From assembly GCA_008933805.1 (NCBI GenBank), contig WBUH01000007.1, positions 124,001-188,000 of the forward strand: DNA of 64,000 bases, in the 5' to 3' direction. This stretch comes from Bacteroidota bacterium (GTDB taxonomy: Bacteria > Bacteroidota > Bacteroidia > UBA8524). The notes under the pieces were generated by a model. The model did not search any database. It saw only the letters and a program-made list of their open reading frames with translations, and was not told where the DNA came from. Both the position numbers and the translations under genes were made by a program. Below are positions 1 to 64,000 of this stretch, in pieces. The number at the start of each line of letters is the position of its first letter. The first letter of the stretch is position 1.

Positions 1-769
1 AACTGTAACTTGAAAGTGAAGAAATAAGCTTACAGGTATCACATTTAAAATCATACAGATGACAGGTTTTTTCCTTCAATAACCACTCACCGCCACAGCA
101 TGGACATTTTCGTTTAATATCCTGCGAGTGTCTAATTCTCCTGTAGTTAAACAAATAATAGTAGGTAGGTATTTGGCTAAGTTCGGTTATCTTTTTACAA
201 ATTTCTATCCCTTGTTTTGACAGTTGAGAGTTAACGTCCCACATTTGTTTCATCGCCCACTTTTCACCAACTGTACAATTCATGTTTAATCTATCACAAG
301 ACTGATAATTACTTTCCCAACTTAGTATAGAGCCATATCCATGATCACTGTAAATAGGAAGTTTATAAAGAGGGACAGACCAATTACAAGTACTACAAAC
401 TATTGGTGAAGCATAAGAAACATAATTGGTTTGTAAAATATAATATTCGCTTTGGGCACATTTGCATTGCCCATTATAGTCCTTATGTGATTTTCCGACG
501 GTTTTAAATTGGAGTTTAGACTTTGCCATTTTTTCTATTTCTTTACTCCATTTATTTACATAGTAGTTATTATATTTTGCACTTAGTGCATCTTCTTCAA
601 GGGTGTAAGGGTAGCAAATAATGGTGTCATTTGTAACAAATTGGCTTTCAACCTTTCCTTGTGTCTGCCCACTTGTACGATACGAACTCATGAGTAAATC
701 AAAAGTTTCTATTAACAAATCATAGTCAGCACTATCATTAATTTCTATTGATATTTCTTGCGTGTACAT
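1..769 (-). CDS. Zn-ribbon protein, DUF2310-like (3' end cut by window edge)
   Basis: An open frame starts at ATG 769 and runs off the left edge without a stop (256 codons seen). Two pairs of zinc-binding cysteines are visible: C102/C104 with C125/C128, and C222/C224/C225 with C243/C246, the latter in KCPCCGGEW...FKCDTCKLIS. The layout, with a long non-descript N-terminal half and a terminal zinc ribbon, resembles the DUF2310 family, described as a possible nucleic-acid-binding zinc-ribbon protein of unknown function. The family name is from memory and unconfirmed. The gene follows the 93-residue ORF by 23 nt and ruvC before it, so it may be read from the ruvC promoter. Its base composition looks more AT-rich than the genes to the right, hinting at acquisition. 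Function unknown. Confidence 0.7.
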   Translation of the reverse strand, partial: MYTQEISIEINDSADYDLLIETFDLLMSSYRTSGQTQGKVESQFVTNDTIICYPYTLEEDALSAKYNNYYVNKWSKEIEKMAKSKLQFKTVGKSHKDYNGQCKCAQSEYYILQTNYVSYASPIVCSTCNWSVPLYKLPIYSDHGYGSILSWESNYQSCDRLNMNCTVGEKWAMKQMWDVNSQLSKQGIEICKKITELSQIPTYYYLFNYRRIRHSQDIKRKCPCCGGEWLLKEKTCHLYDFKCDTCKLISSLSSYS

Positions 770-792
770 AGTTGGGGTTCAAAATTATCAAA

Positions 793-1074
793 TCAACAAA
801 TCTCAAAATCACTCAATGTTACTACTTGGTCTTGTTTGAAATCATCCCAGTTAACCTCCCCTACTGGCCTAATCCCGTAAGTATTAAGTCGAGGTGTTCC
901 ATCCTTATTTAATATTCTTAAAAGATGAAATAGAGGTTCAATGGGATACCCGGCAAGTTTAGAGTTTTCTGTAAGCTTAAAATTGATTTCCGGATTCAAA
1001 ATTTCAACCACCACAAATCTCGATTTTCGACCTGTAATTTTAAAAACCGCAACAACCAAACATTTAATTTCCAT
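793..1074 (-). CDS. hypothetical protein, 93 aa
   Basis: Small protein starting at ATG 1074, only 3 nt after the ruvC stop. The reading frame is intact and the spacing on both sides (3 nt and 23 nt) suggests a three-gene transcript with ruvC and the zinc-ribbon gene. I recognise no family. The protein looks like a compact soluble alpha/beta domain: a hydrophobic strand near the N-terminus (KCLVVAVFKI), a central PIEPLFHLLRIL segment and an acidic C-terminus. There is no signal peptide or membrane segment. It could be a partner of the DUF2310-like protein; that is inference from adjacency only. Confidence 0.6.
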   Translation of the reverse strand: MEIKCLVVAVFKITGRKSRFVVVEILNPEINFKLTENSKLAGYPIEPLFHLLRILNKDGTPRLNTYGIRPVGEVNWDDFKQDQVVTLSDFEIC

Positions 1075-1077
1075 GCT

Positions 1078-1650
1078 TTACTTCAACCTATCCGGGTTAT
1101 TTTTAATAAAACTTTCCCAACTGCCGTGTTTTACTCCTTTGCCTTTTAATGATGTATTTTGAAAGAAATGACACACTGCCGCTGCCAAGCCATCCGTAGC
1201 ATCAAGGTAAGTGGGCATTTCTTCAAATTTTAAAAGGGTTTGCAACATAGCTGCCACCTGTTCTTTGCTCGCAGTACCCTTGCCGGTAATACTTTGTTTA
1301 ATCTTTTTGGGGGCATACTCAAAAATAGGGACATCGCGCTGCAAGGCCGCTGCAATAGCAACGCCTTGCGCCCTGCCCAGCTTCAACATACTTTGTACGT
1401 TTTTTCCGAAAAAGGGAGCTTCAATGGCCATCTCATCAGGGTGGTAAGTATCAATCAAATACGTAATGCGTTCAAAAATCTTTTTCAGCTTCAACGCATG
1501 GTCTTCTAATTTGCTCAGGTGGATAACCCCGGCATTTATTAACTCAAATTTTTTGCCCGTACACCCCAACAAGCCATATCCCATTATATTTGTGCCCGGG
1601 TCGATACCCAGGATGATTTTCTCAAAGTTATCTTGACTGTTGCCCACCAT
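1078..1650 (-). CDS. ruvC: Crossover junction endodeoxyribonuclease RuvC
   Basis: Holliday junction resolvase acting with RuvAB in recombinational repair. The RNase H-like fold is readable: catalytic Asp in [14 protein letters not shown], catalytic Glu in [11 protein letters not shown], the conserved KLGRAQGVA segment, and the C-terminal acidic pair in [14 protein letters not shown]. Length (190 aa) is typical. The frame stays open to a TTG at 1662, but that codon lies inside a perfect TATTTTTG promoter box (1667-1660), so ATG 1650 is the better start. That leaves a very short leader. The gene is divergent from the flippase-like gene at 1680. Confidence 0.95.
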
Positions 1651-1659
1651 ACTAAACCC

Positions 1660-1667
1660 CAAAAATA
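1660..1667 (-). promoter_or_regulatory. -7 promoter box TATTTTTG of ruvC
   Basis: Perfect match to the Bacteroidota -7 consensus TAnnTTTG, 9 nt before ATG 1650. I see no convincing TTTG at the -33 position. Its position rules against the TTG start at 1662. Confidence 0.6.
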
Positions 1668-1679
1668 GCGCATACCTGT

Positions 1680-2681
1680 TTGAAAACCCCTACCCTGCTA
1701 AAAAAACACTGGTTGCTACTGCTGAAAGTAGTGGTGCTTGCCGTGAGTTTGTGGGTGCTGTACGACAAACTAGTAATCGACGGGGGTACTACCTCTGTTT
1801 CAATTCAAGGCCATCATTTTATTGCATTACTCTCAAACCCCATGCTGGGGGGAGTGGTTTTGCTGATGTGCCTTAACTGGAGCATTGAAGCCCTGAAATG
1901 GAAATTGCTTATCAACCGTTTTGAGCAGGTAAGTTTTTTAACGGCCATAAAAAGTGTTTGCACAGGAGTGTTTATCAGCCTGTTTGTAAATATTCTTGTG
2001 CCCAACCGCATTGGTGAGTTTGCAGGCAGGATTATCTACGTTAAAATAAATAAAATCAAAGCTGCCCTTATTACCACTATCGGCAGTTATGCGCAGTTTG
2101 CGGCTACCGCCATTTTTGGGGCTATTGCCTACTTACTGTTTTGGCACACCTTTTCGGCCTCGCAGTGGGAGGAGTACCAAGGTTATTTGCTAATAGCAAC
2201 CGTAGCCTTTGTGGGCTTACTTATTCCATTGCTGTATTTTAATATTAACGTGGTTTCGTGGGTGCTTGGCAAACCCAAACTATTACGTAGGTTTAAGAAA
2301 ATCACCTCGGTATTTTATTTTTATAACAACGTACTGTTACTTAAAGTCTTTGTACTTGCAGTGCTGCGTTACGCCGTATTTTGCACCCAATTTATATTGC
2401 TTTTGCAGTTGTGCGGAGTGCAAATAACCCCAAGCCAAGGATTGCTTGCCGTACCTGTTATCTTTTTGGTGCAAACCGTAGTGCCCAGCAATGCCCTCAG
2501 CGATTTGGGCGTTCGCGGGGCGGCATCGGTTAGTTTTTTAAATTACTACAGCGATAACAACACAGGTATTTTAACTGCCGCCTACCTGCTTTGGGGCATC
2601 AATATTCTGTTGCCCGGATTACTTGGGGCTGCCTTTTTTGCTGTTTTTAAATACCGTAACGGGAATGGTTCTAATCAGTAG
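1680..2681 (+). CDS. Flippase-like integral membrane protein (UPF0104 / LPG synthase TM family)
   Basis: Polytopic inner-membrane protein of 333 aa, mostly hydrophobic, with roughly seven to eight membrane segments. It carries the family hallmark N-x-x-x-P-x-R-x-G-E in [14 protein letters not shown] (about residues 102-115), seen in proteins related to the membrane domain of lysylphosphatidylglycerol synthase. Members are thought to move or handle lipids or polyprenyl-linked substrates. Only TTG 1680 gives a sensible start before the first membrane helix; no ATG lies nearby in frame. It overlaps the next gene, a GT2, by 17 nt, which suggests joint work on a lipid-linked sugar. The substrate is not knowable from sequence. 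Confidence 0.8.
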
Positions 2682-3807
2682 CATAGTTATACTTCTTACC
2701 GTATTTTATACAGTGCTGATGGGTGCCTACCGCAAGGGCTGGCGACAAATACCCGCGTTTGAGACAACCCAAACTGCACCTACCCTGTTTGTAACCGTTA
2801 TTATCCCTGCCCGCAACGAGGCACAGAACATTGTACGCATACTTAATTGCCTGCAACGGCAAAATTATCCGATGGGTAGTTTTGAAATTATTTTGGCCGA
2901 TGACCACTCTGACGACCAAACGGTGGTTGTAGCCAACTCATTAGGCATTGCCAACTTACGAATTATAGAATTGGCTCAAATACCCGGAAAACGGTATAAA
3001 AAAGCAGCTATTACCGAAGCTATAAAACAGGCCAAAGGTGAGATTATTGTTACTACGGATGCCGATTGCTCAATGAATGAATATTGGTTAAGTACCATCG
3101 TATCGTTTTTTGAACAAACGAACGCTGCACTGGCAAGCGGTCCGGTATTGTTTGATTGGGAAAAATCATTTTTTAAGTCCCCTGCTAATTTTTTACTTAC
3201 CATACAGCAAGTTGAGTTTGCCGGTTTGGTAGGCATTGGCGGTGCGGCATTGCAATTAAAATTCCCCAATATGTGCAACGGAGCCAACTTGGCCTACCGC
3301 AGGCAGGTATTTGATGAAGTAGGCGGTTATATGGGCAATGACAACCTGTTATCAGGCGATGATGAGTTTTTAATGCACAAAGTATTTAGCCGCTATCCTG
3401 ATAGAGTTCACTTTTTAAAGCACCCTTCCGCTATCGTAAAAACCCCGCCGTCGTTTACTTGGGGGCAATTTTGGGGGCAGCGGATGCGTTGGGTATCAAA
3501 AAGTACTAAATACAGCGATAAGCGCATTACTGCTGTGTTGGCAATGGCTTATGTATTTAATCTGTTAATTGTTGTCAATTTGATTGCTGGCTTTGCAAAC
3601 CCTTTCTATTGGGTGCTTTTTGCCCTGCAACTGGCTGCCAAAATTATCATCGAGTACTATTTTTATACACCACTGCTCAACTTTTTCGGGCTACCGAAGT
3701 TGCGCAGGTACATTATACTTGCCGAGCCTTTTCACATAGGCTATGTGCTGGCCATTGGTATTTTGGGTAATTTTGGCACTTATAACTGGAAAGGGAGAAA
3801 ACAATGA
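2665..3807 (+). CDS. Glycosyltransferase family 2, membrane-anchored
   Basis: Processive-type GT2 with an N-terminal membrane helix (about residues 3-20), a GT-A domain and C-terminal membrane helices. Seen: the nucleotide-sugar region VIIPARNEAQNI, the LADDHSDD strand, the metal-binding DADC in IIVTTDADCSM, an acceptor ED-equivalent in LLSGDDEF, and the QRMRW motif. The frame extends to 2623, but ATG 2665 begins directly at the membrane helix and has GGGA just upstream, so I prefer it (380 aa). It overlaps the flippase-like gene by 17 nt and the next small gene by 4 nt, so translation is probably coupled. The sugar donor is unknown. Confidence 0.85.
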   Translation: MVLISSIVILLTVFYTVLMGAYRKGWRQIPAFETTQTAPTLFVTVIIPARNEAQNIVRILNCLQRQNYPMGSFEIILADDHSDDQTVVVANSLGIANLRIIELAQIPGKRYKKAAITEAIKQAKGEIIVTTDADCSMNEYWLSTIVSFFEQTNAALASGPVLFDWEKSFFKSPANFLLTIQQVEFAGLVGIGGAALQLKFPNMCNGANLAYRRQVFDEVGGYMGNDNLLSGDDEFLMHKVFSRYPDRVHFLKHPSAIVKTPPSFTWGQFWGQRMRWVSKSTKYSDKRITAVLAMAYVFNLLIVVNLIAGFANPFYWVLFALQLAAKIIIEYYFYTPLLNFFGLPKLRRYIILAEPFHIGYVLAIGILGNFGTYNWKGRKQ

Positions 3808-4079
3808 GTACCATGCCGCCCGTGCTGGAGAAGAAGATTTTAACATCGCTGCTGTTTACAGAGAGTTTTGAAACCATACTGGAAGAAACTAAGCAAAATG
3901 AGTTTTTGGTGGCAAATGTGCTAAAGTGGCTTATCACCCGCAGGTACGTAACTCCGATGAAATACAACGAGACCAAAAAAGACTACGAGCCCAGCTTTAT
4001 ATACGATAGCGATAATATGCGGGCATTCCATTACCGCATCACGGCTGAAGGGCTTAAGTTCATTGGTACAAAGTTCTGA
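3804..4079 (+). CDS. Small conserved protein, winged-helix-like, 91 aa
   Basis: Starts in an ATGA overlap with the glycosyltransferase stop, so it belongs to the same operon. The sequence has alternating helices followed by VLKWLITRRYVTPM and a C-terminal FHYRITAEGLKFI. The last segment resembles the wing and final strand of MarR/PadR-type winged helices. No cysteine cluster, signal peptide or membrane helix. Winged-helix assignment is from pattern only. It might regulate the operon or act as a protein-binding module. Confidence 0.65.
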   Translation: MSTMPPVLEKKILTSLLFTESFETILEETKQNEFLVANVLKWLITRRYVTPMKYNETKKDYEPSFIYDSDNMRAFHYRITAEGLKFIGTKF

Positions 4080-4140
4080 ACGCGGTATTCCCGATGGGGT
4101 ATTTCAGGTTTCAAATCTATAATTTCATTACTTTGCAGTT

Positions 4141-5244
4141 GTGCAGGCAAAAAGCCCGTTTTATAAAAAGTTTGTAGCAAACAAACTGGCTGTGGCCGGT
4201 GCTGTATTTATTGCTGTTATCATACTAATGGCAACATTTGCCTATCTGTTTATACCTGATAAAACCACGTATGCCAATAGTATGCAGCTATCGCTGGCAT
4301 TACAAAAACCCGGTTTTAGTACCCAATTTTTCAAAATCCCCCAAACCACTGAAAAAACAAGTTTTATCAGTCGTGTGTTTAATGGGACAGAAGAGGAACA
4401 CCGACTTATCCCTTTAGAAAAATTTGAAGTGGTGGGCGACACCGTAGTTATCTACGAATACTTTGGGGTAGACGGCATACAAGGCCCAATTACCAAACTG
4501 GGCAAAAGCGACCTGCAATTACCCGATTTAAGCAAGGAAACCATCCAAAAGCTGTGCATTACCAACAATACTTATTTATTGGGTACTGACCGTTTTGGAC
4601 GTGATATGTTTAGCCGAATGGTACTTGGTTCAAGGGTTTCATTGGCAGTGGGTTTGGTTTCGGTGGCCATCTCGTTACTAATTGGCATAGTTTTGGGCGG
4701 TATTGCAGGGTATTATGGTGGCAAAGCCGATGCGGCCATCATGTGGCTGATAAACGTAATATGGTCGTTGCCTACCTTGCTAATGGTAATAGCCGTTAGC
4801 GTGGCATTGGGCAAAGGCTTTTGGCAGATATTTATAGCAGTGGGGCTTACCATGTGGGTTGAAGTAGCCCGTGTAGTACGCGGACAGGTAATGGCTTTGA
4901 AGGAAAAAGACTTTATAAAGGCTGCCCAAATGTTGGGGTATACCGATATGCGTATTATTTTCAGGCATATTTTGCCCAACGTTACCGCCCCTGTGATAGT
5001 AATAGCCGCAGCCAATTTTGCATCGGCTATCTTGTTAGAAGCAGGGTTGAGTTTTTTGGGCATTGGCGTACAGCCGCCCATACCCAGTTGGGGCATGATG
5101 ATAAAAGAACACTACGGCTACATTGTGCTTGATACTGCTTACCTTGCTATAGTGCCGGGAGTAGCCATTATGTTGCTGGTAATGGCATTTAATTTTGTAG
5201 GTAACGGATTGCGCGATGCGCTGGATGTGCGTATGAAAGGATAA
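4141..5244 (+). CDS. ABC transporter permease, OppC/DppC type
   Basis: Inner-membrane permease of a peptide/nickel-type ABC importer. One N-terminal helix (about residues 14-36) is followed by a soluble insert of about 110 residues, then the standard permease core with five further helices. The ATPase-docking EAA loop reads as AAQMLGYTDMRIIFRHILPN, followed by the typical LSFLGIGVQPPIPSWGMM. The start is GTG 4141; a near-match to the -7 promoter box (TTACTTTG, 4128-4135) ends 5 nt before it, so the transcript may be almost leaderless. No OppB, ATPase or binding-protein gene is adjacent, so the partners must be encoded elsewhere. Confidence 0.88.
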   Translation: MQAKSPFYKKFVANKLAVAGAVFIAVIILMATFAYLFIPDKTTYANSMQLSLALQKPGFSTQFFKIPQTTEKTSFISRVFNGTEEEHRLIPLEKFEVVGDTVVIYEYFGVDGIQGPITKLGKSDLQLPDLSKETIQKLCITNNTYLLGTDRFGRDMFSRMVLGSRVSLAVGLVSVAISLLIGIVLGGIAGYYGGKADAAIMWLINVIWSLPTLLMVIAVSVALGKGFWQIFIAVGLTMWVEVARVVRGQVMALKEKDFIKAAQMLGYTDMRIIFRHILPNVTAPVIVIAAANFASAILLEAGLSFLGIGVQPPIPSWGMMIKEHYGYIVLDTAYLAIVPGVAIMLLVMAFNFVGNGLRDALDVRMKG

Positions 5245-5277
5245 ATTTTATCAGGTTTTAAGTTGTAGAGGACATAT

Positions 5278-8200
5278 ATGAAGGTTTGGTTAGCTTTTTT
5301 TAAAAACAGGTGGTTGGCGCTGGGAGTATCGGTATTGATACTTTCGGTAGCTTATTACATTGATAACTACCGCCAAAAAGCTGAAAGCAATTATGAGGAG
5401 CTGACCCGAACCCTGCAAACCCATCTTCACGACAAAGAAAAAGGTATTGAAAAACTACTTGCCAACGACTCTTTTCTAAACAGTTTTATTAAAGACGGTT
5501 TTAGCCTTGAAGGAAGAAAAAGGCTGGATAAGCGCGATTTCTCCCTGATGGTGTATAAAGACACCTCGCTGGTGTTTTGGTCGGATAATGAGGCCGACCC
5601 TGACGTGGTGCGGGAAAAAAAATCGGAAGAGATTGATGTATTAAAAACCAACAACGGTTGGTACTTGCACAAAACCCGCAAAATTGGTCGTCATAGTTTT
5701 GTACTGTTATACCGTTTTTATACCCGTTACCAATACCAAAACCGTTACCTGCGCAGCAGTTTTGCAGACGGTGTGGGCATAAAAAACACCGCTGAAATAT
5801 CGCCCAAGGCGGTACAGGATTTTGCCCCTGTAAAAAGTATTTACGGCAAAAAACTGTTCTATTTAGCTCTGCATCCCTACACGCATAACTCGTTTACTAT
5901 TCCCGTGGTGGTGCTTACCCTGCTTGGGTTGTGGTTGTTCTTTATTTTCCTTTCCAACCAATACGAATGGTTTTTAGATAATGGCCGAACATTAGCAGGC
6001 ACATTGTTTTTTGCCCTTGTACTTATACTGGTTAAAATACTTATTGTCGACTTAAAGTTCCCGTCGTTTCTGCAATCCAGCTTATTGTTCGATCCCGGAG
6101 TGTATGCCTCTTCGGGATTATTCTCCTCGTTGGGGGCCTTGCTGGTAAACGTGGTACTGCTGTTTGTGTTTGTATTTACGCTTTCAAAACAAATGGCCAG
6201 TGCAAAAGACGATGATAAACCGATTGTCGGAGGTATTAGCTCCTCGTTGCTGTTCATCCCTGCATTTTTTGTACTGATTGTTTTCACTGGGTTTATTATT
6301 AATATCATCCGTAGCCTTATTATCGATTCAAACATCCCGTTTGATATCGCCAACATATTCCATTTTACTTGGTTCAGTCTCATCGGCCTTTTGATTACAT
6401 CGTTGCTAGTTTCCATCCATTTCTTTTCAAGCAGCATGGTGTATCACTTAATGAACAGGCTTAAACTAAGTAACAAAATGCTGCTTATAAACGCTGCGGC
6501 TTCTATAGCATGCTATGCGGTGTACCAACTGTTTTCAGGCCAATGGCAGCCCTCACTGCTGGTACAGGGGCCCGCTTATGCTTTTGCTATTATCATCGTT
6601 TTACAGCTTAGTAAAGATTTAAAAGTCGCCCAGCGTACGTTAGGCTATGTATTGGTAGTATCTGTGTTTGTAGCGTTACTTTTTTACCGGTTTAATATTG
6701 ACAAGGAACACGAGATACGGAAGCTATACGCCATACAACTGAGCGACGCTAAAGATATTGAGGCTGAAAACACTTTTACGGATATTGAACACCAAATAGC
6801 TAACGACCCGCGTATTTTTAATTATTTCACCAACGCCATTTTCTCAAAACGCGACCTTGAAAAACACATCAATCAGTTGTATTTCACAGGGTATTTGGGC
6901 AAGTATGATGTAGAAATATTTGACTACGATACCATTGGCAACTTTTTCAGGGAGAACAATTATTACACTTACGAGTTTGTAAACACGCTGTATAACAGCC
7001 ATTCGCAGCCTACCCTCAGCAATTATTTTTATTACATCGTATATCCTTCGGTGCAGTATTCATACATCGCCAAATACGATTATTGCGCAGGCAAGCACAC
7101 TATGGGCAGTTTATTTATCCTGCTCAAACGTAAACTTACCCAAGACCCCAGTTTATTTACCCAACTGCTTTCGCAATCCAATTCTGATAACAAAACACCG
7201 CCCTACAATTACTCGTATGCCTTGTACCAGAACGATAAGTTGGTAAACAAGGGGGGCAAATACAGCTACAGCCTCAATTTTACATTTGATACTACTGAAC
7301 GGAAAGAATTTGTAGTATCCGACGGGTATTCTCACCATATAAAGCACGAACCCAATAATTTAATTGTGGTAGTAAGCAAAAAGGTTGACAGTGTGCTGCA
7401 ACCGCTGGCCGTGTTCTCTTTTTTGTTTTTAATGCTGCTGCTGTTTATTGCCCTGCTGTTTGCTTATAACGGCTTAGTAGTACTGATACGGGCAGGATTG
7501 GCGTATTACACGGGCAAATGGAAATCGCTGTACCGGCTGCATCATTTTGCACGGTGGTTAATCCCGATACGGCGTATGCGAGGACTGCTGTTCAGCACCC
7601 GTATCCAAGTTACCATCTTTTCGCTGGTATCGGCTATTTTGCTGCTTTCGGGCTATATCTTCCTCCGATACATTGATTATAAGTACACCGAGCGGCAGCG
7701 GGATAAGATGGTGCAAAAGATAAAATCGGTAAGCGGTGCTTTTGAAAACCGTGCACAGCTTGAAATGCAACTGATGCTGCCTACTGAATTAACGGCTTTT
7801 GTAAACCAAATCGGCGACTCTTACGAAACGGATATTAACTTTTACAATGTAGATGGGCAGTTGGTAACCTCTACCAAAAACAAAATTTACACCAGCGGTT
7901 TGGTGGGAAGGCAAATTCACCCCGAAGCCTTTGTAAAATTGCAAAAAGAGGCGCAGTCGTTTTATATCCACGATGAAAAAATAGGTTCGCTTAAATACAT
8001 TTCAGCCTACGTGCCTGTGCTGGATGCTAAACACACGGTAATAGCCTACCTGAACCTGCCGTTTTTTACCAACGAAGCCGAGTTGAACGATGAGATTTCA
8101 GCCTTCTTTGTCAACTTTGTTAACCTATATATTCTTTTCTTCTTGGTGGCTGCATTGATAGCCTACCTAATCACCCAACGGGTAACCGCACCCCTTACCA

Positions 8201-9033
8201 TCATTCAGAACAAACTTTCTAAACTAAGCCTTAGCAGTAAAAACGAGGTGATTGAATGGAAAGGCGATGATGAAATTGGCGAGCTGGTAGCACAGTACAA
8301 TAAAATGCTGATAGCCCTTGAGGAAAGTGCAGGCAGGCTTGCACAAAGCGAGCGCGAAGGGGCTTGGCGTGAAATGGCCAAACAAATTGCCCACGAAATA
8401 AAAAACCCGCTTACTCCCATGAAACTCAGCGTGCAACATTTGCAGCGCGCTTGGGCTGCCAAGGGAGATAATTTAGAAGACACTTTTAAACGGGTAACAC
8501 AGGTATTGATTGAGCAAATTGATAGTTTATCAAACCTTGCATCGGAGTTTTCGGCGTTTGCAAAAATGCCTGAACCTGTTTCTGAAAGGCTTGAACTAAA
8601 TGAGTTGGTATTGCTTACGGCTACCTTGTACGAAACGACCGAAAACCTGTCGGTATCGTTTTTCCCCTTACCCGTAAAGGCATATATTAATGGGGATAAA
8701 GACCAGCTTTCGCGAGTGCTTACCAACATTATTACCAACGCAATACAAGCCATCCCCGAGGAGAACCAAGGCAAAATTGAAATCAGAATTGTGCACGAGG
8801 GGGATATTTATAAAATTGAGGTGAGCGACAACGGTAAAGGCATCCCCGATGATGAAGCTAACAAGGTATTTATTCCCAGTTTTAGTACAAAAAATTCAGG
8901 TATGGGATTGGGATTGGCTATTTCTAAGAAAATTGTTGAGGGGATGGGCGGTAAAATTTACTTTGTATCGCAAGAGGGCATCGGAACAACTTTCTTTATT
9001 GAGTTACCCAAGGTAGAAGCTCCTATTGAATAA
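5278..9033 (+). CDS. Large membrane sensor histidine kinase, NtrY-like
   Basis: Two-component sensor of 1251 aa. The N-terminal ~700 residues hold a helix at 11-28, a presumed periplasmic region, a block of six or more membrane helices (about 205-470) and another extracytoplasmic region of about 220 residues. Further helices follow near 710 and 780, a second sensor segment, a helix near 940-960 and a HAMP region. The kinase core is intact: H-box IAHEIKNPLTPMKLS (His about 1039), N-box NIITNAIQAIP, G1 DNGKGIPDDE (about 1184), F-box PSFSTKN and G2 GMGLGLAISKKI. The H-box with NPLTP is typical of NtrY. No response regulator lies next to it, so its partner is unknown. It lies 33 nt behind the OppC gene. 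Confidence 0.9.
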   Translation: MKVWLAFFKNRWLALGVSVLILSVAYYIDNYRQKAESNYEELTRTLQTHLHDKEKGIEKLLANDSFLNSFIKDGFSLEGRKRLDKRDFSLMVYKDTSLVFWSDNEADPDVVREKKSEEIDVLKTNNGWYLHKTRKIGRHSFVLLYRFYTRYQYQNRYLRSSFADGVGIKNTAEISPKAVQDFAPVKSIYGKKLFYLALHPYTHNSFTIPVVVLTLLGLWLFFIFLSNQYEWFLDNGRTLAGTLFFALVLILVKILIVDLKFPSFLQSSLLFDPGVYASSGLFSSLGALLVNVVLLFVFVFTLSKQMASAKDDDKPIVGGISSSLLFIPAFFVLIVFTGFIINIIRSLIIDSNIPFDIANIFHFTWFSLIGLLITSLLVSIHFFSSSMVYHLMNRLKLSNKMLLINAAASIACYAVYQLFSGQWQPSLLVQGPAYAFAIIIVLQLSKDLKVAQRTLGYVLVVSVFVALLFYRFNIDKEHEIRKLYAIQLSDAKDIEAENTFTDIEHQIANDPRIFNYFTNAIFSKRDLEKHINQLYFTGYLGKYDVEIFDYDTIGNFFRENNYYTYEFVNTLYNSHSQPTLSNYFYYIVYPSVQYSYIAKYDYCAGKHTMGSLFILLKRKLTQDPSLFTQLLSQSNSDNKTPPYNYSYALYQNDKLVNKGGKYSYSLNFTFDTTERKEFVVSDGYSHHIKHEPNNLIVVVSKKVDSVLQPLAVFSFLFLMLLLFIALLFAYNGLVVLIRAGLAYYTGKWKSLYRLHHFARWLIPIRRMRGLLFSTRIQVTIFSLVSAILLLSGYIFLRYIDYKYTERQRDKMVQKIKSVSGAFENRAQLEMQLMLPTELTAFVNQIGDSYETDINFYNVDGQLVTSTKNKIYTSGLVGRQIHPEAFVKLQKEAQSFYIHDEKIGSLKYISAYVPVLDAKHTVIAYLNLPFFTNEAELNDEISAFFVNFVNLYILFFLVAALIAYLITQRVTAPLTIIQNKLSKLSLSSKNEVIEWKGDDEIGELVAQYNKMLIALEESAGRLAQSEREGAWREMAKQIAHEIKNPLTPMKLSVQHLQRAWAAKGDNLEDTFKRVTQVLIEQIDSLSNLASEFSAFAKMPEPVSERLELNELVLLTATLYETTENLSVSFFPLPVKAYINGDKDQLSRVLTNIITNAIQAIPEENQGKIEIRIVHEGDIYKIEVSDNGKGIPDDEANKVFIPSFSTKNSGMGLGLAISKKIVEGMGGKIYFVSQEGIGTTFFIELPKVEAPIE

Positions 9034-9096
9034 GCTCAGGCAACTTTTTTTACTCTTACCGCGTTTAGTACTTTAATATCAATATACTAACCAACC

Positions 9097-10284
9097 ATGC
9101 AAAGAATTATTTTCTGCTTATCTGCTACATTATTGTTGTTTATAGCGGCTTGCAAGAAAGATAAGGGAGACAATAAAGATACTGCACAATACCCCGCAAT
9201 TCTGCCCTTTACTACTCCCGAAATGGAAACATACGGAGTGGGTATGGTACGCAATAATAATGGCCGTTTTACTGTTCAATTGGTGGATAAACAAGATGGA
9301 GGGGTGCTTCACTTTGCAAAAGCGTTGAGTTTAAGAATTGATCCTTCAAGTACTAACATAGTAGCATCTCAACGACAATTAACTGCCGGTCCATCACCAA
9401 TTTCGGGTAGTCTTCATTTCGATAAACTGAATAGCAACAGCGTTTCAATTGCACAAACAAAGGGAGCCGGTGATACGGTTTCCTTCTTTACGTTCCATAA
9501 ATTTAGTGAGGTATTATTGCCTCTTGAGATACGCAACACATCAGAAGCGAATTTTGAGTTGAGCAAAATGATACCTGTAGCCAATGGTTATCTATTTATC
9601 GGTTCAGTGCTAAAAAACAATCAGCGTGATGTATGTGTAATAAAATACTCTAAAACCTTAAATAGGGTTTGGACGAAAACTTTTGGCGGTAATTTGAATG
9701 ATGCTGGGATGGACGGTGTTGAACTTTGTGACAATAACTACGGGATTCTTGCATATACCTATAGCATTGGTTCAGGTGACCGTGATATATGGTACTTGAA
9801 ACTCAACACGAATGGTGATTTTATTTCAGGAACTACCTATGGCGGCAGCGGCTATGAAGAACCCCAACAGATTATTAACAATGGGTGCGATGTTTATATT
9901 GCAGGGCACTCTGCAAGTTTCGGTAATCCTGAACATCACGGGTATTTGCTAAAAATAACCGATAACGGCACTAAAATTTGGGAGAACACCTACGGTACAG
10001 GAAACCACGACGGTTTTCAAACAGTTACGTTTACTGCTGATAAATCGGGCTTAATTGCTGCGGGAAGAAGTATGCAAAGTACGACAGGCCCTGAAGATTT
10101 GTTTATTGTGTGTACTGATTTGAATGGCAACGAACTATGGCGTAAAAAATACGGAGAGGCTGATTTAACTGAAAACCCTGTTGCTATTCTTGCTGACGAA
10201 GAATTTTATTATGTGCTCTGCAACCGTATTGACTTAACGGGCAAATTCACCGCTGTTTTTATAAAGGATAAGTTACCTCAATAG
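9097..10284 (+). CDS. Lipoprotein with beta-propeller-like repeats
   Basis: A signal peptide ends in a clean lipobox (LFIAAC), followed by KKDKGDNKD. That charged stretch after the acylated cysteine is consistent with the Bacteroidota surface-export signal. The C-terminal two thirds show about four blade-like repeats with shared elements: GSGDRDIWYLKLNTNG, YGGSGYEEPQ, HGYLLKITDNG, EDLFIVCTDLNG and LWRKKYGE. This pattern is common in Bacteroidota proteins annotated as PQQ- or kelch-like propellers. It is probably a surface lipoprotein of unknown ligand. It is convergent with rsmG, with only 2 nt between stops. Confidence 0.75.
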   Translation: MQRIIFCLSATLLLFIAACKKDKGDNKDTAQYPAILPFTTPEMETYGVGMVRNNNGRFTVQLVDKQDGGVLHFAKALSLRIDPSSTNIVASQRQLTAGPSPISGSLHFDKLNSNSVSIAQTKGAGDTVSFFTFHKFSEVLLPLEIRNTSEANFELSKMIPVANGYLFIGSVLKNNQRDVCVIKYSKTLNRVWTKTFGGNLNDAGMDGVELCDNNYGILAYTYSIGSGDRDIWYLKLNTNGDFISGTTYGGSGYEEPQQIINNGCDVYIAGHSASFGNPEHHGYLLKITDNGTKIWENTYGTGNHDGFQTVTFTADKSGLIAAGRSMQSTTGPEDLFIVCTDLNGNELWRKKYGEADLTENPVAILADEEFYYVLCNRIDLTGKFTAVFIKDKLPQ

Positions 10285-10286
10285 TT

Positions 10287-10925
10287 TTACTTCCAAACGT
10301 GCACCACACTTTTGGTTTCAAAAAATTCTTCGGTGTAATATTCTGATAAGGGATAGGTATCTATCACCAATTTAGGATGCGCACTTACCAATTCACTCAA
10401 TTCTTCATCAAGGTCGCCTCCTTTAAGGTATAAAATACCGTTTTGTAGCGGGTTACGCTGCTCTCCCGATATTTTGTTTTTTACCCAGCCGTAAAAAGGC
10501 GTAATGCGGGTAACTGCGCGACTCACAATAAAGTCAAACTGGCCTTTTAGTGTCTCGGCACGTTGGTTCAGTGCTTTAACGTTTTGCAAGCCAAGAGCCG
10601 ATGAAACCTCTTGTACTACTTTTATTTTTTTACCTATGGAATCTACCAAGGTAAACTGGCACTGCGGAAACATAATTGCCAGCGGAATACCGGGGAAACC
10701 TCCGCCCGTACCCACATCCAATATGCGGCTTCCGTTCTCAAACATTACCACTTTTGCAATGCCCAAAGAGTGCAGGATATGACGTTCATACAACGCCTCA
10801 ATGTCCTTGCGCGAAATCACATTAATTTTCTCGTTCCACTCAGTATAAAGCGGCAACAACGCATCGAACTGCTTTAGCTGCTCTTCGGTAAGGTGATCAA
10901 AGTATTTGGTAATGATTTCAGGCAT
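10287..10925 (-). CDS. rsmG: 16S rRNA (guanine527-N7)-methyltransferase RsmG
   Basis: SAM-dependent methyltransferase that makes m7G527 in 16S rRNA. Motifs: N-terminal LYTEWNEKINVISRKD followed by ERHILHSL, SAM-binding loop ILDVGTGGGFPGIPLA, acidic end of strand 2 FTLVDS with KKIKVVQE, and FDFIVSRAV. The 212-aa length matches the family. It lies 24 nt downstream of the GT2 gene on the same strand and may be co-transcribed with it. Confidence 0.95.
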   Translation of the reverse strand: MPEIITKYFDHLTEEQLKQFDALLPLYTEWNEKINVISRKDIEALYERHILHSLGIAKVVMFENGSRILDVGTGGGFPGIPLAIMFPQCQFTLVDSIGKKIKVVQEVSSALGLQNVKALNQRAETLKGQFDFIVSRAVTRITPFYGWVKNKISGEQRNPLQNGILYLKGGDLDEELSELVSAHPKLVIDTYPLSEYYTEEFFETKSVVHVWK

Positions 10926-10949
10926 TTAATTTTAAAATGATAAGCGTAT

Positions 10950-12068
10950 TTACCAAACCCATTGTTTTTGCTTTGAAAATAATGTGCGCAAGCCCACCAA
11001 AAGGTAATACACAAAGTAAAAAATATCTAACAGTATAATACCCCAAATAAGGTTGTTTTCTTTTAGCTTGTCCATTGCTAAATAATACACAGGGATAATG
11101 GCCAATAAGCGTACCCCGTATGCAATACCTACCCACATAGGCATAAACCAAAACGAAAGCAATACAATGGCGCTGGCATAAAACAATATATGACTGATGT
11201 TTAGCACAGTTAAAAGAGTCTTTGTACCGGTTTTGTAATGCTTGCCAGTGTACATATGACGGCGTTTCTGCTTGAACCAATCTCCCCATTTTGTTTTTGG
11301 GTTTGAAATGGTAAACGCTGAAGGGCGAATGCTAATCTCTGCATTAGACGCAGTTGCCACCTCATTAACAAAAAGGTCATCATCGCCTGATATAATGTGA
11401 TTATGGCTGGCAAATCCCTTTACCCTAAAAAATGTATTCTTTTTGTACGAAAGGTTGCGGCCAACACCCATATAAGGTTTGCCTGCTAACGCAAACGAAA
11501 GGTATTGCAGAGCAGTATAAAAAGTTTCGTAGCGAATAAGGTAGTTTAGTAATCCGCCTGTTTTTTTGTAGGCTCCGTAGCCCAAAACAACCTCGGTTTT
11601 TTGTCCGTATGCCTGCTGCATTTGGGTAATCCAATCAGCACCAGCGGGCATACAATCGGCATCGGTAAGCAAAAGAGTATCGTATTTTGCAGCCTTTATA
11701 CCCAAAGTAATGGCAAACTTTTTACCCTTTGGATAGCGTTCCTGCTCTTTAATAGTAACAATGTGCAGGTTGGGATATTGCAAGGCAAACTCTTTTAACA
11801 ATTCCTCGGTTCCGTCCCACGAAACGTTGTTAACCACCACAATTTCAAACTCAGGGTGGTTTTGGTTAAAGAATAACGGCAGGTAATTACGAAGGTTTTC
11901 AACTTCGTTTTTTGCAACAATAATTACTGAAACGGGTAATACAGGCTGCGGAACAGCCTTAGCTTTATAGCCGGCCAAGCGACTAAAGAAGCCTAGAATG
12001 TATACAAGCTGGACAAGAGTAAATACCCCGAGCGCAAATAAAATTACCTGTAGCCAAATCAAATCCAT
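10950..12068 (-). CDS. Glycosyltransferase family 2, membrane-associated
   Basis: N-terminal membrane helix (about residues 3-27 from the chosen start), GT-A domain, then two or three C-terminal helices. Seen: SVIIVAKNEVENL, FEIVVVNNVSWDGT, the metal site in LLLTDADCMP, SGDDDLFVNE and KQKRRHMYTGKHY. The frame extends to 12119, but a perfect TATTTTTG box ends 5 nt before ATG 12068, so the shorter start is preferred (372 aa). It is related in layout to the GT2 at 2665 but clearly divergent in sequence. Acceptor and donor unknown. Confidence 0.85.
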   Translation of the reverse strand: MDLIWLQVILFALGVFTLVQLVYILGFFSRLAGYKAKAVPQPVLPVSVIIVAKNEVENLRNYLPLFFNQNHPEFEIVVVNNVSWDGTEELLKEFALQYPNLHIVTIKEQERYPKGKKFAITLGIKAAKYDTLLLTDADCMPAGADWITQMQQAYGQKTEVVLGYGAYKKTGGLLNYLIRYETFYTALQYLSFALAGKPYMGVGRNLSYKKNTFFRVKGFASHNHIISGDDDLFVNEVATASNAEISIRPSAFTISNPKTKWGDWFKQKRRHMYTGKHYKTGTKTLLTVLNISHILFYASAIVLLSFWFMPMWVGIAYGVRLLAIIPVYYLAMDKLKENNLIWGIILLDIFYFVYYLLVGLRTLFSKQKQWVW

Positions 12069-12073
12069 CGCTG

Positions 12074-12081
12074 CAAAAATA
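12074..12081 (-). promoter_or_regulatory. -7 promoter box TATTTTTG of the GT2 gene
   Basis: Perfect TAnnTTTG, 5 nt before ATG 12068. Initiation a few bases downstream would give a leaderless or 1-3 nt leader mRNA. No clear TTTG at -33. Confidence 0.6.
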
Positions 12082-12231
12082 AATTGCAACAACGGTTGGC
12101 TGAACAATATAATGTCCACAGTAATCTATACCTATTTGTTAATAATTTATTTGCAATAAACGCGTTGTATTAAAAATGAGTTAAATGTTTTAGATTTTTC
12201 ACTCACAAAAGCACTTTTTTTGACTTTTTGT

Positions 12232-12262
12232 TTTGCATTTAACAAACTTTTTGATATACTTG
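12232..12262 (+). promoter_or_regulatory. Promoter of the RlpA-like gene (TTTG-N19-TATACTTG)
   Basis: The most complete Bacteroidota promoter in the window: TTTG at 12232-12235, exactly 19 nt spacer, then TATACTTG at 12255-12262 (one mismatch to TAnnTTTG). It leaves a leader of about 30 nt before ATG 12301. Confidence 0.7.
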
Positions 12263-12300
12263 TGAAGTTTTAAAAATAAACACTTAAGTTCTATTTATTA

Positions 12301-13044
12301 ATGATGAGGTTTTTGAGGGGTGCTATAGCTACGGCACTTTTTTTCATTTCGGTATCTGCAGGTATTTCGCAAAGCGTTACTAAAGGCTTTGCCAGCACTT
12401 ATCCGCTTGCAATGGAAGGCAGCAATACTGCCAGTGGTGAATTGTACATCTCAACAGAATTCACTGCTTGTCACTCATCATTACCCTTTAATACCTTAGT
12501 AAAGGTTACCAATCTTAAAAACAACAAATCAGTAACAGTTCGTATCAACGACCGTTTCAACTTCCGTAACTCAAGGGTTATAGATGTTTCTAACGCTGCT
12601 GCAACTGAAATCAGTTTGTTTGATGAGATTACCCCACAGGTTTCTATAGAAGTTATCGGTATTGCTGATGCCATTATGATGGCCTCTGTAAAGGCAAAAC
12701 AAGATGCTGCCAAAAACCCTGTAAAAATAGCTTCAACTCCTGCACCCACACTTAAAAAGAAAGTTCCTGCCGAAAAGCAACAACCTGTTGTAGCATCTGT
12801 AACTACTACACCTGCTCAACAACCTGCAACTCCTGAAAAAACTGCTCCTGCAACTGCCAGCGTAACTCCTGATGTTGCTAAAACACAAGTTTCTTCAGCC
12901 CTTGCTTTGGCAGAGGTTAAGAAAGAGACTCCTGAGTTGCTTTCAGGAATCAAGATATCAATCCCTACTATTTCAGTAGAAGCCATCAGCAATTTGGCTA
13001 CCATCTCTATCAAATACCTTTCGATGGGTTTTTTGAGAAGGTAA
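12301..13044 (+). CDS. RlpA-like double-psi beta-barrel protein
   Basis: Exported by a Sec signal peptide (residues 1-23, ending SAGISQS). The RlpA double-psi barrel follows at about 27-122: GFASTYPLAMEGSNTASGE, TACHSSLPFNTLVKVTNL, VTVRINDRFNF and RVIDVSNAAATEI. RlpA proteins cleave denuded glycan strands or bind peptidoglycan at the septum. Here the expected SPOR domain is absent; the remaining ~110 residues are A/P/T/K-rich and look disordered, with a short hydrophobic C-terminus. The fold call is firm; lytic activity is not demonstrated by the sequence. Confidence 0.82.
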   Translation: MMRFLRGAIATALFFISVSAGISQSVTKGFASTYPLAMEGSNTASGELYISTEFTACHSSLPFNTLVKVTNLKNNKSVTVRINDRFNFRNSRVIDVSNAAATEISLFDEITPQVSIEVIGIADAIMMASVKAKQDAAKNPVKIASTPAPTLKKKVPAEKQQPVVASVTTTPAQQPATPEKTAPATASVTPDVAKTQVSSALALAEVKKETPELLSGIKISIPTISVEAISNLATISIKYLSMGFLRR

Positions 13045-13048
13045 TTGA

Positions 13049-14146
13049 TTAGCGAAGCTTGTACATTTTTCCTGGCAAACTCTTCACCACGTTTTTCAAT
13101 TCCAGTTCCAGCAATACCATTGCGGTTTGGTTTATTGTGAGGTTGGCAGCATAGCCAATATCATCCATCCCTACCCCGTTATTGTTCCTTAACACTTCAA
13201 CTACTTTATGTTCGTCGTTTGACAGTTCAAACAACAGCTGCACTTGTGGTGCCGGTTGATTGGAAGTACTTGCCTCCCACCCCATCATCTGGGCAATATC
13301 TTCGGCACTTTCAATCAATGCCGCCTTGTTGGTTTTAATTAAATGATTACACCCCCTATTAGGGTTTGAAGGCGATGTAGGCACTGCAAACACATCACGG
13401 TTATAGCCAAAGGCAATTTCAGCCGTAATCATCGACCCTCCTTTCACGTCTGTTTCTATCACTACCACGGCATCGCACAATCCGGCTACAATACGGTTTC
13501 GGGTCGGGAAATTTTCTCTGTCGGGGTTAGTCCCTGTAGTATATTCTGTAAGTAATCCTCCGTTCTCAAGCATCCGCTTTGCTGTGTTTTTATGCGTAGC
13601 GGGGTACAACCTATCCAAACCGTGCGCAAGCACTGCAATGGTAGGCATTTGATTATCTATAGCGGCTTTGTGGGCGGTAATGTCAATTCCGTAAGCAAGC
13701 CCGCTAACAATGGTACAGTTATAGGTTTTTAATTCGGCAATCAATCGGGTACAAAACTCTTTGGCCTCATCGCTGGCTTTCCTCGTTCCTACAATACCCA
13801 ACATTCTATGAGATTGCACGTTCATTGCCCCTAATGTGTAAACCATCATAGGCGCATCGGCAATGTGTTTTAGTTTTTCAGGATAGCCTGTATCGCTAAA
13901 GAATAACGGAGTAATGCCGTGTTTTTCAATAAAATCAAGTTCGGTTTGGGCTCGGTCAAAGGCTGAAAATGTTAAAATACTCTCAGCCACCTGCGGCCCA
14001 ATGCCCGGCACCTTTAGCAATTTTGCTTTGGATTGATTAAACACGGCTTTTGCACTACCGCAATAAGCCAACAGGCTTTTGGCCAAAACATTACCCACAT
14101 TAGGTATTAATGTAAGGGCAATTTTGTACAGAATATCAGGGGGCAA
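13049..14146 (-). CDS. dprA: DNA-processing protein DprA
   Basis: Rossmann-like protein that binds ssDNA and loads RecA during natural transformation. N-terminal helix-hairpin-helix region (VPGIGPQVAESIL), then the DprA core: MLGIVGTRKAS, TIVSGLAYGIDITAHKAA, TIAVLAHGLDRLYPATH, LLTEYTTGTNPDRENFPTRNRIVAGL and GGSMITAEIA. A C-terminal winged helix runs over about the last 65 residues. 365 aa is the usual length. The only sensible start is TTG 14146, one base after the stop of the upstream small lipoprotein, so translation is probably coupled. Convergent with the RlpA-like gene (4 nt gap). Confidence 0.93.
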   Translation of the reverse strand: MPPDILYKIALTLIPNVGNVLAKSLLAYCGSAKAVFNQSKAKLLKVPGIGPQVAESILTFSAFDRAQTELDFIEKHGITPLFFSDTGYPEKLKHIADAPMMVYTLGAMNVQSHRMLGIVGTRKASDEAKEFCTRLIAELKTYNCTIVSGLAYGIDITAHKAAIDNQMPTIAVLAHGLDRLYPATHKNTAKRMLENGGLLTEYTTGTNPDRENFPTRNRIVAGLCDAVVVIETDVKGGSMITAEIAFGYNRDVFAVPTSPSNPNRGCNHLIKTNKAALIESAEDIAQMMGWEASTSNQPAPQVQLLFELSNDEHKVVEVLRNNNGVGMDDIGYAANLTINQTAMVLLELELKNVVKSLPGKMYKLR

Positions 14147-14147
14147 G

Positions 14148-14336
14148 TTATTGTTTGTTTTTGCGTCGTTTGTCCAATTCTTGTTTCAGACTATCATACT
14201 TACCCCTATCGTCAACACCCGGTTGAGGTGCTTGCCACAAGCTGTCGCTTGCGGGCTCAGGCTGCGCAGTTTCCTGTTTTGTTTTGCAGCCTACTATCAG
14301 TGCAAGTATGCTAACGGCTAATAATAACTTTCTCAT
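14148..14336 (-). CDS. Small lipoprotein, 62 aa
   Basis: Start chosen at ATG 14336 because it directly begins a lipoprotein signal (MRKLLLAVSILALIVGC). The longer frame to 14363 would put extra residues before the signal peptide. The mature part is about 44 residues, Q/P/D/K-rich, with no recognised domain. It overlaps the 3' end of the upstream T9SS gene by 26 nt and ends 1 nt before dprA. Function unknown. Confidence 0.7.
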   Translation of the reverse strand: MRKLLLAVSILALIVGCKTKQETAQPEPASDSLWQAPQPGVDDRGKYDSLKQELDKRRKNKQ

Positions 14337-16167
14337 TTTTGATGATGGCAGCACCGTTTTCAATGTTCAAATAATACACCCCGTTTGTAAGGGGCAATGT
14401 ATTAAATGTGAACTTGTTGGTACCGGCCTTTACCTTTACTTCCGCCAATTTTGATACCAGTTTACCGTTAACGTCATATAAGTTGAATACCAATTGGGCC
14501 GACTGAGGTAAATCAAATTCTACATTAAACCACTCAATTGCAGGATTGGGGTAAATGTTCATATCAAATTTTGACTGTGAAGCTTCGGGGGTAGATAACG
14601 CAGGGTCGGGGTTGGTAATTTTACCAAGAACAGTAATATGGCTGGGCGATTGGGCAAGGCTACCCGCTAACCAAAACGTACGCGGCTCGTTGTATTTGCG
14701 TTGGATACCTGTATAATCTCCCCAACGTTCAAGAGTATCGGTAAGTACGTTAATTACACCTGTGCCTTGTTTCACATCAATCACATCAGAGTATTGAAAA
14801 TCTCTGTTTACATACATTGCCACAGTACCTGCATTGTAATTTTTAGACACTTTTGAGAAGGTTAGCATGGCACTATTGTCCCACGATTCGCCATTACCTG
14901 CATACGCAATATCGGGATAGCCGTAATCTACTGAATCAGCACTGATAATGTTTAGGGTGGCAGTGTTTGCATTTACGTTCATATACCCGTGAAAAATACC
15001 CGCAGTGTAGTAGTTAGTGTCTACACAGTTGCCTGCAAATTGTATAATACCGTTTTGTATCATGGCAGTAAGAATACGGCCGTCGTTGGTAGATAGCCAT
15101 TGCTGGCCGCCCGGTTGAGGCGCATTGGGAGGGAAACCATAACTTCTGCTGGCTTTTACCAAACGAGTGCTTAGGGTAGCCGTGCCCGAATTAAGGGTAT
15201 TGGTTATTTCGTGCAGAAAAATGCTATCGTTTTGAAAATCGGTAGGGCGAACAGATAAGAAATAGGCATTAGGCCCTGCGGGAGACAAACCGCCTTGTGC
15301 AGGACAAATACTCCACACATTGCGATTGCCGTATTTAATACCGTTCCATTTGTTGTATTTCAATGCGGTGTCGCCATTGTAACCGCTATTTTTGTTTACC
15401 TGCCAAATCATCGACTCGATAAAACCATCGCGCCACCCTCCGTTGTTTTTAAGCATATTAAGGGTGATGAACAAATCTTCTTTAGTAAGGCTGATAATCG
15501 GGTAATCAGACCATGTATCGTTTTGAAACAAGTTAGCTCCGGGCAAGGCATAGGCATACCATTCGCCGGTAGGGTCGTTAGTTTTTGAAACGCATACGTA
15601 TGTTTTGCTATCGGCATCCCTATCGTTCAAAAAAACAATAATAAAACGGTCGGCATCAGGGTCGTACACTACCCGTGGGTCAAATGCTGAACTTTGTGCT
15701 AAGGGAATATTACCCAAAATACGCAGGGTAAAGTTTTTAAGTATCTGCCCTGTTTCGCTAAACACCCGCATATTGCTGTTCATCACGCTCACAATCTTGC
15801 CGTCGTTGCTAATGGCAATATCGTTATCGTTGGGTGTGCCGTTGGGTGAGTTACCAAGTGAAGTAAACGCTACAGTGGGGTTTACAGCAATCCCGGCTTT
15901 GTGAATAATAGGCTGCTTGGTGCTTTTATGCTCAAGACGCAAGCGGTTCACAACTTCCTTTCTGTAGTTAAAATCGCTACCTGGTTTGGGCATCTCGGTA
16001 ATGGTAAGTATGCTTGGGCTAAAACTCTTTTCAACCTCTTCAAACCTAACTGTACCAATTAACTTTACACTCCCTGTTTGAGGGGTAATAACGTTTTGCT
16101 GGGCACTAACCGCCAAAGGAGCCATACAACCCAAAAAGGCTATGTATTTAATAAACCTATTCTTCAT
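14311..16167 (-). CDS. T9SS type A sorting-domain protein
   Basis: A 618-aa secreted protein with signal peptide (cleavage after AVSAQQ, about residue 23). The large central region (about 90-520) reads like a beta-propeller around ISNDGKIVSVMNSNMRVF and VYDPDADRFIIVFLND. The end is a type IX secretion signal domain (about 540-618): MNIYPNPAIEWFNVEF, FNLYDVNGKLVSKL and LTNGVYYLNIENG. It would cross the outer membrane through the T9SS and be anchored or released. No catalytic motif is recognised. Confidence 0.85.
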   Translation of the reverse strand: MKNRFIKYIAFLGCMAPLAVSAQQNVITPQTGSVKLIGTVRFEEVEKSFSPSILTITEMPKPGSDFNYRKEVVNRLRLEHKSTKQPIIHKAGIAVNPTVAFTSLGNSPNGTPNDNDIAISNDGKIVSVMNSNMRVFSETGQILKNFTLRILGNIPLAQSSAFDPRVVYDPDADRFIIVFLNDRDADSKTYVCVSKTNDPTGEWYAYALPGANLFQNDTWSDYPIISLTKEDLFITLNMLKNNGGWRDGFIESMIWQVNKNSGYNGDTALKYNKWNGIKYGNRNVWSICPAQGGLSPAGPNAYFLSVRPTDFQNDSIFLHEITNTLNSGTATLSTRLVKASRSYGFPPNAPQPGGQQWLSTNDGRILTAMIQNGIIQFAGNCVDTNYYTAGIFHGYMNVNANTATLNIISADSVDYGYPDIAYAGNGESWDNSAMLTFSKVSKNYNAGTVAMYVNRDFQYSDVIDVKQGTGVINVLTDTLERWGDYTGIQRKYNEPRTFWLAGSLAQSPSHITVLGKITNPDPALSTPEASQSKFDMNIYPNPAIEWFNVEFDLPQSAQLVFNLYDVNGKLVSKLAEVKVKAGTNKFTFNTLPLTNGVYYLNIENGAAIIKNEKVIISR

Positions 16168-16172
16168 AATAA

Positions 16173-16180
16173 CAAATTTA
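16173..16180 (-). promoter_or_regulatory. -7 promoter box TAAATTTG of the T9SS gene
   Basis: Perfect TAnnTTTG, 5 nt before ATG 16167. No clear -33 TTTG at the expected spacing. Confidence 0.55.
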
Positions 16181-16275
16181 AGATTTATGACCGTTGCACG
16201 AAGGATTTTGTTGTTTGGTGTAAATGTGAACCCCGGTTATTTTTTAATTAGTGCTTTGTGTTATAAATTAGCTTT

Positions 16276-16713
16276 ATGAAATACACTAACCAAATAACTA
16301 TAAACCAACCTATTGCAAAAGTTATTGAATTGTTTGACAATGCTGACAATATGCAATATTGGATGCCCGGTTTTGTGAGTTATGAGTTTATTGAAGGGGT
16401 GCCCGGCCAAGTAGGTTCTAAAATGAAGCTGACTTTTAAAATGGGCAACCGTGAAATGGTATTGACAGAGACAATTACTGTGCGCAATTTACCGCAAGAG
16501 TTTAGCGGAACGTATGAGCACAAAGGGGTTTATAATGTGGTAAAAAACTTTTTTAGTGCGGTGGATGAAAACACCACGTTGTATAAATCCGAATCGGAGT
16601 TTCAGTTCTCTACCTTTGGGATGAAACTATTGGGCTGGCTGATGCCGGGCGCTTTTAAAAAGCAATCACAAAAGTATCTTGAACAGTTTAAGGCTTTTGC
16701 AGAGAAATCGTAA
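16276..16713 (+). CDS. SRPBCC (START-like) family protein
   Basis: A 145-aa soluble protein of the Bet v1/polyketide-cyclase fold. The opening QITINQPIAKVIELFDNADNMQYWMP is the typical first strand and helix pair, followed by GSKMKLTFKMGNREMVLTETI and a long C-terminal helix. These proteins bind hydrophobic ligands; none is predictable here. It stands alone, divergent from the T9SS gene, and ends 7 nt from the convergent GNAT gene. Confidence 0.8.
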   Translation: MKYTNQITINQPIAKVIELFDNADNMQYWMPGFVSYEFIEGVPGQVGSKMKLTFKMGNREMVLTETITVRNLPQEFSGTYEHKGVYNVVKNFFSAVDENTTLYKSESEFQFSTFGMKLLGWLMPGAFKKQSQKYLEQFKAFAEKS

Positions 16714-16720
16714 TAACGGC

Positions 16721-17161
16721 TTATCCTTTTTCGTAAATATTCATACGAAAAATAGACATATACCTTTTGGGGTCTTTTACGATGGTAAACCCAAACTGTT
16801 CGTACAGGGTATGGGCATCTTGAGTACCCAGCATAATGTTGCGCAAACCGCTTGCATACTCGTTTGAAATAAAGTGAGCTACCATAGCTTTTGATAAGCC
16901 TTTGCCCCTGTGGGCAGGCAATACAAAAACATCGGCCAAGTAAGCAAAGGTGGCGTAATCGGTAATAAACCGCGCAAACCCTACTTGCTTGCCTTCGTGG
17001 TAAACACCCACGCAATCAGCACCAAGTATTGATTTTTCTACTACCTGCATCGGTATGTTTTTGGCCCAATACGAGTGTTTGCTTAAAAATTCATGTATTA
17101 CGGTATGTTGCAAAAGGCTTTTATCTTCTGAAAGAAAGTAGCCGTTCCCTAAGTCCTTCAT
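16721..17161 (-). CDS. GNAT family N-acetyltransferase
   Basis: A 146-aa single-domain acetyltransferase. The acetyl-CoA pyrophosphate loop is seen in DVFVLPAHRGKGLSKAMV (R-x-x-G-x-G type), preceded by the beta-4 strand of VGFARFITD and followed by the C-terminal LYEQFGFTIVKDPKRYM. Substrate unknown. ATG 17161 is only 4 nt from a perfect promoter box, which supports the start. Confidence 0.88.
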   Translation of the reverse strand: MKDLGNGYFLSEDKSLLQHTVIHEFLSKHSYWAKNIPMQVVEKSILGADCVGVYHEGKQVGFARFITDYATFAYLADVFVLPAHRGKGLSKAMVAHFISNEYASGLRNIMLGTQDAHTLYEQFGFTIVKDPKRYMSIFRMNIYEKG

Positions 17162-17165
17162 ACTG

Positions 17166-17173
17166 CAAATGTA
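17166..17173 (-). promoter_or_regulatory. -7 promoter box TACATTTG of the GNAT gene
   Basis: Perfect TAnnTTTG, 4 nt before ATG 17161. Initiation would fall on or next to the start codon, so a leaderless mRNA is likely. Confidence 0.6.
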
Positions 17174-17202
17174 TAACGCAGCCGTTGCCCTTGCTTATCT
17201 TT

Positions 17203-18111
17203 TTAAAAAGCATAACAAGCATCCCCGCGTTTGCTGCCTTTCAGTTTTATATTTAGGGTGATATAAAGTACTGAGTAATTATCAGTTGATGACGGATTTC
17301 CGCGTGGCTCTCCGCCCGGTCGTTTTATCCCGCCCGGAAAACGGTTTTTATCAGCTATCTCAGCTGCAATATCCCCTTTAAGTTGTCGTAGGGATGTGTT
17401 ATTATAATAAGACGCACTCACATCGTCCATATCATCGGTAAAGGTTTTATTAAACACCAACTCGGCACCTAAAGATATGCCTCGCCCCAGTAAGTATTTA
17501 TACCCCGCACCAATGGGAATGGCTAACGTATTCAATTTATACTCCGAAGGCCCTCCGGGAAGCCCCTGCCCTGCTGTTGAAAGTTCAGGTAATGAGTACC
17601 ATTGCCCGTATAAACTGCCATAAGGACGGAAAGTCATTATTGACACTCCTGCAAACACATATAGATTTTGTTTTTTGGTAATGTATTTCTTTTGTGCTGT
17701 ACGTCCGTTTCTAAAATTCCAGTTAAGTAGCGAATATTCCAGCGTGGCGGCAAAACCAAATACATTTGATTTGAAATCGAGGTTGCGTTGTTTACGGTAC
17801 TGGCTTGATGATAATGAATCGAATCCTTTTACCTGTGCATAGGCAAACGTTCCTCTAACAGCCACCCTGTTTGTTATATGATACCTTAGCCCTCCCTGAA
17901 AAGCTGCGCCTGATGTATTACCATCAATACTGGTAGGGCCATCGGCACCCAAGTCGCCTGAGAAATAGGTGCCGCCCACACCTAACACCAGCTCTAAGCC
18001 CTCTGCCCCGCTGCTTCGCTGAGCCAAGACAGAGGCTTGGGTAAGGAGCAGTAATAGCAGCAGTTGTAGTTGCTTACTACGATAATGTGAAAACAGGCCG
18101 GAAAAAGACAT
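17203..18111 (-). CDS. PorG-like outer-membrane beta-barrel (DUF6089 family)
   Basis: Outer-membrane protein with a leucine-rich signal peptide (QLQLLLLLLLTQASVLAQ). Family features: early VLGVGGTYFSGDLG, mid VFAGVSIMTFRPYG, PIGAGYKYLLGRG, and the signature FTDDMDDVSASYYN, which matches FTDYLDDVS in the three copies at 44.9-47.5 kb. In Porphyromonas the relative PorG is part of the T9SS. ATG 18111 gives a normal signal peptide; the frame is open to ATG 18159 but those 16 residues look non-coding. It is the lone copy away from the cluster. Confidence 0.82.
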   Translation of the reverse strand: MSFSGLFSHYRSKQLQLLLLLLLTQASVLAQRSSGAEGLELVLGVGGTYFSGDLGADGPTSIDGNTSGAAFQGGLRYHITNRVAVRGTFAYAQVKGFDSLSSSQYRKQRNLDFKSNVFGFAATLEYSLLNWNFRNGRTAQKKYITKKQNLYVFAGVSIMTFRPYGSLYGQWYSLPELSTAGQGLPGGPSEYKLNTLAIPIGAGYKYLLGRGISLGAELVFNKTFTDDMDDVSASYYNNTSLRQLKGDIAAEIADKNRFPGGIKRPGGEPRGNPSSTDNYSVLYITLNIKLKGSKRGDACYAF

Positions 18112-18164
18112 TGAACCACCATAGCAACGGGTGTTTGCAGCAGTACAGTTTATTGGCATATAGG

Positions 18165-18188
18165 GTGTAAAGTGTATCTAATTTACAC
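18165..18188. repeat. Inverted repeat GTGTAAA-N10-TTTACAC
   Basis: Perfect 7-bp arms at 18165-18171 and 18182-18188, just upstream of the PorG-like gene in the 294-base divergent region shared with the PhoX-like gene. It could be an operator or a leader hairpin. The rest of this region is AT-rich with no ORF; CAATTTTG near 18374 is one mismatch from the -7 box for the rightward gene. Confidence 0.35.
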
Positions 18189-18405
18189 AAAAAACTTAAC
18201 GTAGCAAGCTGTATCACCCATTAATCGGTATAAGCCCCGCTGTTTTTTAGCAACCCTCACTAAATATTTCCAAAAGGTTAATAACGTTTTGAAAATGTTT
18301 AGGTAGCTATTTAATAATTGCCAGCCAACCTTTTAGTAACCATTTGCAAACATTTGATACAAAACGTACAAGCAATTTTGGACGAAGAAATCTATTCTAA
18401 AAACA

Positions 18406-21400
18406 ATGAAAAAACTGTACGTTAAAGTCTTGCTAATCAGCATACTTTCCTTAACGGGAATTACTGCTTTGCAAGCACAAAAAACGCTCAGCGTGAAAAT
18501 TACAAACGCTGACGATGATCAGGAAGAATGGCTGGCAGGCCCAAACCAAACTAAAGTTGTAGGCGACCTTGACGCCGGCAGCAGTGACCTTGAGTTGGGA
18601 ACTGAAAGCAGCGGCAACGACCCTCAAATAGTGGGTATGCGTTTTGCCAACATCACTATCCCTAAAGGGGCATTAATTACCAGTGCATATATTCAGTTTA
18701 CTGTGGATGCTACCAGCAAAAACAGTGACCCTTGTGTACTGAATATTACTACCGAAGACAATGCAAACCCTGCAACCTTTAACCCTACTGTTAAGTTTGA
18801 CATTACCAGCCGTGCTAAATCAAGCCAATCGGTGGTATGGAATGTAAGCGGTGCTTCATGGGGAACTACAGGTTCGGCAACTGCTGACCAACGTACTCCT
18901 AACCTTAACGGTTTGCTGCAATCACTTATCGACCGTAATGCATGGGCCAGCGGTAATTCTGTTGCCTTTTATATAACAGGTACAGGTACCCGCGAGGTAG
19001 AATCAGCCGACGGTAACAACCCCGGTGCTGCAACGTTGGTTATAAACTATATTGAACCTAAAACACTTTCGTTGAAAATAACTGCTGCCGATGATGACCA
19101 AGAAGAATGGTTGGACGGTGCTAATGCAGGTAATTTGGATGCCGGTAGCAGCGACCTTGAATTGGGTACTGAAAGCGGTGGTACTGACCCACAAATGGTA
19201 GGTATGCGTTTTGGTAATATAACAATACCAAAGGGTGCTGTAATTACCAATGCATACATACAATTTACGGTAGATGCTACCAGCAAAAACACTGACCCTT
19301 GCGTATTGGCTATTAAAGCTGAAAATAACGACAACCCTGTAACTTTTAATCCAATTACTAAGTTTGATATTACAAGTCGCCCAAAATCAGCTGACTCTGT
19401 ACTATGGACTGTTAGTGGTGCTTCGTGGGGAACTGTAGGTTCTGCAACTGCCGACCAACGCACTCCCAACCTTAAAAATCTTGTACAAGCCCTTGTGAAC
19501 CGCACCAACTGGAGCAGTAACTACGCAATGGCATTTTACATTACAGGTACCGGAACCCGCGAAGTTGAATCTTCTGACGGTAACAACCCCGGTGCCCCTA
19601 CCCTTGTTATTGATTATATTGAGCCTACTGTATTAAGCACTAAGATTACTGCTGCTGATGACGACCTAGAAGAATGGTTGGATGGCGCAAATGCAGGTAA
19701 TTTGGATGCCGCCAGCAGCGACCTTGAATTAGGTACTGAAAATGCAGGTGCTGAACCTCAAATGGTGGGTATGCGTTTTACAAACATCACCGTACCACAA
19801 GGTGCTATTATCAAAAATGCATACATACAGTTTACCGTAGATGCTACCAGCAAAAACACCGACCCTTGCGTGTTGACTATCAAAACTGAAAACAACGATA
19901 ACCCCGTAACGTTTAACCCTGCAACTAAGTTTAACATTACCAGCCGTGCTAAAAGTGCTGACTCAGTGCAATGGACGGTAAGCGGAGCTTCGTGGGGAAC
20001 TGTTGGTGCTGCTACTGCTGACCAACGTACTCCCAACCTTAAAAACCTTGTACAAGCATTGGTTGACCGTGCAGGTTGGGCCAATGGTAACGCAATGTCG
20101 TTTTATATCACCGGAACCGGAACCCGCGAGGTTGAATCAGCCGACGGTAACAACCCCGGTGCTGCTACACTTGTTATTGAATATTTGGGCGGTGCAGGTG
20201 CACCTGTAGGTCCAAAACCTCAAATCCCTGTAACTAACTTCCCTATTGCTAAAAAATCAAACTGGCTATACAACGATAGCGGATATGTACCTGCCAGCAA
20301 CTGGACTGCTGAAGCATACAAAGGCGATACTTTGTGGAACTTTGGCCCTGCTGTTTTGGGTTACGGTGAACCTGTATTGGGAACTACCATTAAGTTTGGC
20401 CCTGATGCAAACAACAAATACACCTCGGCATACTTCCGCAAACCATTTAACGTAGCTAACATTACTACCTTGGCTGATACGCTTGAACTAAACGTTTTGG
20501 CTGATGACGGTTTTGTTATTTACATCAACGGTACTGAAGTATTCCGTCGTGCAATGCCAGCCGGAACTATCGGTAATAACACTAAAGCGAACAAACGTAG
20601 CGACGGTGCTTATGAGACTGTTTATTTCTTAAAAGATATCCCTAAAACACTGCTTAAAAACGGTGTAAACATTATTGCTGCTGAAGTTCACCAATACGAC
20701 AGCTTAAGCTCGGATTTAAGTTTTGACCTTGAACTTAACAACCGTACAAACATTGGTAATGCTCCTGCATTGGCTTGCACAGGTAGCGGTGATACGCACA
20801 TCTCTTGCTTTACCTCACTATTGCCTACCGACCAAACTGATACTGTAGGTATTCCTGCTTCACATACCTTCCAAGCTATCTTCTCTCAAGGCGAAGCATA
20901 TAAAAACCAAGCCGGCAATGTTCCGGGTAACTTCGACTTTACCGGTTATGTACCTAAAAACGGTAGCAGCACCAACGGTTGGTTATCAGTTAACCACGAA
21001 ACTAACCCCGGTGGTGTATCAATGCTTGATATCCATTTCGATTGTAACAATGGTAAATGGATAGTTGATTCAAGCCGTGCTGTTGACTTTACAGGTGAAC
21101 TAGTGAAAACCGAACGTAACTGTTCAGGCGGTGTTACTCCTTGGGGTACCGTTATCACCAGCGAAGAGACTATGACTGCAGGTGATGCTAACAGCGATGG
21201 ATACGAAGATGTGGGTTGGAACGTAGAAATTGACCCTGCTACTAAACGTGTTAAAGAATACGGAAACGGAAAACGTGAAAAACTTTGGGCAGTAGGCCGT
21301 GTAAGCCACGAAAACGTAGTAGTTGCTAACGACAGTATCACTCTTTACTACGGTGAAGATGATGGCAGCAGCAACGTGTTTAAGTTTATTGCCGACCAAA

Positions 21401-22812
21401 AAACCAACCTTTCATCAGGTAAGTTGTATGTGTTGAAACTAAACAGCGGTTTGGTAAGCAACGAACCTACCAGCACTGTAGGTACTTGGGTTTTGGTACC
21501 TAATACTACTAAAGCCGACCGTAATAATACTAAAGCATTGGGCGCTTCATTAGGCGGTACAATGTTTAACGGTATCGAAGATGTTGAAATAAGCCCTCTT
21601 GACGGTAAAATTTACTTTACTGCAAAAGGTAACAGCCGTACCTACCGCTTTACTGACAACGTTACTACTGTAGCCAACTTTGAAACTTTTGTAGGTGGTA
21701 AAAACTACCGCATCAATACCGGTTCTGAGATTATTTCTGAGCCATGGGGTTCAGGTAATGATAACCTTACTTTTGACGACCGCGGTAACCTTTGGGTATT
21801 GCAAGACGGTAGCCGTAACCACGTTTGGATGATACGTCCAAACCACACACAAGCCAACCCTAAAGTTGAGTTGTTTATGGTTACCCCTATCGGTTCTGAA
21901 CCTACCGGTATGACTTTCTCTCCTGACTTCCGTTACATGTTTATATCAATCCAAAGCCCTGCTAACAACGCGTTGTCTCAAACCGATGTAACCGGAGCTT
22001 CAGTTAAATTTAACGCTAGCAAAACGATTGTAGTTGCCCGTAAAGAAACTTTTGTTTCAGGCAATGCAAACGCAAACTTTACTATCGGCGGTAACACCAG
22101 CCAATGTTTGAAAGGTAACAGCTTCAACCTTACTGAAAGCGTAAGCGGCGGTTCAAACTTATGGAAGTTTGGCAATGGCAAAACTTCTACAGTGGCTAAC
22201 CCAACCCAAAGCTATACAGCAGCCGGTAACTATACCATCTCACTTACTAAAACAACTGCCAACGGTTGCAACGACGTAGTAAGCAAACCTGTAACAGTGC
22301 TTTCAACTCCTGTTGTTCCTTCAATCACCGGACCATCAGTAGCACAACGCGGCAGCACCCAAAACTACAGCGTTGTAAACAATGCAGGTTCTACTTATAA
22401 CTGGACTGTAGTAAACGGTACTCAAGTATCGGGCGGAACTACAAACGCCATCAGTGTAACTTGGGGTAGCCAAGCTATCGGCGACTTGAAAGTTGTTGAA
22501 GTTGGCAGCAGCTCATGCCAAAGCGATACTGCTAAATGGCGTGTAGGCTTGCAAAATGTAGGCATTAATGATATTTCTGCCATCGACGGTTTGCAAGTGT
22601 ACCCTAACCCAGTAAGCACTGAGTTGACAATTAAATCAACCAATGAACTTACTTACGAAGTAGTGGATATTAACGGCCGTGTAGTACTTAGCGGTACTAA
22701 GCCTGCAACTATTGCCCACTTGGTAAATGTTGAAGGTCTTACCAACGGTATGTACATCCTACGCATAAACGAGGCCGGAACCCTTGTTAATTTGCAGTTT
22801 ATAAAAAATTAA
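18406..22812 (+). CDS. Giant T9SS protein: three repeats, PhoX-like domain, PKD, sorting domain
   Basis: A 1468-aa secreted protein. Order: signal peptide (1-25); three tandem repeats of about 190 residues (26-218, 219-407, 408-594), each with DDDQEEWL, SSDLELGTE, AYIQFTVDATSKN and GTGTREVES; and a carbohydrate-binding-like region around 615-790. A PhoX/DUF839-like phosphatase domain (about 800-1200) follows, with NGWLSVNHETN, TPWGTVITSEETM, GIEDVEISPLDGKIYFT and EPTGMTFSPD. Then a PKD domain (about 1235-1290), an Ig-like region and a T9SS sorting domain (about 1394-1468: LQVYPNPVSTELTI). PhoX enzymes are Ca/Fe-dependent phosphatases, so phosphate scavenging is plausible. Activity is inferred, not shown. 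Confidence 0.83.
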   Translation: MKKLYVKVLLISILSLTGITALQAQKTLSVKITNADDDQEEWLAGPNQTKVVGDLDAGSSDLELGTESSGNDPQIVGMRFANITIPKGALITSAYIQFTVDATSKNSDPCVLNITTEDNANPATFNPTVKFDITSRAKSSQSVVWNVSGASWGTTGSATADQRTPNLNGLLQSLIDRNAWASGNSVAFYITGTGTREVESADGNNPGAATLVINYIEPKTLSLKITAADDDQEEWLDGANAGNLDAGSSDLELGTESGGTDPQMVGMRFGNITIPKGAVITNAYIQFTVDATSKNTDPCVLAIKAENNDNPVTFNPITKFDITSRPKSADSVLWTVSGASWGTVGSATADQRTPNLKNLVQALVNRTNWSSNYAMAFYITGTGTREVESSDGNNPGAPTLVIDYIEPTVLSTKITAADDDLEEWLDGANAGNLDAASSDLELGTENAGAEPQMVGMRFTNITVPQGAIIKNAYIQFTVDATSKNTDPCVLTIKTENNDNPVTFNPATKFNITSRAKSADSVQWTVSGASWGTVGAATADQRTPNLKNLVQALVDRAGWANGNAMSFYITGTGTREVESADGNNPGAATLVIEYLGGAGAPVGPKPQIPVTNFPIAKKSNWLYNDSGYVPASNWTAEAYKGDTLWNFGPAVLGYGEPVLGTTIKFGPDANNKYTSAYFRKPFNVANITTLADTLELNVLADDGFVIYINGTEVFRRAMPAGTIGNNTKANKRSDGAYETVYFLKDIPKTLLKNGVNIIAAEVHQYDSLSSDLSFDLELNNRTNIGNAPALACTGSGDTHISCFTSLLPTDQTDTVGIPASHTFQAIFSQGEAYKNQAGNVPGNFDFTGYVPKNGSSTNGWLSVNHETNPGGVSMLDIHFDCNNGKWIVDSSRAVDFTGELVKTERNCSGGVTPWGTVITSEETMTAGDANSDGYEDVGWNVEIDPATKRVKEYGNGKREKLWAVGRVSHENVVVANDSITLYYGEDDGSSNVFKFIADQKTNLSSGKLYVLKLNSGLVSNEPTSTVGTWVLVPNTTKADRNNTKALGASLGGTMFNGIEDVEISPLDGKIYFTAKGNSRTYRFTDNVTTVANFETFVGGKNYRINTGSEIISEPWGSGNDNLTFDDRGNLWVLQDGSRNHVWMIRPNHTQANPKVELFMVTPIGSEPTGMTFSPDFRYMFISIQSPANNALSQTDVTGASVKFNASKTIVVARKETFVSGNANANFTIGGNTSQCLKGNSFNLTESVSGGSNLWKFGNGKTSTVANPTQSYTAAGNYTISLTKTTANGCNDVVSKPVTVLSTPVVPSITGPSVAQRGSTQNYSVVNNAGSTYNWTVVNGTQVSGGTTNAISVTWGSQAIGDLKVVEVGSSSCQSDTAKWRVGLQNVGINDISAIDGLQVYPNPVSTELTIKSTNELTYEVVDINGRVVLSGTKPATIAHLVNVEGLTNGMYILRINEAGTLVNLQFIKN
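18481..20187 (+). repeat. Three tandem ~570-bp coding repeats
   Basis: Units start at about 18481, 19060 and 19627 and encode 193, 189 and 187 residues. Units 2 and 3 are the closest at DNA level, sharing long runs around the AATTTGGATGCC and GATGCTACCAGCAAAAACAC segments. Unit 1 carries a 3-residue insertion (GPNQTKVVGD). This is internal duplication within one gene. Confidence 0.85.
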
Positions 22813-22834
22813 CATCTTAAGAACGTTATCATAA

Positions 22835-22864
22835 GAAAAGGTTGCCATGTTTGGCAACCTTTTC
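22835..22864 (+). terminator. Intrinsic terminator after the PhoX-like gene
   Basis: Stem GAAAAGGTTGCC (22835-22846), loop ATGTTT, complementary arm GGCAACCTTTTC (22853-22864), then TTTTTATA. It lies between the PhoX-like gene stop and the LRR gene start. Confidence 0.85.
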
Positions 22865-22884
22865 TTTTTATATAAATACGACCC

Positions 22885-23826
22885 ATGAAAAATCACATAA
22901 AAAAAGCCTCGCTACTAGCAGTATATATTTTACTACTGTTCAACCCTTTGTTTTCACAAACAGAAGAGGGAGACTTTAGCCTGTACGACCCCAAAAACGT
23001 TTACAGCAATTTTGAACTGGCTTTAAAAGATTCGTTAAAGGTGGTGCACCTTAACCAACGTAACCAATACCTCTCGCAAATTCCTGAGGGTATTAGCAAG
23101 TTTAAAAACTTGCAAGCGTACAGTGTGATGAAAAATGAAATTAAGGTGCTTAGCGACGAATTATTTGAGCTACCTGAATTAAAGGAGTTACTGATTAGGG
23201 ATAACCAGATTAAACACATCCCCGCAAAAATTAAGCAACTAAAGAACCTTGAGGTGCTTGAGGCTCAAAAAAACCTGTACGACAGCTTGCCCGAAGAGGT
23301 TGCTGAATTACCAAAACTAAAAAAGCTGAATGTTGAAAAATGTAAGCTGGTGAAACTGCCTGCAAACCTTGGTAAACTTAAATCGCTGCAAATACTATCC
23401 GCCAACTACAATAGCTTGGAAACATTACCAGCCAGTGCCGATAAGTTGAAAAACATGAAGCACCTGGAATTGAATTATAATAAGATTACCCGTTTTCCTG
23501 AGTGCATTGCCTCTATGAAAAAACTGGATGCCTTATACCTTGAGGATAATGGTTTGGAAAATGTGAGTGCTGATATCGATAACCTTAAGAATCTTACTGT
23601 GTTGGTTTTAACATCAAACAACCTTAAACAACTGCCCGAAAGCATTACCAAATTAAAGAAGCTTGAATCGTTGATGATTAGCTTTAACCAATTAACCGTA
23701 TTGCCTAAAAACCTGCACAAACTTAAGAACCTTAAAACGTTGATAGCCATTGGTAATAACTTTAGCAGCGAAGAAAAAGAGCGCATTAAAAAAGCACTAC
23801 CCGACTGCGATATACGTTTTGAGTAA
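22885..23826 (+). CDS. Exported leucine-rich-repeat protein
   Basis: A 313-aa protein with a signal peptide (to about residue 25, NPLFSQ). About ten LRRs of 23 residues follow, with the pattern LxxLxxLxLxxNxLxxLPxxIxxL, for example LKNLTVLVLTSNNLKQLPES. It forms a solenoid for protein binding, exported across the inner membrane. No T9SS sorting domain or lipobox is visible, so it is likely periplasmic or released. It stands as a single gene behind a terminator. Confidence 0.8.
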   Translation: MKNHIKKASLLAVYILLLFNPLFSQTEEGDFSLYDPKNVYSNFELALKDSLKVVHLNQRNQYLSQIPEGISKFKNLQAYSVMKNEIKVLSDELFELPELKELLIRDNQIKHIPAKIKQLKNLEVLEAQKNLYDSLPEEVAELPKLKKLNVEKCKLVKLPANLGKLKSLQILSANYNSLETLPASADKLKNMKHLELNYNKITRFPECIASMKKLDALYLEDNGLENVSADIDNLKNLTVLVLTSNNLKQLPESITKLKKLESLMISFNQLTVLPKNLHKLKNLKTLIAIGNNFSSEEKERIKKALPDCDIRFE

Positions 23827-23958
23827 CCCTATCATGCGGTTGACGGTTAAAACCAGTTATTTCGTCGGTTTCAGCTATTTGTACAACATTTTGCTCAATA
23901 ATATTGTCATTACTTATACAGCACATAATGCTGCTGTTACAGATTAATATTATTGATT

Positions 23959-24843
23959 ATGAAAAAAACACTACTTATCGCATCTTTCGTTGCATTATCG
24001 TTTTCGGTTTCAGCGCAAGATACTATTACCAACCGCGGCTTTGAACGTTGGACACCTTCGGGAAAACCGGCTCCGTTTGACTGGCAAGAACCAGAAGCGT
24101 GGACCAGCAGTAACGGTCTTACTGAGTTTATTGGTGCAGCAGTTACCAAAACCCAGTACCCTAACACTATTTCTAATCAAGTAAAAATAAAAACACTGAA
24201 TGTGTTTGGAAATGCCGTACCGGGTTTACTTATAAATGGTGATTTTACTTTGAATGTTAGCGACACCGGAACATTGCCACTATTAGGCGGTGTACCTTGG
24301 TCTGCGGGCAATAAAACTATATTGTACGGTTTATACAATTTTACCGCAACGGATACTACCGACTCAGCAATGGCCATCGTAATGTTTAAACATTATGACA
24401 ACTTTAATAATGTACCTGTTGCTGATGCAGGCGGTTCAACTTTATTACCGCCAACAGGTCCCGGCATGTTCCCATTCACGGTGGATATTTCACAAATAAC
24501 GTTTAATACCCCTGATTCTATGGTAATCACCCTTGTTTCAAGTAAAGAAGACAACTTTAAAATGGGTGGTGAACTAACTGTAGACTTTGTAAGCTTTGAC
24601 CAACCGTTGGCAGTAAAACCGATTGCTAATACCAATATTACCGTCTACCCAAACCCTGCTACCAATTTAGTTTCGGTATGGGGAGTAGAAAGCGGTTTGC
24701 CATACAACGTGCTTGACATTACCGGTAAACAGCTAATCAGCGGAACAACTACCTCTTATACTTCAATTGATGTTGACCACCTTGACAACGGCTGTTACAT
24801 CATAAATATAAACGGTGCTACTACCCGCTTTATCAAAGAATAA
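23959..24843 (+). CDS. T9SS sorting-domain protein with N-terminal PCMD-like domain
   Basis: A 294-aa secreted protein. ATG 23959 is preferred over TTG 23953 because it begins the signal peptide (KKTLLIASFVALSFSVSAQ). The region after cleavage (ITNRGFERWTPSGKP to about residue 215) resembles the putative carbohydrate metabolism domain of Bacteroidota surface proteins: YGLYNFTATDTTDSAM, then FKMGGELTVDFVSFD. The C-terminal ~75 residues are a T9SS sorting domain (ITVYPNPATNLVSVWG, LDNGCYIININGATTRFIKE). Ligand unknown. The 132 bases before it hold no gene. Confidence 0.8.
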   Translation: MKKTLLIASFVALSFSVSAQDTITNRGFERWTPSGKPAPFDWQEPEAWTSSNGLTEFIGAAVTKTQYPNTISNQVKIKTLNVFGNAVPGLLINGDFTLNVSDTGTLPLLGGVPWSAGNKTILYGLYNFTATDTTDSAMAIVMFKHYDNFNNVPVADAGGSTLLPPTGPGMFPFTVDISQITFNTPDSMVITLVSSKEDNFKMGGELTVDFVSFDQPLAVKPIANTNITVYPNPATNLVSVWGVESGLPYNVLDITGKQLISGTTTSYTSIDVDHLDNGCYIININGATTRFIKE

Positions 24844-24870
24844 ATACGAAGCAAAGCAATATACAGAAAC

Positions 24871-24898
24871 AAAAAAGGCCGCTTATGCGGCCTTTTTT
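24871..24898. terminator. Bidirectional terminator
   Basis: AAAAAAGGCCGC, loop TTAT, GCGGCCTTTTTT. A-tract and T-tract flank a GC stem, so it can serve both the rightward T9SS gene and the leftward greA-HIT operon, which converge here. Confidence 0.88.
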
Positions 24899-24925
24899 GT
24901 TATAGTGTTATGAGTTTTATATCAA

Positions 24926-25327
24926 TTACAACGCATCATAAGCAGCTTTGATGGCTGCTGCCATTGCGGTTAACTCACTAGCTTCGGGTTTTAGTTTTGG
25001 CTTGGTAAAGTTAATATCACCCACCTCATCCATCGGTACTAAGTGCATGTGTGTATGCGGCACTTCCAGTCCAATCACAGCAACTCCGATACGTTTGCAA
25101 GGCACTGCCGACTTTATTGCTTTTGCTACTTTTTTGGCAAATAACTGCAAGCCTGCTAATGCATCATCTTCCATATCAAAAATGTAATCAACTTCTTGTT
25201 TAGGCACCACCAAAGTATGGCCCATACGCAAAGGGAAAACATCTAAAAAAGCAATGTAATCGCTGGTTTCAGCAATTATATGGCCCGGAATTTCGCGGTT
25301 AATGATTTTGGTGAATATACTTGCCAT
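24926..25327 (-). CDS. HIT family protein (nucleotide hydrolase/transferase)
   Basis: A 133-aa histidine-triad protein. The active site HTHMHLVPM (H-x-H-x-H) is at about residues 98-106, preceded by FLDVFPLRMGHTLVVPK near the N-terminus. Family members hydrolyse dinucleoside polyphosphates or AMP-lysine conjugates. Its start codon overlaps the greA stop by one base (TAATG), so the two are translationally coupled. Confidence 0.92.
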   Translation of the reverse strand: MASIFTKIINREIPGHIIAETSDYIAFLDVFPLRMGHTLVVPKQEVDYIFDMEDDALAGLQLFAKKVAKAIKSAVPCKRIGVAVIGLEVPHTHMHLVPMDEVGDINFTKPKLKPEASELTAMAAAIKAAYDAL

Positions 25328-25800
25328 TAGCGTCCGATTTCAAGTACTTCAAACTCCAATATGCCTGCGGGGGCTTGTATCTGTACCGATTCGCCTACCG
25401 TTTTGCCAATAAGGCCTGCACCGATAGGAGATTTAACAGATATCTTACCGCTTTTAAGATCGGCTTCTTTTTCAGTTACTAAAGTATAGGTGATTTTAGC
25501 GTTGTTCTTAAGGTTTTTAAGAGTCACCTTACTCAAAATCATCACTTTTGAATTGTCAATCAAACTCTCATCCAACAAGCGTGCATTAGCCAGCATGGTT
25601 TCCATCTCGGCAATTTTGGCCTCAAGTAATCCTTGAGCCTCTTTGGCTGCATCGTATTCTGCATTTTCCGAAAGGTCGCCCTTGTCCCTAGCCTCCGCAA
25701 TTTGTCTTGAAATTGAGGGTCGCTCAACGGTTTTCATGTGATGGATTTCAGCCTTTAGCTTGTCTAATCCTTCTTTAGTAAAATAATGTACCTCTGCCAT
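25327..25800 (-). CDS. greA: Transcription elongation factor GreA
   Basis: Rescues backtracked RNA polymerase by stimulating transcript cleavage. ATG 25800 gives MAEVHYFTKEGLDKLKAEI, the usual beginning, and 157 aa. The open frame to 25860 would translate through a terminator hairpin and is rejected. The coiled-coil tip carries the catalytic acidic pair in RDKGDLSENAEYDAAKEAQ. The C-terminal FKBP-like domain has SPIGAGLIGKTVGE and FEVLEI. Operon with the HIT gene. Confidence 0.95.
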   Translation of the reverse strand: MAEVHYFTKEGLDKLKAEIHHMKTVERPSISRQIAEARDKGDLSENAEYDAAKEAQGLLEAKIAEMETMLANARLLDESLIDNSKVMILSKVTLKNLKNNAKITYTLVTEKEADLKSGKISVKSPIGAGLIGKTVGESVQIQAPAGILEFEVLEIGR

Positions 25801-25822
25801 AATCGCTCGCTTTAAACAAAAA

Positions 25823-25855
25823 GAAAAGTTCTGAGTCCGAAACTCAGAACTTTCC
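25823..25855 (-). terminator. Intrinsic terminator after the PorV/PorQ-like gene
   Basis: Perfect 12-bp stem: AAAGTTCTGAGT (25825-25836) and ACTCAGAACTTT (25842-25853), 5-nt loop. On the minus strand it is followed by TCTTTTTGTTT. It separates the TonB receptor operon from greA. Confidence 0.8.
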
Positions 25856-25904
25856 AGCAAAAATAATTTATGTTATTGAATATTAAAAAAACAAATACAT
25901 GTTA

Positions 25905-27014
25905 TCAGTCATTACCCAAAGCAAGGCGTAACCCGAATGAGTGAATACCTTGGAAAGGGTTTGTGCTACGGTATGAATAATCGATACCAATTGTGTTGCT
26001 TGAGAAAGGTACTTCAAGTGTAACACCACCGGCAAAACCGGTAAGTGCGTTAGTACGTTCTTCAGCATTAAACAAACCATCTTCGTAGTTAAAACCGGCG
26101 CGGAACATGATAAACTCTTTGTAAGAATATTCAAGACCAACACCTAATTGGTTTTTAGAAAATGTGTTTGAAGTAAAGTTAGTAGCCGCTGTTAACCTGT
26201 GGAAGTAGCTGTTGCTGTCTTTATCCAACCTGAAATCGTATGCAAAACCAATGTTTAGCAACGAAGGTAGGTTGAATTTAGACGCACGGTTTTCTAAAGT
26301 GCTTGAGTAAGAAGCGTCGTTTATAGAACCTGTGATAGATAAACCATCACCACGGAAAACCATGTCAGGACCTACGTTACGCAAAGCAATACCAAAACGC
26401 ATATCCTCGCGGTAGCGACCTTTAGAGAACTTTGGGTTACCAATGGTACGTTTTACTGAGGTGGTAGCGTATTGGATACCTGCATCAATAGCAAAACCTT
26501 GTGCTTTTACGTTCACCACCTCTTGCGAAATAGCCCTAAGTAACAAACCACCTGTAATAGATGATGAGAACCTGTGAGCGTATCCCAAACCGATGTTGAT
26601 GAACTGTGGCCTGAAGGTACCTAAACCACCTTCGGGTTGGCTAACGGTAGTGATGGGTATATCACCAAAACCTATTGAGGTAATGGTTAATGCCAATACT
26701 CCGCTTTCGCTCACCCTTTGGCCCAAACCAATGTTGTTAATGTTAATTCCCGAAGGCACTAACCAATTGGTGCGGGCTGCTATCACTTCAGTAGAAGATA
26801 AGTGGGCCAAACCCGCTACGTTAAGTGTGGTTGACTCAAGCCCCCTGATAGAGGCTGAGTTTACACCGCCCCATCCTGAGCTGCGGGCCCAACTGTTTAC
26901 TTGCAGTTCGGTTGCCCCGGCTTGTCCGGCACGGTCAGGGTTACCACCCCTTGCATTTATAACACAGGCAGTGATACCTGCTACTATCAACGTATGCTTT
27001 ATAAGTTTTTTCAT
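25905..27014 (-). CDS. PorV/PorQ-family outer-membrane protein
   Basis: A 369-aa FadL-like beta-barrel. Signal-like N-terminus, then the family start GQAGATELQVNSWARSSGWGGVNSASIRGLE with a following LNVAGLAHL (only parts quoted), alternating amphipathic strands and a terminal SFGLRLALGND. PorV is the T9SS shuttle that delivers cargo to the PorU sortase; PorQ is a related component. Here there is no porU neighbour. The gene is last in an operon behind a large secreted protein and a TonB receptor, so it is more likely a dedicated accessory member than core PorV. Gap to the upstream gene is 21 nt. Confidence 0.8.
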   Translation of the reverse strand: MKKLIKHTLIVAGITACVINARGGNPDRAGQAGATELQVNSWARSSGWGGVNSASIRGLESTTLNVAGLAHLSSTEVIAARTNWLVPSGININNIGLGQRVSESGVLALTITSIGFGDIPITTVSQPEGGLGTFRPQFINIGLGYAHRFSSSITGGLLLRAISQEVVNVKAQGFAIDAGIQYATTSVKRTIGNPKFSKGRYREDMRFGIALRNVGPDMVFRGDGLSITGSINDASYSSTLENRASKFNLPSLLNIGFAYDFRLDKDSNSYFHRLTAATNFTSNTFSKNQLGVGLEYSYKEFIMFRAGFNYEDGLFNAEERTNALTGFAGGVTLEVPFSSNTIGIDYSYRSTNPFQGIHSFGLRLALGND

Positions 27015-27035
27015 GTTAAATTTCCATTAAAGTGA

Positions 27036-30000
27036 TTAGAAGGTATCCAAATCTATCTGCCTCATAATACCAAACCATTTCAAGATTTTAGTACCAACGC
27101 CTTCGGCATCTACGTGTATAATATACATACCTGATGCGATGGGCACGTTAGCTTGGTTTTTCAAATCCCAATCAACTGAGGTTGACTCATCATCTTTCTT
27201 AATAGTACGAACAAGGGTACCGCTGAAAGTGAAGATTTTAATGGTTGTTTTTTGTGGAAGGTTGATAAATTTAACCCTGTTATCCAACCTGCTACCTTCA
27301 TACTGTGAGTATGCGTAGTAAGGGTTAGGAACAACACCAATCAAATCAAGAGCACTGCGCTTTGCATTGTCAGAGTTTGGATTGGCAACAATATCGTTGG
27401 TGTTGAAGGTAAACAAAGGTTGGTTTTTGTTTACGCTATCTTCAGCAGCGTTATAGTTTTGGTAAGGCTTAGAAGCCCTGATACGTATCCTTACTTCATA
27501 AGGAGGAATACCACTCTTAAGGTTGAAACCTGTTTCAGCAAGAGCAGGCATTACATACATTGCTTGTGAAAACACACGCCTGCGCTCAAGAACACTGTTT
27601 GATGACAGCATCGGCTGGTACATCGCTCCTTCATCATAAATAGGTCCGTTGAAGTTAATTGCCCTGTAGCTACCCATAATGTAGAAGTAGTGTTTACCAC
27701 CCAATACAATACCTTGTGATGATGATAGGTTACCGGTTGGGTTCCATATCATATCGGTACCGTTTTCATTTGGAAGGTTAGAGTCTTCACCAAAGATAAT
27801 GTTCAACCTTTCACCTGTTTCAAGGTTAATAGCATAACCGGGGAACCAGCTACGGCCTTGGTCGCCATTGGTCATTGGTTTAAAGTCTTTATCCAACGAT
27901 GGGCTACGACGTAATTGGAATTTCTCTGCATTACCCAAAGAAAGCAATGGGTCTTCAGACATTTCAACTACAGCACAACGAGTCCATTTTGATTTATCAG
28001 GAGTTATTACAATATCCACACTAGCCAACTCGCTGTATGGGTTATCGGTAAGTGGTTGTTGTGAGTATGCAGGGCCATAAGTGGTACGACCAGAAGCGTT
28101 TGCCGGAGCACGGGCAGCCAAAGCATACGGAGCTATACGACCATCCAACATTTTCTCCCAACGTTCGCGGGGGTCAAGTGGGTTACCTGCGTTAGCAAAG
28201 TCATGGGTATAAACATCCGAATAGCTGGGTGAACCGTTACGACCAGCCCTAATCCAGTTGAACCAAGATAAAGTTGGGCTAGTAGCAAATGCATCGTTAT
28301 CCTGCAAAGCAGTCAACCAAGGTTTATCGTCGTTAGCATATTCCATTGAGGCGCTCAAGAAACCATTACTGTTATCGGTAATGTTATCAGGATCGCCGGG
28401 GCCTACTACTTGTTTAATAGTTAGAGATATACCCCAAGCTGGAATTACTTGTTCGTTATCAATATGTATTACTGTATCAGAAAGTACTGATTGACCAGTG
28501 GTAGTATTGGTTAAAATCCAACGGGTACGGTATGGGTTGGTAATAGAGTCTTGGAACCTGAAAGCAGTGCTGTTTAGGTGCAATGAATCTATAAACTTCA
28601 ATTCATAATCGCCTTTTTGGATTTTGAATGGGTCGATAACTTTAATGTTAAACGGACCTGCTCCGCCTTTGTATTTAATACGTGGAACGTGTGCGCTTGA
28701 GCTATTTAATATTGCAGCTTCTGACTCTTCGTCTAGTTCAAGGTTGATACCACCGTTACCACGGCCGGCTATACGTGTGATAGCTGGACCATCACCATAG
28801 TTAGCACCAATTTCAGTACCAGAACCACGGGGTTCGGCTTTGTGAGGAATACCTCTCAAGCCACCGGCTACTAGCCTACCGCCCAAGAACTGCAAATCAT
28901 CGTTAGGATCGTTTGTTAAGCTAGCGTATGATAATACTAGGTAGTGGTAAGTTTTAAAGTTTACCAAACGTTTATCACCGGCTGCAAAAAGGTCATCAGT
29001 AAGTTTAAAAGTATGCTGAACGCCTTTGTTGTTACCGTTTACTTTCTCAACAGGAACAGTTACACCTACAACGTCATCAAATTCTTGGTTGATAATTTGT
29101 GCGGTTTCGTCTTTGATATCGCATTGGAACACCAAACGTGCTTTATCAATGTTGTTCAAGTCAGCAGATGTTACGTTAGCATCTTTCAACTGGTACACCA
29201 TGTACCCTTGGAATTTGTAGCGCAACTCTTGACCATTACCACCAACAACTGATTCACTGTACTTTTCAACACGTGGAGTGTTTGTACCGGTGAAGGTTAC
29301 AATAAGTTCACGATCAAGTTCAGTAATTTGAACTATTGGTGCATCAGGACCATCAATAATGTCAAAGTTGTTGTTAAACAATTTTTGAGCTTTATCACTT
29401 GCCAAACGCAATAGCGAAAGAGAGCCTGTAGCACCACCGGTGGTAGCACGTGCCCAAACCACACCCACTGTTACATAGTTAACAGCACCGGGTTCAAGTG
29501 TAAATGGACCAGAAGATTGGATGTAACGACGGTCTCCAGGAGTGTTACCTGCTGATTTTTCGTGCCATCCGCCTGATTTTGCAGGATCGTCAGGGAACAT
29601 AAAGTCAGCACGTGAGCCTGTGTTATAACCGTTACCACCATAAGTTACAGGTGAGTTATCTTTCCATATACCACGCAAGTAACCGTAGTAATGTTCAGCA
29701 AGGGTTGGGTTACCGATTACTGAAAAGTCGTTGTTATAGTAAACAAATTTAGCTAAGCCTAGTTCTTGTCCGCTTTCGTTACGAGGACCTTCGAAAAAGT
29801 CAGTACCTACTGAAGGAGGGTTTGTACCATATCCTAAGATACCTTCATCATCATCATCACCGTTGTAGCAGAAACCTAAGTCGCGAGAAGTATCACAACC
29901 TACATAGTCATCAGAATAGTTACCCAAATCGGCATCTACCCATTGGCCAAAATAACAATCTCTAACAGCGTCGCGTGAGCGGTTGGTAATTTTGGTTTTG

Positions 30001-30818
30001 TAGAAAGTCATGTTGTTAATCTCGTCGTTGGTTTTAAAACCAAAGGCGGTAGTAACCAATTCCAAACCGATAGGAATACCTGATGTTTCAGAGTGAATAT
30101 TACCTTTATCGTTATAGATAAAAGTAAGCATCTGGTCAGGTTGATCTTCAGGTTTGTTTTTATCAGCAGGGCGGGTTGGGTCTAGTACGGGATATTCAGT
30201 ACCGCTGGCTACATCATAAAATGCATCACCGTTGGCATCGAAAAATGGAGCCAGAACCCTTGATTCTTTAAAGTTAATATCACCGCTACCGGGGTAGTTA
30301 CGGATATCGTCAGTAGGTGTAGCACCACTGTCGATAAATGCCATAATATCGTTACGGTTGATTTTAAAGATTTTGTCGTAGAATTTACACCTTCCGGCTT
30401 CGGTAGAGGCAGAACCGCCTGTATCCAAAGGACCTGGGTAATAATCACTACCACTTTGACGGTAGGTCATAGCAGCAACCTTTAGGTTACCACCCGGATC
30501 AAGACCACCAATCCATATAGCACCCGCAAACAGCGAGTTTTTGCGAATGGTATTAGCATCGCTTACTTTAGGTATTTCGTATTTGGCCACACTATTCAAA
30601 TCCCACCACATATCACCACCGTTCAAAATACGGGCGCGTACGTTGTTGATATCTAAATCGGCCTGAAATGTAGCAGGCTCGCATGCTGCAGCTTTACGCT
30701 GCAGTTTCTGCCCTCCTACTGAAGTAGGAAGCCCGATAACTTCTTTTGCCATTAGATTGCTGCCTGCAAATAGCATAACAGCCACACTAACTAATGCCTT
30801 TATATTAATAATTCTCAT
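27036..30818 (-). CDS. Large secreted protein with FlgD/T9SS-like C-terminal domain
   Basis: A 1260-aa protein with signal peptide (SVAVMLFAGSNLMAK) and no domain that I can name across most of its length. Early conserved-looking blocks are DMWWDLNSVAKYEIPK and FAGAIWIGGLDPGGNLK. The C-terminal ~95 residues form a FlgD-like beta-sandwich: GVVPNPYYAYSQYEG, KIFTFSGTLVRTI, VDWDLKNQANVPIASGMYIIHV, ending IMRQIDLDTF. This resembles T9SS sorting domains but has VVPNPY instead of YPNP. It lies between a TonB receptor (19 nt) and the PorV/PorQ-like gene (21 nt), so the three probably form one surface complex. Confidence 0.78.
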   Translation of the reverse strand: MRIINIKALVSVAVMLFAGSNLMAKEVIGLPTSVGGQKLQRKAAACEPATFQADLDINNVRARILNGGDMWWDLNSVAKYEIPKVSDANTIRKNSLFAGAIWIGGLDPGGNLKVAAMTYRQSGSDYYPGPLDTGGSASTEAGRCKFYDKIFKINRNDIMAFIDSGATPTDDIRNYPGSGDINFKESRVLAPFFDANGDAFYDVASGTEYPVLDPTRPADKNKPEDQPDQMLTFIYNDKGNIHSETSGIPIGLELVTTAFGFKTNDEINNMTFYKTKITNRSRDAVRDCYFGQWVDADLGNYSDDYVGCDTSRDLGFCYNGDDDDEGILGYGTNPPSVGTDFFEGPRNESGQELGLAKFVYYNNDFSVIGNPTLAEHYYGYLRGIWKDNSPVTYGGNGYNTGSRADFMFPDDPAKSGGWHEKSAGNTPGDRRYIQSSGPFTLEPGAVNYVTVGVVWARATTGGATGSLSLLRLASDKAQKLFNNNFDIIDGPDAPIVQITELDRELIVTFTGTNTPRVEKYSESVVGGNGQELRYKFQGYMVYQLKDANVTSADLNNIDKARLVFQCDIKDETAQIINQEFDDVVGVTVPVEKVNGNNKGVQHTFKLTDDLFAAGDKRLVNFKTYHYLVLSYASLTNDPNDDLQFLGGRLVAGGLRGIPHKAEPRGSGTEIGANYGDGPAITRIAGRGNGGINLELDEESEAAILNSSSAHVPRIKYKGGAGPFNIKVIDPFKIQKGDYELKFIDSLHLNSTAFRFQDSITNPYRTRWILTNTTTGQSVLSDTVIHIDNEQVIPAWGISLTIKQVVGPGDPDNITDNSNGFLSASMEYANDDKPWLTALQDNDAFATSPTLSWFNWIRAGRNGSPSYSDVYTHDFANAGNPLDPRERWEKMLDGRIAPYALAARAPANASGRTTYGPAYSQQPLTDNPYSELASVDIVITPDKSKWTRCAVVEMSEDPLLSLGNAEKFQLRRSPSLDKDFKPMTNGDQGRSWFPGYAINLETGERLNIIFGEDSNLPNENGTDMIWNPTGNLSSSQGIVLGGKHYFYIMGSYRAINFNGPIYDEGAMYQPMLSSNSVLERRRVFSQAMYVMPALAETGFNLKSGIPPYEVRIRIRASKPYQNYNAAEDSVNKNQPLFTFNTNDIVANPNSDNAKRSALDLIGVVPNPYYAYSQYEGSRLDNRVKFINLPQKTTIKIFTFSGTLVRTIKKDDESTSVDWDLKNQANVPIASGMYIIHVDAEGVGTKILKWFGIMRQIDLDTF

Positions 30819-30837
30819 AACCGTAATTTTTTTTTAA

Positions 30838-33800
30838 TTAAAACTGCAACGATACGCTCAGCCTGATACGACGTGGCAAACCATAATAGCCGGGGTTAGC
30901 AAGGGCTGTGTTGTACAAATCAACAAATGATTGTGCATCAACTGCGTTCCTTATCGACTCACGACCAAGGTTTGAACTCAACCAACCATCATCAGTTGCT
31001 GAACCGGTGTATGGGTGTACAGCCCTAATGTTATCTATGTTTAGGAAGTTTTGTATCCAGAACATAAACTGCATTTGTCCCATTTTAGGCATACCTGATT
31101 TGTTACGACCCAACTTCACATTTACACGTTTGTAAATGTTAATGTCGTTTTGCAACTGCCATGGAAGGCGTGAACCAAAAGGAGTACCTTTAATTGGGCT
31201 ACGAACTACTACGCCTGATTGTGTGTTTGGAGTAGCAATTTGGTTAGCTGTGTATGGTAGACCAGAGAAGGCGTTAAAGATTACGCTGATACCTGCATTT
31301 TCAAGTACTTTGGTTTTCTTTTTACCCCAAACCGGGCCGTTGTACCTATCGCCACCGGCAAATTCATAGTACAAGTTAACTTTGATGTTGTGCCTTACGT
31401 CGATGTTAAGTGGGAACAAAGTACGTAAGTTGGGCAAACCAACTGAAATAAGTGATGCTTGAGAACCTGTGCTTGAACCTGTACCATCAGCAAATTGCAA
31501 GGTATAGTTAGCGTCCATGTTAAGGTTACCCAAATCCCTCATTTCATATTCAAGCCTGAAGCTCTTAATGGTTGAAAAGTCGATGTTACCAAATGAAGTA
31601 TAGTCAATAGGATAAGCATAGTTATAACGGAACAACTGGATAAGGTTACGTTGTTCGCGGTATGAAGCAACTATACTCAACGCTGATTGATGCTTGCTGG
31701 TATTATCTGTTAACCTTTGTTTGAAACCAAGCTCATAGTCAGTAGTAGTTTGGGCTTTCAAGTTAGGGTTGTTAAGCGTTGTAGTGGGGTTAAAACGCAA
31801 GTAGTAGTAATCATCAACAGTAGTAAATACGTTTGATGGCCTTTGTGCAATAACGTCGTAGCTGGCAAAGAACCTAGATGCTTGGTTAATTGGGAAGTCA
31901 AACCAAATACGTGGCAACACGTTGATGGTTGGTTTGAAATCGGTGAACGAAGCAGCAGTTACGTTTTCGTTATTAGGGTCAACCAAGTAAGGTTGGATTT
32001 TACCGGTACGAGAGTTGTTAGCAAGTACTGAAGGGTCAGCAATTTTGATACCTTCTTTGTTGTACCATTCCAAACCATCACGGTAACCCAAAATACGGGT
32101 TGGGTTTTCAATGTTATCTACATACACTGCATAATCGTTACCTACAGAAGATGGGTGAGTAACGGCAGTACCTCCTACTTCTTTCACTTCACCTGCTGAG
32201 CGAATTGGATACAATGAATATGGATCTTTAAGTACAGGTAGGTTGTTATCAAACCTTTCAACCCTCAAACCTAAACGGAAGATAAGGTCTTTAAAGGCGA
32301 ATTTATCTTGAACAAACACTGCAGAGTAAATAGGCATATAAGCACCAATTTCACGCCTGCTTGGGTCTAAGAAATCAGCAATACCGCGATTTCCTTTTAG
32401 TTTGTTACCCATGTAATCGTAACCGAAATAGCTTACTAAACGGTTACCGTTGTTCAACAACTCATCAGCGCTAAAATCGCTTAGTTTAAAGTCGTTAGGG
32501 TCAAATGCGTTAATATCAACGTAAGAGTTTTCAGTAATAGGGTTGCCGTAGTTATCCATTACACCACGCTCCATTAACCTCTTACGAAAGTTTTTATCAA
32601 AAGTTGATTGGTTCTCTGATTGTTTGTAGTTGTAACGAACTGTATCTCGGAAAATACCATTTTGGTCAACTGACAAAATTGGGTTATCAGTATCCAACAC
32701 AACACCGTTGTTCATCAACTGCCACATCAAAGTCCACAAACCGTTTGATGATACGCTCCAAGAACGTGATACACGTTGCTCGTAGTAAACACCAAATTTA
32801 ATGTCATGGCCTTTAATGCTCACTTCACCTGAAGCGTTCAAGCTGTACTGCTCGTTTTGGCTTTTGCCATAACTAGAGGTTAGCGTACCTACGTTGTTCC
32901 ACATCAAAGAGTAAATACCTATTGGGTTTTGTCCGTTAACCAAACCGGCGTTGCTACTACGCACATCAAATATTGAGTTGATAGCGTCTTGACCCAATAG
33001 GTCATAATAAGCAGAGGTGTAGTTAGCCCTGATAGGGTTACGGGTATTGCTACGGTCAAAAGTGAACAAGGTATCAATAGGCCTGTTACCTGTTTGACGG
33101 TAGTAGTTTTTGATGTAATAGGTTTGACCGTTGTATTGAACCGTATCGGGGTTTGAGTTTTCGTTACCTCCGCCTACAAATTCAAATGCGGGGCGGCTGT
33201 ATGTTTTGAAACGGCCGATGTAGCCATAATCAAAGATGTTGTCTTTGTGAACTGCATCCTGGTTGATGTTCCAGTTTGATTGGTATTCTAAACGAATGGT
33301 GTAATAAGCACTTTCAACTAAACGCTTAGCGTTTTTGTCTTTGTTATCTTCTGATGTGATAAGCCTTTGAGTGAAGCTCAAGTAGCTTAACAAACTGTGC
33401 TGGATACTTTGTGCGTTATTATTATAGTTGAACAGGTTGTTTTGGAAGTTGTAGCCTATTGTGTTTGAATAGTCATACTTAGCACCCAAAATCACTTGTA
33501 TTTTATCGGTTGGTGAAAAGTTTAAGTTACCCAAGGCTGTAACCACATATTGTGGCACGTTAGGAGTAGCTTGTACTTTTTCCAAGTCTTTATTGGTGAT
33601 AAACTCAGCCGAAGGCACAAAACCTTGACCGATTGGTGCCGAACGGATAGGGCTGGCTTCCAATTCTTTTAGTTTATCTTCTTTCACACGCCAAACACCG
33701 ATAGCTGATGGCGAACGGTCGGCAGTATAGTTAAAGTTACCTGCAAACAAATATCCCAACACTGTACGAGCAGTTGAACGACCTTTATTTTTAGTATAAA

Positions 33801-34566
33801 TAGGACCGGTCATTGCCATCTCAAACAGGTTGAAGTGGTATTTATCAAAAAGACTTGAAGTGATACCTTCAAACGATGCGTTAAAGGTTGATGATGGCGG
33901 GGGTGTGGTTACGCTGATAGCACCCCCAACAAAGTCGCCATATTCGGCAGATACACCACCGGTAATAACGTTTTGCTGGCCTATACCGCGCTGAGGAAGG
34001 TTGATGTTACCAATTACCCTTACACCATCAATATAATAAGCAGTACCTGATGAACGAGCACCACGGAAACTTGGTGTACCACCATCAATAGATATGGTAC
34101 CTGCAACCGTGTTACTAAGGCTGTTTACACCACGAGTGGGTATTTTGCCTACGTTATCAATGGTACGACCCAATTCATCCCCTTTTACAATGGGAGGGCG
34201 GGCTTTCTCAGTGATAACAACTTCACCTACGGAAATTACCGATTCGCCAATCTGCACATCCTGGAATGTGATCTGATCGGGACGAATGGCAAGACCTTCG
34301 ATTTTCTTGCTTTGGTAACCGGTGTACTTAATAACGATGTCATAAGTTCCGGGTTTAAGACCTTTAATACGGTACACACCATCAATGTCGGTGGCGGCAC
34401 CCGTAATTTTCTGGCCTCCCAAATACGCTTCTACAGTGGCACCTATCAGCGGCTCTTTGGTATCCTCGTCAAAAACGGTACCCCTGATTTCTCCCAACTG
34501 TGATTGGGCCATTGCTGTAACCGAAGCAATTACACCCAATAAAAACAGGTAGATTTTTCTTCTCAT
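30838..34566 (-). CDS. TonB-dependent receptor with carboxypeptidase-like domain (paralogue 1)
   Basis: A 1242-aa outer-membrane protein. Signal peptide (1-20), carboxypeptidase-regulatory-like domain (about 24-110: GEIRGTVFDEDTKEPLIGAT, GVYRIKGLKPGTYDIVIKY), plug (about 125-230: AYYIDGVRVIGN, GGVSAEYGDFVGGAISVTTP) and a large barrel ending in Phe (RIRLSVSLQF). Active transporter or surface adhesin powered by TonB. There is no SusD partner, so this is not a classical glycan-uptake pair. It heads an apparent operon with the 1260-aa secreted protein and the PorV/PorQ-like barrel. A GCCCC/GGGGGC hairpin lies in its leader (34605-34622). Confidence 0.88.
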   Translation of the reverse strand: MRRKIYLFLLGVIASVTAMAQSQLGEIRGTVFDEDTKEPLIGATVEAYLGGQKITGAATDIDGVYRIKGLKPGTYDIVIKYTGYQSKKIEGLAIRPDQITFQDVQIGESVISVGEVVITEKARPPIVKGDELGRTIDNVGKIPTRGVNSLSNTVAGTISIDGGTPSFRGARSSGTAYYIDGVRVIGNINLPQRGIGQQNVITGGVSAEYGDFVGGAISVTTPPPSSTFNASFEGITSSLFDKYHFNLFEMAMTGPIYTKNKGRSTARTVLGYLFAGNFNYTADRSPSAIGVWRVKEDKLKELEASPIRSAPIGQGFVPSAEFITNKDLEKVQATPNVPQYVVTALGNLNFSPTDKIQVILGAKYDYSNTIGYNFQNNLFNYNNNAQSIQHSLLSYLSFTQRLITSEDNKDKNAKRLVESAYYTIRLEYQSNWNINQDAVHKDNIFDYGYIGRFKTYSRPAFEFVGGGNENSNPDTVQYNGQTYYIKNYYRQTGNRPIDTLFTFDRSNTRNPIRANYTSAYYDLLGQDAINSIFDVRSSNAGLVNGQNPIGIYSLMWNNVGTLTSSYGKSQNEQYSLNASGEVSIKGHDIKFGVYYEQRVSRSWSVSSNGLWTLMWQLMNNGVVLDTDNPILSVDQNGIFRDTVRYNYKQSENQSTFDKNFRKRLMERGVMDNYGNPITENSYVDINAFDPNDFKLSDFSADELLNNGNRLVSYFGYDYMGNKLKGNRGIADFLDPSRREIGAYMPIYSAVFVQDKFAFKDLIFRLGLRVERFDNNLPVLKDPYSLYPIRSAGEVKEVGGTAVTHPSSVGNDYAVYVDNIENPTRILGYRDGLEWYNKEGIKIADPSVLANNSRTGKIQPYLVDPNNENVTAASFTDFKPTINVLPRIWFDFPINQASRFFASYDVIAQRPSNVFTTVDDYYYLRFNPTTTLNNPNLKAQTTTDYELGFKQRLTDNTSKHQSALSIVASYREQRNLIQLFRYNYAYPIDYTSFGNIDFSTIKSFRLEYEMRDLGNLNMDANYTLQFADGTGSSTGSQASLISVGLPNLRTLFPLNIDVRHNIKVNLYYEFAGGDRYNGPVWGKKKTKVLENAGISVIFNAFSGLPYTANQIATPNTQSGVVVRSPIKGTPFGSRLPWQLQNDINIYKRVNVKLGRNKSGMPKMGQMQFMFWIQNFLNIDNIRAVHPYTGSATDDGWLSSNLGRESIRNAVDAQSFVDLYNTALANPGYYGLPRRIRLSVSLQF

Positions 34567-34761
34567 ATCAACTTAGTTTGGTATTAGTTCCAATTCTCGA
34601 GTTTGCCCCTAAAATTGGGGGCACAATTTAAAATTAATTTTACACTTCCCGCAAAAAAACACTAAACATTTGGCTCTACAAAATCATATCTATTTTATAA
34701 ACCACTATTTATATCCGATTAATGTTGTTTATAGGTACTGGATACCAGAACGACTTTTTTT

Positions 34762-34792
34762 ATCAGGGGGTTGTAACGCCCCCTGATTTTTT
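34762..34792 (+). terminator. Terminator-like hairpin reading on the plus strand
   Basis: ATCAGGGGG (34762-34770), loop TTGTAACG, CCCCCTGAT (34779-34787) and then TTTTT on the plus strand. Both neighbouring genes are on the minus strand, where the stem is followed by A rather than T. So as an intrinsic terminator it would stop rightward, antisense transcription. The 264-base gap around it holds no ORF. Confidence 0.5.
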
Positions 34793-34830
34793 AAGAAAAA
34801 TTTCAAAAACCCTTTAAAAACAGTAGGTTA

Positions 34831-37800
34831 TCAAAAGGTTAACGATACCCCTAACCTTATCCTGCGGGGCATAGTATAGTAACCGGGGTTTTGTAGCGCG
34901 GTGTTGTACAAATCAACAAATGATTGTGCATTCACTGCGCTTTCTACTGCCTTACGGCCTTGTTCTGAGCTTAGCCACCCGTCGGTTTCTGCTGAGCCGG
35001 TGTAAGGATGTATGGCACGTATGTTTTTTAGGTTGATAAAATTATTTACTGACAGCGTAAATCTAAACTCTCCCATTTTTTTGCTGCCGTCTTTTGAGCG
35101 ACCCAAAACTGTAGGAATGGTTTTAAAGATACTTAAGTCGTTTTGTAGTTGCCAAGGCAAACGGGCGCCAAAGGGTGTACCTTTAATAGGTGAACGATTG
35201 GCGGCACCGCTTTGTGCGTTGGCCGTAGGTTGTTGGTTAACGGTGTAGGGTAACCCTGAGAACGCATTCAGGTTCATCACTACGCCCATGTTTTCAAATA
35301 CCTTAACTCCCTTAATTTTAAGTCCTGTGTACTTATCTCCACTACGGGTGTAGTAGCTGACGTTGAACTTGATGTTGTTACGAACGTCAAAACTAAGAGG
35401 GAAAAGTGTGCGTAGGTTTGGTTGCCCCACTGCAACCAATGCCTGCTGAGAGCCTGCTGATGACCCTGTGCCATCGGCAAACTGTAACGTGTAGGATGCG
35501 TCCATTTCAATCCGCTCGTTTTTGCGCATAATGTATTGAGCGGAGAAACTTTTGATAGTTGAAAAATCGATGTTAGCAAAAGAGGTATAGCTTACCGGGT
35601 AAGCGTAGTTGTATTTATATAATTGTATAAGGTTGCGTTGCTCGCGATAGGCAGCGGTTAGTGCCAATGCCGAGTTTACTGACAACTTAACCCTAAAACC
35701 TAACTCGTAGTTGGTACTGCGTTGAGGTTTCAAATCGGGGTTACCTATTATATCGGTTGAGTTAAAGGGTAAGAAATAGTATTGTGCTATGGTAGCAAAG
35801 TTGTTGGTAGGTCGTTGTGCCAACACATCATAGCTGGCAAAAAAACGAGCTACATCCGTAACTGCAAACTCACAATACAAGCGGGGCAATAATTGCACCT
35901 GTGGCTTGTAATCGGTAAAGGCGTTAGCCTCTACCCTATTTTGTGTAGCATTGCTAAGGTAAGGCTGTATCGTGCTTCCTTTTGATTGCTCGGCAATAGT
36001 TGCAGGGTCATTTATTTGCAACCCTTGCGCATTGTACCAAGTATTACCGCTGCGGTAGCCTGTAATGCGTGTGGGATTGCGGGCATCATCAACATATACT
36101 GTATAATCATTGCCAATTGATTCAGGGTGCTTCACATCTGTACCGCCAATAGTTTTCACCTCGGCTGCTGTTTTAGCATCAAACAACAAAAATGGGTCTT
36201 TAAGCACCGGCATATTGTTGTCAAACCTTTCGGCACGCAAGCCAACACGCATGGTAAAACCTTTAAACTGTATCCTGTCTTGCACAAATGCAGCAGCATA
36301 AGTAGGCATATAAGCACCCACGGGGCGATTTAAAATATCATTAGTAAAAGCATTGATACTTCGTGAGCCATTGGTTTTGTTACCCAAGTAATCATACCCG
36401 TAATAACTTACATACCCGTTACCGTTGTTTAGCAACTCATCAGCACTAAACATCGAAAGTTTAAAATCGGCAGGATTGTATGAGTTGATATCGATAAACG
36501 AGTTTTCAGTAATGGGTTTGCCATAATTATCTACGGCACCTTGTGCTATCAGTGCTGCTCTGATGCGCTTATCAAAGGTTGACTGTGATGCTGATTGACG
36601 ATAGCCGTATTTAACGGTGTCTCTAAACACCCCGTTTTGGTCTAACACCAGTTGGGGATTTTCAGTATCTAACACCAAGCCGTTGTTGGCCAATTGACCC
36701 ATCAATGTCCAAAGGCCGTTGGCATCAGCACTCCAAGCACGTTGAAAACGTTGCTCGTAATACATACCGAAACGTAACTCGTGGTTTTTGGTGCTTATTT
36801 GCCCTGTGGCATTAATACCTACTTGCTCACTTTGGCTTTTACCGTAACCGGTTACTCCCAACCCCACGTTGTTCCACATGTTTGAATATATACCTATCGG
36901 GTTTTGACCGTTTACCAACCCTGCTCCGCTACTACGTATAGAGGTTAGTGAGTTTATATTCTCTTGCCCAAGTAAATCATAATACAAGCTGGTGTAGTTG
37001 GCACGCAATGGGTTGTGTGTTTCGTTGCGGTCAAATGTTACCAATGTATCAATGGGGCGGTTCCCTGTTTGACGGTAGTAATTCTTAACGTAGTACTTCT
37101 GTCCGTTTACCTCAAATGTGTCCGGCTTCTGGTTTTCTGTATGCGATACCAGTTCATACGCAGGGGTGCTGTATGTTTTAAAACGGCCTATGTGTCCATA
37201 ATCAAACAGATTAGTACCGTGCTCAGGGTCTTGTGTTGTTGACCACGCTCCCTGATAATCTAAGCGAACATTGTAAAAGGCATTGGTTATCCAACCATTT
37301 TCTTTTGTTTTTAGTATGTGGTTAAAGTTTACATAGGTAAGCAGGTTGTGGTTAATGGTTTGTGAGTTGTTGCCGGGGTTAAACAGGTTGTTAGCAAAAT
37401 TGTAGTTGATAAAATTGCCGTAATCGTACTTGGCACCAAATAGTACCTGAATGTTCTCATTGGGTACATAATTCAACTCGCCCAACAGTGAGGTGGTTTG
37501 CGAAGGAGTGTTAGGATTGGCACTTATTTTTTCCAAATCTTTTTGGGTGATAAACTCTGCCGATGGTACAAAGCCGTTTCCTTTAGGTGATGAGCGTAAA
37601 GGGGTTTCTTCCAATTCTTTCAGTTTGTCTTCTTTCAAACGCCAAACACCTACCGCCGATGGTGACCTATCGGCTTGGTATTGGTAATTGCCCGATAGTA
37701 AATACCCCAACTTAACTTTAGCACTGTCGCGACCTTTGTTTTCTACAATCAAAGGCCCCATAAAAAAGGCTTCTGCATAATTGTTATGGTATTTATCAAA

Positions 37801-38505
37801 CAAGCTGGAACTAATGGCTTCTACTGAGCTTCTTCTTAATAACCCCGGACGAGGGGTATTAACGCTGATAGCACCGCCCAAAAAATCTCCGTACTCTGCT
37901 GAAAAGCCACCCAACATTACGGATGCGTTTCCAATGGCTGCAGTTGGGAATCCTGAAAGGTTTGAACCGTTTATCCAAACACCGTTCCATAGAATACGGC
38001 TTGAATTAAAACGAGCTCCGTTCATAGACATTGCCCCGCCATCTTGAGCAAATACACCGGGAGCTGTATTTGCTATGCTTGATAAACTAGACCTTATAGG
38101 AGATGCTATTAATCCATCCCGTCCGCAACCTATACATTTATCATTATCTACAATTTTTTTAACATGAGTTACGACTGTTTCTGTAACTTCTACTAACCCT
38201 ACTGATATTGTAACTTCTGTTACATTATCAGCATCTACTGCCACACCTGCCAAAGTTTTATCTTGTGCCGCATAGTTTACGCGCACGTTGTATTTGCCTG
38301 CATTCAGGGGTTTAAAAGTTGCGATACCTTTTTCGTTGGTGCTTTGGGTCTTAATAACCGCTCCTTCTTGGTACAGGGTTACATAAGCAAACTCCACTAA
38401 TTCCTCTCCATCGGTTACAGTAACCCTTAACTCCCCGGTGGTAGTTTGTGCCTGTAGTGCTACAGGAAGGGCAAAGCAAAGCCATAGGTAAATTATCCTT
38501 CTCAT
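34831..38505 (-). CDS. TonB-dependent receptor with carboxypeptidase-like domain (paralogue 2)
   Basis: A 1224-aa paralogue of the receptor at 30838 with the same domain order: signal peptide (1-20), regulatory-like domain (about 23-105: GELRVTVTDGEELVEFAYVT), plug and barrel ending RIRLGVSLTF. From GGFSAEYGDFLGGAISVNTP onward it tracks paralogue 1 closely, including ADRSPSAVGVWRLKEDKLKE and AQSFVDLYNTAL. The segment before it differs strongly and contains DKCIGCGRDG (Cys124, Cys127), absent in paralogue 1. Probably a tandem duplicate with altered plug specificity or partner. It is separated from paralogue 1 by 264 nt. Confidence 0.87.
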   Translation of the reverse strand: MRRIIYLWLCFALPVALQAQTTTGELRVTVTDGEELVEFAYVTLYQEGAVIKTQSTNEKGIATFKPLNAGKYNVRVNYAAQDKTLAGVAVDADNVTEVTISVGLVEVTETVVTHVKKIVDNDKCIGCGRDGLIASPIRSSLSSIANTAPGVFAQDGGAMSMNGARFNSSRILWNGVWINGSNLSGFPTAAIGNASVMLGGFSAEYGDFLGGAISVNTPRPGLLRRSSVEAISSSLFDKYHNNYAEAFFMGPLIVENKGRDSAKVKLGYLLSGNYQYQADRSPSAVGVWRLKEDKLKELEETPLRSSPKGNGFVPSAEFITQKDLEKISANPNTPSQTTSLLGELNYVPNENIQVLFGAKYDYGNFINYNFANNLFNPGNNSQTINHNLLTYVNFNHILKTKENGWITNAFYNVRLDYQGAWSTTQDPEHGTNLFDYGHIGRFKTYSTPAYELVSHTENQKPDTFEVNGQKYYVKNYYRQTGNRPIDTLVTFDRNETHNPLRANYTSLYYDLLGQENINSLTSIRSSGAGLVNGQNPIGIYSNMWNNVGLGVTGYGKSQSEQVGINATGQISTKNHELRFGMYYEQRFQRAWSADANGLWTLMGQLANNGLVLDTENPQLVLDQNGVFRDTVKYGYRQSASQSTFDKRIRAALIAQGAVDNYGKPITENSFIDINSYNPADFKLSMFSADELLNNGNGYVSYYGYDYLGNKTNGSRSINAFTNDILNRPVGAYMPTYAAAFVQDRIQFKGFTMRVGLRAERFDNNMPVLKDPFLLFDAKTAAEVKTIGGTDVKHPESIGNDYTVYVDDARNPTRITGYRSGNTWYNAQGLQINDPATIAEQSKGSTIQPYLSNATQNRVEANAFTDYKPQVQLLPRLYCEFAVTDVARFFASYDVLAQRPTNNFATIAQYYFLPFNSTDIIGNPDLKPQRSTNYELGFRVKLSVNSALALTAAYREQRNLIQLYKYNYAYPVSYTSFANIDFSTIKSFSAQYIMRKNERIEMDASYTLQFADGTGSSAGSQQALVAVGQPNLRTLFPLSFDVRNNIKFNVSYYTRSGDKYTGLKIKGVKVFENMGVVMNLNAFSGLPYTVNQQPTANAQSGAANRSPIKGTPFGARLPWQLQNDLSIFKTIPTVLGRSKDGSKKMGEFRFTLSVNNFINLKNIRAIHPYTGSAETDGWLSSEQGRKAVESAVNAQSFVDLYNTALQNPGYYTMPRRIRLGVSLTF

Positions 38506-38538
38506 AGGTTGTTTTTTAAAAGTGAATAAAATTTTACC

Positions 38539-38572
38539 TGCACCTACTGGTGCAAAGGGTTTGCCGGCCGGC
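38539..38572. repeat. Hairpin TGCACC-TACT-GGTGCA plus palindrome GCCGGCCGGC
   Basis: Between the dehydrogenase stop and the start of TonB receptor paralogue 2. Stem at 38539-38554; ten-base palindrome at 38563-38572. There is no T-tract on the minus strand, so a terminator is not supported. Possibly a leader structure or operator. Confidence 0.3.
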
Positions 38573-38591
38573 GATTATTTTTGATTTCGGT

Positions 38592-39530
38592 TTAGCCCAG
38601 TTGCTTTATTTTTTCAACTAAGCTTACGGAAATCTTGTAATAGGACTCATGCGTCCAGCCACCTGTGTGACTTGTTATTAAAACGTTAGGGTAGGCCAGC
38701 AGGTTGGAAAGTTGCTGACGTTCGTCGAAAGAATATTCGGGCAGGTTTTCGTTTTCCAATACATCCAGCGCACAACCGCGCAGTTTGCCGCTTTGCAGGG
38801 CTGATAGTACAGCGGGGGTATGCATTATTTTTCCCCTTGATAGGTTAAGTAAGTAAAAACTCTTTTTAAAGCTATTTATATAATCGGAAGTAATAAGGTG
38901 ATGTGTTTCACTGGTAAGTGGTAAATGTACGCTTAAAACGTCCGCACGGGCATAAAGCGCCTCCATGCTGCACTCTTCTACCAACTCGTTGCCGTAATCG
39001 GTTTTGTATTTATCGTAGGCGATTATTTTGCAACCAAACCCTGAAAGCTTTTTTGCGAAGGCACTTCCCGTATGACCATATCCGACAATTCCCACTGTCA
39101 TATAGGATAGCTCAAACCCGCGGTTGCCCTCGCGTTCCCACTCAAAGTTATTTACTTCTAAATATGATTTGTGAATGTTTGCCAATAAGCTCAACAACAT
39201 ACCTACGGCCTGTTCGCCTACGGCATCACAGTTGGCTTCGGGAGTGTTAAAACAAGTGATGCCCGCTTGTTCACAGTATTCTAAATCAATAATTTCAAGA
39301 CCGGACCCTGCCCTACCGATAAATTTAAGTTTGTGCGCTTCTTGCAGAACCTCACGGTCGATTTTTGTTTTTGAGCGTACCACCAGCCCTTCGTAATTAC
39401 CTATGCAGTTGATAATTTCAGCCCGTGATATATAAGGGAGATAATCAATCGCGTATCCCAACGCAGGCAAATGCTCGTTGAGGTAAGGATGTACATCGTC
39501 AATTATTAATACCGTGCCTTTAGGTTGCAT
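38592..39530 (-). CDS. D-isomer-specific 2-hydroxyacid dehydrogenase (SerA-like, no ACT domain)
   Basis: A 312-aa NAD-dependent dehydrogenase. NAD-binding GIVGYGHTGSAFAKKL, then the catalytic triad: Arg in LLNLSRGKIMHT, Glu in ALDVLENENLP, His in VLITSHTGGWT. The substrate domain shows FIGRAGSGLEIID and FNTPEANCDAVGEQAVG, close to the phosphoglycerate dehydrogenase signature. The length fits a short SerA-type enzyme without the regulatory ACT domain. It could be phosphoglycerate dehydrogenase (serine synthesis) or a related 2-ketoacid reductase. It sits 3 nt behind murI and is probably co-transcribed. Confidence 0.85.
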   Translation of the reverse strand: MQPKGTVLIIDDVHPYLNEHLPALGYAIDYLPYISRAEIINCIGNYEGLVVRSKTKIDREVLQEAHKLKFIGRAGSGLEIIDLEYCEQAGITCFNTPEANCDAVGEQAVGMLLSLLANIHKSYLEVNNFEWEREGNRGFELSYMTVGIVGYGHTGSAFAKKLSGFGCKIIAYDKYKTDYGNELVEECSMEALYARADVLSVHLPLTSETHHLITSDYINSFKKSFYLLNLSRGKIMHTPAVLSALQSGKLRGCALDVLENENLPEYSFDERQQLSNLLAYPNVLITSHTGGWTHESYYKISVSLVEKIKQLG

Positions 39531-39533
39531 GGG

Positions 39534-40364
39534 TTATTGCCAAAGCGGGTAATACTCAAGTTTTATTTTTTCTTCGAAGAAAATACGGGCAGTACTCTCA
39601 AATGCAGTAGTGTAGTCAGACACGAAGAATTTATATTCTGCAGGTCCTTCGGGGTTAAGGAGTTTTTTATCGTCCAACACCTTTTTTACTTGCTGGGCCA
39701 CCACACTAGCCGAATCTATAATAGGTACTTGCTTCTTTTGCTTTTGGTAGTATTTCTCTATCTGAGCCTGTATCAGCGGATAGTGGGTGCAGCCCAATAC
39801 CAACGCATCAATACCTGCAAGGGGTTTCTTTTCCAGATAACTATTGATAATTGTTTGGCTGATGTTGTTGTTAAAGTAGCCTTCTTCTATCATGGGGGCC
39901 AGCAACGGGGTGGCTAACTCTGCGGTAGCCAATGTTGGGGCTGTTTTTTTAATCTTTTTTGAATAGGCTCTGGTGCTTACCGTGCGTTTAGTAGCAATAA
40001 TGCCCACTTTACCCTGCTTTACATTTTGTGACACGTGTGACGCCACAGGGTCGATAACATTTATGAGCAGGCTTTTATCAGCAAACATAGGCAGTAACGC
40101 CTGATACCCCGTAGCGGAAGCGGTGTTACAAGCTATCACCACCATCTTACAGTTATGTGATAACAAGAACGACGCTATTTTACGCGAATAATGCTTTATT
40201 GATTCTGCCGACTTATCACCGTAAGGTAAGTGTGCGGTGTCACCAAAATAAATAAAGCTTTCGTTGGGCATTAGCTTGGCAATGGCTCTTGCCACTGTTA
40301 ATCCTCCAATACCTGAATCGAATATTCCTATGGGTTGTTTTTTTGCTTCCACAATTTTTGGCAT
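39534..40364 (-). CDS. murI: Glutamate racemase
   Basis: Supplies D-glutamate for peptidoglycan. Catalytic cysteines are in VIACNTASATGYQALL and LVLGCTHYPLI; the N-terminal Asp is in IGIFDSGIGGLTVARAI; FGDTAHLPYGDKS is also typical. 276 aa from ATG 40364; the TTG at 40379 touches the terminator hairpin upstream and is unlikely. It follows the bamA-skp genes after that terminator and precedes the dehydrogenase by 3 nt. Confidence 0.95.
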   Translation of the reverse strand: MPKIVEAKKQPIGIFDSGIGGLTVARAIAKLMPNESFIYFGDTAHLPYGDKSAESIKHYSRKIASFLLSHNCKMVVIACNTASATGYQALLPMFADKSLLINVIDPVASHVSQNVKQGKVGIIATKRTVSTRAYSKKIKKTAPTLATAELATPLLAPMIEEGYFNNNISQTIINSYLEKKPLAGIDALVLGCTHYPLIQAQIEKYYQKQKKQVPIIDSASVVAQQVKKVLDDKKLLNPEGPAEYKFFVSDYTTAFESTARIFFEEKIKLEYYPLWQ

Positions 40365-40379
40365 ATCGAATATATGCAA

Positions 40380-40405
40380 AAAAGTCCCTCAAATGAGGGA
40401 CTTTT
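40380..40405 (-). terminator. Intrinsic terminator between the second skp gene and murI
   Basis: AAAAGTCCCTC, loop AAAT, GAGGGACTTTT. Symmetric A/T tracts allow termination on either strand. On the minus strand it ends the bamA-skp transcript. Confidence 0.75.
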
Positions 40406-40433
40406 CCGTTATGTTTTCTATTATTTACTGAAC

Positions 40434-40961
40434 TTATTTAATGCCCAATTTCTTTTTCACATCGTTCATCAGGTTGTCTGATGGTTGTGAGTAAAGAATA
40501 CCGCCTGCGCTAGCATCTAACACATAGGTATAGCCCTTTTCTTTAGCAACTTCTTCGATGGCTTTACGTACTTTGGCAATAATGGGTTCGTAAACGGTTT
40601 GCCTTTTTGTCGCTACAGCGTCTTTAGCCGTTTGATCTAGCTGGTTTAACTTTTGAGTCCCTTCTTGATAATCTGCAACATCAAGTTTAAAAAAATCATC
40701 ATTGGGTTCTTGACCATTATTATTATTTACGGCCTTCATGATTTTTTCATAAAGAACTTTTAATTCTGACTCTTTTTTTGAAAGCATATTCTCCCATTTT
40801 TTTACCTCAACTTGTATTGCGGAGTCTGCTTTTGCTGATTCGGGCATAAGTAACACCAATGAATCTGCATGAATGTGAGCTATTTTAGATTGTGCATTTG
40901 CCGTGATTGCGCAAATCATCAAACCAAATACTAAGGCAAGGGTTTTAATACTGTTCTTCAT
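40434..40961 (-). CDS. OmpH/Skp-family periplasmic chaperone (copy 2)
   Basis: A 175-aa protein with a signal peptide (ALVFGLMICAITANAQS). The Skp layout follows: a short strand IAHIHADSLVLLMPE, a long charged coiled-coil region (about 45-130) and the C-terminal GYTYVLDASAGGILYSQPS, which matches the FDFIFD/YVLD-type end of Bacteroidota OmpH proteins. It holds unfolded outer-membrane proteins for BamA. Second of two tandem copies, 63 nt behind the first; the copies are only moderately similar. Confidence 0.9.
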   Translation of the reverse strand: MKNSIKTLALVFGLMICAITANAQSKIAHIHADSLVLLMPESAKADSAIQVEVKKWENMLSKKESELKVLYEKIMKAVNNNNGQEPNDDFFKLDVADYQEGTQKLNQLDQTAKDAVATKRQTVYEPIIAKVRKAIEEVAKEKGYTYVLDASAGGILYSQPSDNLMNDVKKKLGIK

Positions 40962-41024
40962 CGTAGCTATATTTTGTGTCGTTTTTGTTCTATACAGTTT
41001 AAGGCCGCAAGGTAAACACTTTTT

Positions 41025-41570
41025 TTATTCTTCTTCGGGTGTTTCACCTTGTCCCTCTCCTCCGGGGCTTATGCCAAGGGCTTCCAGCACTTCGTCGCTG
41101 CGGTCGTATTTGGGATTTGTGTACAACATGGTTACCCCACCCGATTTATCAAAAATAAAATCCAAGGCGTTGTCTTTGGCAACTTTTTGTATTGCTTCAA
41201 ATACTTTGTCTTGAATGGGTTTCACCAATTCTTGGCGTTTGGTAAACAACTCTCCGTTAACTCCAAACTTTGACACCTGATACTCGCGCAACTCTTTGTT
41301 TTTAGCAGTTATTTCGTCGGTGCGTTGTTTTATAACATCATCCGTTAGCACTAAACGCTCTGCTAAAAGGTTTTTCTCAAGTTTGGCTATCTCTTCTTTT
41401 TTCTTTTCAATCTCTTTTTCCCATTGCTCCGAAAGAAAATCAAGCTGTTTTTGTGCTGATTTGTATTCGGGCATTTGGTTAAGTATGTATTCACTATCTA
41501 CATAAGCAAACCTTTGGCCAAAAACCGGCAAGGCTATTAAAAATGCTATAACTGATATTATCTGCTTCAT
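41025..41570 (-). CDS. OmpH/Skp-family periplasmic chaperone (copy 1)
   Basis: A 181-aa protein with a short signal peptide (SVIAFLIALPVFGQ). FAYVDSEYILNQMPEYKSAQ is the classic OmpH opening, followed by a K/E-rich coiled coil (about 45-110). The C-terminal ALDFIFDKSGGVTMLYTNP is typical, ending with an acidic GGEGQGETPEEE tail. Located 14 nt behind bamA, consistent with co-expression of barrel insertase and chaperone. Confidence 0.92.
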   Translation of the reverse strand: MKQIISVIAFLIALPVFGQRFAYVDSEYILNQMPEYKSAQKQLDFLSEQWEKEIEKKKEEIAKLEKNLLAERLVLTDDVIKQRTDEITAKNKELREYQVSKFGVNGELFTKRQELVKPIQDKVFEAIQKVAKDNALDFIFDKSGGVTMLYTNPKYDRSDEVLEALGISPGGEGQGETPEEE

Positions 41571-41584
41571 ATCTTTTATAAAAA

Positions 41585-44089
41585 TTATAATTGCTGACCT
41601 ATGAAAAAGTGTACTTGTCCTTTGTTTGAACCGGGTGTATATGGGTTGTTATCAAACCCGTAACCCCAATCTATACCTAACAGGCCGAACATGGGCAGAA
41701 ATATACGTACACCAACGCCGCCTGAACGTAAAAGGTTGTAAGGGTTGTAATCTTTGAATCGCGACCAGCTGTTACCTGCTTCTAAGAAACTGTGTACATA
41801 CACGGTGGCTTGCGGGTTTGGAGAAACGCGGTAACGAAGCTCCATCGTAAATTTATTGTAGATAGTTGCACCCACATAGTTGCCTGAACTACCATCTTCA
41901 TTTACTGCCCTTGGGGTAATTGAGTTATCCCTGTAACCACGCATCGAAATCAATTCACGACCGTCAAGGTTAAAGCCTATCAAACCGGCACCACCCACGT
42001 AAAAACGTTCGAAGGGTGAGTTACCTATATCGCGGTTATAAAAGCCCATAAATCCGGTGCGCACCATTGAAGCTAATACAAGATTTTTAGCCAGTTTAGT
42101 GTAGTGCATTGCATCAAACTTCCACTTATGGTATTCAATCCATTTAAACTTCTCTTGGGTAGTAGCTGTTTTATAATCAACGCCTGAGAATTTTGAGAAT
42201 GGCGGCGTTAACTGTGTTGAGAAGTTGAACTGCGAACCTGCCTGTGGGAATATATAATCATCGGTTGAGTTACGCGACAACAGGAAACGGAAGTTAATGT
42301 TGTTTGAACGTCCGTCGTCAAACTCAAAAATACCGGTGGTATAGTTGCTAAGGTTATAATGCTGGTAGTTTATAGAATAGTTTACAGTGAACCAATCATC
42401 AGGCCAACGCAAACGTTTGCCTAATCCTAAGCTTAAACCTGATATTTTAAGTTTTGAAGGCGTGCCTGAGCTGTTGAATTGCTGAATAGAGTGGTATGCA
42501 CTAAACGAAAGTGAATTGGGGCGTTTGCCGCCAAACCAAGGCTCTGTAAACGAGAAGTTATACGACTGGTAGTAAGTACCGTTTGATTGTGCACGAATGC
42601 TCAAACGTTGTCCATCACCTGATGGGTATGGATCCCAACCACCTTTTTTGAACATTTTTTTAGTGGCAAAGTTTGATAAGGTAAGCCCTAAGGTACCTAC
42701 CACAAACCCTTGACCGAAACCACCTGAAAGTTCAATCTGGTCGCTTGATTTTTCTTCTACCTTATACTCAATATCAACAGTACCGGAAGCAACATTAGGC
42801 TTTGGCTGTACGTCCATTTTTTCTGGGTCGAAATAGCCCAATGCTACCAACTCACGAATAGAACGCTGTATATCGGTACGGCTGAATTTCTGGCCGGGTC
42901 TTGTACGTATCTCACGCAAGATAACGTGGTCGCTGGTCTTGCTATTACCCGTAACTGTTACCGAACTGATAGTAGCCTGCGGACCTTCCTGAATACGGAT
43001 TTCAAGGTCAATAGAGTCGTTTTCAACTTTTACTTCAACAGGTACTACTGAGAAGAATAAGTATCCGTCGTCCATATACAACGCTGATATATCATACCCT
43101 CTTGGGTTCATAAACAGCTTGCTTTCAAGGGCTGATTGGTCGTACACATCTCCCCTTTTGATATCAAGCATTTTGCCCAAGGTATCGCTGGTGAATTTGG
43201 TATTACCCGCCCATGAAATATTACGGAAGTAGTATTTGCGCCCTTCGCTAAGGGTTAATTGAATGTTGATGGTTTTATCGTTGTGCTGATAGATGGTATC
43301 GCTAAGCAAAACAGCATCACGATAGCCCAAAGTGTTGTAATAACTTACAATACCTAATTTCTCTTCGTTATACGTATCTTCTATAAACTTAGACTTTTTG
43401 AATATACGCCACCATGCTTTGCGTTTAGTGTCACTAAACAGCCTGCGCAATTTTGATGATTTTACGTTATTGTTTCCAACAAAAACAATGTCGTTAATTT
43501 TTATCCTATCGCCGCGGTAAACGGTTAGTTGCAAATCAACAAAGTTTTTGCGGATGGGGCTGGGTACTTCAGTAATCTCTACTCTTGCGTTAAAATACCC
43601 TTTCTCTCTAAAGTGCTTTAATACTTCGCTGCGGGTACGCTGTATTACGTTTTCGGTAACAATTTGGCCGCTTTGAATGCTCAAATCTTCACGAAGGTTT
43701 TTGGCATGGCGCTTTTTTAGCCTGCGTATTTTTATCTCGCTTAAACGGGGTCTTTCTTCCAAATAAAAATCAATGAATACTTTGTTTTCTTCCATCTTTC
43801 TAAGACGGACTTGTATGTTCACAAAGAATTTTTGTTTCCAAAGGTTTTCGATGGCTTTTGTAAGCTCATCACCGGGCAATGATATGGTTTGCCCTTCGTA
43901 CAACCCTGTTAATACTGATAAGATACGTTCATCCAAAAACTGAACGCCTATAATGCCTATACCACCTACCACAACTTTTTGCGGACGCTGGTAATCCATT
44001 GTATAGTATTCTTCAGTTTGTGTAGTATCGCCTTGTGCCCGCAGTAGTGCAGGCAATAATAACAGTAGTACTATCCTTAAATATCTCAT
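41585..44089 (-). CDS. bamA: Outer-membrane protein assembly factor BamA
   Basis: Omp85-family insertase of 834 aa. Signal peptide (1-18), five POTRA repeats over about 35-460 (for example VEITEVPSPIRKNFVDLQLTV and VTVTGNSKTSDHVILREI with RTRPGQ), then a 16-strand barrel. The barrel shows SFTEPWFGGKRPNSLSF and the lid-loop-type segment ISMRGYRDNSI. It ends FFIGQQL, a C-terminal Leu rather than Phe. It overlaps uppS by 4 nt (ATGA) and precedes the two Skp genes. Confidence 0.94.
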   Translation of the reverse strand: MRYLRIVLLLLLPALLRAQGDTTQTEEYYTMDYQRPQKVVVGGIGIIGVQFLDERILSVLTGLYEGQTISLPGDELTKAIENLWKQKFFVNIQVRLRKMEENKVFIDFYLEERPRLSEIKIRRLKKRHAKNLREDLSIQSGQIVTENVIQRTRSEVLKHFREKGYFNARVEITEVPSPIRKNFVDLQLTVYRGDRIKINDIVFVGNNNVKSSKLRRLFSDTKRKAWWRIFKKSKFIEDTYNEEKLGIVSYYNTLGYRDAVLLSDTIYQHNDKTINIQLTLSEGRKYYFRNISWAGNTKFTSDTLGKMLDIKRGDVYDQSALESKLFMNPRGYDISALYMDDGYLFFSVVPVEVKVENDSIDLEIRIQEGPQATISSVTVTGNSKTSDHVILREIRTRPGQKFSRTDIQRSIRELVALGYFDPEKMDVQPKPNVASGTVDIEYKVEEKSSDQIELSGGFGQGFVVGTLGLTLSNFATKKMFKKGGWDPYPSGDGQRLSIRAQSNGTYYQSYNFSFTEPWFGGKRPNSLSFSAYHSIQQFNSSGTPSKLKISGLSLGLGKRLRWPDDWFTVNYSINYQHYNLSNYTTGIFEFDDGRSNNINFRFLLSRNSTDDYIFPQAGSQFNFSTQLTPPFSKFSGVDYKTATTQEKFKWIEYHKWKFDAMHYTKLAKNLVLASMVRTGFMGFYNRDIGNSPFERFYVGGAGLIGFNLDGRELISMRGYRDNSITPRAVNEDGSSGNYVGATIYNKFTMELRYRVSPNPQATVYVHSFLEAGNSWSRFKDYNPYNLLRSGGVGVRIFLPMFGLLGIDWGYGFDNNPYTPGSNKGQVHFFIGQQL

Positions 44090-44832
44090 CCTGCTTTTAA
44101 CTGGTCGCCTGTTTTTCCAAACCTGCGTTCACGTTTTTGATAATCTATAATTGCTTCGTAAAGGTCTTCTTTCCTAAAATCAGGCCACAATACAGGGGTG
44201 AAATACAACTCTGAATAGGCAATTTCCCATAATAAGAAGTTGCTAATCCTTTGTTCACCGCTGGTACGTATCAATAATTCAGGATGGGGTATCCCACGTG
44301 TTGAAAGGTAGTTATCAATCAACTCGTCGTTTATATCGTTTACATCAATTTTACCGGCCTTTACATCGGCGGCAATATTGCGTATACTGTTTGTTAAATC
44401 CCATTTGGCACTGTAGCTAAGAGCCAACACCAGTTGCATACGGGTATTGCCTTTAGTTTCTTCAATAGCCGAGTTTAATTTTGTTAAACAGCTTTTTGGT
44501 AAAGACTGTAAATCTCCGATGGCTGTTAGTCGTATGCTGTTTTTTTGCAGCGTAGGGATTTCTTTTTCAATAGTATCCACCAACAGGTTCATCAAGGCAT
44601 CCACTTCTTCTTTGGGTCGGCTCCAATTTTCGGTAGAAAACGCATATAGGGTAAGGTGTTTCACGCCCAACTCTGCACAAGCCTCAGTTGTTTCCCTTAC
44701 AGAAATCACACCGTTGCGGTGACCAAATATTCTGAATTTGCCTTTTCCTTTTGCCCAACGTCCGTTACCATCCATAATGATGGCAATGTGCGAAGGCAGC
44801 TTATCTTTATTTATTTCATGGGCCGAACTCAT
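44086..44832 (-). CDS. uppS: Isoprenyl transferase (undecaprenyl diphosphate synthase)
   Basis: Makes the C55 lipid carrier for peptidoglycan and surface glycans. Catalytic Asp is in IAIIMDGNGRWAKGKGK, followed by FGHRNG; further motifs are LTLYAFSTENWSRPKEEV and the C-terminal DLLIRTSGEQRISNFLLW-type region (quoted in part). ATG 44832 yields 248 aa, the normal length, and lies downstream of a perfect -7 box. Upstream in-frame starts (44877, 44952) would overlap the promoter and the DUF6089 gene, so they are rejected. Confidence 0.95.
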   Translation of the reverse strand: MSSAHEINKDKLPSHIAIIMDGNGRWAKGKGKFRIFGHRNGVISVRETTEACAELGVKHLTLYAFSTENWSRPKEEVDALMNLLVDTIEKEIPTLQKNSIRLTAIGDLQSLPKSCLTKLNSAIEETKGNTRMQLVLALSYSAKWDLTNSIRNIAADVKAGKIDVNDINDELIDNYLSTRGIPHPELLIRTSGEQRISNFLLWEIAYSELYFTPVLWPDFRKEDLYEAIIDYQKRERRFGKTGDQLKAG

Positions 44833-44861
44833 GGGGTTATGCGCATTTTTTTCGAGGGTTG

Positions 44862-44869
44862 CAAAGTTA
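44862..44869 (-). promoter_or_regulatory. -7 promoter box TAACTTTG of uppS, containing the upstream stop codon
   Basis: Perfect TAnnTTTG 29 nt before ATG 44832. Its first three bases, TAA (44869-44867), are also the stop codon of the preceding DUF6089 gene. It probably drives uppS-bamA-skp. Confidence 0.6.
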
Positions 44870-45733
44870 ATCAACATTATGAAATCTCCTCGTTTTTGGC
44901 GGAAATGCGCAATAAATGGGCTCAATACGGTATGTAAGGGTGATTCCGGCAAATACGTACCAATCTTTTAGATGCGGGTCGCCGCGCATATCATTTTTGG
45001 CACTGCGCATCTCCCCTGCTCCTGCATTAACGCTAGAAGGGTCTGACAAGGCCACTGAGGCTGCTCCGTTGGCTTTGCGTAACTCAACTAAATCAGGGTA
45101 GTTACCGCTTACATCGTCTAAATAATCAGTGTATGTTTTGCGATAGCCTACTTCAAATCCTAAAATCCATTTTGGGGAAAACTTGAACTTATAACCCGCC
45201 CCAATGGGTATTGATACACTTACACGCGAGTATTTGCCTTTACCACCTTCAAGGTTTTGACCTTCGGTAGCAAGGGGTTGTAATGATACCCAAGTATTAT
45301 CAAATTTAGCTTTGGGGTTAAAGTAAAACGCGTTTATGCCTGTAAATACGTAAAAAGATGATTTTTTATTCTGTGGGTGACTTAACCCAAATGGGCGAAA
45401 GTGGAACTCAATAATATTAGTTAGTTCCCAAATATTTGATTTAAAGGTAAGTCCTCTTAGTTCAGTTGCAGGTTGTAACGAGTCAGCTCCTGAAATTTGT
45501 CCAAAAGCGGCTCCAAACCTGTATGAAAAATGGCGTGATATGTTGTAGCGCCCCCAAAGGTTGATACCTATGTGAGTTTTGCTTAAAGTGGGTTCTTTTG
45601 AAATATCGCCTAAGTAATTGGTGCCGCCTAAAAGGCCGCCAATCTCCCAACGCTGCGCTAAGGCATTGTTGCTGCTTATTATAAATATTGTTACTATTAG
45701 TAGCGGGGCGACTCTTTTTAAAACTGATAACAC
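44867..45733 (-). CDS. PorG-like DUF6089 barrel, cluster copy 3
   Basis: A 288-aa outer-membrane barrel. Signal peptide (IVTIFIISSNNALAQ), WEIGGLLGGTNYLGDI, YVFTGINAFYFNPKA, PIGAGYKFKFSPKW and the family signature TYTDYLDDVSGNYPD. The other copies end at a C-x-F terminus (CYQF, CRF, CYAF); here CAF is followed by 11 extra residues (PPKTRRFHNVD), as if the original stop was lost. The start is GTG 45733, inside the last codons of the preceding copy (16-nt overlap), so translation is coupled. Confidence 0.85.
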   Translation of the reverse strand: MLSVLKRVAPLLIVTIFIISSNNALAQRWEIGGLLGGTNYLGDISKEPTLSKTHIGINLWGRYNISRHFSYRFGAAFGQISGADSLQPATELRGLTFKSNIWELTNIIEFHFRPFGLSHPQNKKSSFYVFTGINAFYFNPKAKFDNTWVSLQPLATEGQNLEGGKGKYSRVSVSIPIGAGYKFKFSPKWILGFEVGYRKTYTDYLDDVSGNYPDLVELRKANGAASVALSDPSSVNAGAGEMRSAKNDMRGDPHLKDWYVFAGITLTYRIEPIYCAFPPKTRRFHNVD

Positions 45734-46560
45734 TTTACTTTATGCAGATTAATTGTATATGAAAGCGATATACCCAAAAAGTTGTACCAATCTCTGTCTT
45801 TGTTATCGCCACGTTGTTGTCCTCTTTGGTTAATTATATCGTATGGCCCTTTATCTTCACCACTGCGGTTTGCTAATGCTGCCGACTGTGATCCGTATTG
45901 AGCCGAAAGGATAGCAGGGTTTACATAAGTTAAACTCACATCATCAAGATAATCGGTAAAAGTAAAGCGGGTGCCGTACTCAATACCCATTACAAAACGA
46001 GGGGCAAGTCTTATTTTAAATCCAAATCCAAATGGTATTGCTACCTGGGTAAGTGCGTATTTTTTACGGCTTTGCAAAGGGGTTGTTCCTTGTCCTTCGG
46101 TTCCTTTTGGCTGCAACTCATACACGGTATCGTTAAGTACTGTTTTAGGGTTAAACTTAAAAATACCTATGCCGGCGTATATGTATGGGCTAAAGCCTTT
46201 GCCACCTTTTGTACCCATTGCATCAAAGCCGGTGATGTTCCACTCAAACTGTCCTGAAAACTCAAACAACGGCGAATAAAAGTCTAGATTACGTCTACGC
46301 TTTTCTTCGCTTGAGAAGTTTGCATCATCACCGTTTATTTTACCGTAAAAAACATTTCCTCTCAATGAAATATTGTGGTTTGGGTTGTACCTAAGCATTA
46401 GCCCGCCTGCAAAATTCATTTCCTGAAAACGGCTCTCAGTCATGTCGCCAATGTAGTTAGTTTGACCTAACAAAATACCTACTTCTACGTTGTCTCTCTG
46501 AGCTGCTGAATTAATGGCAATAGCTAAGCCTGCCAAAAGCATAAACCGTTTTAATATCAT
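45718..46560 (-). CDS. PorG-like DUF6089 barrel, cluster copy 2
   Basis: A 280-aa outer-membrane barrel. Signal peptide (LAGLAIAINSAAQ), VEVGILLGQTNYIGDM, YIYAGIGIFKFNPK, PFGFGFKIRLAPRF, TFTDYLDDVSLTYVN, and the C-terminus KVKCYQF. Relatives include PorG, an outer-membrane component that ties the T9SS motor ring to the outer membrane. Whether this copy or a neighbour fills that role cannot be told from sequence. It begins after a terminator and overlaps copy 3 by 16 nt. Confidence 0.85.
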   Translation of the reverse strand: MILKRFMLLAGLAIAINSAAQRDNVEVGILLGQTNYIGDMTESRFQEMNFAGGLMLRYNPNHNISLRGNVFYGKINGDDANFSSEEKRRRNLDFYSPLFEFSGQFEWNITGFDAMGTKGGKGFSPYIYAGIGIFKFNPKTVLNDTVYELQPKGTEGQGTTPLQSRKKYALTQVAIPFGFGFKIRLAPRFVMGIEYGTRFTFTDYLDDVSLTYVNPAILSAQYGSQSAALANRSGEDKGPYDIINQRGQQRGDNKDRDWYNFLGISLSYTINLHKVKCYQF

Positions 46561-46600
46561 CTTACCTTAGTGTTAACGAAAAATGTTTTGAATTATTATA

Positions 46601-46636
46601 AAAAAAATCGGGTCAAACATAAAGCTTGACCCGATT
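46601..46636 (-). terminator. Intrinsic terminator between DUF6089 copies 1 and 2
   Basis: ATCGGGTCAA (46607-46616) pairs with TTGACCCGAT (46626-46635). On the minus strand it is followed by a run of T (A-run at 46601-46607 on plus). Copy 1 is therefore its own transcription unit. Confidence 0.85.
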
Positions 46637-46657
46637 ACAAATATCTTTAATTTTTTG

Positions 46658-47476
46658 TTAAAACCTACATTCGAATTTACGAATGGTTTTGCTAAGAGTT
46701 ATACCATAAAAGAAGTATGCATCATTGTTATCAGCATTACCCCTAGGCCATTTGCTTGGCCATCCTTTTGAAGGATCGTTTGAAGGTACAATACCCCTGT
46801 ATGCTAGTGCTTGTTCTTCTGGAGTTAAAGAAGCAAAGTTATCAGGAGCCCTGTCACTAACATCATCAAGATAATCAGTGAATGTTTTACGGTAACCAAT
46901 TTCGATACCCAAGTTCCACAATTGTTTGCGGCCTATGCTGAATTTGTAACCTATACCGATTGGTATTGCAATACCAAGTGGGCTATAAGCACCATCCATT
47001 TTACCTTGTTCGGTTTTCATAGTACGTAGTGCATACTTAGTACCGTTAAGGTAAGTTTGAGGATTGTAGTAAAATGCTGCCAAACCTGCAAACACATAAG
47101 GAGTTGATTTGAATTTGCGTGAACCGGCCACGTACTTCATGAAGTTATATTCTCCTACTACTGAAAGCTCAGCAAGTGGTGAGTGAAAGCTAAGGTTCCT
47201 GTTTTCGCGATTGGTACCTTTACCGCTATAATCATCATAGCTGGCAATGTAGCCAAAGTTTAAACCTGTTTTAAGAGCCCAGTGGCTGTTAAAGTTATAG
47301 CGATAAAACCCTCCTATCGCAGGACGGGTACCCCTCAAGGGTATGGGTGACTGGGCCAAATCACCGTTATAGGTAGAAAGGCCTAAAAATCCTCCCCACT
47401 CTCTATCTTGAGCAGTTACACTCATTGTAGAGAGTGCTAAAATGGCAACCAGTAGCAAATTTTTAATCTTCATCAT
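46658..47476 (-). CDS. PorG-like DUF6089 barrel, cluster copy 1
   Basis: A 272-aa barrel. Signal peptide (LLLVAILALSTMSVTAQ), WGGFLGLSTYNGDLAQ, YVFAGLAAFYYNPQ, PIGIGYKFSIGRKQ, TFTDYLDDVSDRAPDN, and the C-terminus KFECRF. First of three tandem family members. It has its own -7 box and a terminator, so it is expressed independently of copies 2 and 3. Confidence 0.86.
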   Translation of the reverse strand: MMKIKNLLLVAILALSTMSVTAQDREWGGFLGLSTYNGDLAQSPIPLRGTRPAIGGFYRYNFNSHWALKTGLNFGYIASYDDYSGKGTNRENRNLSFHSPLAELSVVGEYNFMKYVAGSRKFKSTPYVFAGLAAFYYNPQTYLNGTKYALRTMKTEQGKMDGAYSPLGIAIPIGIGYKFSIGRKQLWNLGIEIGYRKTFTDYLDDVSDRAPDNFASLTPEEQALAYRGIVPSNDPSKGWPSKWPRGNADNNDAYFFYGITLSKTIRKFECRF

Positions 47477-47495
47477 GGCTAAATTTCGATTGGCA

Positions 47496-47503
47496 CAAAT
47501 ATA
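47496..47503 (-). promoter_or_regulatory. -7 promoter box TATATTTG of DUF6089 copy 1
   Basis: Perfect TAnnTTTG, 19 nt before ATG 47476. No TTTG at the expected -33 spacing. Confidence 0.55.
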
Positions 47504-47560
47504 GGGTTAGTAAAGTAATTTTCTATTAAATTTTTAAAAACTTTCAATTTTAGCAACGGA

Positions 47561-48457
47561 TTACCCCTTGTCAAAGTTCCTTTTATCAACTCCCCACATT
47601 AATTTTCTTCGCAAAGTACGAAGGTAATTATGGTCTTTTAATTGCACTAATTTAAGCTCAAAATCGCTCTTGCGAATGGCCAACTGTGACGTGAAAGGCA
47701 CTGATACTGAGCGAGAATCCATACTTATAAGAAATGAATTACTTCGTCCTTCAACTTCAAAAGAAATTACATTTTTATCAGACACCACAATGGGTCGCAC
47801 ATTAAGGTTGTGAGGTGCGATTGGGGTGATTGCAAAACTTTCAGAATAAGGAAATAAAATTGGCCCTCCGCAGCTTAATGAATACCCTGTTGAGCCTGTT
47901 GGGGTAGATATTATCAGTCCATCAGCCCAATATGAGTTTAAAAATTCACCATTAAGATATGTGTTTACTACTATCATTGATGATGAATCGTTTTTGTGAA
48001 TCACAAAATCATTAAGTGCATAATGCAGCCCCTCAAAGTAGGTTTCTGTGCTTTCAAGGTATAGCAATGAGCGCGTATCAATGGTGTAATTTCCTTTTGC
48101 CAAATCGGTAAAGGCTTCGTACACTTCATCTTTTGCTACATTGGCTAAAAAACCTAGCCGGCCTGAATTGATTCCTAATACAGGTATGTTTTTCTCTTTA
48201 ACCAATGCTACTGTATCCAGCAAGGTACCGTCGCCACCAATAGATATAAGGTATTCAGCGTCGGTTTTAGAAAAGTTATTGTCGTTAAAAGGCTCTATCG
48301 CTAATGAAAACCCTTGTGTTAGTTCATTAAATTCATTGATAATGTTTTCATGAACAAAGGCAACGGTGTGATTTTCGGAAAAAAAAGCAGCAAGGCGGCT
48401 AATAAATTCGCCCGTACCGTTGCTTTTTAAATTGCGGCCAAACAGCGCTAATTTCAT
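47561..48457 (-). CDS. nadK: NAD kinase
   Basis: Phosphorylates NAD to NADP. The 298-aa length is usual. Motifs: YLISIGGDGTLLDTVALV (GGDG), VLGINSGRLGFLANV, ALNDFVIHK, and the nucleotide loop STPTGSTGYSLSCGGPI. It begins 8 nt from a perfect promoter box and sits between the Omp85-like gene and the DUF6089 cluster. Confidence 0.95.
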   Translation of the reverse strand: MKLALFGRNLKSNGTGEFISRLAAFFSENHTVAFVHENIINEFNELTQGFSLAIEPFNDNNFSKTDAEYLISIGGDGTLLDTVALVKEKNIPVLGINSGRLGFLANVAKDEVYEAFTDLAKGNYTIDTRSLLYLESTETYFEGLHYALNDFVIHKNDSSSMIVVNTYLNGEFLNSYWADGLIISTPTGSTGYSLSCGGPILFPYSESFAITPIAPHNLNVRPIVVSDKNVISFEVEGRSNSFLISMDSRSVSVPFTSQLAIRKSDFELKLVQLKDHNYLRTLRRKLMWGVDKRNFDKG

Positions 48458-48465
48458 CTTATGTA

Positions 48466-48473
48466 CAAAGGTA
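48466..48473 (-). promoter_or_regulatory. -7 promoter box TACCTTTG of nadK
   Basis: Perfect TAnnTTTG, 8 nt before ATG 48457 and 4 nt past the stop of the upstream gene. The leader would be only a few bases. Confidence 0.6.
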
Positions 48474-48477
48474 CTTT

Positions 48478-49902
48478 TTAAAAGAGCATATTGTAGTGAA
48501 AAAATAAGCCCTTTTGTCCTTTGTTGTTAAAAGTGTATTCAACTTTAAATACCCTGTCGTAATAAGTTACTATGTCTATCCCTGCCCCTATGCCTCCCAA
48601 ATAGCTGTTTGCAAAAGTATTGGTAGGTAAAGGATTATTATCGGTTACATAGCCTGCATCGTAAAAAGCTTTGGCAAATATGGTAATGGGTATGTTTCTG
48701 AATTTTTTTATCCCGCCGGTAGGAATGTGTATGGATTTGGGAGTAAGTATATTGTACAGGTAGTTGATTTTTCCTAAGGCAAAGTGCTGCCCGTCTATCA
48801 CATAATATTCAAATCCGCGAACAAAGTATCCGTATCCAAGAGCTTTGTAAAGATTATAGGGCTGACGACCCGGACTTGAGTATTTTGCATCAATAGAGAA
48901 TGATGCATAATGCCTGCCTGTTAGTTTTTTGTGGTAGGATGCCGTGATAAAAGCGTTGAACAGGTTTCGAGGTGAGTTTATGAAGAAATAATTACCCGCC
49001 TCTGCCGATAGGTACTTACCGTTTAATGGGTAATGTTTGTAATCAAGCATTTCATAAATATACCGATACCCTGCATAAAAGGTTTGCTGGCGTGTTTCTC
49101 CGTTTAAAAAGTAATCAGGGTTAACGCCTGCTTTGGCAACTGTATCGGCAATTTGCAATTGAGTATATTCTAAATCAATTAATTGCGATGAATATATTTT
49201 TTTTCTCAGACTGAAAGTAACCCCTGTTTTAAGGCGACGAAAGGATATTTTTCCTGTATCGTGAAAAAATTGTAGTTTATTATTTTGGGTGGCAAAACCC
49301 AGTTCTCTGTTGTCGGAGTAAGTGAAGTTAAGTGCTGCACCTATGGTAAGTGCTTTGTTTATATACGGGAAATTATAATCGACGGAAAACTTGCGGGTGT
49401 ATCCTGCCTGTATGTTGATACGGATGGTTTCATTACGTCCCCGCAGGTTTGAGCGACGTATGCGTACCCCATAATTAAGGCGAGAAAGTTTGTTATCAGC
49501 CAGCCCCCATTGGTTAAAATTCCGGTCAGCAATCTCTACAATCGGTAGCACAAATAAGTACCACCGTTCTTTAAGGTAAATGGTAATGTGTGTTAGTCCC
49601 AAACTATCCGGCGGAGCTATTTGCATCTCAACCGAGTTAAATAACTCAAGGTCGAAAATCTGGCGAATGCCCTTTACTTTCATGGCGGCTAATTTGCTTG
49701 CTAAAAGTGTATCCCCACTTTTAAAATCAAGCTCGCGCAGTACAATGTAGTCTTTGGTTTTTTCGTGCCCTGTTAGTTTTACCGTTCCTATTACTAAAGT
49801 GCTATCAGCAACTTGTGCGCTAACTGTGTTGTTAGTTACCCAAAAAAGTAATGTTGTAAGTATCCCTACAAAACGAACTAATACAGAAGAGTGTATGGGC
49901 AT
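48478..49902 (-). CDS. Omp85-family (BamA/TamA-like) outer-membrane protein, short form
   Basis: A 474-aa protein from ATG 49902 (the TTG at 49905 is next to it and unlikely). Signal peptide (to about residue 29), one recognisable POTRA-like domain (about 36-115: VIGTVKLTGHEKTKDYIVLREL, then FNSVEMQI; shown in part), then a barrel with SVDYNFPYINKALTIGA and a terminal FHYNMLF. It is far shorter than BamA and keeps a single POTRA, so it is an accessory Omp85 of unknown client. It overlaps the CBS gene by one base (TGATG). Confidence 0.82.
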   Translation of the reverse strand: MPIHSSVLVRFVGILTTLLFWVTNNTVSAQVADSTLVIGTVKLTGHEKTKDYIVLRELDFKSGDTLLASKLAAMKVKGIRQIFDLELFNSVEMQIAPPDSLGLTHITIYLKERWYLFVLPIVEIADRNFNQWGLADNKLSRLNYGVRIRRSNLRGRNETIRINIQAGYTRKFSVDYNFPYINKALTIGAALNFTYSDNRELGFATQNNKLQFFHDTGKISFRRLKTGVTFSLRKKIYSSQLIDLEYTQLQIADTVAKAGVNPDYFLNGETRQQTFYAGYRYIYEMLDYKHYPLNGKYLSAEAGNYFFINSPRNLFNAFITASYHKKLTGRHYASFSIDAKYSSPGRQPYNLYKALGYGYFVRGFEYYVIDGQHFALGKINYLYNILTPKSIHIPTGGIKKFRNIPITIFAKAFYDAGYVTDNNPLPTNTFANSYLGGIGAGIDIVTYYDRVFKVEYTFNNKGQKGLFFHYNMLF

Positions 49903-50564
49903 CAAATATCGAGGTATTTCATCAAGGAGTCGAAACGGTTTTTCATGTCTTCCGTGTCATACTCTCGGTAATACGAGGCTACAATGGTGTATCCGTAACG
50001 CTCAAAAGTAGCCACCACCGATTTTATATCTGTGGTATTAAGTTTTATGTGAACCTGTAGTTGTGCGGGGGCGTCTTCCACCGTGTTTACATACAGGCTC
50101 AAAATTTTGGTGTTGTTATATTCTACAATGCGTGAAATTTCGCTCATAGAATAACTGATGGCGGGAAGCTCAAGCGTAATAATACTACCCGGCTGACTAA
50201 AGGCATTAAGCGATGCCATTTTATTAATCAGTTCTTTGGCGGATAGTATGCCTAAAAACCTATCGTTAATATCAACTACAGATACTACTGATGAGCTTAT
50301 CTCGCTAAAAATGGTAATAATATCAAATAAGTGCTGGTTTTCGTACACTTTTGATACAACAGCACTGTTTGTTTTGGTTAAGATATTATCGTCAGGGTCG
50401 GCATCTAATAAATCTGATGCCGAAGCATAGCCTAAGTGTTTATCGCCATCAACAACGGGCAAAAAGGCAATATCGAACTCGTTCATCAAGTCGAGCGCTT
50501 TGCCGCACGAATCGGAAATTTTTAAGGGGAATAACCTGCCGGAAAGTAATTGCCCTGCAAGCAT
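49902..50564 (-). CDS. CBS-domain protein with ACT-like C-terminus
   Basis: A 220-aa soluble protein. CBS pair: residues about 12-60 (KALDLMNEFDIAFLPVVDGD, LGYASASDLL) and about 75-125 (FDIITIFSEISSSVVSVVD, FLGILSAKELI). After it, an ACT-like region (about 130-200: IITLELPAISYSMSEISRIV, ILSLYVNTV). CBS pairs bind adenine nucleotides, so it may be an energy or nucleotide sensor. Start and stop overlap the hydrolase and Omp85 genes by one base each, implying tight coupling. Exact role unknown. Confidence 0.85.
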   Translation of the reverse strand: MLAGQLLSGRLFPLKISDSCGKALDLMNEFDIAFLPVVDGDKHLGYASASDLLDADPDDNILTKTNSAVVSKVYENQHLFDIITIFSEISSSVVSVVDINDRFLGILSAKELINKMASLNAFSQPGSIITLELPAISYSMSEISRIVEYNNTKILSLYVNTVEDAPAQLQVHIKLNTTDIKSVVATFERYGYTIVASYYREYDTEDMKNRFDSLMKYLDI

Positions 50565-51343
50565 CAGCCTGAAATTGTTGATTTTTTGTACATCCGCGTT
50601 AAGAAATCATCCAAGATGCTGTTAAACTCTTCCGGACGTTCCATCATAGCTGCGTGTCCGCACTTATCTAACCAATGCAACTCAGCATTGGGCAATAATT
50701 GCAAAAACTCTTCAGCTACATCAGGTGGGGTGATGTTATCGTTTTTACCCCAGATAAGGCAAACGGGTACTTCTATTTTGCTTACTTCCTTGCGCATATT
50801 GTGCCTGATGGCTGATTTTGCCATAGCCAATATCTTAAGGGTTTTCATACGGTCGTTTGTTATTTCAAACACCTCGTCAACCAATTCTTTGGTAGCAGTA
50901 GCAGGGTCGTAAAAAGTATATTCTACTTTTTTCTTAATGTATTCGTAATCCCCTCTTTTCGGATAACTGCCTCCCATTGCATTTTCATACAACCCGCTGC
51001 TGCCTGTAAGCACCAAGCTGTGCATGTTGTGCTGGTTTTTTAATGAATATACAAGTGCTACGTGGCCACCCAAGGAGTTACCAAGCACTGTCATATTACT
51101 ATAGCCTTTAAACTCTACAAATTCTTCAATAAACTTCGCTAGTCCTTTAACGCTGGTTGTAAGTACAGGCATATCGTAAATAGGCATCATGGGTATAACC
51201 ACTTTGTATGAACCCGAAAAACGATCGATAACGTCTTTCCAGTTGCTAAGTGCCCCAAATAAACCGTGAAGCAAAAGCAATACCTCGCCTTCGCCTTCTT
51301 CTATAAATCTGTATTTACCTTCCTCTTTTAGACTGTAATCCAT
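50564..51343 (-). CDS. Alpha/beta-fold hydrolase
   Basis: A single-domain hydrolase of about 259 aa. Oxyanion region LLLHGLFGALSNWKDV, nucleophile elbow GNSLGG (Ser), Asp in CLIWGKNDNITPP, His in LDKCGHAAMMERPEEF. The triad is complete. ATG 51343 is chosen; a GTG at 51352 is possible. A promoter box precedes it. It is the first gene of the hydrolase-CBS-Omp85 operon, with one-base overlaps. Substrate unknown. Confidence 0.88.
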   Translation of the reverse strand: MDYSLKEEGKYRFIEEGEGEVLLLLHGLFGALSNWKDVIDRFSGSYKVVIPMMPIYDMPVLTTSVKGLAKFIEEFVEFKGYSNMTVLGNSLGGHVALVYSLKNQHNMHSLVLTGSSGLYENAMGGSYPKRGDYEYIKKKVEYTFYDPATATKELVDEVFEITNDRMKTLKILAMAKSAIRHNMRKEVSKIEVPVCLIWGKNDNITPPDVAEEFLQLLPNAELHWLDKCGHAAMMERPEEFNSILDDFLTRMYKKSTISG

Positions 51344-51366
51344 TGAACTCACTTTTTAACAATCAG

Positions 51367-51374
51367 CAAATATA
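51367..51374 (-). promoter_or_regulatory. -7 promoter box TATATTTG of the hydrolase operon
   Basis: Perfect TAnnTTTG, 23 nt before ATG 51343, in the 30-nt gap after the trpG-like gene. Confidence 0.55.
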
Positions 51375-51382
51375 ATACTCGA

Positions 51383-51982
51383 TTATACAAATACCATAGG
51401 TTTTGACGCCGGCACACAAGTTAACCAGTTTTTAAGCAATTCCATCCCGCTTTGTGTCAAAATTGCTTCGGGATGAAACTGCACCCCGTAAATGGGTAGT
51501 GTGTTGTGCTTAAGTGCCATTACCTCACCTTGTTGTGTATGGGCTATTGCAGTAATTTCAGCGCTTCCCTCCCACTCTACTATCAAAGAGTGATACCTGC
51601 ACACTTGCATTGGTACGGGCAATCCTGCAAATAAACTGTCTCCTGCATGTAATACCTGTGATACCTTGCCGTGCATAGGGTAACTTGCTTTTATAAGTTT
51701 TGCGCCAAAAAACTCGGCAATAGCTTGGTGTCCCAAGCAAATACCTAAAATAGGTACGCTGGCGTGATACTCTTGTATTACTTTATTTAATATTCCTGCA
51801 TCGGAAGGGCGACCCGGCCCCGGCGATATTACAATACCATTAAAGTTTATGCCGCTAAGCCCGCTGGTATCGGTCTCATCGTTACGTACCACAACGCATT
51901 CACACCCCAGTTGCTCAAAATAATCTTTGAGATTGTAGGTGAATGAATCGTAGTTATCCAACAATAGCAGGCGGTATTGCAT
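51383..51982 (-). CDS. Glutamine amidotransferase subunit of anthranilate/aminodeoxychorismate synthase
   Basis: A class I glutaminase of 199 aa (TrpG/PabA type) that feeds ammonia to a chorismate-using partner. Complete triad: Cys in ILGICLGHQAIAEFFG, His and Glu in YGVQFHPEAILT. The N-terminal LLLDNYDSFTYNLKDYF and VISPGPGRPSDAG are signatures of this group. No trpE or pabB gene lies in the window, so tryptophan and folate pathways cannot be distinguished. Confidence 0.92.
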   Translation of the reverse strand: MQYRLLLLDNYDSFTYNLKDYFEQLGCECVVVRNDETDTSGLSGINFNGIVISPGPGRPSDAGILNKVIQEYHASVPILGICLGHQAIAEFFGAKLIKASYPMHGKVSQVLHAGDSLFAGLPVPMQVCRYHSLIVEWEGSAEITAIAHTQQGEVMALKHNTLPIYGVQFHPEAILTQSGMELLKNWLTCVPASKPMVFV

Positions 51983-52099
51983 CTTACTGTAAAATTATAG
52001 CCGGTGCAAAGTTTTGTAAAATAAAGCTTTAATACTATAATTACGGAACTTTAATTTTACTACGACAAGATACTTTAAACCACTCACAATCAAAACACT

Positions 52100-54613
52100 A
52101 TGTTAAAGGAGTTTTTCATTAAAAACAGGCAGCACGTTATCATCATTGCGCTTTTCCTGGCAATATCGGTAATATACTGTTATCCCGTGCTTAGCGGTAA
52201 GGTAATGAACCAAAATGATGATTTGACTGCTAAAGCCCTAACCCGCGAGGCAGAAGAATATCATAAAAAAACCGGTGATTTTATTGGGTGGTCTAATACC
52301 ATGTTCTCGGGTATGCCTGCGTCTGTGGGTTATACAGGTCCTTCAAACTATTCAATCCAACTTATTTATGCCTTCGCTAATGCCTTTGACGGATTTTCGT
52401 TTGATGTAATTTTTTGGTGCCTTGTGGGTATGTATATCCTGTTTTGTGCCTTGGGCATTACTCCTTGGCTGGGGGCATTGGGTAGCTTCATATTTGCCTT
52501 TTCAACATTTAACATACTAAGTCTTGAAGGCGGACACGTTCAAAAGACTTTTAACATAGCCCTTGTGCCTCTTTTGTTAGGCGGTATCTATCTTATTTTT
52601 CAAAAAAGGTATGTGTGGGGGTTTATTGCTGTAGCCTTTGGTGTTAACTACCAAGTGGGGCTATCGCATTATCAAATTACCTATTACGCTGCTTTAGCAG
52701 CAGCCGTGCTTTGCATTTATTACGGCATTGTATGGCTTAAAGAGAAAGAATTTAAGGCCTTGGGTGTTGCCATTAGCTTATTGCTATTGGGTGTGATTTT
52801 GGGAACACTTCCCAACCTTACGCTACTGAATACTTATTATGCTTCACATGAAACTACTAGGGGCGGTGCATCAGAACTTACCCAACCCGCAGGCACTAAA
52901 GGTGCTCCTGCTGAGGGTGAAGCGAACGGTGCAGGTCTTGATTTTGATTATGCAACACAATGGAGCTACGGTTTGGGTGAAACTTTTACCCTGCTAGTAC
53001 CCGATGCTTACGGTGGTGCTGATAACGCTGTAGTTGACCGAAAAACAGGAAAGCCTAAGAAAGGCAGTGAGACTTACGACGCTTTGCAACAAAATGTGAA
53101 AGATAACAACGAGTTTAATCAATATATACAAATGGCCAGCTCGTATTGGGGAGACCAGCCTTTTGTGGGTGGCCCGATATATTTTGGAGCTATTGTGTGC
53201 TTTTTGTTTGTGATTGGAATTATCGCTTCTAACCGTAAAGAAAAATGGTGGATACTGGCTCTTACCGTATTGTTTTTGTTTTTAGCATGGGGGCGCCATT
53301 CGGTTATTTATGAGTTGTGCTTTAATGTGCTGCCTGTGTTTAACAAATTCCGTACTCCATCAATGGCGTTGGGTATTGTGCAAATAGGTGTAAGTCTATT
53401 GGCAATACTAGCTATCACGGCTATTGTAAACAATGAAAATAAAGACAAACTGGCTAAAATTGTATTGTACACCGGCTTGGGCTTTGGTGCTTTGTTGCTG
53501 ATAATGATTATGGCTCCAAGTATGCTGTTCGGGTTTGAAAGTGCTAGGGAAGCTAGTATGCAATTGCCCGATTGGTTTACCAGTGCTTTGGTTAGCGACC
53601 GCGAGGCAATGATGAAAAGTGATGCTATTCGTTCGTTAGTGTACATAGCTCTTGCCTTTGGGTTGATTTGGGTGTATTTAAAAGGCATGATTAAAAGCAG
53701 TACTGTATTTATGATTGCTATTGCGGCGCTGATTGTGCTTGATTTATGGAGTGTGAATACACGCTACCTAAACAAAGACAACTTTGTAAAACGTAAGGAT
53801 TATAAATACAAAGCTACTGAAGCCGATAACGCAATATACCAACAGGCTCAACAAGAAGGCTTGCTGCACTACCGTGTATTTAATGTTACCATTAACCCTA
53901 CTCAAGATGCGCGTACCAGCCAACTACACCGTTCAATCGGCGGGTATCACGGTGCTAAATTGCGTAAATACCAAGAGTTGTTAGATTCTCAGTTGTATAA
54001 AAACAATATGGCTGTTTTATCTATGCTTAATACCTCGTATTTGTTAGTAAACGGACAAAACGGACTACAACCTCAATTACCTCCTGTTCAACCTATGGGT
54101 AACGCTTGGTTTGTGCGTGAGGTGAAACGAGTGGAGAATGCCGATAAGGAGATGGCTAGTTTGAATGTTGACAGTGCTTATGTTTTTGACCCTGCTAAAA
54201 CGTTGGTGGTACAAAACAAAAACTTGCCTGACGGGCTGAAAAACTTTAACCCGGCTTACGATTCAGCTGCACAGATTAAATTGGTGAACTATGCACCGCA
54301 TATTATGAAGTATGAATCGAATGCTAGCAGCGACCAAATGGCGGTGTTCTCAGAGGTGTTTTACGAACAACCAGACGGCGACGGCTGGAAAGCATTTATT
54401 GATGGCCAACCTGCTGAACATTTCCGCGGAAACTATGTGCTACGTGCAATGAAAATACCCGCAGGAAAGCACACTATTGAATTTAAATACGATGCCTCAA
54501 AAGCACTGGGCAGGGTAAAGCTGTCGTTTGTGTTTTTTGTACTACTACTTGGTGTGAGTATTTTGGCTATTTATCTACGCCGTAAAGGAAAACTAAAAGC
54601 TTTAGAACAATAA
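52100..54613 (+). CDS. YfhO-family polytopic membrane protein
   Basis: An 837-aa membrane protein with about 12-14 helices: one at 13-32, a cluster at 100-260, another at 365-580 and a last helix near 810. Soluble loops lie between, and there is an extracytoplasmic region (about 590-800). This is the layout of YfhO-type proteins, which are related to GT-C glycosyltransferases. In Bacillus YfhO family members add sugars to lipoteichoic acid; here a role in surface-glycan or protein glycosylation is inferred. It is convergent with the GT4 gene, with a shared terminator. Confidence 0.82.
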   Translation: MLKEFFIKNRQHVIIIALFLAISVIYCYPVLSGKVMNQNDDLTAKALTREAEEYHKKTGDFIGWSNTMFSGMPASVGYTGPSNYSIQLIYAFANAFDGFSFDVIFWCLVGMYILFCALGITPWLGALGSFIFAFSTFNILSLEGGHVQKTFNIALVPLLLGGIYLIFQKRYVWGFIAVAFGVNYQVGLSHYQITYYAALAAAVLCIYYGIVWLKEKEFKALGVAISLLLLGVILGTLPNLTLLNTYYASHETTRGGASELTQPAGTKGAPAEGEANGAGLDFDYATQWSYGLGETFTLLVPDAYGGADNAVVDRKTGKPKKGSETYDALQQNVKDNNEFNQYIQMASSYWGDQPFVGGPIYFGAIVCFLFVIGIIASNRKEKWWILALTVLFLFLAWGRHSVIYELCFNVLPVFNKFRTPSMALGIVQIGVSLLAILAITAIVNNENKDKLAKIVLYTGLGFGALLLIMIMAPSMLFGFESAREASMQLPDWFTSALVSDREAMMKSDAIRSLVYIALAFGLIWVYLKGMIKSSTVFMIAIAALIVLDLWSVNTRYLNKDNFVKRKDYKYKATEADNAIYQQAQQEGLLHYRVFNVTINPTQDARTSQLHRSIGGYHGAKLRKYQELLDSQLYKNNMAVLSMLNTSYLLVNGQNGLQPQLPPVQPMGNAWFVREVKRVENADKEMASLNVDSAYVFDPAKTLVVQNKNLPDGLKNFNPAYDSAAQIKLVNYAPHIMKYESNASSDQMAVFSEVFYEQPDGDGWKAFIDGQPAEHFRGNYVLRAMKIPAGKHTIEFKYDASKALGRVKLSFVFFVLLLGVSILAIYLRRKGKLKALEQ

Positions 54614-54634
54614 TAACCCGTTGGGTACGATATA

Positions 54635-54669
54635 AAATAAGGGGGTATGGTTTCCGTATCCCCTTATTT
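54635..54669. terminator. Bidirectional terminator overlapping the GT4 stop codon
   Basis: Long hairpin: AAATAAGGGG (54635-54644), inner stem TATGG/CCGTA with loop TTT, CCCCTTATTT (54660-54669). It lies between the converging YfhO-like and GT4 genes; the GT4 stop (54666-54664) is inside the right arm. Confidence 0.75.
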
Positions 54670-55938
54670 ATTTAAAAGACTTTGGTATAGTTGGGTAACC
54701 TTTTGCGCAATTACAGGGTAAGAATAATTTTCTACCGCCTTGTTACGGGCGTTTTCTTGCAAACGTTGCACGGCTTGTGTTTCCTTCAACACATAGTTAA
54801 TTCCTTCCGCTAAATCATCCACACTCTCGTAATCGGCCAAGTATCCGTTGTGCATGTGTTGTATCAAGTCGGGTATCCCGCCTACCTCAAATGCAACGGA
54901 CGGAACTCCGCAGCTCAAGGCTTCCATTATAGTATTGGGTAGGTTCTCTTCAAGGCTGGGCAACACAAAAACATCGCTGGCATTGTAAAAATCTATAATG
55001 CGTTCCTCGTCGTTCAAATAGCCTGTAAATGTATACTCAAAAGGTAAATCAAGGTTCACATCGGTTTTAGCCTCCCCCATTACCAATAGTTTTATTCGTT
55101 TGCTCCAATCGGGTTGTTTTACTTTAAGTTTCCAAAGAGCTACCCGCAAGTATTCAAATCCTTTGCGTACATCGCTAACATTAGCCGCTACAAAACTGAT
55201 ACACAGTGTCTCGTTATCTAACCCAAATTTTGCCTTTGCATCGGCTTTGTTATTAGGTTTATAAACTTCCGTATTGATGGGATTGGGGATTACTTCTATC
55301 CGTTTATCGCCTAATAAAGAGCTTTTGCGGGCTCTGGCAGCTAACCAATTACTACAAGCTATGAACGTTAGGTCTAAATCATTGTATGTTTTCTCTTTCT
55401 TTTCATGCACAGCAGATGAAACATCACTTTCGGATGGATTGCGCAAGTAAAAACAGTTACCGCATTGTTTTTGGTAGTTTTCGCACTCGCGACTGTGATG
55501 GCAACCGCCCGTCATAGCCCACATATCATGCATAGTCCACACAATGGGTTTGTTCAGTTTTTTTAGCTTACGAATACCTTTCAATGAAAGAAACCCATTG
55601 TTTATCCAATGCAGGTGAACAATATCGGCTTCTTTCACCAACGGGAAACTAGATATATCTAAACCCATGTTAGCCGTTGAAAACCTAAAACGGTCGGCCT
55701 TATTTTTTACCTGAAATGCAAACCATATTTTTTCCCACGCTAAACGGGTAAGGGCAATTTTTTTGCCCATAGGGTTGTTGGCTATCACGTGTACGTTTTC
55801 AAACCTGTCAGTAGCGGTTCCGTGCAAATACACTAATTGCGATTGCACTTCGTTACCGCTGTTTAATGCCTCATGTAAACGGTATGCAGCAACCCCCGCC
55901 CCGCCTTTATCAAACGTATTTAGTTGTGTGGTTTTCAT
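54664..55938 (-). CDS. Glycosyltransferase family 4
   Basis: GT-B enzyme of 424 aa from ATG 55938 (TTG 55941 is adjacent and unlikely). N-terminal FDKGGAGVAAYRLHEAL, acceptor-side IVHLHWINNGF and WTMHDMWAMTGGCHHSRECE. A cysteine cluster (GGCHHSREC..., CGNCFYL) is typical of WcaC-like members. The donor site holds VMGEAKTDV and FVLPSLEENLPNTIMEAL with the E-x7-E pair, then VGGIPDLI. It likely adds a sugar to a surface polysaccharide. Convergent with the YfhO-like gene. Confidence 0.88.
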   Translation of the reverse strand: MKTTQLNTFDKGGAGVAAYRLHEALNSGNEVQSQLVYLHGTATDRFENVHVIANNPMGKKIALTRLAWEKIWFAFQVKNKADRFRFSTANMGLDISSFPLVKEADIVHLHWINNGFLSLKGIRKLKKLNKPIVWTMHDMWAMTGGCHHSRECENYQKQCGNCFYLRNPSESDVSSAVHEKKEKTYNDLDLTFIACSNWLAARARKSSLLGDKRIEVIPNPINTEVYKPNNKADAKAKFGLDNETLCISFVAANVSDVRKGFEYLRVALWKLKVKQPDWSKRIKLLVMGEAKTDVNLDLPFEYTFTGYLNDEERIIDFYNASDVFVLPSLEENLPNTIMEALSCGVPSVAFEVGGIPDLIQHMHNGYLADYESVDDLAEGINYVLKETQAVQRLQENARNKAVENYSYPVIAQKVTQLYQSLLNK

Positions 55939-56022
55939 CAAAAATTATTACAACTTAAAGTTTACATTGATTTGTCAAAAAAAAGAACGCAATATTGCAT
56001 ACAATAACAAATAAAACCATAG

Positions 56023-56721
56023 ATGTCGAATAATATTCCATACTACTCTATCTTATCCTCAGAGTTTATAAACACCTTAAAGGGTCATGCCGTGTTTGAA
56101 TTAACAAGCAAATTTGGTCGGACTTTTTTAAGCCGTAAGCCGCAGCCAAAAAAAGATGCTGAAAAAAACTTACTAAACTTAGGCGCCGGAACACTTTATT
56201 ATGATGGATGGATTAATGCTGACTTCTTTTATTTACCAATAAAATTTTGGAAAAAAAGCAAATATAGAATCCCCGAATGGATGCTTGATTTGAGATACCC
56301 GTTGAATTGTGACGATAATTTCTTCGATGGGGTTTTTACAGAACATACTTTAGAGCATTTATACCCTTATCAAGTACTAAACCTACTTAAGGAACTTAAC
56401 AGGACAATGAAAAGCGGTGCTTGGCTTAGAATTGCAGTTCCGGACTTAGAGAAGTATGTTAATTACTACGTAGGTAAAGAATCACATAAAAATTTCAGTG
56501 AAATGTGGCCAGAGAATAAAGCTGCTGCAATTCGCAATATCACACAGAACTATTTGCACATATCAACTTGGGATGGCGATTTATTAGTAAAGTTCTGCGA
56601 AATGGCTGGTTTTGTTAACGCGAAAAAGGTTGATTTTGGAATCGGAACTGATAAAACTTTAATAAAAGATGATTTAGGCAGAAGCTGGGAGACACTTTAT
56701 GTGGAAGCACAAAAGGCATAA
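56023..56721 (+). CDS. Class I SAM-dependent methyltransferase
   Basis: A 232-aa methyltransferase. SAM loop NLLNLGAGTLYYDGWINAD (GxGxx), acidic strand MLDLRYPLNCDDNFFDGVFT, EHTLEHLYPYQVLNLLKELN (motif with the characteristic EHTLEH) and RIAVPDLEKYVNYYVG. It is of the type found in surface-polysaccharide clusters and here sits among glycosyltransferases. Substrate unknown. Confidence 0.82.
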   Translation: MSNNIPYYSILSSEFINTLKGHAVFELTSKFGRTFLSRKPQPKKDAEKNLLNLGAGTLYYDGWINADFFYLPIKFWKKSKYRIPEWMLDLRYPLNCDDNFFDGVFTEHTLEHLYPYQVLNLLKELNRTMKSGAWLRIAVPDLEKYVNYYVGKESHKNFSEMWPENKAAAIRNITQNYLHISTWDGDLLVKFCEMAGFVNAKKVDFGIGTDKTLIKDDLGRSWETLYVEAQKA

Positions 56722-56730
56722 TAATAAAAT

Positions 56731-56756
56731 AAAAAGGGGGCTTTAGCCCCCTTTTT
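56731..56756. terminator. Bidirectional terminator
   Basis: AAAAAGGGGGC, loop TTTA, GCCCCCTTTTT. It separates the rightward methyltransferase and the leftward LamG gene, whose stops are 37 nt apart. Confidence 0.88.
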
Positions 56757-56758
56757 AT

Positions 56759-57769
56759 TTATTGTACAGATATCCTTTGGCTTAAGAGTATTTCTTCAGA
56801 AACACTATCTAAAACCTGTGTAACATATAATCCTGCAGGTAATGCATCAATATTTATTACTCCAGTGTTATCTAAAGAGCTTTCAAGAACTTTTCTTCCT
56901 GTTAGGTCAAATATTATCACTTTAGTAGTTTCATATTTATACTCACCACTAACAAACAATTTATCGTTAGCAGGATTCGGGAAAACTTCAACTTTATTAT
57001 TAGCGGCTTCAACATTTTTTATTGATGTATGTGTATTATTGTACAACGCAGTAATCTCTTGTTGATTCAACGCCCTGTTATATATCCTTACTTCATCAAT
57101 CTTACCTTTGAAATATTGCTTTGAAGGTCCGGGAATTGCCATGCCAATACGTAGAGCAGAGTCTGAATATGCTAACGGGAAAGTCGCTTTTTCAAATTTT
57201 ACCAAATTACCATCTACATAAACCCTCACGTTAGAATCTGATGCGTTCCTATCGTAAGTCCCTACCACATGTACCCAGTCATTAGTCTGAATAACCGCTG
57301 GGTCAATTGAAAATTGTTCGCTTGACGTATTTGCAACTCCAAATCCCCAATATTGATTTTGTCCGGGGCTACCTGCTCCGTACAACAAATATGAGTTGCC
57401 AGGCGAAGAATTATGTTTTAAGCGCTTACAAACAATAATATTCCATGAACTAAAATCAGTGGCATTAACCCATGCAGAAACGCTAACAGCGTCAACCGGT
57501 TCAATGGTTGGATCACTTTCAACCCTAACATAATCTCCATTGCCATTAAAAGTGTAGCACTTATTAGCATTATTCCACCTATCTGTTGTCAATGATGGTG
57601 TGCCTATGATTACTCCATCATTTCCGTTTCCGCTATAATCCTTCACGTCACCGTTAAACGGGTAATACGCCGCCAATCCCTGTCTTAGGTCAATTTGAGA
57701 GAAACCTTTGTCATACGCCAGCAAAGCAATAAAACTGAATAATACACTGAGGGTAATTTTTCTTTTCAT
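56759..57769 (-). CDS. LamG-domain T9SS protein (tandem copy 2)
   Basis: A 336-aa secreted protein with signal peptide (SVLFSFIALLAYDKGFSQ). LamG/concanavalin-like domain (about 28-240): GLAAYYPFNGDVKDYSGNGN, SVSAWVNATDFSSWNI, DWVHVVGTYDRN, KGKIDEVRIYNRALNQQEI. T9SS sorting domain (about 258-336): VEVFPNPANDKLFVSG, LPAGLYVTQVLD. LamG modules bind carbohydrate or protein. It is 5 nt from its close paralogue upstream. Confidence 0.86.
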   Translation of the reverse strand: MKRKITLSVLFSFIALLAYDKGFSQIDLRQGLAAYYPFNGDVKDYSGNGNDGVIIGTPSLTTDRWNNANKCYTFNGNGDYVRVESDPTIEPVDAVSVSAWVNATDFSSWNIIVCKRLKHNSSPGNSYLLYGAGSPGQNQYWGFGVANTSSEQFSIDPAVIQTNDWVHVVGTYDRNASDSNVRVYVDGNLVKFEKATFPLAYSDSALRIGMAIPGPSKQYFKGKIDEVRIYNRALNQQEITALYNNTHTSIKNVEAANNKVEVFPNPANDKLFVSGEYKYETTKVIIFDLTGRKVLESSLDNTGVINIDALPAGLYVTQVLDSVSEEILLSQRISVQ

Positions 57770-57774
57770 ATTTA

Positions 57775-58806
57775 TTAATTATTGATAATGATTTTCTTAG
57801 TTGTAGAAGATTTGTCTTTGTCATTATAGAATTGAAAATAATACACTCCATTAGAAAGTGCATCAACGTTGATCATATTATTTTCTATACGTTCATTATA
57901 AAAAATTTGCTTTCCTGTGAAATCATAAGCACTAAAAGTGATATTTTCTATACTCTCACATTGAACAAAAAGCTCTGAACGTGCAGGGCTGGGGTATACT
58001 TTAACATCCAACTCTTTACTTGTTGCTTCTTCCACTGATTGAGTAAATTGTTGTTTACATAACGCATTTATCTCAACTTCATTTAATGCTCTATTGTAAA
58101 TCCTGATTTCATCAAGTTTACCTTTGAAATATTGTTTTGAAGGTCCGGGAATAGCCATTCCGATTCTTAAACTTGAATCAGTATAGTAAATGCTACCCGA
58201 AGCCTGTTCTTGAGCAACCATTTCACAATCAACATATGCTCTAACATTTTGCAGTACCTGAGTATTATCACCCCCTGTTGTAGTTGCTGATGGTGATTTT
58301 TCATAAATCCCTACCAAATGAATCCATTTACCTGTTTGCGCTGTAGCATTATCAATTGCAAAATGGGTTTGGGTTTTACTTGACGCTATCCCGAACCCCC
58401 AGTTTTGAGGACTCCCCGCTGTTCCGGAGGCATAAAGAATATAAGAATTCCAAGGGCTTCCATTATGAACAGCACGTTTGCTAACTACAATATTCCACGA
58501 AGAAAAGTCTTCGCAGTATACCCAAGCGGCGATGGTCATTGCCGTATCGGGACGAAGTGTTGGGTGATCTTTCACCCAAATGTGGTCGCCATTACCATTA
58601 AACTTATAAGCACTATTTGAGTTGCCGTCTTTATCATTTACGAGAACAGGATTTCCTGATATTGTACCGTGGTTATTATTACCACTATGATCTTTCACAT
58701 CGCCTGAAAAGGGATAATAAGCAACTAAACCCTGATTAAGATTAATTTGAGCTTTTGCAGAAAAAGCAAACGTTAATATACAAACTGCCAGAACAACACT
58801 TCTCAT
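57775..58806 (-). CDS. LamG-domain T9SS protein (tandem copy 1)
   Basis: A 343-aa secreted protein of the same layout: signal peptide (AVCILTFAFSAKAQ), LamG domain with GLVAYYPFSGDVKDHSGNNN, TIAAWVYCEDFSSWNIVVSK, KWIHLVGIYEKS and KGKLDEIRIYNRALNEVEI, then a sorting domain (VKVYPSPARSELFVQC, LSNGVYYFQFYND). It differs from copy 2 by an insert around KSPSATTTGGDNTQ. The copies share long identical stretches (SLRIGMAIPGPSKQYFKGK). They form one operon. Confidence 0.86.
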   Translation of the reverse strand: MRSVVLAVCILTFAFSAKAQINLNQGLVAYYPFSGDVKDHSGNNNHGTISGNPVLVNDKDGNSNSAYKFNGNGDHIWVKDHPTLRPDTAMTIAAWVYCEDFSSWNIVVSKRAVHNGSPWNSYILYASGTAGSPQNWGFGIASSKTQTHFAIDNATAQTGKWIHLVGIYEKSPSATTTGGDNTQVLQNVRAYVDCEMVAQEQASGSIYYTDSSLRIGMAIPGPSKQYFKGKLDEIRIYNRALNEVEINALCKQQFTQSVEEATSKELDVKVYPSPARSELFVQCESIENITFSAYDFTGKQIFYNERIENNMINVDALSNGVYYFQFYNDKDKSSTTKKIIINN

Positions 58807-58903
58807 TATAAATTAAATAAAATTTCAGTAAAGATAATATTCAAAATCATTACCTTATAAGATACTTCCAAATTTTCGATAAAATCAATACATTTATTGA
58901 TTG

Positions 58904-58911
58904 TACTTTTG
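58904..58911 (+). promoter_or_regulatory. -7 promoter box TACTTTTG of the glycosyltransferase gene
   Basis: Perfect TAnnTTTG, 6 nt before ATG 58918. A leaderless or nearly leaderless transcript is likely. Confidence 0.6.
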
Positions 58912-58917
58912 CTATAA

Positions 58918-59817
58918 ATGCTACGCACTCCGATACTATTTTTAGTTTTTAACCGTCCCAAGGAAACTGCTGTGGTTTTTGAGGCCATACGCAAAGCACA
59001 GCCTAAGCAGCTGTTTATTGCTGCTGACGGACCCCGTGCAAACAGACCAGATGATATTGATAATAGTGCTGCGGTGCGGGTAGTTTGCCAAAAAGTGGAT
59101 TGGGATTGTGAAGTGAAAACTTTATATCGTGACCAAAACTTAGGATGCCGAAATGCGGTGAGTAGCGGCATTACTTGGTTTTTTGAGAATGTGGAGCAAG
59201 GTATTGTGTTGGAAGATGATTGTTTACCACACCCTGATTTTTTTACATACTGCGAGGCTCTGCTTGATAAATACCGCAATGATGAAAGCGTAATGCACAT
59301 TGGCGGTAACAACTTTCAAGACGGGCTGAAACGTAGTGACGGAAGCTATTACTTTAGCAAAATCCCGCACATTTGGGGCTGGGCAAGCTGGCGCAGAGCA
59401 TGGAAAAAGTATGACGTGAATATGCCCGCACTTGACAAGTTTATTGCTGAAAAGTCTAAACAAATTCCTTTTAAAACTACTGCTGAAAGGGCGTATTGGA
59501 TGCAAACTTTCAAAAGGGTAAAGCGCGGAGAAATTAATACTTGGGATTATCAATGGACGTTTGCTTTGCTTAATAATAATGGAATGGCGATAACTCCTGA
59601 GGTTAATTTGGTTGAAAACATTGGATTTGGTGAGAGTGCTACCCACACCGGAAATTCTAACGACCGTTTGGGACAGCTACAAACCACCGGGATTATTCCC
59701 CTATTCCACCCAACACATATTGCAGTGAACCATGATGCTGATTTTTACTGGTATAAAAAGGTGATACCGTGGCAGCTGAAGTTGAAAAATGCTGTAAATT
59801 TTCTATTAAAGAAATAA
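58918..59817 (+). CDS. Glycosyltransferase, GNT-I/GT2-like
   Basis: A 299-aa GT-A enzyme. N-terminal PILFLVFNRPKETAVVFEAI, FIAADGPRANRPDD, RDQNLGCRNAVSSGITWFFE and the metal-binding EDDCLP in GIVLEDDCLPHPDFF. Then HIWGWASWRRAWKKYD and WDYQWTFALLNNNGM. This layout is common in O-antigen and capsule loci. No membrane segment. Its 3' end overlaps the convergent GT2 gene by 12 nt. Confidence 0.85.
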   Translation: MLRTPILFLVFNRPKETAVVFEAIRKAQPKQLFIAADGPRANRPDDIDNSAAVRVVCQKVDWDCEVKTLYRDQNLGCRNAVSSGITWFFENVEQGIVLEDDCLPHPDFFTYCEALLDKYRNDESVMHIGGNNFQDGLKRSDGSYYFSKIPHIWGWASWRRAWKKYDVNMPALDKFIAEKSKQIPFKTTAERAYWMQTFKRVKRGEINTWDYQWTFALLNNNGMAITPEVNLVENIGFGESATHTGNSNDRLGQLQTTGIIPLFHPTHIAVNHDADFYWYKKVIPWQLKLKNAVNFLLKK

Positions 59818-60756
59818 CGATTTTATTGCTGTAAGGATTAATGATAGCGGTGTGCTAAACACTGTTAACGGTTTTTTTAGTGCCATTCTTATCCAAGTTC
59901 TTCCTAAGTGTCTTTGCAAAGCCCGTTGGTTATATAATTTAACTTGGTTATTTTTTGATAAAATACTGCTGAACAACTTATTTACTGCCCTTACGTCCAC
60001 TTTTTCTAATTGATTGGCACTGATATAATGGAAGTTATTCGCTTCGTATGGAGAAAGTTCTATGCCCAGTCTGTAAAGTTGCATTTGACGAATGCCGTAT
60101 ATCACCTCGTTAGACCGCTTAACCACTTCGGGTGATTTGGCTTGAATATCTATCCTGTAATCCAGCAATACTTCGGGAATGTTTGCCAACCTCAGCACTT
60201 GTGATGCACGTACCCACAAATCGTAGTCTTGTATTTTTTTAAGCTTGCTGTCGTACCTCAATCCATGCTTATCTAAGTCTCTTTTCCGCATCATCACTGT
60301 TGGATGTGCAATGGCTGAATTAAACAATAGCTTGCATTGTATTTCTTCGTGCTGAACAGGTGTTTTCCAAAGTCCTTTCCAATCGCCTGTTAAATTCACC
60401 CAACTGCCTGCTATTGCAACCTCCGGGTGAGCATCCATAAATGCTATCTGTCGTTCAAACCTGTTTGGGTAGCAAACATCGTCGGTATCCATTCTGGCAA
60501 TGTATTCACCTGTACAAAGAGCTAATCCTTTGTTGAGTGATGCTGCTAGCCCCATGTTGGCTTCGTTGTGGTATATTTTTATGCGAGGGTCGTTATAGCT
60601 CTCAATAATTTCTATGCTATTGTCAGGGGTAGCATCATTTATAATTACCCACTCAAAATCACCAAACGTTTGATTCAATACGCTTTCAATGGCAGGCCGA
60701 ATTAACTCTGCACTATTATATACTGCGGTAAGAACACTTATTTTGGGTTTAGTCAT
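59806..60756 (-). CDS. Glycosyltransferase family 2
   Basis: A 316-aa cytoplasmic GT2. KISVLTAVYNSAELIRPAI, SVLNQTFGDFEWVIINDATPD (in part), MGLAASLNKGL and the metal site ARMDTDDVCYPNRFERQ. The acceptor side has IQDYDLWVRAS. A C-terminal helix is probably membrane-associated. It overlaps asnB by 8 nt, so it is part of the asnB-methyltransferase-GT11 operon. Confidence 0.9.
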   Translation of the reverse strand: MTKPKISVLTAVYNSAELIRPAIESVLNQTFGDFEWVIINDATPDNSIEIIESYNDPRIKIYHNEANMGLAASLNKGLALCTGEYIARMDTDDVCYPNRFERQIAFMDAHPEVAIAGSWVNLTGDWKGLWKTPVQHEEIQCKLLFNSAIAHPTVMMRKRDLDKHGLRYDSKLKKIQDYDLWVRASQVLRLANIPEVLLDYRIDIQAKSPEVVKRSNEVIYGIRQMQLYRLGIELSPYEANNFHYISANQLEKVDVRAVNKLFSSILSKNNQVKLYNQRALQRHLGRTWIRMALKKPLTVFSTPLSLILTAIKSLFL

Positions 60757-62572
60757 TGCTAAAGCTATGCTTCTCTACCCAAATGGCAAGGGTAAGTAAT
60801 ATCCAAGTATGGTAATTGTTTTTCTCGAAATACGGTTGGCATTTGGTATACTCCAGCAGGCTGTACATCTTATTGTTTTTATTGTACAGGTATTGCCTTT
60901 TTAGTTCTTGTACAGCAGGTATTTGCAGCCATTTGTTTACCGGTGCTCCAAACCCTTGCTTGCTGCGTTTACGGATACTCTCAGTCCACAATTGTCCCAT
61001 TGCTTCACGAAGCAATATCTTATCGTTGGTACTGTTTACTTTTAATGTATAGGGCAACGCGATACAATACTCGGCAAAATCAACATCTAAAAACGGGGCA
61101 CGAAGTTCAACGCTGCTGGCCATGGCTGCCCTGTCAGTTTTTACCAATATATCACCGGGCATATAATCCTCGATATCAGCCCGCATACCATCGTCGGGAG
61201 TATTATTAGGCTTGAATGAGAATGAAGGTTTTACGGCCTTGTCTTTAAGTCCTATAGCGGCTATTTCGCTATCACTAAAATAGGTGTTGTGTTGAGTATG
61301 GGCATTTAGCAGGCTGCCATATTGAGTATTGCGAATGCCTGCTTCGTATTTTTTGGCGTCAATCCCCAAGCCCAGTTTACGAGATAGTTTTAACCCAAGT
61401 TTTATTGCAGGGATAATGGCCTGCGGGGTTTTACCCCCTTTCATCATCTCTAACAATATTTTGTATGAACCATAACCGCCCAGCAACTCATCGCCTGCAT
61501 CGCCAGTAAGTATTACCGTTAAATGTTCCTTCGCAAGTTTAGAAATAAGGTACGTAGGAATGTTTGATGAATCTGCAAAGGGTTCATCATAAATATCCTG
61601 CATCTTTAGCAGTAAATCAGCTATGTCAGCTTCCCGTTGTTGAAGCTCAATGTGATGCGTATTGTATTTTTGGGCTATTTCACGGGCAAACGGTAATTCA
61701 TCAATGCTATCACCAAAGCCAAACGAAATAGTTTTAATCCCCTCTTTGTATTTGGCAGCAAGAGCTACAATGGTGCTTGAGTCCAACCCTCCGCTTAGAA
61801 ATGCACCAACGGGTACATCGGCTACCAATTGCTTTTTTACCGCATCATCTAACAAAAAAGTAAATCGTTCGGCAACGTCTGTCAGCTTTTGCGAATCACC
61901 AACTTCAGGCAGATGCCAATACCGTTCGGTGGTTATTTTTTTGGTTTGAGGGATGTATTCTAAAGTATGTGCCGGTGGAAGGGTAAATATATTTTTATAT
62001 ATGGTTTTGTGAGGATGTATGTATAAGTGTTTAAGGTAGTGCGCCAAGCTATCTTTATCCAACACAGGCTCTACCAACCCCGAAGCCAAAATGGCTTTTA
62101 TTTCTGAAGCATATAAAAACTCTCCGCCTTTGCCCATGGCATAGTAAAACGGTTTCTCCCCAAAACGGTCGCGGGCACAAAACAACGTTTGGTTGTTATC
62201 GTCCCAAATAGAGAACGCAAACATACCGGGCAGGCTTTTCATCATTGCTTTGCCTTGCTGTTCGTAGAGTGCAATCAGCAGTTCAGTATCGCTATCGTTT
62301 TGGTAGTTGTAATGGGTTTCTTGTCGTAACTTTTTATAACCGTATATCTCCCCGTTAAAAACGATACCTATGCTCTTATTGTGGTTAAACATGGGTTGCC
62401 AACCGCCCTCCAAATCGACGATACTGAGGCGACGATGTCCTAAAACGCATCGGTCATAGGCATAATGTCCGTCGCCATCGGGGCCGCGGTGCGCTATGGC
62501 ACCGGTCATCCGCTTTACTGTTGACTCGTATTCTGCTGCATTATCAGCAACTATTCCGGCAATCCCACACAT
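60749..62572 (-). CDS. asnB: Asparagine synthase (glutamine-hydrolysing) family protein
   Basis: A 607-aa amidotransferase. The N-terminal glutaminase begins MCGIAGIV (Cys2 nucleophile), with AHRGPDGDGHY, LGHRRLSIVDLEGGWQPM and IVFNGEIYGY. The synthetase domain has the ATP loop GAFLSGGLDSSTIVALA and YDEPFADSSNIPTYLIS, then LTGDAGDELLGGYG and DILVKTDRAAMASSVELRAPFLD. AsnB paralogues in glycan loci often amidate uronic acids. Its place between GT2, a methyltransferase and a GT11 favours that role over plain asparagine synthesis (inference). It lies 4 nt behind the methyltransferase. Confidence 0.88.
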   Translation of the reverse strand: MCGIAGIVADNAAEYESTVKRMTGAIAHRGPDGDGHYAYDRCVLGHRRLSIVDLEGGWQPMFNHNKSIGIVFNGEIYGYKKLRQETHYNYQNDSDTELLIALYEQQGKAMMKSLPGMFAFSIWDDNNQTLFCARDRFGEKPFYYAMGKGGEFLYASEIKAILASGLVEPVLDKDSLAHYLKHLYIHPHKTIYKNIFTLPPAHTLEYIPQTKKITTERYWHLPEVGDSQKLTDVAERFTFLLDDAVKKQLVADVPVGAFLSGGLDSSTIVALAAKYKEGIKTISFGFGDSIDELPFAREIAQKYNTHHIELQQREADIADLLLKMQDIYDEPFADSSNIPTYLISKLAKEHLTVILTGDAGDELLGGYGSYKILLEMMKGGKTPQAIIPAIKLGLKLSRKLGLGIDAKKYEAGIRNTQYGSLLNAHTQHNTYFSDSEIAAIGLKDKAVKPSFSFKPNNTPDDGMRADIEDYMPGDILVKTDRAAMASSVELRAPFLDVDFAEYCIALPYTLKVNSTNDKILLREAMGQLWTESIRKRSKQGFGAPVNKWLQIPAVQELKRQYLYNKNNKMYSLLEYTKCQPYFEKNNYHTWILLTLAIWVEKHSFSND

Positions 62573-62576
62573 GGTT

Positions 62577-63542
62577 TTAGCGAATTCCGTTTACAACAGG
62601 GCCCCACCAATCCGAGGGTTCAATATTTTTGTAGTTGTTTTCTTTAAACCACATAAATACTTCGTAAGGGGTATGCCCTGATTGGTAACTTGGGGTAATG
62701 CTATCAAACGTGTCTAATATGCTCCACTTAAAATCTTTTAAAAGAAAGAAAGGGAAAAAGCTGTTTATCAACGTTCTTGTCCAAGGGAAAAGCCCCATTG
62801 GAAAGAACACAATATTTACAAAATAGGTATAGATAAGTGGAGGATAATGACCAAACACCGGCCATAAAAACTTGAACACTTTACGCCAAAACTTTACTGC
62901 GGGTAAATCGTAATACCCCCCTTGACCGTAAACGGCACAAGCTGTCCAGCCACCTTCCTTTACTGACTCAGCTATTTGTGAAAACCCTTTTTTAGGGTCG
63001 GGAGTATGATGCAGCACACCAATAGTAAATGCTCCGTCAAAAACACCCTTTTTAAACGGCGGAGCCAAAATATCACCTTGTACAATTAGCACATCAGGGT
63101 CGTTTGCAAAGTTCTTGCGGGCCGCTTCTACAGCACTGCTGTAATCCAATCCCACTACTTTTGCTCCTTTTATTCTGCCTGTTTCCACAAACCTGCCGGG
63201 GCCGCAACCGTAATCAGCAATAAGTTGTCCCTTTAAATCCCCTTTTTTATTGGTGATTTTCTCCCACATTGATTGTGTATAGCCTTCGTATTTCTTCCCT
63301 TTATTTTCGCTGTCAAATTGCACTTTGCTCCATTTATTCCATTGCCAGCCAAATGATTTTGCATAGTTTTCGTTGGCGTTATAGCCGGCAAAACGTGGCA
63401 CTCCCCTCACAATAGGGTATGTGTTTGATTTTGATACTAACTCTCCTTCTATCACAAAACCGTTTTCTTCTTTGGTAATTTTCAGTTCAAAGGCTTCTTG
63501 CGTTTTAGGGTCACACAAAATGTCTAAATACGATGGGTGCAT
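62577..63542 (-). CDS. SAM-dependent methyltransferase with Trm112-like N-terminus
   Basis: A 321-aa protein. N-terminal Trm112-like region (about 1-55: YLDILCDPKTQEAFEL, NTYPIVRGVPRF), then a class I methyltransferase: LIADYGCGPGRFVETG, VVGLDYSSAVEAARKN, VLIVQGDILAPPFKK, FDGAFTIGVLHHTPDPKKG. The C-terminal half (about 225-290) is hydrophobic and may lie on the membrane. This group methylates sugars or lipids in surface-glycan loci. It is upstream of asnB and downstream of the GT11 gene, with its own promoter box. Confidence 0.83.
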   Translation of the reverse strand: MHPSYLDILCDPKTQEAFELKITKEENGFVIEGELVSKSNTYPIVRGVPRFAGYNANENYAKSFGWQWNKWSKVQFDSENKGKKYEGYTQSMWEKITNKKGDLKGQLIADYGCGPGRFVETGRIKGAKVVGLDYSSAVEAARKNFANDPDVLIVQGDILAPPFKKGVFDGAFTIGVLHHTPDPKKGFSQIAESVKEGGWTACAVYGQGGYYDLPAVKFWRKVFKFLWPVFGHYPPLIYTYFVNIVFFPMGLFPWTRTLINSFFPFFLLKDFKWSILDTFDSITPSYQSGHTPYEVFMWFKENNYKNIEPSDWWGPVVNGIR

Positions 63543-63565
63543 CTTATAGTTCTAATTTTAAAGGG

Positions 63566-63573
63566 CAAATGTA
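63566..63573 (-). promoter_or_regulatory. -7 promoter box TACATTTG of the methyltransferase-asnB operon
   Basis: Perfect TAnnTTTG, 23 nt before ATG 63542, in the 41-nt gap after the GT11 gene. Confidence 0.5.
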
Positions 63574-63583
63574 CATTTTGGAG

Positions 63584-64000
63584 CTAAACTTTCAGCCACT
63601 TTTCGGGGATTATGTCATTTGAGTTGTGTTGCTTATCAGCAAACCATCTTTCGGGAGCAATGACAATTTTATTTTCATTTGGATTTAACCACGCTCCCCA
63701 CCAACTGAAGCTACTGTTTGCAATAATATGGTGGTTGCACGCACTCATTAACCTGATATCTTCAAAACTGCTTTCACCCTTGTTGTGGTTAATTATCTCG
63801 TAAGGATGATTTAACGTGAGGTTTTGTTGCACCCATTCGGGCTCATCAGAAAATAAAAAGAAGTACGGGTTATCTATCACACTTTCGATGTGTTTTACCG
63901 CTCTTTCGTAGTAATCTAATCCGCAAACACCGTGTACCTTAAGGGTTTCGCTGTTGCTCACATAATCCCCTCTACGCACATGCAATGAAACAGCATTAAC
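63584..64000 (-). CDS. GT11 alpha-1,2-fucosyltransferase-like protein (5' end beyond window)
   Basis: C-terminal part of a GT11 enzyme. LHVRRGDYVSN matches the GDP-fucose binding motif HxRRGDY; the family end motif is IIANSSFSWWGAWLN, with a preceding YFFLFSDEPEWV. The frame runs through the right edge as VNAVSLHVRRGDY; the TTG at 63985 that opens the annotated frame is an internal Leu, so the real start is outside. It would add fucose (or a related sugar) to a surface glycan. First visible gene of the minus-strand glycan operon. Confidence 0.85.
   Translation of the reverse strand, partial: VNAVSLHVRRGDYVSNSETLKVHGVCGLDYYERAVKHIESVIDNPYFFLFSDEPEWVQQNLTLNHPYEIINHNKGESSFEDIRLMSACNHHIIANSSFSWWGAWLNPNENKIVIAPERWFADKQHNSNDIIPEKWLKV

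Follow-up and report, generated by a model that had tools for sequence, protein, structure and literature searches.

Cargo proteins of the T9SS have been described with two kinds of barrel partner: type A cargo relies on a single common shuttle, PorV, and type B cargo comes with PorP/SprF barrels of its own (PMC12618676). In type B pairs such as SprB/SprF and Fjoh_3952/Fjoh_3951, the cargo's own barrel gene lies directly after the cargo gene, and some cargos are orphans (PMC12618676). The C-terminal domains (CTDs) of PorU and PorZ, which belong to the PorU-PorV and PorZ-PorQ attachment complex, have been reported to remain uncleaved and to be held by PorV and PorQ (PMC10202324). Glycan uptake by SusC/SusD (RagA/RagB) offers another parallel, with a TonB-dependent receptor (TBDT) carrying a CarboxypepD_reg domain that is co-encoded with a large surface protein, and with paralogues near CAZymes and regulators. 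In BamG-BamH of the Bacteroidota BAM, a barrel of the FadL/PorV fold acts as the platform of a surface protein (PMC12578637). Finally, the alginate locus of Rhodothermus marinus carries a set of genes, tonB-hypA-hypB, that has been left unexplained (PMC9530828).

Here we describe an operon of the same three gene types in a member of the Bacteroidota (assembly GCA_008933805.1). It lies in a window of 64,000 nucleotides, the whole stretch of DNA that was analysed (contig WBUH01000007.1, positions 124,001 to 188,000), and coordinates without a contig or locus name are positions in this window. We consider it fairly probable that the operon specifies one outer-membrane complex, in which a T9SS cargo is held uncleaved by a dedicated PorV-type barrel and works together with TBDT import. 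The locus had originally been put forward as a candidate for an undescribed system. We found no description of a module of PorV-like barrel, cargo and TBDT in the open-access literature, but the gene types themselves were already on record from the alginate locus of R. marinus (PMC9530828).

Structure of the operon

Three minus-strand genes encode, in this order, a TBDT, a 1260-aa exported cargo and a barrel of the PorV/PorQ family, with gaps of 19 nt (30819-30837) between TBDT and cargo and 21 nt (27015-27035) between cargo and barrel. The features of the locus and its surroundings are the following:

38592..39530, minus strand: SerA-like D-isomer 2-hydroxyacid dehydrogenase whose place upstream of the triad is conserved, outside the proposed mechanism
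34762..34787, plus strand: terminator-like stem between an upstream TBDT paralogue and the operon, with A-rich sequence after it on the minus strand
30838..34566, minus strand: TBDT, 1242 aa, first gene of the operon; CarboxypepD_reg N-terminal domain, plug and barrel
27036..30818, minus strand: exported cargo, 1260 aa; conserved body outside any Pfam family, type-A-like C-terminal domain
29373..30674, minus strand: N-terminal domain of the cargo, residues about 49-482
27036..27353, minus strand: C-terminal sorting/anchoring domain of the cargo (CTD-X), VVPNPY...KWFGIMRQIDLDTF
25905..27014, minus strand: 369-aa outer-membrane barrel of the PorV/PorQ family, the proposed shuttle or anchor dedicated to the cargo
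25823..25855, minus strand: intrinsic-terminator-like stem of 15 pairs with a T tail, 3' of the barrel gene, the last of the operon
25327..25860, minus strand: GreA, conserved downstream neighbour on a separate transcript, its true start probably the ATG at about 25800

The three genes form one operon. This had been predicted from the two spacings and a terminator, and is borne out by the open reading frames and the 15-pair stem; terminator-like sites number 17 against 14.1 in shuffled sequence, so that a single site of this kind is weak evidence.

Directly upstream lies a second TBDT gene (34831-38505, minus strand), 57% identical to that of the triad, which is set behind the terminator-like stem and has neither a cargo nor a barrel of its own. 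Near its plug, the product has a cysteine-containing stretch (NDKCIGCGRDG) not seen in the other aligned TBDTs. Elsewhere in the window (18406-22812, plus strand), a type A T9SS protein of 1468 aa contains a PhoX alkaline-phosphatase domain and, by eye, three similar N-terminal stretches of about 200 aa.

Identity of the barrel

The barrel scores 126 bits against the PorV/PorQ family model NF033709, above the cut-off of 90, in line with the original prediction of a PorV/PorQ relative paired with one large secreted protein, a pairing that turned out to be general. Against the equivalog models it reaches 56 bits for PorV (NF033710, cut-off 250), 53.5 bits for PorQ (NF033711, cut-off 220) and 28 bits for PorV2 (cut-off 325). 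The triad barrels also group apart from core PorV in a tree where the group of the window orthologue is supported (0.89) and some deeper nodes are weak. Curated cut-offs and tree grouping together rule out that the barrel is PorV, PorQ or PorV2. The best PDB match of its AF2 model (pLDDT 83.5) is PorV in 8gl6, the translocon with a bound RemA CTD (E 2e-15); FadL structures rank after PorV, the best of them with an E-value five orders of magnitude worse.

The cargo and its C-terminal domain

An apparent Sec signal peptide was recognised by eye at the start of the cargo. The profile scan found no Pfam family above cut-off in this protein, and only the C-terminal ~100 residues, which end in IDLDTF, resemble anything. 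This C-terminus scores 22.8 bits against the type A model TIGR04183 (cut-off 23), 17.7 bits against FlgD_ig (cut-off 27) and 29.9 bits against the C-terminus of the PorZ model, and 21 of 27 members of the cargo family match TIGR04183 at E<=0.01. PorZ itself aside, the cargo CTD is the best match in the host genome to the C-terminal part of the PorZ model; conversely, the cargo profile reaches PorU in this genome and does not reach the ~150 ordinary type A CTDs. Judged by these profile scores, the nearest named C-terminal domains of CTD-X are those of PorZ and PorU. A non-canonical sorting domain had been anticipated. The domain is type-A-like, with a TIGR04183 score just short of the cut-off and with PorZ and PorU nearer, and might be close enough to type A for core PorV to carry it.

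The AF2 model of cargo residues 61-1260 has a mean pLDDT of 83.3. A structure search with it returned PorZ at the top, followed by GH94, GH116 and related sugar-active enzymes; the latter matches are weak (E 1e-4 to 1e-3, r.m.s.d. 7-9 A, the matched region of the cargo not being reported) and give a weak hint of a carbohydrate-type beta domain. Among solved structures, the sequence search gave a marginal PorZ match only. The N-terminal domain of the cargo also occurs in two separate type A proteins of ~515 aa in the host genome, which have no adjacent barrel.

Comparison with described systems

The NCBIfam scan of cargo and barrel gave no match to TIGR04131 or PorP/SprF, which rules out that the two belong to type B/PorP-SprF. 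The triad resembles such pairs in that the barrel gene comes directly downstream of the cargo gene (73/79 and 38/39 loci, see below) and that some cargos are orphans. In contrast to them, the barrel of the triad is of the PorV family, the CTD is type-A-like and not of the TIGR04131 kind, and the operon includes a TBDT. The PorU-PorV/PorZ-PorQ complex shares with the triad the nearest CTDs and the location of PorU beside PorV. Yet the triad cargo is neither the sortase nor PorZ, the barrel lies below the equivalog cut-offs, and the genome has a complete PorU/V/Q/Z set as well as the triad. Unlike SusC/SusD, the triad has no SusD, and its surface partner possesses a T9SS CTD and a PorV-family barrel: the window TBDT does not match TIGR04056 (SusC/RagA type; a distant relative scores 84 versus 368), and the profile scan found in the cargo no SusD match, an apparent Sec signal peptide being there instead. 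BamH, for its part, is a lipoprotein and a part of BAM, with neither CTD nor TBDT.

Among the closest known loci are those of R. marinus, where the tonB-hypA-hypB genes (PMC9530828) and a triad on plasmid pRMAR01 (NC_013502.1) match the window operon in both gene types and gene order. They are annotated as TonB-dependent receptor, hypothetical or type A sorting protein, and PorV/PorQ family protein, and differ from the window triad as members of paralogous, metabolism-linked groups. In its working, the triad is probably akin to type B/PorP-SprF pairs and to SusC/SusD, yet the features compared above place it in neither.

The T9SS of the host genome

All core parts of the T9SS that were looked for (SprA, PorU, PorV, PorQ, PorZ) are found in the host genome, together with about 150 type A cargos. 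Core PorV (478 bits against NF033710) adjoins PorU on contig C17, as had been expected for a PorV serving the whole system, and PorQ is on contig C19. The module had further been said to look self-contained; this is too strong, since export would need the core T9SS translocon, which the host has, although a co-inherited unit with a dedicated barrel is supported by the comparisons below.

Two proteins of the host carry CTD-X, the window cargo and an orphan on contig C5, and two PorV-family barrels exist besides PorV and PorQ, the window barrel and one on contig C11. The orphan has a CTD-X-like C-terminus (G000:C5:67933-68268; L096, L137), and the gene after the unlinked barrel (G000:C11:143220-144119; L090) encodes a 409-aa protein without any NCBIfam match. 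A conserved six-gene operon that contains a TBDT (L162-L164) unites relatives of the C5 and C11 genes in other classes, a kinship supported in the tree for C11 and resting on sequence resemblance by eye for C5.

Conservation across the Bacteroidota

Relatives were sought in ~85,000 species genomes, the genome searches being within one phylum, and the best 80 cargo relatives were taken. Among these, a TBDT gene is next upstream of the cargo in 71 of the 78 loci with a flank and a barrel gene next downstream in 73 of 79; GreA then follows in 64/69 and the SerA-like gene precedes in 43/55. Several of the exceptions to the triad order involve the end of a contig, a fragmented frame or a tandem duplicate. 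At least 146 of 392 genomes spread over the phylum, and at least 94 of 179 genera, have a match to the cargo profile; by kinship labels, the matches listed are infrequent in the class to which the window belongs and frequent in other classes. In 39 further loci, 32 of them from other classes, TBDT, cargo and barrel follow in the same order on one strand in 38, and the 39th runs off its contig; both the 80 and the 39 loci were picked by cargo similarity. The gene-neighbourhood survey proposed with the original prediction thus finds the three genes together in other genomes (71/78, 73/79 and 38/39 loci), and this phylum-wide gene order rules out a purely local arrangement or a recent accident.

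The SerA-like gene again stands beside the TBDT in at least 9 of the 32 loci from other classes, and the SerA-linked copy of the triad therefore looks ancestral, not recently spread.

Several loci deviate from or extend the triad. The cargo paralogues L047, L075, L086 and L088 have neither a neighbouring barrel nor a TBDT, and L047 shares its genome with the complete triad of L072. A GWxTD-domain protein is encoded directly 3' of the triad barrel at L098 (12217-13752, plus strand), and proteins that start similarly by eye follow the triad barrel in L115 and L125.

Adjacent barrels and the C-terminal domain of the cargo

Nine genomes of other classes contain 103 PorV-family barrels above cut-off and 80 matches to the C-terminal cargo profile, CTD-X. 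A CTD-X protein is encoded directly upstream and on the same strand of 58 of these barrels, against 0.10 expected, and none lies directly downstream or on the opposite strand; these counts cover related loci and are not phylogenetically independent. Nine unpaired barrels are the top scorer of their respective genomes and look like core PorV, with which most of them group in the tree. Seven more have a CTD-X gene about 7 kb upstream, and the three that were read represent one conserved six-gene operon. As a control, we considered ordinary type A proteins of three genomes: among the 155 listed of 183 matches, only two lie directly upstream of a barrel, one being itself a CTD-X protein and the other probably PorU beside PorV.

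A natural domain swap separates the two ends of the cargo. The N-terminal domain was found in 46 proteins, 21 with CTD-X and 25 (two of them in the host genome) without it. A barrel adjoins 13 of the 21, six of the other eight being in tandem arrays with one barrel, and 0 of the 25 (Fisher p 2e-6, the relatives not being independent). Barrel adjacency tracks CTD-X, not the N-terminal domain or ordinary type A cargo.

In two tandem arrays (G302:C1:1739979-1755262 and 2537311-2549910) several CTD-X cargos accompany a single barrel, as if several cargos shared one anchor.

These counts bear on an alternative in which an ordinary type A cargo travels on core PorV and the barrel works independently, as a channel of the FadL type that admits hydrophobic or other nutrients, making the triad a two-barrel uptake locus with a secreted binding protein. 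PorV and FadL have a common fold and FadL structures come next after PorV in the matches, the CTD misses the TIGR04183 cut-off by little (22.8 bits against 23), and the host possesses core PorV as well as some 150 cargos of type A. We nonetheless regard this alternative as unlikely, given that the adjacent barrel goes with the C-terminal domain (13/21 versus 0/25), that the ordinary type A proteins listed for the three genomes do without adjacent barrels, and that the PorV match is better than the best FadL match by the five orders of magnitude mentioned above. Retention of the cargo on its own PorV-type barrel is the reading that we prefer.

Co-inheritance of the three partners

Trees built from CTD, barrel, TBDT and cargo body are correlated across 56 triads (rho 0.76-0.87). 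In 22 paralogous triads from three genomes with six to eight each, rho amounts to 0.80 for CTD and barrel and 0.90 for barrel and TBDT, and the correlation vanishes when partners are shuffled within a genome (null 0.0 +/- 0.14, 0/2000 shuffles). This shows that TBDT, cargo and barrel are inherited as a functional unit, contact not being implied by co-inheritance alone. A TBDT is present in 56 of the 59 barrel-cargo pairs, and an import complex of cargo and TBDT is therefore likely.

Gene neighbourhoods and possible ligands

Genes for GH3, GH94, LacI and RpiR lie beside paralogous triads, which suggests a SusCD-like role for the triads, and the tonB-hypA-hypB triad of the R. marinus alginate locus (PMC9530828) likewise speaks for a nutrient role. 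Amidase or peptidoglycan-recognition genes stand next to some of the paralogous triads. A possible further triad in the R. marinus xylan locus (Rmar_1070-1072) is recognised by annotation only (PMC6987092). Plasmid searches gave a single match, the triad on pRMAR01 of R. marinus DSM 4252 (L185, NC_013502.1 11170-18312); CRISPR-Cas gene sets lie on either side of it, and genes for peptidoglycan recognition and serine hydrolases are its neighbours.

The window triad has housekeeping neighbours (SerA-like, MurI-like, GreA, BamA-like) and not CAZymes, and its ligand may for this reason not be a glycan. The orthologues keep a fixed context of SerA-like gene, triad, greA and HIT, and in the closest relatives MurI-like and BamA-like genes are found upstream of the triad. 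Such surroundings, devoid of CAZymes, would also suit a structural or housekeeping surface assembly (envelope-biogenesis or S-layer-like) that is held by the barrel and sensed or energised by the TBDT, with no nutrient import, and the amidase and peptidoglycan-recognition genes beside some paralogues agree with it. The sugar genes beside other paralogous triads argue against it, as do the TBDT in 56 of 59 pairs and its co-inheritance with the barrel, the tightest of all, so that we think such an assembly quite unlikely and keep to an import complex built around a barrel-held cargo.

Proposed mechanism

We propose that the cargo, made with a signal peptide, would fold in the periplasm and leave through the ordinary T9SS translocon. 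There, CTD-X would be taken up by the cargo's own PorV-type barrel instead of being passed by core PorV to PorU, and would stay bound on this barrel, uncleaved, like PorU on PorV and PorZ on PorQ. The cargo would then stand on the cell surface above the barrel and beside the co-encoded TBDT, where it may bind or present a ligand, probably a glycan or other polymer fragment, for import by the TBDT with TonB energy. The binding of cargo to barrel, the lack of cleavage, the import role and the ligand are what we infer from the comparisons above. The triad would thus correspond to a SusC/SusD system assembled by the T9SS, the place of the lipoprotein being taken by a T9SS cargo that sits on a PorV-like barrel. 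That the TBDT is merely a conserved neighbour of a functional cargo-barrel pair seems very improbable: the six-gene variant does place a CTD-X protein several genes away from a TBDT-barrel pair, and in the host genome the C5 cargo lies apart from the C11 barrel, but barrel and TBDT correlate at rho 0.90 compared with 0.80 for CTD and barrel, and nearly every pair includes a TBDT.

A possible cargo class of the Bacteroidota

The import complex of barrel-held cargo and TBDT may represent a further class of T9SS cargo, ancestral in Bacteroidota, whose PorU/PorZ-related CTDs would stay uncleaved on dedicated barrels and, together with TBDTs, would serve a lipoprotein-free SusCD-like uptake; in our judgement the case for and against this wider claim is evenly balanced. 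The same holds, with opinion equally divided, for its corollary that one conserved SerA-linked copy would coexist with paralogues that expanded outside Bacteroidia and may handle many substrates.

The 58 pairs in nine genomes indicate that PorV-family barrels are also private partners of cargo, beyond the shared-shuttle model (PMC12618676). The question of why PorU and PorZ retain their CTDs becomes testable in other protein pairs, and R. marinus DSM 4252 is a named organism with such triads. If our reading is true, the triads tie the T9SS to TonB-dependent import, and would give a function to many proteins now annotated as 'hypothetical', 'T9SS type A sorting domain' or 'PorV/PorQ family protein'.
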